In this document: positions 1-25,777 of the stretch, in pieces | Layout of the letters: each line of letters opens with the position of its first letter | Numbering within the stretch: the stretch's first letter is position 1 | IMG/VR virus record: IMGVR_UViG_3300018432_000569 | Coordinates: 1 to 25,777 of that record | DNA length: 25,777 nucleotides | DNA from: a virus | Strand: one strand, 5' to 3' | The notes under the pieces: model-generated | The model's input: the letters and a program-made list of their open reading frames with translations, nothing else | The model's database searches: none | What the model was told of the DNA's origin: nothing | Translations under genes and position numbers: made by a program

Positions 1-708
1 GTGGCGGTTGTTAGGCAAACATCCGCGACGGCCGTAGGTAGCGACTCCAACACGGTCACGGTCAACAAGCCGTCAGGTCTCGCGGCAGGGGACCTGATGA
101 TTCTCGTGGTCAACACGCGCGGAAATCCGTGGACCGTGACCACATCCCCCTCGACGGGGGCGTGGACCACGATCGCGGAATACATATTCGTGGCCGGTTC
201 GGTTGGGGTAAGTACACGCTGGCGGATCGCGGACGCAGGGGACGCAGGGGCCGCGTCGTTCACGTGGACAAGCCCGATTGGCGTGAAGTGGACGGCTGTG
301 ATCGCCCGATATACCGGGCATCACGCGACCGTCCCGATAGGTGATCACGCGGGCGGCGGTGCGGCGTCAGGGACGGCTTCAATGGTCGCCCCGGCGGTCG
401 CCGGCACTCTCGATGGGGCGGTGTTCTGTGACTGGTTCTCGCGAGACATCCAGTCGACGTTCTCAACGGTATCGACGCTCGCGAAGATTGATGGGACCAC
501 GACCGGTGGGCTGACCACGGGCGGTGGCGGCTCGAACGCAACATCGACCACACAGGGGAAAACCCTGACGGCGGGCGGGTCGACCGGGACATTTACAACG
601 ACCGCGGGCGCCGCGGAAATCTACACGTCGTACACCATCGCGATTGAGCCCGTCACTGTCGCGGCGGCGCCCCCCATGTTGACGATGCCGCCGATCAGCA
701 ACTTCTGA
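1..708 (+). CDS. Phage virion structural protein, adhesin-like beta module
   Basis: 235 aa, opening with GTG at the first base of the window; the N-terminus (MAVVRQTSATAV) looks natural, so the gene is probably complete, but its ribosome binding site is outside the window. It is rich in Thr, Gly, Ala and Val, with no signal peptide or membrane segment, and reads as a beta-sandwich. Landmarks are a KPSGLAAGDLMILVV stretch near residue 24 and a closing YTSYTIAIEP near residue 210. The same layout (xxAIGDVVVLAV ... FLIAIEP) occurs inside the large fibre protein at 13292-17848, at about residues 618-830, so the two are probably homologous modules. Its place ahead of the head-tail connector genes suggests a capsid-surface or accessory virion protein. 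The role is inferred; the relationship is seen in the sequence. Confidence 0.7.
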   Translation: MAVVRQTSATAVGSDSNTVTVNKPSGLAAGDLMILVVNTRGNPWTVTTSPSTGAWTTIAEYIFVAGSVGVSTRWRIADAGDAGAASFTWTSPIGVKWTAVIARYTGHHATVPIGDHAGGGAASGTASMVAPAVAGTLDGAVFCDWFSRDIQSTFSTVSTLAKIDGTTTGGLTTGGGGSNATSTTQGKTLTAGGSTGTFTTTAGAAEIYTSYTIAIEPVTVAAAPPMLTMPPISNF

Positions 709-730
709 CACCTCCGACTCGAGAGGCCGC

Positions 731-1168
731 ATGGCTAGATACTCCGCTGGCGGCCTGACCGGCGCCGGCTCCACCACGTTGCCGGTGATCGCCCTGTACG
801 CCGGCGCGACCGGCACCCCCATCCTTCAAGGCTTCAGGATCTGGAACACCACCGCCGTCGCCGTCGACTTCGAACTCGTGCGGGTTACGACGGCCGGGAC
901 ATGGTCGTCGACGACGGAGGCGCCATGGCGCGACCGGGCGGCCACGAACGTCGCGCAAGTCTTCATCACCTCGTCCGGTACCCCGCCGACGATCGGCACC
1001 CGCCTCGGACTGTTCTACAGCCTGCCGGGATCAATCGGCGCCGGGATCATGGAGAGCTTTGGGCCGGACGGCATCACCGTTCCAACCGGGGTCGCGAACG
1101 GGATCGCGCTTGTCCCAATGGGGACCGGCCAAGTGATTCGCGCCTCATTCATCTTTGACGACGAATAG
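731..1168 (+). CDS. Small phage structural protein, unknown role
   Basis: 145 aa. ATG start preceded by GAGAGG. No family is recognised with confidence. The protein is Gly/Thr/Ala/Val rich with predicted beta-strands throughout, no Cys, no signal peptide and no membrane segment. It contains phrases such as FRIWNTTAVAVDFELVRV that fit a compact beta-sandwich. The position between two virion-type proteins and upstream of the connector genes suggests a head-decoration or fibre-associated protein. It is followed after 10 bases by the long repeat protein and is likely co-transcribed with it. Confidence 0.6.
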   Translation: MARYSAGGLTGAGSTTLPVIALYAGATGTPILQGFRIWNTTAVAVDFELVRVTTAGTWSSTTEAPWRDRAATNVAQVFITSSGTPPTIGTRLGLFYSLPGSIGAGIMESFGPDGITVPTGVANGIALVPMGTGQVIRASFIFDDE

Positions 1169-1178
1169 GGGTTAGGTC

Positions 1179-3551
1179 GTGAGCGGCTACGTTCGCTGGC
1201 CGTTCCCTGCTCCCAGGCGGGCTGAAACCGGGCTCGCGTCCGGGATCGTCAGTGTCCCCACCAGCGGGTTTCTGGACGCATCCGCAACCCTCACGGGCGC
1301 TGGCGCCCTGGCCGGGACGGGCGGGATGCGGATGGCGGCGTCCGCGACCCTCACGGGCGCGGGCGCTCTCACGGGGACGGCTGTCGCGAACCAAGCCGGG
1401 GCCGCAACCCTCACCGGCGCGGGCGCTCTCACGGCTGCGGGCGGGTTCGTTCAGAACGCCGCCTCGACCCTAACGGGCACTGGTGCGCTCGCGGCGACGG
1501 GAGCGATGCGCGCGACCGCCGCCGCAACACTCTCCGGGGCGGGCGCGCTAGCAGCGACGGGGCAGCACACCATCGCCGGGGCCGCCACCCTGGCCGGCGC
1601 GGGATCACTCACCGCGACGGGCGCGATGCGCGCCAGCGGTATCGCGACCCTCCCGGGCGCCGGGTCGCTCGCTGCGACTGGCAGCCTTGTAGCAACCGGG
1701 GCCGCAACCCTCACCGGGGCGGGGACGCTCTCGGCGACGGGCGCAATGCGCGCCAGCGCAGTCGCGACGCTCACCGGGGCGGGGTCGCTGTCGGCGACCC
1801 CGGCCGCGATCTATCTCGACGCCGCAGCGACCCTCACCGGGACGGGGACGCTCACCGCGACCGGAGCGATGGTCGCTCCCGCCGCCGCAACACTCTCGGG
1901 TGCCGGGACGCTCGCGGCGACCGGAACCGCCAATCTCGCTGGTGCCGCGACCCTCACGGGGGCGGGGACGCTCTCCGCGACGGGGCAGCACACGATCGCT
2001 GGAGCTGCGGCCCTCTCGGGCGCGGGCGCGCTCAGTGCGACCGGCAACCTTGTCGCGAACGCCGCGGCGACCCTGGCCGCCGCGGGGACGCTGACGGCTA
2101 CCCCGGACGCGATCTACCTTGACGCTGCGTGCGCGCTCTCCGGGACCGGTGCGCTCTCCGCGACCGGGAACCTCCACGCATCCGCAGCTGCGGCCCTCAC
2201 CGGCGCCGGGGAGCTCACGGGGACAGCGAGCGCACGTCTCACGGCCGCCGCCACCCTCGCGGGCGCCGGGACGCTCGCGGGAACGGCGCAACATACGATC
2301 GCGGGCGCCGCAACCCTCACCGGCGCGGGATCGCTAGCGGCTACCGCTCGAGCGACCACGGACGCCGCCACCGCGCTCTCAGGGACGGGGACCCTCACCG
2401 GGACGGGGGCGCTCGTCGCGAATGGCGCCGCCCTGCTCACCGGCGCGGGCACCGCCACCGCGACCCCGGACGCGATCTACCTCAACGCGTCCGCGACCCT
2501 CACCGGCGCCGGGGCGCTCACGGGGACCGGCGCGATGAGCGCGACCGGGGCCGCGACCCTCACCGGGGCTGGCACAGCGACGGGGGCCGCCACCGCGAAT
2601 CTCGCGGCCGCCGCGACGCTCTCGGGCGCCGGTGCCCTGACCGGGGCCGGGCAACGCACGATCGCGGGCGCAGCCGCCATAACCGGGGCGGGCGCGCTCA
2701 CCGGGACCCCTCGAGCGACCCACGACGCTGCCACCACCCTTACGGGGGCGGGCGCGGTCACAGCCGCCGGGGCGCTCGTCGCGAACAGCGCCGTTCTCCT
2801 CACGGCCGCCGGGACGCTGTCCGCGACCCCGGACGCGATCTACCTCAACGCCGCCGTGACCCTCACCGCCAGTGGCGCACTCACCGCCGCTGGCGCGATG
2901 CGCACGGACGCCGCCACCCTCCTGGCCGGAGCGGGATCCCTCGCCGCATCGGCGTCCGCGCAGCTCTCCGCCAGCGCGACACTGACCGGCGCTGGCGCGC
3001 TCACCGCCGCCGGGCAACTCACGCGACTCGCCGCGGCAGCGCTCACCGGCGCCGGGACACTTCAGGCGACCGGGCACTCAACCGCGTACGCCGCTGCCGC
3101 CCTGGCCGCCGCAGGCGCGCTCACAGCGACCGCTGAAGCGCGCCTCCAAGCCGCCGCTGCGCTCGCCGGGACCGGGAGCCTCCAAGCCGCCGGCCAAGCC
3201 GCCCGAAACGCGAGCGCCCTGCTCGAGGGCGCAGCAACTCTCACCGCCAGCGCGGTCCTGGACGCCAACGCTAGTGCCCTGCTCACAGGGCTCGGGCACA
3301 TCCAGGTCACCACGATCACGATCGAGGACGTCGCCGCCGTCCTCACCGCGACCGGAAACCTCGTCGCGGCGGCGCATCTCACCGGCCTCGTCTTCACGTA
3401 CGAGGACCCAGCCGAAACCGTCACGTACGCGGGATCGGGCGCGTTCACGTATGGGCCTAGCAACGGGACACGAACGTATCCCGCGGACCAAGACCTCACA
3501 TACGGGCCCAGTACCGGCACCTACTCGTACTCCGGCCGCAACACCACCTAA
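1179..3551 (+). CDS. Giant 20-residue repeat protein, probable virion fibre
   Basis: 790 aa, GTG start. Residues 1-34 are unique. Residues 35-737 consist of about 35 consecutive units of 20 residues (four units have 21), consensus AATLTGAGxLxATGxxxxxA. Residues 738-790 form a different C-terminal domain with recurring TY-centred phrases (FTYEDP, VTYAGS, FTYGPS, LTYGPS, TYSYSG). Composition is extreme: almost all Ala, Thr, Gly, Leu and Ser, with very few charged residues in the units. The strand-turn-strand rhythm and constant unit length suggest a beta-solenoid or beta-roll rod, but a collagen-like or disordered rod cannot be ruled out. The neighbours are virion proteins ahead of the connector genes, so a head fibre or long appendage is the best guess. 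No enzyme motif is seen. Confidence 0.75.
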   Translation: MSGYVRWPFPAPRRAETGLASGIVSVPTSGFLDASATLTGAGALAGTGGMRMAASATLTGAGALTGTAVANQAGAATLTGAGALTAAGGFVQNAASTLTGTGALAATGAMRATAAATLSGAGALAATGQHTIAGAATLAGAGSLTATGAMRASGIATLPGAGSLAATGSLVATGAATLTGAGTLSATGAMRASAVATLTGAGSLSATPAAIYLDAAATLTGTGTLTATGAMVAPAAATLSGAGTLAATGTANLAGAATLTGAGTLSATGQHTIAGAAALSGAGALSATGNLVANAAATLAAAGTLTATPDAIYLDAACALSGTGALSATGNLHASAAAALTGAGELTGTASARLTAAATLAGAGTLAGTAQHTIAGAATLTGAGSLAATARATTDAATALSGTGTLTGTGALVANGAALLTGAGTATATPDAIYLNASATLTGAGALTGTGAMSATGAATLTGAGTATGAATANLAAAATLSGAGALTGAGQRTIAGAAAITGAGALTGTPRATHDAATTLTGAGAVTAAGALVANSAVLLTAAGTLSATPDAIYLNAAVTLTASGALTAAGAMRTDAATLLAGAGSLAASASAQLSASATLTGAGALTAAGQLTRLAAAALTGAGTLQATGHSTAYAAAALAAAGALTATAEARLQAAAALAGTGSLQAAGQAARNASALLEGAATLTASAVLDANASALLTGLGHIQVTTITIEDVAAVLTATGNLVAAAHLTGLVFTYEDPAETVTYAGSGAFTYGPSNGTRTYPADQDLTYGPSTGTYSYSGRNTT
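1281..3389 (+). repeat. About 35 tandem 60-base coding repeats with a 363-base super-repeat
   Basis: Each unit is 60 bases (63 for units ending AIYLDA or AIYLNA). The variable tail of each unit follows an order that itself repeats: AIYL-, AM-, xAxL-, QxTIAG, RATxDA, ALVAN-. The codons for AIYL begin at 1806, 2109, 2472 and 2835, giving intervals of 303, 363 and 363 bases. The last two copies are therefore exact six-unit super-repeats, and the first is one unit short. Confidence 0.9.
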
Positions 3552-3569
3552 CCGTCCGCGGAGGACACA

Positions 3570-3971
3570 GTGACCATCGGAAACACCGCCGAAGTCGAAA
3601 TCCTCAACTGCTACTTCAACGCAACGAACATCACCGCTCCAACGGTGATCGCCATGTCGCTGCACAGCGCCGACCCCGGCGACACCGGCGCCAGCGAACT
3701 CGCGAACGCGAACGCGTACGCCCGCGTCGTGTGCACCACCAGCTTCCCGACCGCATCCGGTACCGCCGGCACCCTCTCCAACGACGTCGAAATCGCGTTC
3801 CCGGAAGCGTCCGGCGCATGGTCCGCCGCCACGCACGTCGGGATCTGGTCAAGCGCGACATACGGCGCTGGCAACTTCATCTGGGGTGGCGCGATGACCG
3901 CATCCAAGACGGCTACCACCGGGGTTGTAATCCGCTTCCCCGTCGGGGACGTCGACATCACGCTCGACTGA
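3570..3971 (+). CDS. Phage fibre-type structural protein
   Basis: 133 aa, GTG start with a strong GGAGG 7 bases upstream. The pattern (ALHSADPGDTGASELA-like opening, then ARVVCTTSFPTA, then a D..I.FPEA.G.W motif, HVGIW, a TASKT step and a C-terminal DVDITLD) matches a widespread small phage structural family often annotated as tail-fibre or minor tail protein. The exact family name was not verified. It is an all-beta protein without signal peptide or membrane segments. It lies directly after the long repeat protein and before head closure, so it may act as its partner, cap or base. Confidence 0.7.
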   Translation: MTIGNTAEVEILNCYFNATNITAPTVIAMSLHSADPGDTGASELANANAYARVVCTTSFPTASGTAGTLSNDVEIAFPEASGAWSAATHVGIWSSATYGAGNFIWGGAMTASKTATTGVVIRFPVGDVDITLD

Positions 3972-3997
3972 CAACATCGCCTGTTAGGTAGCGCACA

Positions 3998-4357
3998 ATG
4001 CCGCCGACGAGCACACCAGGGGAGCTCGCGCAGACCCGCGCGCACGCACGAGCGCGACTCACCGGCACGGCGACCATCCAGACGCTCGTTACCACCTCCG
4101 ACGGGGCCGGGTCAACCACCGAATCGTTCGCGACCGGTGTCCCGATTCCCGCGCGGCTGGCCCCGGCCGGCGGCGGCGAAACCGGCCCGGCCGGTGACCG
4201 CGTCGATGATCGCACCACTCACATCCTGTCGTTCCCAGCGGGAACGCAGATCACGGCAGCGGACCGCGTGGACATGGACGGTCGCGCGTACGAAGTCACC
4301 GCGGTCCGCCGCCGCACCAGCGAGATCTTGACGCGCGTCGAAGCCAGGGAGCTGTAA
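3998..4357 (+). CDS. Head closure / head-tail connector protein
   Basis: 119 aa, ATG start with AGGT upstream. An N-terminal helix (ELAQTRAHARARL) is followed by a beta-barrel with the pattern ITAADRVDMDGRAYEVTAV, typical of the head-completion (stopper) proteins that follow the head genes in siphoviruses, where a line like GD.V.v.G..Y.V..V is characteristic. It would bind under the portal/adaptor ring and seal the filled head. Identification rests on this C-terminal barrel motif and on gene order: HK97-gp10-like, DUF3168-like and terminator genes follow directly. Confidence 0.75.
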   Translation: MPPTSTPGELAQTRAHARARLTGTATIQTLVTTSDGAGSTTESFATGVPIPARLAPAGGGETGPAGDRVDDRTTHILSFPAGTQITAADRVDMDGRAYEVTAVRRRTSEILTRVEAREL

Positions 4358-4365
4358 CCCCCAGC

Positions 4366-4635
4366 ATGGAGATCACGTTCACGATCACGGAGGACCCGCC
4401 GGGCACCTGGTCGGTCGTTGTTCCGGAGGCCGCCCCGAAAATCCGTGACGAGTTCCAACGGCGTGTTGAGGTGCCGCCGTCCGTGATCACCGCGACGACC
4501 CCTGAGGAACTCCAGGCCCGGCTGGTGGTGAACATGACGGAATACGTTGCGCGTCCCGTCACTGTCGTGGAGGCTGCGTGGGCGGCCGGCACGGGGATCA
4601 TTGTGATCAACACGGACCCGCCGGTCGGGTACTGA
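4366..4635 (+). CDS. Small hypothetical protein in the connector operon
   Basis: 89 aa. ATG start 8 bases after the preceding stop, with AGGGAG overlapping the end of the upstream gene as ribosome binding site. No family recognised. The sequence is slightly acidic and mixed alpha/beta (MEITFTITEDPPGTW start, then a helix around PKIRDEFQRR). Its stop overlaps the next start as TGATG, so the two are probably translationally coupled. Confidence 0.6.
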   Translation: MEITFTITEDPPGTWSVVVPEAAPKIRDEFQRRVEVPPSVITATTPEELQARLVVNMTEYVARPVTVVEAAWAAGTGIIVINTDPPVGY

Positions 4636-4940
4636 TGCCAACCCGCGTGGTACTCACGAGCCGGTTGCCGCAGATCGCGGCACGCGCGTCCGCGGGCGCG
4701 GAAGCGCAGGAACGCGCGACCAGTGAGCGGGTCGCCGCCCGGATGCGCGCCGATGTCGCCGTTGATACGGGAGCGACCCGCGACTCCATAAGGGTCACGG
4801 ACAAGGGGGTGGAGGTCGGGGGCGCCGCCCTGTACCTCGAGTACGGGACGCACGACACGGCCGCGCAACCGTTCCTGCTCCCCGCCGTGGAGGCGGAACG
4901 CGCCCCGTTCCTTGGCCGGCTCGCGGCCCTGTTTCGCTGA
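4635..4940 (+). CDS. HK97 gp10-like neck/tail completion protein
   Basis: 101 aa. The ATG at 4635 overlaps the previous stop (TGATG) and is preferred over an upstream in-frame start that would run deep into the preceding gene. The hallmarks are VDTGATRDSIRV near the middle and YLEYGTHDTAAQPFLLPA near the end. These match the family pattern of DTG.LR.SI, then Y..yvEYGT, then .aQPFl.pA. Members sit in the head-tail neck region of HK97-like siphoviruses and help complete the connector or tail. The stop again overlaps the next ATG by one base, showing a tightly coupled connector operon. Confidence 0.85.
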   Translation: MPTRVVLTSRLPQIAARASAGAEAQERATSERVAARMRADVAVDTGATRDSIRVTDKGVEVGGAALYLEYGTHDTAAQPFLLPAVEAERAPFLGRLAALFR

Positions 4941-5353
4941 TGGCCGCCAACCCTGTACGTCAGGCGATCTACTCGCTGCTGGCCGCTGACAGCACTCTCA
5001 TCGGGCTGTTGGCTGCGCAGAGCGCGATCTACCATCAGCAAGCCCCCAGGCTCGCGGCGACCCCGTACGTCGTGTTCAGCAAGCAGTCGGGGACACCCGC
5101 ATGGATGTACGGGGGCGCGGACACCCAGAGCGATCTGTGGCTGATCAAAGCGGTCGACCGATCCCCGAGCTCGACGACCGCGGAAACGGTCGCCGCCCGT
5201 CTCGACGCCCTTCTCAAGGACGCCGCGCTTGCCGTGTCTGGGCGCACCACGCTGTGGATGCGCCGCGACAGCGACATCCAGTACCCGGAGCAAGACGGCG
5301 CCGACGTATTCCAACATTGCGGAAGTGTCTGGCGCCTGCTGACGACGTCATGA
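4940..5353 (+). CDS. DUF3168-like tail completion protein
   Basis: 137 aa, ATG overlapping the stop of the preceding gene. An N-terminal helix (VRQAIYSLLAADSTLIGLL) is followed by IYHQQAPRLAATPYVVFS, the characteristic pattern of this family (helix, then i-y....P.....pYVv.). The rest is an alpha/beta fold with a helix around TAETVAARLDALL. Proteins of this type follow the HK97-gp10-like gene and act at the neck, as head-tail joining or tail-completion factors. The stop overlaps the next start (ATGA). Confidence 0.8.
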   Translation: MAANPVRQAIYSLLAADSTLIGLLAAQSAIYHQQAPRLAATPYVVFSKQSGTPAWMYGGADTQSDLWLIKAVDRSPSSTTAETVAARLDALLKDAALAVSGRTTLWMRRDSDIQYPEQDGADVFQHCGSVWRLLTTS

Positions 5354-5709
5354 CCGACACGCCGCTCCCGACCCGTATCAGGCGAGCGCTCGAAGCGACC
5401 GTCAAGGACCTCGACGCTCGAGTGACGGTCGCGCCCGCCGGCGCGGAATACGACTCGCGCGTCACCCGCGCCGACTACGACATCACAGTCATCGTCGGCA
5501 TCGACACCGAGGAGGCCCGCGAATATCTCGACGCGCTCCTCACCGACGACGGACAGCGCTCCGTTCGCGCCCGCCTCCAAACGGACGCGACGCTCGGCGG
5601 GCTCGTCAGCGACATCACCGTCACGAAACGCTCCGGATACCGGACGTACCCCACCGCGGACCGCCCGCAGCTCGGCGCGACATGGGTCGCGACCATCACC
5701 ACGTTCTAA
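5350..5709 (+). CDS. Probable tail terminator or second tail-completion protein
   Basis: 119 aa. The start chosen is the ATG at 5350 in the ATGA overlap with the preceding gene; a longer in-frame reading to 5101 would overlap that gene by some 250 bases and is unlikely. Pattern: helix (RIRRALEATV), strands (ARVTVAP, YDITVIVGI), helix (EAREYLDALL), then TLGGLVSDITVTK and a final ATWVATITTF. This alpha/beta order resembles the tail terminators that cap the tail tube and join it to the neck. Position, last of the connector block before the tail genes, supports this. The assignment is structural and by position, with no diagnostic residue. Confidence 0.65.
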   Translation: MTDTPLPTRIRRALEATVKDLDARVTVAPAGAEYDSRVTRADYDITVIVGIDTEEAREYLDALLTDDGQRSVRARLQTDATLGGLVSDITVTKRSGYRTYPTADRPQLGATWVATITTF

Positions 5710-5731
5710 CCACTAGCGCAGGAGGATCCGT

Positions 5732-6073
5732 ATGGCAGTGCTCGCGACCCAACAGGTCGTCAAGGCCGGACTGAACCCGGCATACGCCGCCGCAGCCGGC
5801 GGCGGCGACCGGTTCACGCCCGGAGACCGCACATTCCTGCACGTCAAGAACGGGCACTCATCGTCATGGACGGTCACGATCGCCACGCCACGCACCGACC
5901 CCGGATCCGGCCAAGCCATCGCTGACGTCGCCGTTGTCGTCCCGAACGCCGGGGAACGCATGATCGGCCCATTCCCCGCACCATCATTCGGTGCGGTCGC
6001 GGACGGCCTCGCTGACATCACATACACCGGGGTGACCGCCCTCACGGTCGCCGTCATCGACGTTCCCGCCTAG
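5732..6073 (+). CDS. Small virion beta-protein (decoration-like)
   Basis: 113 aa with a strong AGGAGG 6 bases before the ATG, suggesting high expression. Features are FTPGDRTFLHVKNGHSSSWTVTIATP, an AGERMIGPFP turn and a final LTVAVIDVPA. This beta-sandwich pattern is common in small actinophage proteins located between the head and tail tube genes. A structural, possibly head-decorating or neck-associated, role is inferred; the family name is not known to me. Confidence 0.65.
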   Translation: MAVLATQQVVKAGLNPAYAAAAGGGDRFTPGDRTFLHVKNGHSSSWTVTIATPRTDPGSGQAIADVAVVVPNAGERMIGPFPAPSFGAVADGLADITYTGVTALTVAVIDVPA

Positions 6074-6076
6074 AAC

Positions 6077-6271
6077 ATGGGTCACTACAAAGTCATCGGT
6101 ATCCAGCCCGTCCTCGAGCACATGCCCGGCGACGAATTCGACGAGGACCTCTCGCCGGACTTGGAGGAGTTCCTCATTCAGAGCGGCTCCCTGGAGAAGG
6201 ACCCGGAGAAGCAGCCGGAACCGGAGCCTGAGGAGGAGGAGCCGGAGCCCGAGATCACTCAGGGGCCCTAG
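6077..6271 (+). CDS. Small acidic hypothetical protein
   Basis: 64 aa. It starts 3 bases after the preceding stop, with no clear Shine-Dalgarno, so is probably coupled to the previous gene. The N-terminal half (HYKVIGIQPVLEHMPGDEF) follows a pattern often seen in short phage proteins near the head-tail genes. The C-terminal third is a Pro-Glu tract (QPEPEPEEEEPEPE) and must be extended and highly acidic. Its stop TAG shares the bases CTAG at 6268-6271 with the stop of the opposing HNH gene, so the two genes abut tail to tail with no spacer. Function unknown. Confidence 0.65.
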   Translation: MGHYKVIGIQPVLEHMPGDEFDEDLSPDLEEFLIQSGSLEKDPEKQPEPEPEEEEPEPEITQGP

Positions 6272-6879
6272 CCGAGGTACCGCGGTTGTCGCGGCTTGCG
6301 CGGCGCATGGCGAGCGCACGACTGCGAACAGAACCGCCCGCGGCCCTTCTTGACCTGTGCGGGGATCGTTAGGAACGAGCCGCCGCAGGATTCGCATACG
6401 CGCTCGACGGCGCGCGTGCGTACGCCACTCCAGATCATCGTCAGTTCGTCGTCACGCAATGGCGCGCGCCCGCCGCGCTTCGTGCGATGGGCGTTGCATC
6501 TGTTGCACGACGGTACAAGGTTGTCGGCAGCATCGTTGGCGCGATCGTGATCGAGATGATCGGCGAGCAGTGATCCTGGCGTTGCGGGCCCACCGCCCAC
6601 GATCCATCGGACCGGAGTGTTGCACCAATGGCACGGATGCTCGCCCGGACCGATCTTGTCGTAGAGCACGATCCGGCTGATCAACGTGATCCCGCCGGGC
6701 GGGGCAATGGGATGGCTGCGCGCCATCCGCATCCGCCCCTCTACGCCCGGCGTGCGGTGCTCACCGCGCATTGATTCGAAGTAGCAAACCCGGGAGCAGA
6801 ATCGTCCCGGTCGACTTCCGTACCGAAGCCCGAACGGCTTCCCGCACGTAGCGCACAGCCCCGTCATGTCGTTGCCCAT
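6268..6879 (-). CDS. HNH endonuclease with flanking zinc ribbons
   Basis: About 203 aa from the start chosen at 6879 (MGND...). An upstream in-frame ATG at 6912 would overlap the neighbour's ribosome binding site and has no Shine-Dalgarno, and an ATG at 6867 is also possible. The core carries HPCHWCNTPV, then LLADHLDHDR, then NLVPSCNRCNAHR: the HNH fold with two CxxC pairs that hold zinc and the DHxDHD active-site region. A zinc ribbon lies on each side: CATCGKPF...GRFCSRVC at the N-terminus and CESCGGSF...GRFCSQSC at the C-terminus. These probably recognise DNA. It is the only gene on this strand and lies between the acidic protein and the tail tube gene, so it is probably a free-standing homing-type endonuclease that inserted there. 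It nicks or cuts DNA; the target is unknown. Confidence 0.85.
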   Translation of the reverse strand: MGNDMTGLCATCGKPFGLRYGSRPGRFCSRVCYFESMRGEHRTPGVEGRMRMARSHPIAPPGGITLISRIVLYDKIGPGEHPCHWCNTPVRWIVGGGPATPGSLLADHLDHDRANDAADNLVPSCNRCNAHRTKRGGRAPLRDDELTMIWSGVRTRAVERVCESCGGSFLTIPAQVKKGRGRFCSQSCARHAPRKPRQPRYLG

Positions 6880-6917
6880 CCCAGAAGTGTAGCACCTCGC
6901 AGGAGGCGGCATTACCC

Positions 6918-7337
6918 ATGGCGAAATTTGTCCTAAAAGACGCGTCGATCGTAGTGAACAGCGTGAATCTGTCTGATCACGCCGACAGCGTCACGATCGA
7001 GTCGACGTTCGATGTTGTCGAGGCGAACAGCTTCGGCACGTCGAACTACAAGCAGAAGCTGCAGGGGCTCGGTGACGCAACGATCACCGTCCACTTCCAG
7101 CAGGATTTCGCGGGCGGCAGCGTCGACGCGACGCTGTGGCCGCTGTCGCAGTCCGGCGCGACGTTCCCCGTCGTCGTGAAGCCCACGAGCGCGGCTGTGA
7201 GCGCGACGAATCCGTCGTACACGATGACTGCGATCCTCGCTGGCTTCAATCCGTTGGACGGATCGATCGGTGACGTGTCCGGCACGGACGTGTCTTTCGA
7301 GAACGCGTCGAGCACCGGGATCACCAGGGCCCCGTAA
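6918..7337 (+). CDS. Major tail tube protein
   Basis: 139 aa, ATG with AGGAGG 11 bases upstream. It has the typical pattern of siphovirus tail tube subunits: VNLSDHADSVTIESTFDVVE, a GTSNYKQKLQGLGDATITVHF loop, QDFAGGSVDATLWPL, PVVVKPTSAAVSATNPSYTM and a closing SFENASSTGITRAP. Such subunits stack as hexameric rings around the tape measure to make the DNA channel. No Ig-like extra domain is present at the C-terminus. It is the first gene after the reversed HNH gene and is followed by a structured leader and the tail assembly chaperones, in the normal siphovirus order. Confidence 0.93.
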   Translation: MAKFVLKDASIVVNSVNLSDHADSVTIESTFDVVEANSFGTSNYKQKLQGLGDATITVHFQQDFAGGSVDATLWPLSQSGATFPVVVKPTSAAVSATNPSYTMTAILAGFNPLDGSIGDVSGTDVSFENASSTGITRAP

Positions 7338-7352
7338 CCCAAGTTTGATGGG

Positions 7353-7369
7353 CCCCCGTCCGGGGGTTT
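7353..7369 (+). terminator. Possible weak terminator after the tail tube gene
   Basis: An inverted repeat, five C, a GTCC loop and five G, is followed by only three T. It lies 16 bases beyond the tail tube stop. The short T run makes it weak at best. It could lower transcription past the abundant tail tube message or protect the end of that message. Confidence 0.35.
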
Positions 7370-7378
7370 GTCGCCGAG

Positions 7379-7421
7379 TCCGGGCCGGGCGTCCCTTGAC
7401 GGGGTTGGCGTCCGGCCCGGA
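7379..7421 (+). promoter_or_regulatory. GC-rich hairpin in the tail chaperone leader
   Basis: TCCGGGCCGG at 7379-7388 is the exact reverse complement of CCGGCCCGGA at 7412-7421, and the stem extends inward by several further pairs (some G-T). Downstream, CCCCGTCC occurs at 7423 and 7433, and it also occurs upstream at 7354. GACGGGG at 7398-7404, inside the loop, could pair with any of them. The chaperone's ribosome binding site (AAGGGA, 7441-7446) follows directly. Confidence 0.5.
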
Positions 7422-7452
7422 ACCCCGTCCCACCCCGTCCAAGGGAGTACCC

Positions 7453-7845
7453 GTGGCGCGTCTCACTGTCGAGCAGGTCAAGAAGGCGAAGGGCAAGTTC
7501 AAGTTCCGGGAACGCGAGGTCGAGATCCCAGATCTCGGCGGAACGATTCTGCTCAGGGGGCTCGGGGTTGGTGCCGCGAGCGCGCTTCATGAGGAGCTGA
7601 TCGACCCGGACACCGGGAACACGCGCGCGGGCCTGGACATGCTGACGCTCGCGTCGAAGCTGCTCGCCGCGGTGTGCGCCGACCCGGAGTTGTCGGAGGA
7701 CGCGGCCCGTGACCTCATTGACGCGATGCCCGTCGTCGAGCTCGCCCCGATCCTTGATGACATGCGGTTCCTCGCCGGGATGGGTGAGGAAACGAGCAAG
7801 GAGATCCTGGCGGCCGGGAGCGACTTTCGCCAGGCGGAAGACTGA
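7453..7845 (+). CDS. Tail assembly chaperone (G-type)
   Basis: 130 aa from the GTG at 7453, chosen for the AAGGGA 6 bases upstream and because a longer in-frame reading would cover the tail tube gene and the hairpin leader. It is mostly helical and acidic (LTVEQVKKAKGKFKF, EVEIPDLGGTILLRGL, then helices to FRQAED). This small soluble protein lies between tail tube and tape measure, the standard place of the lambda gpG-type chaperone that coats the tape measure during tail assembly. An out-of-frame extension follows at 7829-8020, consistent with the conserved G/GT pair. The domain order and position make this call secure although the sequence itself is poorly conserved in the family. Confidence 0.88.
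   Translation: MARLTVEQVKKAKGKFKFREREVEIPDLGGTILLRGLGVGAASALHEELIDPDTGNTRAGLDMLTLASKLLAAVCADPELSEDAARDLIDAMPVVELAPILDDMRFLAGMGEETSKEILAAGSDFRQAED
7825..7831 (+). promoter_or_regulatory. Candidate +1 frameshift site, TTT CGC
   Basis: In the G frame the codons read GAC TTT CGC CAG. Phe-tRNA moving from TTT to the overlapping TTC would keep full pairing, and the next 0-frame codon is CGC. The new frame reads GCC AGG CGG AAG ACT GAC and continues into the T extension. A second candidate just upstream is GGGAGCGA at 7816-7823, where Gly-tRNA could move from GGG to GGA. The site lies 15 bases before the 0-frame stop TGA. Confidence 0.45.
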
Positions 7846-8020
7846 CCTCCGCTACCGGTTCGAGCTTGCGGAGCGTCTCGGGTGGCGGTCCGTTGCCGCG
7901 CTCGAGGAGGGCATGACCCTCATCGAGTATGAGCACTGGAAGCAGCTGGATCGCGTCCGTGAGGACGAGCACAACAAGCAGCAAGCCAAGCAAGCCCGAC
8001 AACAGCGACGGGGGAGGTGA
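7829..8020 (+). CDS. T extension of the tail chaperone (G-T frameshift product)
   Basis: This reading frame is +1 relative to the G gene and has no convincing start of its own near its beginning. Its conserved-looking part (TDLRYRFELAERLGWRSVAALEE, then MTLIEYEHWKQLDRV, then a basic, Gln-rich tail) begins just where the G frame stops at 7845. A +1 (or -2) shift at the end of G would give a fusion of about 188 aa: 125 residues of G plus 63 of T. The helical pattern ERLGW..VAALE..MTLIEYEHW resembles T parts that bind the tail tube protein. Independent initiation at the ATG at 7913 is possible but less likely. Confidence 0.75.
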   Translation, partial: ARRKTDLRYRFELAERLGWRSVAALEEGMTLIEYEHWKQLDRVREDEHNKQQAKQARQQRRGR

Positions 8021-8026
8021 GCAGGG

Positions 8027-11000
8027 GTGGCGACAGCAGCGACGCTCACGGTCCTCGTTCGCGCGGATGGCATCAACACGCTGTCCCGGCAACTCACCGG
8101 CGTCCATAAGGACCTGACGCTCACCGGCGCCGGCGCGCGCACGGCGGGCGCGGACTTGGACAAGGCGGGCAAGCGCGGGTCGCGAGCGATCGGCGGGCTG
8201 AAGTCGGTGATGGGCGGTCTCGCGGGGCTCGCGGCGTTCGGGGCTGTGAGCAAGGGCGTGCACCTGATGATCGACGAGTTCCAGGAGGCCCGGAAGGTTG
8301 GGGCGCAAACCGCGGCGGTCCTGAAATCGACGGGTGGTGTCGCGAACATCTCCGCGAAACAGGTGCAGGACCTCGCCGGTGCCCTGTCACGGAAGGTCGG
8401 GATCGACGATGAGGCGATCCAGTCCGGCCAGAACCTGCTGCTGACGTTCTCCCGGATCCGGAACGAGACCGGTAAGGGCAACGACGTTTTCAACCAGACA
8501 ACGAAGGCGGCGCTGGACATGAGCGTCGCGATGGGCACCGACATGCGGACGTCGGCGTTGCAGTTGGGGAAGGCACTGAACGACCCCGCGAAGGGCCTCA
8601 CCCGGTTGACGCGATCCGGGGTGACGTTCACGGATCAGCAGGTGAAGCAGATCAAGGCGTTGCAGGCGTCCGGGGACATGCTCGGCGCCCAGAAGATCAT
8701 TATCGGGGAGGTCAACCGGGAGTTCGGTGGGAGCGCGGCCGCGGCCGCAACACCGATGGACAAGCTGAAGGTGAGCGTCGGGAACCTAGCGGAGGCCGGC
8801 GGCGCGGTTCTCGTCCCGGCGTTGGACAAGGCCGCGAAGGTGCTGACCGTCCTGTTCGATCAGATGGTCACCGGCCGCGGAGTGGGTGGCGCGCTTGTCA
8901 GCACGTTCCGGGGGCTCGGGACCGCGATCGGCGCGGTCGTTGCTGTCATCAGCGGCATGGTCGGGTGGTTCCGGCAGAACGAGGCGGCGTCGTTCGCGCT
9001 CGCGACCGCGGTCGGCGGGATCACGAGCGCGCTCGTCGCGCTCCGGGTGATCGGGATCGCGAGCGCCATCCAAGCATGGGTCGCGTTGAACGCCGCGTTC
9101 GTGACCAGCCCGATCGGCCTGGTCGCGCTCGCGCTCGGCGGACTCGTCGCCGCGCTCGTCATCGCGTACCACGAGTCCGAAACGTTCCGGGACATCGTCA
9201 ACGGCGCGTTCCAGATGGTCAAGGACGTCGTCGGTGGCGTGATCGGGTTCCTCACCGGGGTGATCAAGGGCATCGCTGACCTGTTCGGCGGGTCCGGCCC
9301 GCGGATCATGGCGGCCGTCCAAATCGGGGTCGTGAACGCGATCATCGCGCCGATCCGGAACGCCAAGGACGCGTTCCTTGCGCTCGGCGGATGGGTCGTT
9401 GCGCGCCTCCGGGACGGAATCACTGGTGCCGCCGCCGCGATCGTGACAGCGGCCGGCTGGATCAAGAACCGGGTCGTGGAGTACGTCCACAACCAGGTCG
9501 CCGGATTCATCAGTGTCGGATCCTGGATCACCAACCGGGTCGCCGAAGGGATCCAGGTCATCACTAGCCTGTTCGGTGCTGTCGGCGGCTGGATCAAGAA
9601 TCGCGTCACCGACCTCGTGCACGCCCAGGTGGAGGGCTTCAAGGGCGTCGGGTCATGGATCACCAACCGGGTCGCGGAAGGCATCCAAGTGGTGACCGAA
9701 GCGCTCTCCGGTGTCGGCGGATGGTTGAAGAACCGTGTCATGGATGCCGCGGCCGCCGCGAAAGAAGGCTTCCAAGGGATTGGCGGCTCGATCTTGGACT
9801 GGATCGTTGACGGTCTGAAGGCGGGCGCGAACAAGGTCGTGGGGTTCCTGAACAAGATCATCGGCGTGATCAACAAGCTTCCCGGTGTTGACATCAAGCC
9901 GATCGCTGACATCAAGACGGACGAGAAACGAAAGGGCGGCGTCTTCCAGGCGTTCGCGGGTGGCGGCGCGTTCGCACGGACCGGCGGCCTGGTCGCGAGC
10001 CCGATCACGCTCATGGGTGAGGAAGCCCCGCGGCATCCGGAGTTCGTGATCCCCACGAACCCGGCGTACAGGTCCCGAGCGCAGGGACTCGCGATGCAAG
10101 CGTCCAGCGCAGTGGGTCTCCCGCCGGGCGTGTACCCGCCCGGGCAGGGACCGCGCCGGCAGCAGGCCACGCCCGGCGGGCTGCTCCCCGGCCTCCAGCA
10201 GGGCGGCGTGTACACCGCGAGCGCGTACGGCCCGCCATGGGGTGGAATCCAGGGGACCGGTGTCACCGCGGACGGCACGAACCTGCGCGGAAACCCGCAC
10301 GTCCTCGGGGTCGCAGTCGACCCCAGGCTCATTCCGCTCGGCTCGAAACTCGACATTCAGCCGAACCCGTTCGGGACGCAACGCGACTTCAAGGCGTTCG
10401 ATACCGGTGGCGCGATCAAGGGTCGCCGCATCGACTTCTACGACTGGCGTGGCCGGGGCCCACAGAACGCGTGGGGGATGCGCCAAGTGAACGTCGACCC
10501 GCAAGGCGGTAGCGGCATCCTCGAGCGGGTCGCGGGCGCCGTCGGTGACGCGGTCGGCGCGGTCGGCGGGATCGTCGGTGACCTGATCTCCGGTGGCGCC
10601 GGGTTCCTGCTTGACCAATTGCCGAACCCGGCGGACATGCTCCCGGGATGGATGCACGGCCTCGGCCGGCACGCGATCAGCGGCGTCAGCGACTGGATCC
10701 GCGGGAAGGTCTCGGACGTCATCGGCTCCTTCGGCGGCGGGGCAGGTGGCGGCGGGATCACGGGCGGACCGCTCCCCGGCGACAAGGCCGCGGTCCTCAA
10801 GAAGCTGATCAAGATCGCGAACGAGATCGACGCCGGCGACTTCCCGTACGTGTACGGCGGCGGCCACGTCCAACCCGCACGCCCGAACCCCGGCCTGGAC
10901 TGCTCGTCATCCGTGTCGATGCTGATGCAGCACGCCGGGTTTGGGTTCCCGACGATGGTGTCCGGGGCGATGATGAACTACGGGATGCCCGGCCCCGGGA

Positions 11001-11377
11001 AGCAGTTCACGATCTGGGCGAACCCGGGGCACGTGTTCGCGACCATCGGCGGGCGCGACTGGGGAACCAACCGCGGCGAGCCCGGCGGCGGCCCCGGATG
11101 GCATAGCCACACGAAGGCGGGATTCACTCCGAGGCACCCGGGAGGGCTCGCCCAGGGCGGCATGTTCGGCCGGGACCCGTACCTCGGCGCGTACGCCACG
11201 GGTGGGGTCGTCCCGCGGGACGGGATGGCGTACGTCCACCAGGGCGAGACGATCAGCCCGGCCGGGAAGGGCGGGCCGCTCGTGAACATTGAGCGGCTCG
11301 AAGTGCATGAGCACTTGGATTGGGTGCGGGAATGGCGGAACGTCGAGCAGCAGTTGACGGCGTACGGCGGCCGGTAG
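8027..11377 (+). CDS. Tape measure protein with two cell-wall-hydrolase-like domains
   Basis: 1116 aa, GTG start with GGGAGGTGA upstream, overlapping the T stop. Residues 1-280 are helical and include a GINTLSRQLTGVHK opening. Residues 285-381 hold hydrophobic, probably membrane-inserting segments. Residues 477-570 carry 22-residue repeats (W at 478, 500, 522, 544 and 566). Near 650 is GGLVASPITLMGEEAP, the usual tape-measure C-terminal motif. Residues 729-807 match a 3D domain: D765 (AVDPRLIPLG), D792 (AFDTGGAIKG) and D803 (RIDFY). Residues 925-1050 look like an NlpC/P60- or CHAP-type cysteine peptidase: YVYGGGH, then C959 (DCSSS), then H1002 (PGHVFATI). The protein sets tail length and is ejected ahead of DNA; the hydrolase domains would open peptidoglycan. 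A final GGVVPRDGMAYVHQGE closes the protein. Confidence 0.92.
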   Translation: MATAATLTVLVRADGINTLSRQLTGVHKDLTLTGAGARTAGADLDKAGKRGSRAIGGLKSVMGGLAGLAAFGAVSKGVHLMIDEFQEARKVGAQTAAVLKSTGGVANISAKQVQDLAGALSRKVGIDDEAIQSGQNLLLTFSRIRNETGKGNDVFNQTTKAALDMSVAMGTDMRTSALQLGKALNDPAKGLTRLTRSGVTFTDQQVKQIKALQASGDMLGAQKIIIGEVNREFGGSAAAAATPMDKLKVSVGNLAEAGGAVLVPALDKAAKVLTVLFDQMVTGRGVGGALVSTFRGLGTAIGAVVAVISGMVGWFRQNEAASFALATAVGGITSALVALRVIGIASAIQAWVALNAAFVTSPIGLVALALGGLVAALVIAYHESETFRDIVNGAFQMVKDVVGGVIGFLTGVIKGIADLFGGSGPRIMAAVQIGVVNAIIAPIRNAKDAFLALGGWVVARLRDGITGAAAAIVTAAGWIKNRVVEYVHNQVAGFISVGSWITNRVAEGIQVITSLFGAVGGWIKNRVTDLVHAQVEGFKGVGSWITNRVAEGIQVVTEALSGVGGWLKNRVMDAAAAAKEGFQGIGGSILDWIVDGLKAGANKVVGFLNKIIGVINKLPGVDIKPIADIKTDEKRKGGVFQAFAGGGAFARTGGLVASPITLMGEEAPRHPEFVIPTNPAYRSRAQGLAMQASSAVGLPPGVYPPGQGPRRQQATPGGLLPGLQQGGVYTASAYGPPWGGIQGTGVTADGTNLRGNPHVLGVAVDPRLIPLGSKLDIQPNPFGTQRDFKAFDTGGAIKGRRIDFYDWRGRGPQNAWGMRQVNVDPQGGSGILERVAGAVGDAVGAVGGIVGDLISGGAGFLLDQLPNPADMLPGWMHGLGRHAISGVSDWIRGKVSDVIGSFGGGAGGGGITGGPLPGDKAAVLKKLIKIANEIDAGDFPYVYGGGHVQPARPNPGLDCSSSVSMLMQHAGFGFPTMVSGAMMNYGMPGPGKQFTIWANPGHVFATIGGRDWGTNRGEPGGGPGWHSHTKAGFTPRHPGGLAQGGMFGRDPYLGAYATGGVVPRDGMAYVHQGETISPAGKGGPLVNIERLEVHEHLDWVREWRNVEQQLTAYGGR
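9449..9790 (+). repeat. 22-residue repeats in the tape measure protein
   Basis: Five units read GWIKNRV or SWITNRV, with Trp at residues 478, 500, 522, 544 and 566, exactly 22 apart. The two unit types alternate (A-B-A-B-A'). A sixth degenerate unit (GGSILDWI) follows in register. The DNA is similar but not identical between copies. Confidence 0.85.
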
Positions 11378-11380
11378 CTC

Positions 11381-12253
11381 GTGCCGAATAACGCGCTGGT
11401 ATCCGCGCTCGCGCTCGAGGATGAGTTCGGGCAGATCACGCAGTTGCTCGCCCCCGGCTCCCGGCACGTCACCAGCATCGAAGGCGTCTTCGGCGCGAAG
11501 GCGCGGTCTGTGGTGGTGCCGCGCACGGGCCGGCACGGGACTCGTGCCCGGACACGGTTTTTGGATGATTCGCTGATCACTATCGCGTTCGATCTGCTCG
11601 GGGACACGGACGACGAGGTGTGGGCGGAGTACCGCGCGATCAGCGGCGCCCTCCAGAGCACCCTGGAAACGGAACGCCGTTTGCTGTGGACGTTCGGCAC
11701 GACCACGGCGTTGCAGTCACGTGTCAGGTTTGAGGAGATCACCGGGACCGTCGTCCCCGGCCCCCGCCGCCTCCAGTTCCAAGCGCACTTGCGGGCAACG
11801 GACCCGCGGGCGTACTCACAGACCCAGACGACGGTCGCTGGGAATCCGCTGTCGTCGACCACCACCGGCGGCGCCCGGTTCCCGCTCATGTTTCCCGTCC
11901 GGTTCAAGCCGTCGTCGACGTCGAGCGTGCAGCTCACGAACTTGGGGACAACCCCGACACCGCTGATCTTCGAGCTCCGCGGATACCTGCTGGATCCGCA
12001 GATCACGCTGGCCGGCACCGACCGCGCCCTGGTGTTCGTGGGGGATGTCGCGGCAGGGGACACGCTGACGGTCAGCAACATTGACCGTCCCGAGGTCTTG
12101 TTGAACGGGACCGCGAACCGGATGAACATGCTCGTCAGCGAGCGATCCCGCTGGTTCGATTTGCCGCGAGGGACGTGGACGATCAACCTGATCGCCCGTG
12201 ACTTCGGTACCGGCGCGTCCGTGTCGGTCCGGTACCGGCACGCCTACAAGTAG
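11381..12253 (+). CDS. Distal tail protein (Dit-like)
   Basis: 290 aa, GTG start 3 bases after the tape measure stop. The N-terminal half (GQITQLLAPGSRHVTSIEGVFGAKARSVVVPR, then a split-barrel part with EVWAEYRAISGAL) and the C-terminal galectin-like beta-sandwich (LTNLGTTPTPLIFELRGYL, then DTLTVSNIDRPEVLLNG) match the siphovirus Dit layout, including the LG..PT.P.f...G pattern and the tail segment with NLI.RD. Dit forms the hexameric ring at the tail end to which the hub and fibres attach. Its place just after the tape measure is canonical. What follows is not: the hub domain is more than 10 kb downstream. Confidence 0.85.
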   Translation: MPNNALVSALALEDEFGQITQLLAPGSRHVTSIEGVFGAKARSVVVPRTGRHGTRARTRFLDDSLITIAFDLLGDTDDEVWAEYRAISGALQSTLETERRLLWTFGTTTALQSRVRFEEITGTVVPGPRRLQFQAHLRATDPRAYSQTQTTVAGNPLSSTTTGGARFPLMFPVRFKPSSTSSVQLTNLGTTPTPLIFELRGYLLDPQITLAGTDRALVFVGDVAAGDTLTVSNIDRPEVLLNGTANRMNMLVSERSRWFDLPRGTWTINLIARDFGTGASVSVRYRHAYK

Positions 12254-12268
12254 AAAGAAGGGGGCGCT

Positions 12269-13288
12269 GTGGCGTCATCGGTAGTCGTCGCACCAAGCGT
12301 CGGCCATGCTCTCAACCTCACACAGGGCGGCATCGGTGCGACCCCCGGGTACGACGCCATCGACTTTCGCCGCTACTTCGGGGCGCCCTTGCAGGAGGGC
12401 GCCCTTGATGCGTCCACGTACAAGGTGCATGAACGCAACGCGGGCGCGAACATGCAAGTCGAGGTCGACGCGAACGCCGGTGAGGGCGTCCTCGTTCAAG
12501 GCGACACGCTGACGAACTCGAATCAGGGCAGGTATCACGTCGCGCAGCACGGCACGGTGATCACCCTGGACGCGTTCGCGGCGTCTGTAGCGAACCCCCG
12601 CATTGACAGTGTCGTGCTCCGTGTCCGGGATAGCACGCATGACGGGTCCGGGCAGTTCGATCCGATCTGCGAGTACCTGCAAGGGACGGCAACGAGCGGC
12701 GCGACCCTTGACAACGCGGTAGGGCGGCCGGCGCTCCCGCAGAGCGCGGTCAGGTTGTGCGACATTCTCATGCCGACCAGCGCAACGTCGGTGACGGCCG
12801 CCCGGATCCGGGACCGGCGCCCGATCGCCCGCGGCCAGTACTACCGTGGGTACACGGAAACGAGCCTGACGGGGACGGGCGGCGCCGCGAAACAGGTGCC
12901 CGCGAACTGCACGTTCCGAGGCGAATTCACCGGGGCCCCCGTCCGGATCACGCTCCGCCACGGATTCATCACGGTCGCGGCGGCCGCCCCGTCGTACGGG
13001 ATCCGGGTCATGCCGATCTTCGACAGTGTCACGCCCGGCGCCCCAGGCGCCGGGGGCGCCGGGCCGCACGCGATCTACCTTGGGCATTTCTCTCCCGCGA
13101 CCGCGGACTTCACGTCCCTGCCGGGTGCGACGCACGTGATGGGATGGGTCCCGACCGCCGGCTCCCACCAGGTCGAGTTCGCGTTCATCTTGGACAACTT
13201 CGCGGTCGGCGGACAGGTCATCCAAGGACCGTTCGAGATGATCATCGAAGAACTACCGCAGCGGACCGCGTCCTTGACCACCGTCTAA
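12269..13288 (+). CDS. Minor tail / baseplate protein
   Basis: 339 aa, GTG with AGAAAGAAGGGGG upstream. The N-terminal 180 residues (YDAIDFRRYFGAPLQEGAL, then GEGVLVQGDTL, then NPRIDSVVLRVRDSTHDGSG and AARIRDRRP) follow the pattern of phage minor tail proteins that attach to the baseplate. In such proteins a line like DRVVlRv.D...dgsg..... and a final tIrDrR mark the end of an adaptor domain. The C-terminal 150 residues are beta-rich with a Gly-Ala-Pro loop (TPGAPGAGGAG) and an FEMIIEELP end, and may be a jelly-roll that binds receptor. No enzyme motif. It lies between Dit and the large modular proteins. Confidence 0.7.
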   Translation: MASSVVVAPSVGHALNLTQGGIGATPGYDAIDFRRYFGAPLQEGALDASTYKVHERNAGANMQVEVDANAGEGVLVQGDTLTNSNQGRYHVAQHGTVITLDAFAASVANPRIDSVVLRVRDSTHDGSGQFDPICEYLQGTATSGATLDNAVGRPALPQSAVRLCDILMPTSATSVTAARIRDRRPIARGQYYRGYTETSLTGTGGAAKQVPANCTFRGEFTGAPVRITLRHGFITVAAAAPSYGIRVMPIFDSVTPGAPGAGGAGPHAIYLGHFSPATADFTSLPGATHVMGWVPTAGSHQVEFAFILDNFAVGGQVIQGPFEMIIEELPQRTASLTTV

Positions 13289-13291
13289 CGC

Positions 13292-16200
13292 ATGGCTGAG
13301 CTCGCTGATACCGTCACGATCCCCGGGCCCGTCGCGTACGCATCCAACGACGTGTACTTCCCGAACGGAGGCGCGGCGCAGTACCTCCACGGGGTACGGA
13401 TCGTCCCGCCCGAAACGCGGGTGTGGGACACGCTGGGGGTCGCGTGGAACTACATCGGCACGAACTGGAATAGCCCGGCGGCCGGGACCGCTTTAGGGTC
13501 CGGCGGCCTCATCTGGTTCACGGTCCACAACCAGCTTGCGGACGGGTTGCCGGACATGAGCTCGGCGCTCGCGACCGAACAACTTGCGGCCGACTCGAGC
13601 GGCCCCGGCGCGGGCGGCAACGTCTACCGGTACGACCAGCGAACCCGCGCACTGATCGGTGCGACGACCAACAGTTTCCTGATCCATATGAGCATTCCGG
13701 CCGGCCTGTCCGTGGTCGCCGGCCTCCCCATCTGGCTCGTCATCAGGAACATGCACGCGGACCCCGTCCTGAACGCGAGCGGCCCGAACTGGGTGACCAC
13801 AAGGAACACGATCCTGCTGCCGGACGGGACCGTCAAAACGCCGCCGAACCATGTGAACACGATCACGGCCGCGTCGTCGTACTCAACGCATGGCCTGGAC
13901 CCGCGGGAAGTGGTCGCGTCGAAGGCGCTCGCCACCGACCCGTGGGTGTTCAGTACCGCGGTCGGCAGGTATCCGGGTGCGAGCTCCGGGGTCGACAACG
14001 GCAACGACCACGCCCGCATCCCCGTGTACTTCTGGCGGGAACTGGGATCCACCCGGCTGCGGTCGAAGATGCCGTTCACGGGGCAGCGGATCGCGTCAGC
14101 GGCAACCCCGACGGTTACGCGGATGGATGCCGTCAACGCGGCATCATTGAAGTACGCGCTCGCGAATCCCACGACCGCAGGGACGTGCACCGTCACCGCG
14201 CAGGTCCTGAACGCGGATGGCACGAACAATGGGTCCGCGGTCGTGAGCCCGGCGAGCGCCGCGGCCCCCACCGGTGGTGGCCCCGTTGTCGTGCAGTTCG
14301 CGGCGCCGGTCGCGGTCGCCGCCGGGCAAGGCATTCGCCTCACGTGCTCGAAGGCGGTGTGGATGGGGGTCGCGGACGCGTATCTCCGTCGCGTGTTCGA
14401 TGAATCCGACGACTGGCAGTACACCTCCAATAGTGCGCCGCACTACCCGGACATTGTCGCGTTCGGTGCCCGCGGCGTCGCGGACTGGCCCTGGTCGCAT
14501 TCCAACAGGCAGGCGGCCGCCACCGGGCAGGCCGGGGCGACAGCGGTCGCGACGAACCTGGTTGCGTCGGCGAATACCGTGACGTTCGCGGCGACCCGGG
14601 GGGCGGCGAGTCCCGACGCGAAACGTGTCCGGATCGTTGATACGTCAGCGGGCGCCAGCCGCGGGTTCACGGCTACGGTGACCGGTGACTCCGTCGGTTG
14701 GCTTCGTGTACGCGTCGGAACGACCGGGGCGGTCGGCACGACCGCGACCGGAACGGCGGACACCGACCTCTACCTTCTCGCGACCAACCAGGCCACCAGC
14801 GGGAACTACACGGCGACGGTCGGGATCACGCCGGCGCAGGGCGGGGACACCATCCCCGCGATCGCGGCGTCCATGAGTGTCACGGACGCGCAACCCGTCG
14901 GCCCGTACGACGCGGAAGTCGCGGCTGTCGCGACCCGGTTCTGGAAACTCGAGGAACTCACCGGCGATTTCCCGGACAGCAAGGGGGGCGCGAGTCTCGC
15001 GCTGACCGGTACCGGCGCGGTCCGCGGGATTGACATCAACGCGCCCGTGTCCACCACCACGGGGTTCCGTGTCGCGGTAGACGCGCTCGGGTCGGCGGTC
15101 ATCGCGCACTGGCCGCTCGGGGAAGCCGCTGGCGGTGGCGCTACCGGCACCACCGTGTACAGCGGACTGTCGCGCACCAACAGCGTGGCCGGGAAAACGT
15201 CGGATGCCGTGCCATGGCCGACCAGTACCGCGATCGGGGATGTCGTCGTCCTCGCTGTGCACATCGAGTCCGCGACCGCGGTCACCACGGCCGTCGCGTC
15301 CGGCGGGTCCACTGCGTGGGTGCAACGAGACTCGACTCGGATCACGGCGTCCGGGGATCGCAACTCGATCTGGACGAAACGCGTTGAGGCCGGGGATCTC
15401 GCGAACCCGATCAGCGTCACGTGGGGTGGCATCGCCGTCCGGTGCACCAGCACCGCGATACGGGTGACCGCCGCGAAGGCAACAGGCGAATTCGTCAACC
15501 AGGTCAGTGGCGCCACCGGGGCTGCCGCAACGTTCACTGCCCCCGGGTTCACGACCACCCAGAAGTCGCTGATCCTGTACATCGAGATGAGCCGGTGGGA
15601 TCTCAACGAAACGCCACCCGCCGGATACACGGAACGCCAAGACCTCAGCGCCACAGAGATCTACGTCGCGTCCCTCGATCAGGGCGCGGCCGGCGCGGTC
15701 GCCGCCGCCGGGGCGACAACTCCCGCCGGGGAATCCACGGACTACGCGGCGTTCCTGATCGCGATCGAACCGGAAGGCGTCGCGGTCGTCAACGCGGTCG
15801 ACCGAAAGGGCGCCCGCAACGGGGTCGCGAACGGCGCGATCACCCGGAACGTCACCACCCTCCTCACGGACGGGACCGCGGACGGCGCCGTCCAGGTCGG
15901 CGGCACCGACACGGTGCCGACCACCGGGTACTTCGAGGTGCCCGCGACGACCGCGTTGCAGACCCCTGCGTTCACGGTCATGGCGTGGGTCAAAGTCACG
16001 GGCGGGCAGGGCACCAGCCGCACAGTCATCAGTTACCGCGACAGCGGGGTCAGCATCGCGCGCGGCTGGTACATCGTTGCCGCATCCACGAACCGGTGGC
16101 GGTTCCTGGTTGGCCTGTCCGACAACACGTTCGTGACCGTCGAAAGCGTCGAGACCGTCCAAGTCGGACAGACCGTGTTCCTCACCGGAACATGGGAGGG

Positions 16201-17848
16201 AGGCGTCCCCAAACTGTACGTGAACGCGGGCGCCGCGAACAGCACGGTGCCGTCCGGAACGTACAACCAGACGCACGCCGTCAGTCGCCCCCTCCGGATC
16301 GGCGCTGGCCGCAACGAGACAACCGCGAACGACTTCTTCCGCGGCGTCATCGACGAATGCGTGCTCCTCACGCAGGCACTGTCCGCGAACCAGATTCAGG
16401 CGCACTACCTTGCGGGCACGTCCGGGGCTACCAGCCCGCCGCCGCCGCCGCCGCCGTCACCACCCGGAGTCATTCTCGTCACGAACTTCCGTGCGGTCGG
16501 GCAGGTTCTCAACTGGACGGCCGTATCGGGTGCCTCCGGGTACACGGTCGCGGCAGTCCATTCCCCGTACACCGCTGTCGCCGCTCGCGAGCTGTACACG
16601 GTGTCCGGAGGGTCAACGACATCCTTCGACCCGCCCGACGTGACCGGTGAGGTTATCCATTACGACATCACCCCGCACATCACGAACGGGGGGTACCTGG
16701 GGGACGCCGCTGGGGGGGACGCGAATCGCGTATCGATCTCGTACGCCACGAGTCCGCCGCCGCCGACGTCCTCGATTACGGTCACGACATTGGCGCCGTC
16801 CGCGACGACAACCTCAACGTTGCAGTTGCTTGGGCAGCTCACGAATCTCGCGGGTACCACGGGGACCGCGGTCTTCCAGTACGGGACGTCCAGTACCAAC
16901 CTGTCGTCCACGACACCGGGGGAAGCGATCAACGGCATCGACCAGTTCGTGTCGCATCTCGTGACCGGCCTGAACGCGGGGACCATGTACTTCTTTCGGC
17001 TCGCGTTCACACCCGCAACGGGCGGGCAGCTCTTCGGGTCGACGCTGTCCGCGTCAACGCAGGCGCCGACGTCCCCGCCGCCCGGTGGCGGCCCGACATT
17101 CGGGCCGTTGCTCACGTCGATCACGATGGAGAGCGGCAACCTGAATGAGTGGAGCGGAAACGGCTCTGGTGGTGGCGGAATTTTCGACACGCTTCCTGCC
17201 GTCTCGAGCGCGAGTCAGGATCGCGCGCATACGGGGTCGTGGTCGGCGCGGATGCGCTGGGCCGGGCCGCCGACCGCGGAAGGCGAACCAGGGTGCCGAC
17301 TATTTCGGTGGGCTGAACTGAACGCCAACCGTGAGCTGTACATCGAGCGGTGGCTGTTTATCCCGTCGCTTTACACCTTGAACGGGAGCGGCGGCCAGTT
17401 CATGATGCTGGACCAGTTCAAATCACGGACGTCGACCCGTAACGACCCGATCTGGTACATCGATGCGTACCCCCAGGGCGGCGCGATCGTGCCGTATCTG
17501 ACGTGGGGTCCGCAGTCCGGGCTCGCCGGCCCAACATCGGGCGAGGCGGCGGGCCAGAAGAACTACAACCCGACGGGTAACGCAACGCTGCCGATCGGGT
17601 CATGGTTCAAGCTCACCTCGTTCATCCGCCAGTCGAGCGCGTTCGACGGGACCATCCGGTACTGGCTCAACGACGTGCTGATCCACGACCGACCGAACGT
17701 GCGAACGGGGCACCCGAACAACGGGCAGACCATCTCCAACGCGTGGGGTGTTGATCAGCACTGGGCGATCAACAACTACTCGGACGGGATTAGCCCGTCC
17801 CCGTTCGACGTGTACGTTGACGACGTCAAGATCTATCAGGTGCCATGA
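13292..17848 (+). CDS. Giant modular tail fibre protein with LamG, BACON, Fn3 and lyase-like modules
   Basis: 1518 aa, ATG 3 bases after the previous stop. Modules: residues 1-415, unknown beta-rich N-terminal region; 420-535, BACON-like; 546-595, orphan start of a LamG/ConA domain (FWKLEELTGDFPDSKGG); 596-617, start of a second LamG (VIAHWPLGEAAGG); 618-830, a complete module like the first protein of this window; 832-1045, rest of the second LamG (VDRKGARNGV ... PAFTVMAWVKV ... RGVIDECVLL); seven prolines; 1058-1150, Fn3; 1158-1263, a second Fn3-like domain; 1268-1518, a jelly-roll resembling polysaccharide lyases (MESGNLNEW, HTGSWSARMRW, YIERWLFIP, YVDDVKIY). Likely a tail-tip fibre that binds, and may trim, surface glycans. 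The last ATGA overlaps the next gene. Module calls are by eye. Confidence 0.8.
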   Translation: MAELADTVTIPGPVAYASNDVYFPNGGAAQYLHGVRIVPPETRVWDTLGVAWNYIGTNWNSPAAGTALGSGGLIWFTVHNQLADGLPDMSSALATEQLAADSSGPGAGGNVYRYDQRTRALIGATTNSFLIHMSIPAGLSVVAGLPIWLVIRNMHADPVLNASGPNWVTTRNTILLPDGTVKTPPNHVNTITAASSYSTHGLDPREVVASKALATDPWVFSTAVGRYPGASSGVDNGNDHARIPVYFWRELGSTRLRSKMPFTGQRIASAATPTVTRMDAVNAASLKYALANPTTAGTCTVTAQVLNADGTNNGSAVVSPASAAAPTGGGPVVVQFAAPVAVAAGQGIRLTCSKAVWMGVADAYLRRVFDESDDWQYTSNSAPHYPDIVAFGARGVADWPWSHSNRQAAATGQAGATAVATNLVASANTVTFAATRGAASPDAKRVRIVDTSAGASRGFTATVTGDSVGWLRVRVGTTGAVGTTATGTADTDLYLLATNQATSGNYTATVGITPAQGGDTIPAIAASMSVTDAQPVGPYDAEVAAVATRFWKLEELTGDFPDSKGGASLALTGTGAVRGIDINAPVSTTTGFRVAVDALGSAVIAHWPLGEAAGGGATGTTVYSGLSRTNSVAGKTSDAVPWPTSTAIGDVVVLAVHIESATAVTTAVASGGSTAWVQRDSTRITASGDRNSIWTKRVEAGDLANPISVTWGGIAVRCTSTAIRVTAAKATGEFVNQVSGATGAAATFTAPGFTTTQKSLILYIEMSRWDLNETPPAGYTERQDLSATEIYVASLDQGAAGAVAAAGATTPAGESTDYAAFLIAIEPEGVAVVNAVDRKGARNGVANGAITRNVTTLLTDGTADGAVQVGGTDTVPTTGYFEVPATTALQTPAFTVMAWVKVTGGQGTSRTVISYRDSGVSIARGWYIVAASTNRWRFLVGLSDNTFVTVESVETVQVGQTVFLTGTWEGGVPKLYVNAGAANSTVPSGTYNQTHAVSRPLRIGAGRNETTANDFFRGVIDECVLLTQALSANQIQAHYLAGTSGATSPPPPPPPSPPGVILVTNFRAVGQVLNWTAVSGASGYTVAAVHSPYTAVAARELYTVSGGSTTSFDPPDVTGEVIHYDITPHITNGGYLGDAAGGDANRVSISYATSPPPPTSSITVTTLAPSATTTSTLQLLGQLTNLAGTTGTAVFQYGTSSTNLSSTTPGEAINGIDQFVSHLVTGLNAGTMYFFRLAFTPATGGQLFGSTLSASTQAPTSPPPGGGPTFGPLLTSITMESGNLNEWSGNGSGGGGIFDTLPAVSSASQDRAHTGSWSARMRWAGPPTAEGEPGCRLFRWAELNANRELYIERWLFIPSLYTLNGSGGQFMMLDQFKSRTSTRNDPIWYIDAYPQGGAIVPYLTWGPQSGLAGPTSGEAAGQKNYNPTGNATLPIGSWFKLTSFIRQSSAFDGTIRYWLNDVLIHDRPNVRTGHPNNGQTISNAWGVDQHWAINNYSDGISPSPFDVYVDDVKIYQVP
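16436..16456 (+). repeat. Poly-proline linker, 7 Pro
   Basis: Seven CCG codons, then Ser and two Pro, separate the LamG domain from the first Fn3 domain. The stretch marks a module border, as in the later genes. Confidence 0.85.
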
Positions 17849-18951
17849 GCGGCGCGACCACCGTAGGCGGATTGCCGTCCGTCGCAAACGCGAAAGGTGT
17901 CCGCCTCAACGGCGCGTACCTGACCGCACTCGACGCGCTGGTAGGGACGCGCCCCCCGACCGTTACCGGGGCATTCAGTATGGGCGGCCTCTACCGGCCG
18001 CTCACATTGACGGGTCCGCAACGACTCGTCACAAAGGTTGACAATCCGGACCTCACGACAGAAGCCGGCATGGTCGCGTGGGTGACCCCGACATACGCGC
18101 GGATGGCGAGGATCGGGACCGCAACGAACGGGAACACGGGCGCGTACCGTGGCGTGTACGACGAAACAACGGCGGGTGCTCCCACGGTCGGATCATGGCA
18201 TTCATGGGGATGGCGGTACGACCCGACCGCCACGAACCCGGTGACCCCGGAGAACCCGACGGGCGCGCCCGGCCGGTCCGCGTTCTTTCAGTACGGCACC
18301 CTGAAAGCGGAAGCCGATACCCGCGGGATTACCGTGCCGGCAACGATCGCCGCGCTCGTAATCGGCGCGAAAAGTGATGGGACCTCCCCGTTTCTCGGTG
18401 AGGTCAGTCGCGTCTGGGTTGCGGAGGGCACGGCGCTCTCCGATGCCTGGTTCGCCCGGGCGGAGACCGCTCGCGTGTTTGGCGCGACCGCGCTGTCCGC
18501 GATCCGTACCACCCCCCAGTCCCTGACCGTCACCGCCCCGGTCGGGTCCACGACACCCGTGCAGGCGTCCCTGCAAGTTACGCAGGCGATCCCCGGCGGC
18601 AACCCCAACTTCTCGCTGACGCTACCGACACGGATCACCGCGACCGGGTCCCTGAGCGCTCCCACGACGCTCGCGCTGTCCGTCAGCCCCACCGGGCTTA
18701 CGGCTGACACCAACGTGAATATCACGATCACGCCAGCGGACACCACGCAGGCGCCGTTCACGGTCCCCGTCCTGATCGACATGATCTCAAGCGACCTTGT
18801 TGTCAGCCCGACGAGCATCGCCCTGAACGCGGTCGCCGGGGCGTCCACATCCAATACGCAGCGACTGACGGTCACGCAACAGGTCGCGGGTGGCCTTACG
18901 GGGTTCACGATCAGTACGCCCGTTCCGTGGCTCCGGATCAGCCAGGTCTAA
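17845..18951 (+). CDS. Tail-tip protein with headless LamG and truncated BACON modules
   Basis: 368 aa; ATG in an ATGA overlap with the previous gene, AGGTG 5 bases upstream. Residues 1-215 are the later part of a LamG/ConA-like domain (VANAKGVRLNGAYLTALDAL, then an ending FLGEVSRVWVAEGTALSDAW), but the usual opening strand with its xWxLxE motif is missing. Residues 220-315 form a BACON-like domain ending VPVLID. Residues 316-368 (LVVSPTSIALNAVAG ... PVPWLRISQV) are only the first half of a second BACON domain, stopped by TAA. The missing LamG opening is matched by an orphan fragment in the previous protein (residues 546-595), and the missing BACON half by residues 95-150 of the protein at 22589. 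Probably structural or glycan-binding. Confidence 0.72.
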   Translation: MSGATTVGGLPSVANAKGVRLNGAYLTALDALVGTRPPTVTGAFSMGGLYRPLTLTGPQRLVTKVDNPDLTTEAGMVAWVTPTYARMARIGTATNGNTGAYRGVYDETTAGAPTVGSWHSWGWRYDPTATNPVTPENPTGAPGRSAFFQYGTLKAEADTRGITVPATIAALVIGAKSDGTSPFLGEVSRVWVAEGTALSDAWFARAETARVFGATALSAIRTTPQSLTVTAPVGSTTPVQASLQVTQAIPGGNPNFSLTLPTRITATGSLSAPTTLALSVSPTGLTADTNVNITITPADTTQAPFTVPVLIDMISSDLVVSPTSIALNAVAGASTSNTQRLTVTQQVAGGLTGFTISTPVPWLRISQV

Positions 18952-18955
18952 CGTC

Positions 18956-21900
18956 GTGGCGACCCTCACCTTTCCGCATGCGCTGCGTCTCGGTAGCACC
19001 GCGATCGGCCTGCAGAACGCGATCACGTCCGGGGCGATCACGTTCCCGGTCGCGGTCGCCGGCCGCGACGCTGACACCCTGGATCGCCTCTACGTCCTCT
19101 CCCGCGACGCGCTCCGTGTGTGGGTAGTCAAGGACGGCGCCGTTCTCGCGACCCCCGCGCTTGATCTCTCGAGTATCGCGAGCGTGTTCGGACAGGAAGG
19201 TGGCTGCCTCGGGCTCGCCGTCTACCCGACCCTTGTCTCCAGCCAGCTCGTCCTATTCGTGTCCTGGACGGACAATGTCGGGACCCTCCGCGTCAGCCGA
19301 TTCACCGGGACCGGCGGCAACCTGGACGCGGTCACGCTCGCGAGCCGCGTTGACCTGATCAGCGCCACGAACACGACCGGCATCCATTACGGGGGATGCC
19401 TACGCCTCGATTCCGACGGCAAACTCCTCGCCAGCATCGGGGACAAGGGGGACCCGCTCGCCGCGGACGGCCCCCAGAACGCCACGTCCGCGTACGGCAA
19501 GATCAACCTGTTCACGGCGCCGCTGACCGCAACCACCCGTGTCGTCGGGGCATTGGGACTGCGGAACCCGTGGCGGTTCGACATTGACCGGACCGTCACC
19601 GCCGTGCCCGGCACCCTGTTCCCGCAACCGGTGTACATCGCGGATGTCGGGTCTGACCCCGCCACGACCGCCGTCCCCAGGGAGGAGATCGATTACATCG
19701 CGGCCGGTACCAACGCGGCCGTCAACTTTGACTGGCCGAACCGGGAGGGGACATTCACCCGGGTCGCGGCGGTCACGATCAGCGCGTCCCAACCGACATC
19801 AACGAGTCTCACGTTCCTCGGACAGATCCTGCCGCAGAACAACGCGGGGACCGCGTTCTTTCAGTGGGGGACCAGCCCTCTCAGTCTCTCGAATTCCACG
19901 ACGGGAGAGGCGGTCGCCGGCCCCGACCAGTTCATTCAGCACACCATCACGGGGCTCACGGTCGGGACGACGTACTACTTCCGGACGGCGTTCACATGGT
20001 CGGGCGGGACCGTCACCGGCGCGACCCTGGACGCGGAAACCACGTCCACGCTCCAGTCCGCGCTGTCCTCCGGAACGATCACGTATCCAATCCAGCTCGC
20101 CGCACGCGCAACGGACCTCACGGACAGATTCTACGTCGCCTCGAGAACCACCGGCCGGGTGCTTGTCGTCAAGTCCGGCACCGTCCAATCGGTTCCGGCG
20201 CTGGACATTTCGAGCATTTACAGCGTGTTCGGAAACGAGGGCGGACTCCTTGGGCTCGCGATTCATCCCGACCTTGATACGGGCGGGAACATCGCGATGT
20301 ACGTGTCATGGACGAATTCCAGCGGCACACTGTTCGTCAGCGAATTCAAGTCAACGGGGAACGTTGATGTGTGCTCGTTCGCGACCCGGCGGGACATTCT
20401 GACCGACGCGAACCGGGACGCCCAGGGCCGCCACTTCGGGGGATGCCTCCGCTTCGACGTCGACCGGAAACTGTGGTTCAGTGCGGGGGACGCGAACAAC
20501 GAGACGGACGCCACGAACGGGCCGCAGTCCACGAACACCGCGCCGCGCGGGAAGATGGTGTTCTGGACGAGCCCTCGCACGTCGGCGACGTTCGCGGTCG
20601 GCGCGAAGGGCCTCAGGAATCCGTGGCGGTTCGATTTCGATCCGGGTGTGCTCGGGGTCGCCGGCGCGATGTGGACGCAGTCCTGCTACATCGGGGATGT
20701 CGGGTCCGACACGGGACACACATCCGTCCCACGGGACGAGGTGGATTACGTCGTCGCTGGGCGGACGACACTCGCGAACTTCGGATGGCCGAACCGGGAG
20801 GGAACGATCCTCCGCAACTCGGCGAACACGGGGGGTTTCGCGAACTACACGTCCGGTGTCGCTGGGGAGATCCTGCCGATCCGGGAGTACCCGTTCAACA
20901 CGAGCACGATCCGGGCGATCGTGGTCGGCGCGCCCATCCGGGATGACAACGCCACCGGCGGCTGGGCGGACAAGGTCCCGATCGGTGACTTCATCTCAGA
21001 CCAGCTCAGGGTTATCGATGCGGTCACCGGCGCGAACGACGCGGTCGCGCCGCAGTCCGCGCTCACGAACGTCGTTTCCATTGATCGCGACCAGTTCAAC
21101 CAGGTCTACTACCTCACCAGCGCCGGGCAGGTCCTCCGGCTCGGGAATCGCGCGACGATCCCTACCAGCCCCCCGCCCCCGCCGCCACCGCCGCCGCCGC
21201 CGCCACCGCCGCCGGGGACGACAGTGGTCGCGGAGACCTTGTCATCGCATGACATTACGACCACCACGATCAGGTTTCTCGGGCGCATCACGAACGTTGG
21301 CGGAGATCTCGGGGACGCGTTCTTTCAGTACGGCACCACGAGCACGAACCTGAACCTGTCAACGGCGATTGACACGATCGACGGGACCGACCAGTTCATC
21401 ACGGACACCGCGACCGGGCTGACCGCGAGCACCACCTACTTCTTTCGGCTCGCGTACACCATCGCGAGCGGCGCGGTCACCACCACCGGCGTGACCCTGT
21501 CCGCCACCACGCTTGCCGTTGGTCCCCCGCCGCCGCCACCGCCACCGCCCCCGCCGCCCACGGGCGGCACGAACGTTGATACCAGCCTGTTGTGGACCGC
21601 GAACTCGAGCGTGTTTCTACCGGCGCCGTTGCCGCTGAGCTCGGGGTCGATCGTGACCGCGAACAGCGGCAACTGGCAGTCCGTGATCGCCGGGGCCGCC
21701 GCGGGAACAACGGTCAAGCTGGCGGGCGGGACGTACAACTTCTCGGATCTCCCGAACTCCGGGTGGGCTAAGAGCGTCACGAACCCGGTGACGATCATCC
21801 CGGACGGGGACAGCGCGATCGTGTCCATGGAACGCTTCATGCAGTTCGATGGCTCGATCAGCGGCCTCCGGTTCCGGCGGCTCCGGCTGTCCGCGGACAT

Positions 21901-22585
21901 CGAATACGCCGTCTCCTTTCAGCAATCGACCAGTTGGGTGGAATTCTCGTTCTGCGAGCTGATGGGTGCCGCCGGCGGCACCCCCATGCAAGGCTTCCTG
22001 TTTCAGTCCGGAGCTGCGAGCGCGAGCACCCCGCATCACTGCTTCGCGTTCGGGAACATCATTCACCGCGTATCCCCCGTGAACTACCCCGGCCCCGACC
22101 CGGACTCCCACGTCCACGGCGTGTACATGGCAGCCGCCGTCGACTGCGTTGTGGCATGTAACCGCATTGATGCGCAACCCGGCTGGAACCTCCACGGGTT
22201 CGGGGCGTTCCGCAACAGCTTCTGCGGGTTCAACTACTGCCAGGGAACGTCCGGGCAGAACAGTCTGACGTGGGGTGGCAACGACGAGGCGTCCCGTGGC
22301 CGACCGACGAACAACCGGATCTACGGGAACGTTGGCCACCAGGGATACGAGTCGTTCCAGATGGGGTCCAACAACATTTTCCAGTACAACTGGGGAACGA
22401 ACGTGAACCTCGGATCGTCGTGGACGCTCGCGCTCGGGTCCGGCAACCCGTCCGTCAGCTCGATCGGGAAGCCGCTCGCCGGGAGTCCGCTGATCGGCAA
22501 GGTCCCGAACCCGGGGATCCGGTTTGACCAGGCCGGCGTCACCCGACCGACGGGGAACTGCGCCGCGGGCGCATACGAGCCGTAA
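18956..22585 (+). CDS. Tail protein with two sugar-dehydrogenase-type propellers and a beta-helix
   Basis: 1209 aa from the GTG at 18956, 5 bases after the previous stop. Residues 1-262: a glucose/sorbosone-dehydrogenase-like beta-propeller (IHYGGCLRL with H144, then GALGLRNPWRF, then DWPNREGTF) that lacks its last section. Residues 268-365: Fn3-like domain. Residues 366-735: a second, complete propeller (RHFGGCLRF with H493, GAKGLRNPWRF, GWPNREG, then LPIREYP and a final VYYLTSAGQVLRLG). Then 15 Pro; 752-855, another Fn3-like; 12 Pro; and 872-1209, a right-handed beta-helix of pectate-lyase/tailspike type ending GAYEP. The propellers keep the His and the GLRNPWRF motif of the PQQ enzymes, but enzymatic use in a virion is unproven; glycan binding is an alternative. 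The next gene is in the same frame after one TAA. Confidence 0.8.
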   Translation: MATLTFPHALRLGSTAIGLQNAITSGAITFPVAVAGRDADTLDRLYVLSRDALRVWVVKDGAVLATPALDLSSIASVFGQEGGCLGLAVYPTLVSSQLVLFVSWTDNVGTLRVSRFTGTGGNLDAVTLASRVDLISATNTTGIHYGGCLRLDSDGKLLASIGDKGDPLAADGPQNATSAYGKINLFTAPLTATTRVVGALGLRNPWRFDIDRTVTAVPGTLFPQPVYIADVGSDPATTAVPREEIDYIAAGTNAAVNFDWPNREGTFTRVAAVTISASQPTSTSLTFLGQILPQNNAGTAFFQWGTSPLSLSNSTTGEAVAGPDQFIQHTITGLTVGTTYYFRTAFTWSGGTVTGATLDAETTSTLQSALSSGTITYPIQLAARATDLTDRFYVASRTTGRVLVVKSGTVQSVPALDISSIYSVFGNEGGLLGLAIHPDLDTGGNIAMYVSWTNSSGTLFVSEFKSTGNVDVCSFATRRDILTDANRDAQGRHFGGCLRFDVDRKLWFSAGDANNETDATNGPQSTNTAPRGKMVFWTSPRTSATFAVGAKGLRNPWRFDFDPGVLGVAGAMWTQSCYIGDVGSDTGHTSVPRDEVDYVVAGRTTLANFGWPNREGTILRNSANTGGFANYTSGVAGEILPIREYPFNTSTIRAIVVGAPIRDDNATGGWADKVPIGDFISDQLRVIDAVTGANDAVAPQSALTNVVSIDRDQFNQVYYLTSAGQVLRLGNRATIPTSPPPPPPPPPPPPPPPGTTVVAETLSSHDITTTTIRFLGRITNVGGDLGDAFFQYGTTSTNLNLSTAIDTIDGTDQFITDTATGLTASTTYFFRLAYTIASGAVTTTGVTLSATTLAVGPPPPPPPPPPPPTGGTNVDTSLLWTANSSVFLPAPLPLSSGSIVTANSGNWQSVIAGAAAGTTVKLAGGTYNFSDLPNSGWAKSVTNPVTIIPDGDSAIVSMERFMQFDGSISGLRFRRLRLSADIEYAVSFQQSTSWVEFSFCELMGAAGGTPMQGFLFQSGAASASTPHHCFAFGNIIHRVSPVNYPGPDPDSHVHGVYMAAAVDCVVACNRIDAQPGWNLHGFGAFRNSFCGFNYCQGTSGQNSLTWGGNDEASRGRPTNNRIYGNVGHQGYESFQMGSNNIFQYNWGTNVNLGSSWTLALGSGNPSVSSIGKPLAGSPLIGKVPNPGIRFDQAGVTRPTGNCAAGAYEP
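21170..21214 (+). repeat. Poly-proline linker, 15 Pro
   Basis: Fifteen consecutive proline codons (mostly CCG, some CCC and CCA) join the second propeller to the following Fn3-like domain. Confidence 0.9.
21524..21559 (+). repeat. Poly-proline linker, 12 Pro
   Basis: Twelve consecutive proline codons join the Fn3-like domain to the beta-helix. Confidence 0.9.
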
Positions 22586-22588
22586 CCG

Positions 22589-24898
22589 ATGGCTGATCCG
22601 ATCCGGGAGTACCCGCGCGACCAGTTTCCGACGTGGCGCGCCTCGATCGTTGGCGCCCCCGTCCAGAACACGGAGGCGGTCGGCTGGACGACGGCGGTCC
22701 CTGTCGCTGACTTCAACGCGGGCGCTCTGCGGCTGATTGACAAGGTCACTGGCGGGAATGACCGGTCCGCGCCGATCCCCGCGCTCGCGCAGGTCGTGTC
22801 CATTGACACGGTCCGGGGGGAGACGTACTTCCTGACCTCCACGGGCGGCGTGTACCGCCTCGGGGCGACCACGGACCCGGAACCCCCCGTGTCCACGCAG
22901 ACGCTGTACGACATTACGGCGCTGCCCGTAGGCCTGGCTGCCGGGTCGTACACGACGACGATCACGATCACCCCAGCGGACACGGGGCAGTCCCCGATTG
23001 TGGTGCCGGTCGTGTTGACCGTTGTTGCGGCGCCATCCCCGCCGCCGCCGCCGCCGGGGACCGGGACGGTCATCTACAGCAACACGCCGATGGCGTTCGA
23101 TATCGCCGGCCTGACGACGGGGCTCGCGTCCGGGACGATGTTGACGACGACGCTGACGGTGGTGCCGGACACGACGTTCCCGTCCGTGTCCGGCGGCGGG
23201 CAGGACGACCAGTTCCTGCTGTTGGACCCGGACGCGGCCGCGACCGCCGCGAACGAGCCCGGCGCGATCACCATTCCCGTCACGCTCACCGTCGGCGCGA
23301 CCGCACCACCACCGCCGCCTCCCCCGCCGCCTCCGCCGCCTCCTCCGCCGCCGCCTCCTCCGCCTCCGCCGCCGCCGCCGGGGACGACGATTGTGGTCGC
23401 GACACTGGCGCCGTCGACGGTGACGTCGACGTCGCTGGTCGTTCGCGGGGAAATCACCGGGCTCGCGGGGATCACGGGCACCGCGTTCTTTCAGTACGGC
23501 ACGACCGCGACCGGCCTGACGTCCACGTCAACGGCGCAGGCCGTGAGCGCCGACCAGTTCGTGTCGCAGACGATCAGCGGACTGGTTCCGTCAACGACGT
23601 ACTTCTACAGGCTGATGTTCACGTGGTCGGGGGGGACCGCCCCGGGCGCGACGACCACGGCGGTAACCAGCGCGGTCGTGAGTCCGCCGCCACCCGCGCC
23701 GCCACCACCGGGGGGGCCGCCGCCCACGTCACCACCGACCCCGCCGGGCGTGGAGCCGGACCCGGACGCCCCCCGCTCCCGTGCCCGTCCGTACTGGGAT
23801 TTCGTGCTCGCCGCCTCGAACGGCGTGAGGATCGCGAGCCTCCCGATCCGTCCCAAACTGACGTTCCAGTTGAACCGGCCGACCCTGGTCACGTTCGACC
23901 TGTACCACGACGACCCCGACGCCGCCGAGTTCTACACCGCGCTCGCGAATGGGATCCCGCAGTTGCGGGCGTACCGGAACGGGGTGCTCGTCTTCAGTGG
24001 CCTGATGCGCCCGTTCGACGAGACCAGCGACCCGCAGACCTCGACGATGACCCTGGTCTTCGCGGACCCCATGGCCATTCTCGGGTCCCGGCACGTCACG
24101 GGCCTTCACACCCAAGTGGACGCCGGCGAGATCGCGTGGCAATCCATCCGGGCTGCGCACATCAACAGTCCCGTCCCGGTCATCCGCGGCACCATCCAAA
24201 CAACCGTCTTGCGGGACCGTCAGTACGAACGCAAACAGATCCTCGAACTGATCCAGCAGCTCACCGAGGTCGACGGCGGCTTCGATTACGCGATCACGCC
24301 ACTGGATCCCACAATCGCGGGGGGTGGGGCGCTCGGCGCGTTCAACGTCGTTGCGCGCGCCGGGACAGACATCAGCGCGAGCGTCCGATTTGAGCAGGGT
24401 GACGGCACCCTCGACAACGTCCTGAACCGTCGCCGCCAAGTCGAGCTGCCAGTCAACTACGTCATCGCAATGGGCGCGCAGAACGAGAACGGCGTCACGT
24501 TGACCGCGACCGCGGAAGACACCGTCAGCCGCGACAAGTACGGCCGGTACGAGCGGCAAGAGTCGTTCTCGGATGTCAGCGAGCTCGCGACCCTCCAACA
24601 ACACGCGCAGGACCTCCTGCGACCGGATCCGGTGATAACCGAAGCGTTTGAACCGGACCCGGAGACGGCGCCGTGGCCGTGGGATGACTACTGGCTCGGG
24701 GACACGGTCGCGTATCGCGTCGAAACGGACGCCGGCCGCGTGTCCGGCACCACGCGCGTGATGGGCGTCGAGATCGAACTGGACGACCAGGGCAACGAGA
24801 CTGCGCACAGGTTGACGCTGGGTGAGCAGCACCCGCGCAGGTTCCCCGTCGACACGATCCGGGACCTCACGCGCCGCCTGTCGGCACTCGAAAGGTAG
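22589..24898 (+). CDS. Baseplate hub (Tal/Gp37-like) fused to adhesin module fragments
   Basis: 769 aa, ATG 3 bases after the previous stop and in the same frame; no clear Shine-Dalgarno. Residues 1-91 (PIREYPRDQFPTWRASIVGAP ... TYFLTSTGGVYRLG) are the closing part of a sugar-dehydrogenase propeller. Residues 95-150 are the second half of a BACON domain (ALPVGLAAGSYTTTITITPAD ... VPVVLTV). Residues 160-239 resemble another BACON second half with an acidic insert. Then come 25 prolines, an Fn3-like domain (267-363) and a Pro-Gly linker. Residues 395-769 are the tail hub domain (RPYWDFVLAASNG, then LRAYRNGVLVFSGLMRP, then LIQQLTEVDGGFDYAI, then WLGDTVAYRVET and a final HRLTLGEQ), typical of ReqiPepy6-Gp37-like siphovirus hub proteins, which close the tube below Dit. 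The hub domain normally comes straight after Dit with no such N-terminal load. Confidence 0.82.
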   Translation: MADPIREYPRDQFPTWRASIVGAPVQNTEAVGWTTAVPVADFNAGALRLIDKVTGGNDRSAPIPALAQVVSIDTVRGETYFLTSTGGVYRLGATTDPEPPVSTQTLYDITALPVGLAAGSYTTTITITPADTGQSPIVVPVVLTVVAAPSPPPPPPGTGTVIYSNTPMAFDIAGLTTGLASGTMLTTTLTVVPDTTFPSVSGGGQDDQFLLLDPDAAATAANEPGAITIPVTLTVGATAPPPPPPPPPPPPPPPPPPPPPPPPPGTTIVVATLAPSTVTSTSLVVRGEITGLAGITGTAFFQYGTTATGLTSTSTAQAVSADQFVSQTISGLVPSTTYFYRLMFTWSGGTAPGATTTAVTSAVVSPPPPAPPPPGGPPPTSPPTPPGVEPDPDAPRSRARPYWDFVLAASNGVRIASLPIRPKLTFQLNRPTLVTFDLYHDDPDAAEFYTALANGIPQLRAYRNGVLVFSGLMRPFDETSDPQTSTMTLVFADPMAILGSRHVTGLHTQVDAGEIAWQSIRAAHINSPVPVIRGTIQTTVLRDRQYERKQILELIQQLTEVDGGFDYAITPLDPTIAGGGALGAFNVVARAGTDISASVRFEQGDGTLDNVLNRRRQVELPVNYVIAMGAQNENGVTLTATAEDTVSRDKYGRYERQESFSDVSELATLQQHAQDLLRPDPVITEAFEPDPETAPWPWDDYWLGDTVAYRVETDAGRVSGTTRVMGVEIELDDQGNETAHRLTLGEQHPRRFPVDTIRDLTRRLSALER
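23306..23380 (+). repeat. Poly-proline tract, 25 Pro
   Basis: Twenty-five consecutive proline codons in mixed use of CCG, CCT, CCA and CCC, followed by Gly-Thr-Thr. It separates the BACON-like remnant from the Fn3-like domain and is the longest of the linkers here. Confidence 0.92.
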
Positions 24899-24906
24899 AG
24901 AAGGCT

Positions 24907-25635
24907 ATGGCTGGTGCTGAGGACCCGGGCCCGGGAGTGGACGCTCAAGGACAACCCGTCGTTGACCCCACCAAAAACGTGCTCGATCTCGTTGAAGCAG
25001 CGATCCGCCGGCAAGATGACCTCCGGAACGTTGAGGCCGTCAACATCCGGCGGGACCTCGACGAGAAGATCAGGACCCTGAAGGAGTACTTCGTCGCGAT
25101 CCTCGACGAGCAGCGCCGCGGAATGGGGGTCGCGGAGGAGGAACGCGAAAAAAGCGCGCGCGCCCTCCGGGAGGAACTGTCACGCCAGATCGATGACGGT
25201 GACCGCAACCTCCGGGAGCACATCCAGGCGCAGGTTGAACATCTTGCGTCGCAGGCCCTGAACAACGTGGAGCAGCTCAAGCTCGCGCTCGCCGCCGCGC
25301 AACGCTTGGAGGAGGAACGCCACCGGGGGATCGACAAGCGCTTCGAGGACGTCGCCGAGACGGGCGAGACTCGAGCGAACGCGATCCGCCGGGAGATGCA
25401 GCTCGTCAACGAGGCGTCGGAGCAGGCGATCGCGAAGGCGGACGCCGCGACCGAGAAGCGGTTCGCGAGCGTCAACGAATGGCGCGCGCAATCAAGTGAC
25501 CGTGAGCGGTCCCAGCAGGAACAGACCGCGATCCTGACCGCGACGTTCGCGCCGCGCGAGCTCATGGACGCGCAGCTCGCTGACATTCGCCGGTCAATTC
25601 AGGCGCTGTCCGACAAAGTCAACCGGGTCGTCTAA
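24907..25635 (+). CDS. Coiled-coil phage protein, unknown role
   Basis: 242 aa, ATG with AGAGAAGG upstream, 8 bases after the hub gene. Apart from a short Pro/Gly-rich start it is almost wholly charged helix. A long coiled coil covers about residues 40-215 (DEKIRTLKEYFVAILDEQRR, then AREE-like and RREMQLVNEASEQAIAKAD stretches), and a recognisable phrase NEASEQAIAKADAATEKRF is common in phage coiled-coil proteins next to the lysis genes. A closing helix (LADIRRSIQALSDKV) may be an oligomerisation element. There is no membrane segment or enzyme motif. It may connect to the tail tip or belong to a lysis-side cassette. Confidence 0.65.
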   Translation: MAGAEDPGPGVDAQGQPVVDPTKNVLDLVEAAIRRQDDLRNVEAVNIRRDLDEKIRTLKEYFVAILDEQRRGMGVAEEEREKSARALREELSRQIDDGDRNLREHIQAQVEHLASQALNNVEQLKLALAAAQRLEEERHRGIDKRFEDVAETGETRANAIRREMQLVNEASEQAIAKADAATEKRFASVNEWRAQSSDRERSQQEQTAILTATFAPRELMDAQLADIRRSIQALSDKVNRVV

Positions 25636-25645
25636 GGCAGGAGCA

Positions 25646-25777
25646 GTGACGCTGCACGAAGACGTCCGGGAGATGCAGGCCGAGGTGCGGTCGCTCGCCG
25701 CGCAAGCCGAAGCAAACCGGCTGTCGATCGCCCGGCACGACGAGCAGGTCACCGCGCAACGCGCCCGGCTGGAAACG
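25646..25777 (+). CDS. Coiled-coil protein, 3' end cut by window
   Basis: The window holds the first 44 codons from the GTG at 25646, with AGGAG very close upstream. The visible part (TLHEDVREMQAEVRSLAAQ, then RLSIARHDEQV) is a charged amphipathic helix, like the preceding protein, so the two may interact. The rest lies outside the window. It could be a small holin-type or tail-tip protein, but this cannot be judged from the visible part. Confidence 0.5.
   Translation, partial: MTLHEDVREMQAEVRSLAAQAEANRLSIARHDEQVTAQRARLET

Follow-up and report, generated by a model that had tools for sequence, protein, structure and literature searches.

The window analysed here is a linear metagenomic contig of 25,777 bases (IMGVR_UViG_3300018432_000569) that contains zero Ns and is the late tail region of an actinophage-like siphovirus. 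Pfam and PHROG profile annotation of its open reading frames (ORFs) placed a likely major tail protein at 6918. This is followed by a tape measure protein (TMP; 8027-11377), recognized by TMP profiles and a 3D domain, by Dit (11381-12253), most closely matched in phages of Streptomyces and Arthrobacter, and by the gene after Dit, which is given the label tip339 (12269-13288). P0001 to P0004, four long adhesin ORFs, then occupy 13292-24898 on the plus strand, on which the parts of this block described below also lie, and a coiled-coil ORF at 24907 comes after P0004.

Several further features were observed in the window outside the adhesin genes. The 3D domain of the tape measure protein (residues 762-822) suggests a cell-wall lysis activity, and the tip339 gene holds a near-perfect, GC-rich inverted repeat of 32 nt at 13033-13064. 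A 790-residue protein encoded at 1179-3551 is made up of dozens of repeats of about 12 residues (ATLTGAGALTATG type), with a weak match to filamentous-haemagglutinin repeats. On the minus strand, opposite the tail genes, a cysteine-rich ORF of 214 amino acids (6268-6912) looks HNH-endonuclease-like by eye; Pfam yields only a weak zf-FCS match for it.

P0001 (13292..17848, 1518 amino acids) consists of an unknown N-terminal domain, a BACON domain (BACON0, or bac0), the start of a LamG domain (LamGa), a second LamG domain (LamGb) split by a U-domain, two FN3-like domains and a polysaccharide-lyase-like C terminus, the excised domain giving a weak Pfam Polysacc_lyase match (E = 0.002). P0002 (17845..18951, 368 amino acids), the start of which overlaps P0001 by ATGA, contains the C-terminal part of LamGa, an intact BACON domain (BACON1, or bac1) and the N-terminal half of another (BACON2), followed by a stop. 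P0003 (18956..22585, 1209 amino acids) runs from the N-terminal part of a propeller (prop1) through an FN3 domain, a complete propeller (prop2) and another FN3 domain to a beta-helix-like C terminus and the stop codon TAA. P0004 (22589..24898, 769 amino acids) contains the C-terminal part of prop1, the C-terminal half of BACON2, an orphan BACON C-terminal half, an FN3 domain and a Gp37-like tail domain. BACON2 encloses all of P0003 together with the end of the propeller, and prop1 encloses most of P0003. The nested order proposed in a preliminary description of this sequence is therefore largely real, although its list of interruptions was incomplete, as it left out the U-domain, which lies inside LamGb in one reading frame. 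Within P0004, mixed CCN codons encode a run of 25 prolines (23306-23382), and runs of 4-15 join other modules.

The Gp37-like domain (23780..24895), which makes up the C-terminal ~370 residues of P0004, is likely the tail anchor. It matched the minor tail protein family phrog_1885 (E = 2e-18) and aligned with Gp37-like proteins encoded by Streptomyces phages and by one prophage; the Pfam Sipho_Gp37 match (E = 0.0074) lies under the family cut-off. Its homology, with 12 viral relatives, and its place after Dit identify it as a siphovirus Gp37-like tail protein. In Streptomyces phage Attoomi, Dit precedes a homologue of tip339 (E = 3e-9), and the Gp37-like gene (E = 3e-5) comes immediately next. 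In the best Gp37 relative, a viral contig (L123; 29% identity), the Gp37 frame opens at the end of the tip339 homologue (E = 2e-10), and a prophage has a similar order, with a weak tip339 match (E = 0.007; L092). In the window, the tip339-like and Gp37-like genes stand apart, with adhesin modules filling about 10.4 kb between them; part of these modules is fused to the Gp37 domain, and this block is absent in Attoomi and L123.

Searches for the modules themselves gave little. Viral contigs were queried with Gp37, Dit, the TMP, P0001 and P0002 and with propeller, FN3 and Gp37 alignments; relatives came only from the Gp37 alignment, and none carried the modules of the block. A tblastn search of phages with P0001-P0004 gave no match at the limits used, and neither did an FN3 search of genome contigs; over two scans of genome contigs, the only matches were ordinary cellular genes for glucose/sorbosone dehydrogenase (GSDH). 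Among 395 actinobacterial genomes, P0002 had one match, in surroundings that are not those of a tail gene, and Gp37 matched one prophage. Uninterrupted versions in related phages, which the preliminary description had proposed to look for, were not found by these searches, which gave no relative with the same modules, whether joined or split.

Propeller and BACON domains divided between genes

To analyse the propellers, we used a profile of 61 cellular GSDH proteins, collected with the window's propeller alignment. The complete six-bladed GSDH-type propeller, prop2 (20036..21154, P0003 residues 361-733), covers profile positions 11-368 of 373. The N-terminal part of prop1 (18992..19768, P0003 residues 27-272) covers positions 24-267 of the same 373, and the C-terminal part (22598..22867, P0004 residues 4-93) falls at ~279-366 when the two are fused. 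Thus, prop2 spans the profile in one chain, whereas prop1 does so only on two separate chains. Alone, the C-terminal part scored a weak 11.2 bits, and its placement was seen when it was joined to the N-terminal part. Joining extended the match range to 24-366 and raised the score from 130.5 to 136.6 bits, compared with 128.9 to 133.5 bits for five shuffled C-terminal parts. With the Pfam GSDH model, which gave a short local match, joining did not raise the score.

Comparison with prop2 was more informative. The C-terminal part of prop1 is 51.6% identical to prop2 residues 641-730 (52-53% in another comparison), which at the level of sequence is stronger evidence for this part than the profile join. 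The N-terminal part is 51% identical to the corresponding part of prop2, and the two parts are therefore equally distant from their paralogue. In a 53-row alignment, the N-terminal part ends at prop2 residue 263 and the C-terminal part starts at 281. All 50 cellular homologues aligned (50/50) have both parts in one frame, with 13-27 residues across the position of the cut. The AF2 model of prop2 (pLDDT 87, pTM 0.91) is least confident at the position of the prop1 cut (pLDDT 54-73), and Foldseek matched it to PQQ sugar dehydrogenases in the PDB (3das, 2ism and 1qbi) and to the related HHIP propeller. The GSDH motifs H..GG and GLRNPWRF are kept in the sequence, and PQQ-dependent catalysis is putative. 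Judged by strand order, the N-terminal part of prop1 probably contributes blades 1-4 in addition to the N-terminal closing strand, and the C-terminal part probably contributes blade 5 plus three strands of the sixth. That a propeller begins in P0003 and resumes in P0004, as previously proposed, is strongly confirmed by the 61-sequence profile and the identity to prop2.

The BACON2 split was directly observed by comparison with its intact neighbour in P0002, bac1 (18481..18786). The N-terminal half of BACON2 (18787..18948), which ends in WLRISQV and a stop codon, matches bac1 residues 5-49 and also bac0, and the C-terminal half (22889..23038, P0004 residues ~101-150) matches bac1 residues 57-102. 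Against bac1, the halves scored 65 and 88, respectively, and their fusion 137 (z = 12.4); against bac0, the joined domain scored 99 (z = 9.1). At the DNA level, the C-terminal half is 76% identical to bac1 over 54 nt. The two halves are complementary, leaving a gap on bac1 within about 8 residues, which confirms the proposed cut between the end of P0002 and P0004. The orphan C-terminal half (23054..23311, P0004 residues 155-241), behind a poly-proline linker, scored 63 against the BACON2 C-terminal half, a value reached by 0/500 shuffles; it has no N-terminal partner in the window, so that not every half is paired. Pfam BACON models matched no copy, whole or joined, and the name BACON is therefore a motif reading (WLRIS..., GLAAGSYTTTITIT). 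As an internal repeat family, these copies are solid and significant within the window by their sequence scores.

LamG domains, junctions and coding signal

Of the two LamG domains, LamGb is the clearer. Its C-terminal part (15788..16417) matches Pfam Laminin_G_3 (PF13385) at P0001 residues 877-1036 (E = 2.7e-21), which places LamGb in this family, and its N-terminal fragment (15080..15145; SAVIAHWPLGEAAGG) lies on the other side of the U-domain (15140..15787). With this domain of ~200 residues cut out and the N-terminal fragment joined on, the LamG profile gave 95.0 bits instead of 80.6. A separate gene at window 1-708 is homologous to the U-domain (score 105, z = 5.8, 0/500 shuffles). The U-domain in LamGb is a nested insertion that keeps the reading frame.

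For LamGa, the preliminary description had proposed a split between P0001 and P0002, and this case is weak. The N-terminal fragment (14897..15004, P0001 residues ~536-571, FWKLEELTGDFPDSKGG) is weak and gave an hhalign gain only when joined to the P0002 N terminus, where the C-terminal part (17851..18480), itself a weak assignment, scored 23.6 compared with at most 16.0 for shuffles. The join scored 31.6 (E = 4.5e-4) over the whole domain, and 50 control joins that kept the real C-terminal part or in which the N- or C-terminal part was replaced (25 N-part shuffles and 25 replacements by other window stretches) scored at most 23.9. However, the gain appeared only with ~29 junction residues omitted (P0001 572-600), HMMER scores for both parts were at shuffle level, and Pfam gave no usable match to the P0002 N terminus or the joined domain. 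An AF2 model of P0002 from its single sequence (pLDDT 35) is uninformative on the fold. The hhalign join is suggestive of a split LamGa; the junction misfit speaks against it.

The restart codons lie between 4 nt before the preceding stop, as an overlap, and 4 nt after it. Starts at -4 to +4 nt from the stops, with no strong Shine-Dalgarno sequence seen at the restarts, are what coupled translation would be expected to show. P0004 reads in the frame of P0003 (junction TAA-CCG-ATG), and the halves of BACON2 and of LamGa are in different frames. The earlier claim that a start codon lies where each interrupted domain resumes holds for the propeller, whose match begins three codons after an ATG, and may hold for LamGa, but not for BACON2, which resumes at P0004 residue ~101, after the propeller piece.

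Short stop-start junctions recur before P0001 (13283..13299, GTCTAACGCATGGCTGA), between the BACON2 N-terminal half and P0003 (18946..18962, GTCTAACGTCGTGGCGA) and between P0003 and P0004 (22583..22596, TAACCGATGGCTGA). The sequence TAACNNATGGCTGA starts both P0001 and P0004 and, with at most 2 mismatches, has three matches in the window (0/100 shuffles had as many); GTCTAACG, ahead of P0001, is repeated at the BACON2-P0003 junction (5/100 shuffles had as many). Because gene starts are non-random sequence, these repeats are at most a hint that gene-boundary sequences were involved in recombination. No convincing target duplications or terminal repeats were found at the inserts. Away from the junctions, an exact match of 22 nt (..TTCTTTCAGTACGGCAC..) occurs at 18279-18300, 21316-21337 and 23481-23502, in the LamG-like part of P0002 and in two FN3 modules; linking modules of different fold, it is possibly a recombination anchor.

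All of the pieces have open frames, high GC3 and uniform GC, and their codon bias is that of the core tail genes, in the expected frame only; in this test, the LamGb fragment (54 nt) was too short to tell. These observations support the earlier proposal that each piece is probably still translated.

History of the block

Serial insertion is the best explanation of these data. Entry of modules into older surface loops would account for the complementary halves, the intact paralogues inside the block and the lack of the block in relatives. We propose an ancestral actinophage-type siphovirus with a long tail-tip protein that had a Gp37-like end, in which whole adhesin modules and genes may have entered surface loops of existing domains one after another. 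A propeller gene would have been inserted into a BACON domain, and a block of FN3, propeller, FN3, beta-helix and stop into that propeller; a LamG-to-lyase block was probably inserted into the first LamG domain, and the U-domain would have entered the second. The inserts would have brought stop codons and restarts with them, so that what was one polypeptide would now be made as four chains that are closely coupled. The propeller and BACON domains, and possibly LamG, most likely re-form from pieces on separate chains, and P0003, P0002 and, through P0002, P0001 would dock on the Gp37-anchored P0004.

We hold the central part of this model, from serial insertion to four coupled chains that re-form the propeller and BACON domains, with moderate confidence. 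The more specific version, in which complementation of split domains serves as docking for all three pairs (P0001 and P0002 sharing a LamG domain, P0002 and P0004 a BACON domain, and P0003 and P0004 a propeller, while the Gp37-like domain fixes P0004 to the tail), seems rather unlikely. According to PMC4735018, propellers can assemble from two- or three-blade fragments (citing Voet 2014 and Yadid and Tawfik 2007); such assembly is established in the laboratory, which makes it plausible that prop1 is rebuilt from its parts on P0003 and P0004. The separate chains may rebuild their split folds together. Because no relative with the same modules joined was found, we infer the insertion history, and we likewise infer the order of the insertions, the translation of all four genes and the reassembly of the chains. 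Serial insertion, as first put forward in the preliminary description, has thus gained from the complementary halves, the unsplit homologues, the U-domain and the absence of the block in relatives, but not from LamGa, which is weak, or from a joined relative.

One alternative, doubtful although it deserves weight, accepts the insertions but sees the half-domains as relics, scars that are disordered or only partly folded; complete modules would then stabilize each chain, and the halves would not reassemble. The orphan BACON C-terminal half shows that half-domains are tolerated, and the block still has intact copies of the propeller, BACON, LamG and FN3 domains. However, both parts of prop1 share their divergence from prop2, have native codon bias and contain zero stops, whereas trimming would be expected to remove half-propellers that are exposed.

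The evidence for the split folds comes from one contig of a metagenomic assembly, and strain variants of a repeat-rich tail region could have been fused into it. FN3 repeats and long poly-proline tracts are hard for short-read assembly, and a second contig with the same arrangement was not found. Misassembly is nevertheless improbable: the frame is open and seamless at the propeller-FN3 and FN3-prop2 joins, all pieces match the core genes in composition and codon bias, the contig has no Ns, and the FN3 copies are ~70% identical in DNA, with the single 22-nt exact match lying away from the cuts. It is made less likely because two cuts would each need both sides to be chimeric yet complementary.

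Similarly low is the probability that P0003 and P0004 are functionally one protein with an in-frame nested insertion, the stop having arisen through a sequencing error or a recent mutation, or else being read through; prop1 would then form within a single chain. Since both genes share one frame, with only TAA-CCG between them and an insert length that is a multiple of three, the break could be a single stop codon, and this block has another nested insertion that stays in frame, LamGb with its U-domain. Against this, the stop comes after an apparent natural beta-helix ending (GAYEP), the junction sequence also begins P0001, and the out-of-frame halves of BACON2 would be left unexplained.

Illegitimate crossovers between different adhesin genes, in which the halves were never one domain here and the nested order is coincidental, would fit the orphan BACON half, the LamGa misfit and the heavy module shuffling, but we consider them equally improbable, as the propeller halves meet without overlap in a stretch that measures 13-27 residues in homologues, the BACON halves meet within about 8, and two complementary pairs would rarely arise at random. 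Inteins and introns were rejected, as the inserts encode adhesin modules and no splicing elements were noticed.

If reads confirm the arrangement and the halves associate, the phage could keep adding adhesin modules without losing older ones. One gene would become several subunits in a few steps, with the cut fold serving as an interface, and a natural propeller and an Ig-like domain would be common to several chains. If all pairs reassemble, the Gp37 domain of P0004 would be the common attachment of the four chains.

Comparison with known systems

The evolved Dit proteins of Gram-positive siphophages carry carbohydrate-binding modules in loops of their galectin domain (PMC7291167). The window resembles them in that, within the TMP-Dit-Tal region, a tail-tip domain has received modules of carbohydrate-binding type in loops at its surface. 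In evolved Dits, the inserts affect Dit and the host domain stays one chain; in the window, they affect adhesin domains, carry a stop and a start, and are nested at least two deep. LamGb with its U-domain follows the evolved Dit pattern, whereas prop1 and BACON2 are divided by stop codons. In another known case, endonuclease genes separate phage DNA polymerase domains, which come to lie in different frames (PMC10684548); there too, inserted genes divide a gene into separately read pieces. However, the polymerase genes are cut between domains by endonuclease genes, whereas the cuts in the window fall inside single folds and the inserted modules are adhesins like the gene that received them.

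The adhesin-Gp37 fusion has parallels, because Gp37-like minor tail proteins in two viral contigs carry N-terminal TIG domains (L129, 8834-11029; L132, 5357-7255). These share a Gp37-like C terminus and an adhesin-type N-terminal extension with P0004, but have a few TIG domains, in one gene, and no split folds. Like the propellers of PMC4735018, prop1 may close from several chains; the fragments there were reconstructed or designed, whereas the 4+2-blade split in the window would be natural. In the open-access literature searched, no account was found of single adhesin folds being split into separate genes by adhesin modules. The block is a variant of modular tail adhesins in which single folds are divided between genes.

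Follow-up and report, generated by a model that had tools for sequence, protein, structure and literature searches.

A GD domain probably nested in a LamG domain of a tail-fibre-type protein from a viral contig

Phage tail proteins commonly undergo domain shuffling (PMC10684548), and in the evolved Dit of siphophages a carbohydrate-binding module is inserted in the distal tail protein itself (PMC6669499, PMC10688798). Phage attachment proteins are known to take up domains by insertion, and the locus described here is a new instance of this, probably with a GD domain inside a LamG domain. As in evolved Dit, the extra domain sits inside a structural protein of the tail tip, a role in binding to the host surface is proposed, and the uninterrupted form, which in the present case is LamG, can be aligned to the sequence on either side of the insertion (alignment A3). 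The recipient is different: in the siphophage systems it is Dit, whereas here Dit is a separate gene and the recipient is the LamG fold of a fibre-type protein. The guest is different as well: in evolved Dit it is a carbohydrate-binding module, whereas here it is GD, a putative adhesion-type domain without a Pfam or PDB sequence match. The mosaicism of tail-fibre domains offers a second comparison, in that protein modules are shuffled in receptor-binding proteins (PMC10684548); there, however, modules are reused in other combinations, whereas in the locus under study the joints lie inside domains.

The window, i.e. the whole stretch of DNA that was analysed, comprises the 25,777 bases of an IMG/VR viral record that is listed as linear and formed by a single viral contig. 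It carries siphovirus structural genes for a head/fibre protein, head-tail connectors, the major tail protein, the tape measure and Dit (11381-12253; SPP1_Dit, E 8e-9), followed by large fibre-type ORFs. The 1518-aa product of ORF 13292-17848 is a virion protein of tail-tip or fibre type, the C-terminal 240 aa of which are weakly polysaccharide-lyase-like. Table 1 shows the features of this protein and of the related free-standing protein. In the head/fibre region, a 790-aa protein (1179-3551) consists nearly entirely of repeats of the type ATLTGAGALTATG and shows a weak Fil_haemagg match, and the stretch 3570-3971, close to the free-standing GD protein, matches both Pfam Gp80 (E 3e-31; fibre I protein of podophage GP4) and PHROG 240 'head protein', the former over the full length. 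The minus strand holds a 214-aa ORF (6268-6912) that encodes CxxC motifs in pairs and a stretch resembling HNH (CHWCNTPVRW...LLADHLDHDRAND...NRCNAHR), for which a Pfam search returned a sub-threshold zinc-finger match only.

Table 1. Features of the probably interrupted LamG domain and related elements of the window.
Feature	Positions	Strand	Basis
Fibre-type virion protein, 1518 aa, carrying the probably interrupted LamG domain	13292..17848	+	ORF; Pfam; downstream of tape measure and Dit genes
Segment A, candidate truncated start of another LamG, residues 541-592 (FWKLEELTGDFPDSKG...)	14912..15067	+	LamG model positions 10-48 alone, 8.4 bits
Segment B, probable first strand of the interrupted LamG, residues 596-614, VIAHWPLGEAAG	15077..15133	+	Joining gain; sliding scan; alignment A3; model 2
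Probable inserted GD domain and short linkers, residues 615-831 (~217 aa); profile core 640-809; modelled strands 623-825	15134..15784	+	Family profile; AlphaFold model 1
LamG/ConA-like body, residues 832-1045	15785..16426	+	Pfam; LamG model positions 26/27-223; ConA-like fold in model 1
Free-standing GD-domain protein, 235 aa	1..708	+	Family profile E 6.2e-20, positions 1-175/175

The LamG domain of the 1518-aa protein probably carries a whole second domain of beta-sandwich type, the GD domain, in the loop between a strand at residues 596-614 and the remainder at 832-1045. A first-pass annotation of the window had proposed a complete module between the first strand of a LamG and its continuation, and this was borne out by the score of the joined parts, a sliding scan, a gapped alignment and an end-to-end match to the GD profile. 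All the peptides it quoted are in frame within ORF 13292-17848, namely VDALGSAVIAHWPLGEAAG at residues 596-614 (15077-15133), GDVVVLAV at 649-656, AFLIAIEPEG at 820-829 and VVNAVDRKG from residue 832 (15785), so that strand, GD domain and body follow one another in a single open frame. The extent needed correction: the insert is nearer 217 residues (615-831) than the 210 or so first given, and the span 15077-15800 stops short of the end of the LamG body, which continues to residue 1045 (16426).

The body is recognised by Pfam Laminin_G_3 at residues 877-1036 (E 2.7e-21; 76.7 bits against a gathering score of 27.6; profile positions 3-151 of 151). As the Pfam model itself has no first strand, longer LamG models were built from IMG/VR viral loci with the window excluded. 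The body alone enters these models at position 21-27, and the first 20-26 positions are absent directly upstream of it, where the first strand would normally stand. Joining the two parts, as the earlier annotation had suggested, completes the profile: the body alone scores 88.8 bits with a start at model position 27, and residues 590-614 joined to 834-1045 score 102.5 bits with a start at position 10, while shuffled N-terminal pieces joined to the body reached a maximum of 91.1 bits in 200 shuffles. The gain on joining is 12-14 bits, compared with at most 2-4 for shuffles. Among 7,283 segments of 25 residues taken from 18 proteins of the window, the two that best completed the body, whichever of two LamG models was used, were 590-615 and 535-559. 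In the unforced MAFFT alignment A3, the 'VLADSPVAYWRLGEASG' start of all 25 viral LamGs fell on residues 596-614, followed by a gap of about 215 columns and then by the body. On the LamG model, segment B ends practically where the body starts, with hardly any position lost or covered twice, and segment B directly precedes the insert. Segment B is too short to be recognised outside this context, since a first-strand profile, run by itself on the whole ORF 13292-17848, did not find it (<5 bits). In an uninterrupted relative (L042), FN3 domains follow an ordinary LamG that shares 32% identity with the body. In ordinary LamG/ConA-like domains of phage structural proteins (Laminin_G_3), which are of the same sequence type and predicted fold, the first strand stands directly before the body, whereas in the window it lies about 217 residues upstream.

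The insert, judged by its profile match, is a complete member of a widespread, unnamed family, here called GD. A profile of 35 viral relatives, with the window excluded, matched over its entire length both the protein at 1-708 (E 1.8e-16) and, less strongly, the insert (E 3.9e-4); with 121 sequences, again without the window, the values were E 6.2e-20 for the protein and E 3e-8 for the insert (positions 4-174 of 175). Relatives were fetched with family consensus sequences as queries, and these consensuses seeded the first rounds of profile building; the profiles were trained without the window and the conclusions use the real sequences fetched. Searches of the insert against Pfam, PHROGs and NCBIfam assigned it to no family, and for the GD domain as such no Pfam or NCBIfam family and no PDB chain related by sequence was found; PHROGs 3329 and 13624 match some other members. 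The domain has about 200 aa with the pattern GDxxLA...W...AGATG...ALRP and is widespread (loci L002-L039 and L120-L163); bacterial surface-type proteins often contain several copies of it, and phages have it too. Beyond viruses, members occur in Chloroflexi, Proteobacteria, Actinobacteria, Rokubacteria and one archaeal MAG. GC content is 0.677 in the insert and 0.676 in the LamG body. For the insert, the LamG region, the tape measure, the GSDH domain and the tail protein, near relatives were sought in viral contigs, genome contigs and phages, and none or only remote ones were found.

The kinship of the insert with the 235-aa protein holds through the family profile but not in direct comparison, as BLASTP between the two was not significant (E 0.48); in a pairwise shuffle test z was about 5, and the score was reached by none of 300 shuffles. 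The further proposal that the insertion ties a tail fibre to a protein of the head region found no support in this form. Given that GD is frequent among bacterial surface proteins and occurs in many phages, and that the two sequences have no significant direct similarity, nothing points to a specific transfer; on sequence grounds, the tie between them is one of shared family membership and not a special one between head and tail. Gene order is the sole basis on which the protein at 1-708 was assigned to the head, and in other viral contigs free-standing GD proteins adjoin tail-fibre genes.

GD and LamG occur together in 12 ORFs including that of the window. In the other 11 the two domains stand in tandem or apart, never nested, with GD preceding LamG in six proteobacterial loci and LamG preceding GD in two viral loci (L003, L043) and three Micromonospora loci. 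Such proteins (e.g. bacterial L129, L133 and L141, and viral L003 and L043) thus bring the same two domains into one chain side by side or apart, whereas in the window one is likely contained in the other; no second case of GD inside LamG was found among these 11 ORFs.

Two AlphaFold models were made with different alignments, because a joint MAFFT alignment of full LamG and GD rows misplaced one of the sets. In model 1 (residues 535-1048, with an alignment that gave no help before residue 622), GD and the LamG body fold well, with pLDDT mostly 80-92 for GD, residues 535-621 stay below 50, and matches to ConA-like folds begin at residues 829-831, directly after GD. Model 2 (residues 590-1048) was supplied with LamG rows that include the first strand and with no GD rows. 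The upstream strand (596-614) is predicted to take the canonical first-strand position of LamG, residues 590-609 having a pLDDT of 82-84 with a strand at 603-607; the insert, for which no relatives were aligned, was left unmodelled. The LamG part of this model (model residues 9-451) superimposes on domain 4 of AbnA with an rmsd of 2.8 (Z 19.7), 194 of 206 residues being matched. The predicted fold is compatible with the insertion, which the docking of the strand in model 2, assisted by the supplied alignment, supports and does not prove. Foldseek/VIA matches to neurotoxin receptor-binding domains and sialidases were considered for a functional reading and set aside, as they are generic ConA-like jelly rolls that say nothing on function.

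The choice of partner for the body has to be weighed against segment A, the truncated start of a LamG with no body of its own behind it. Segments A and B complete the body equally well (101.8 vs 102.8 bits with LamG model lm1; 90.0 vs 88.8 with lm3), and score therefore does not settle which is the true partner. Were the first strand to be segment A (541-560), the insert would be larger, running from about 560 to 831 and comprising a second LamG start as well as GD, and the arrangement would still be that of a domain inside LamG. This version is improbable: although segment A was present, MAFFT with 25 LamG rows chose segment B in all 25 (with 12 rows the outcome was mixed), and segment A stays LamG-like well past the break (model positions 10-48), which would leave a duplicated piece. 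Segment A is, moreover, a good completer of the LamG-like ORF 17845-18951, and segment B is not. The first 215 residues of that ORF are weakly LamG-like, and its ATG overlaps the stop codon of the 1518-aa ORF (ATGA). Joining segment A to it raised the score from 15.6 to 28.7 bits (lm3; shuffle maximum 20.5), while segment B gave no help. In a wider scan, segment A was the best completer with lm3, one chance segment being close (25.5 vs 23.3), but with lm1 a piece of the real LamG body outscored it. The sequence evidence that segment A (14912-15067) may be completed by the start of this ORF (17845-18490) is only suggestive.

It is also conceivable, if unlikely, that there is no continuous LamG at all. 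Segments A and B would then be leftovers of lost LamGs, with GD and a strandless body joined behind them by recombination, and the body would fold without a first strand or use the linker GVAVVNAV in its place. Several truncated pieces nearby (segment A, and the GSDH halves in two ORFs), the start of the ConA-like matches of model 1 right behind GD, and the frequency of domain shuffling in phage tail proteins (PMC10684548) all fit such debris. Against it stand the near-seamless fit of segment B and body on the LamG model, the place of segment B immediately before the insert and a frame that is open over 4.5 kb. A wrong joining of strain variants of a repeat-rich fibre locus during assembly is very improbable; although the locus comes from a single contig and its FN3, GSDH and proline-linker modules are repeated, all frames are open, GC content is even and the LamG/GD junctions have no long exact repeat. 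The insertion of GD between segment B and the body is still the explanation preferred here.

Other modules of the fibre cluster are broken up too. A GSDH beta-propeller is divided between two ORFs, residues 21-292 of ORF 18890-22585 and residues 1-100 of ORF 22589-24898, its halves lying within 18890-22588 and 22589-22890. When joined, they match a complete second propeller over its full length (48% identity, E 9e-109). The intervening ~2.8 kb encode an FN3-like module, this complete second propeller, another FN3-like module and about 350 residues that, from their sequence, look like a beta-helix. Proline-rich linkers (CCGCCG) at 16428-16793, 21152-21588 and 23028-23757 flank four FN3-like modules with 45-52% identity in three ORFs, and these linkers and FN3 repeats are likely places for recombination. 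ORFs 17845-18951 and 18890-22585 share 62 bases (18890-18951), read in different frames; the first stops within a repeat-like domain, which may reflect a frameshift, real or due to sequencing. Segment A and the other broken domains had been missed in the first-pass annotation; with segment A and the split propeller beside the interrupted LamG, domain interruption appears repeated in the locus, which suggests not one neat insertion but a region of modules that repeatedly interrupt one another.

In a more far-reaching and doubtful reading, the fibre cluster would have been built by repeated, nested insertion of cassettes into domain loops: GD into LamG; GD, LamG, FN3 and lyase (2.8 kb, with a stop and restart) into another LamG; and FN3, propeller, FN3 and beta-helix (2.8 kb) into the GSDH propeller, with the halves of the outer domains, carried by adjacent co-translated ORFs, assembling between chains. 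If true, halves joining between chains would tie separate polypeptides of the tail tip together.

For the GD insertion itself, the proposed course is simpler. The two junction regions have no direct repeat of at least 7 bases in common, which points to illegitimate recombination, and the insertion may have arisen in this way in a cluster of fibre genes whose modules break into one another. LamG would still fold, its first strand docking across the insert, and GD would project from the LamG loop as an extra bead on the tail-tip fibre, serving in surface binding or as a spacer; the lectin-like and GD domains could both bind polymers of the host surface. The locus, in which three domains are apparently broken at complementary positions, makes the reassembly of split halves testable. 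The finding also brings out a widespread, unnamed domain common to bacterial surface-type proteins and phage fibres, and it indicates that a lectin-like domain of a phage attachment protein, and not its linkers only, can receive an additional module.
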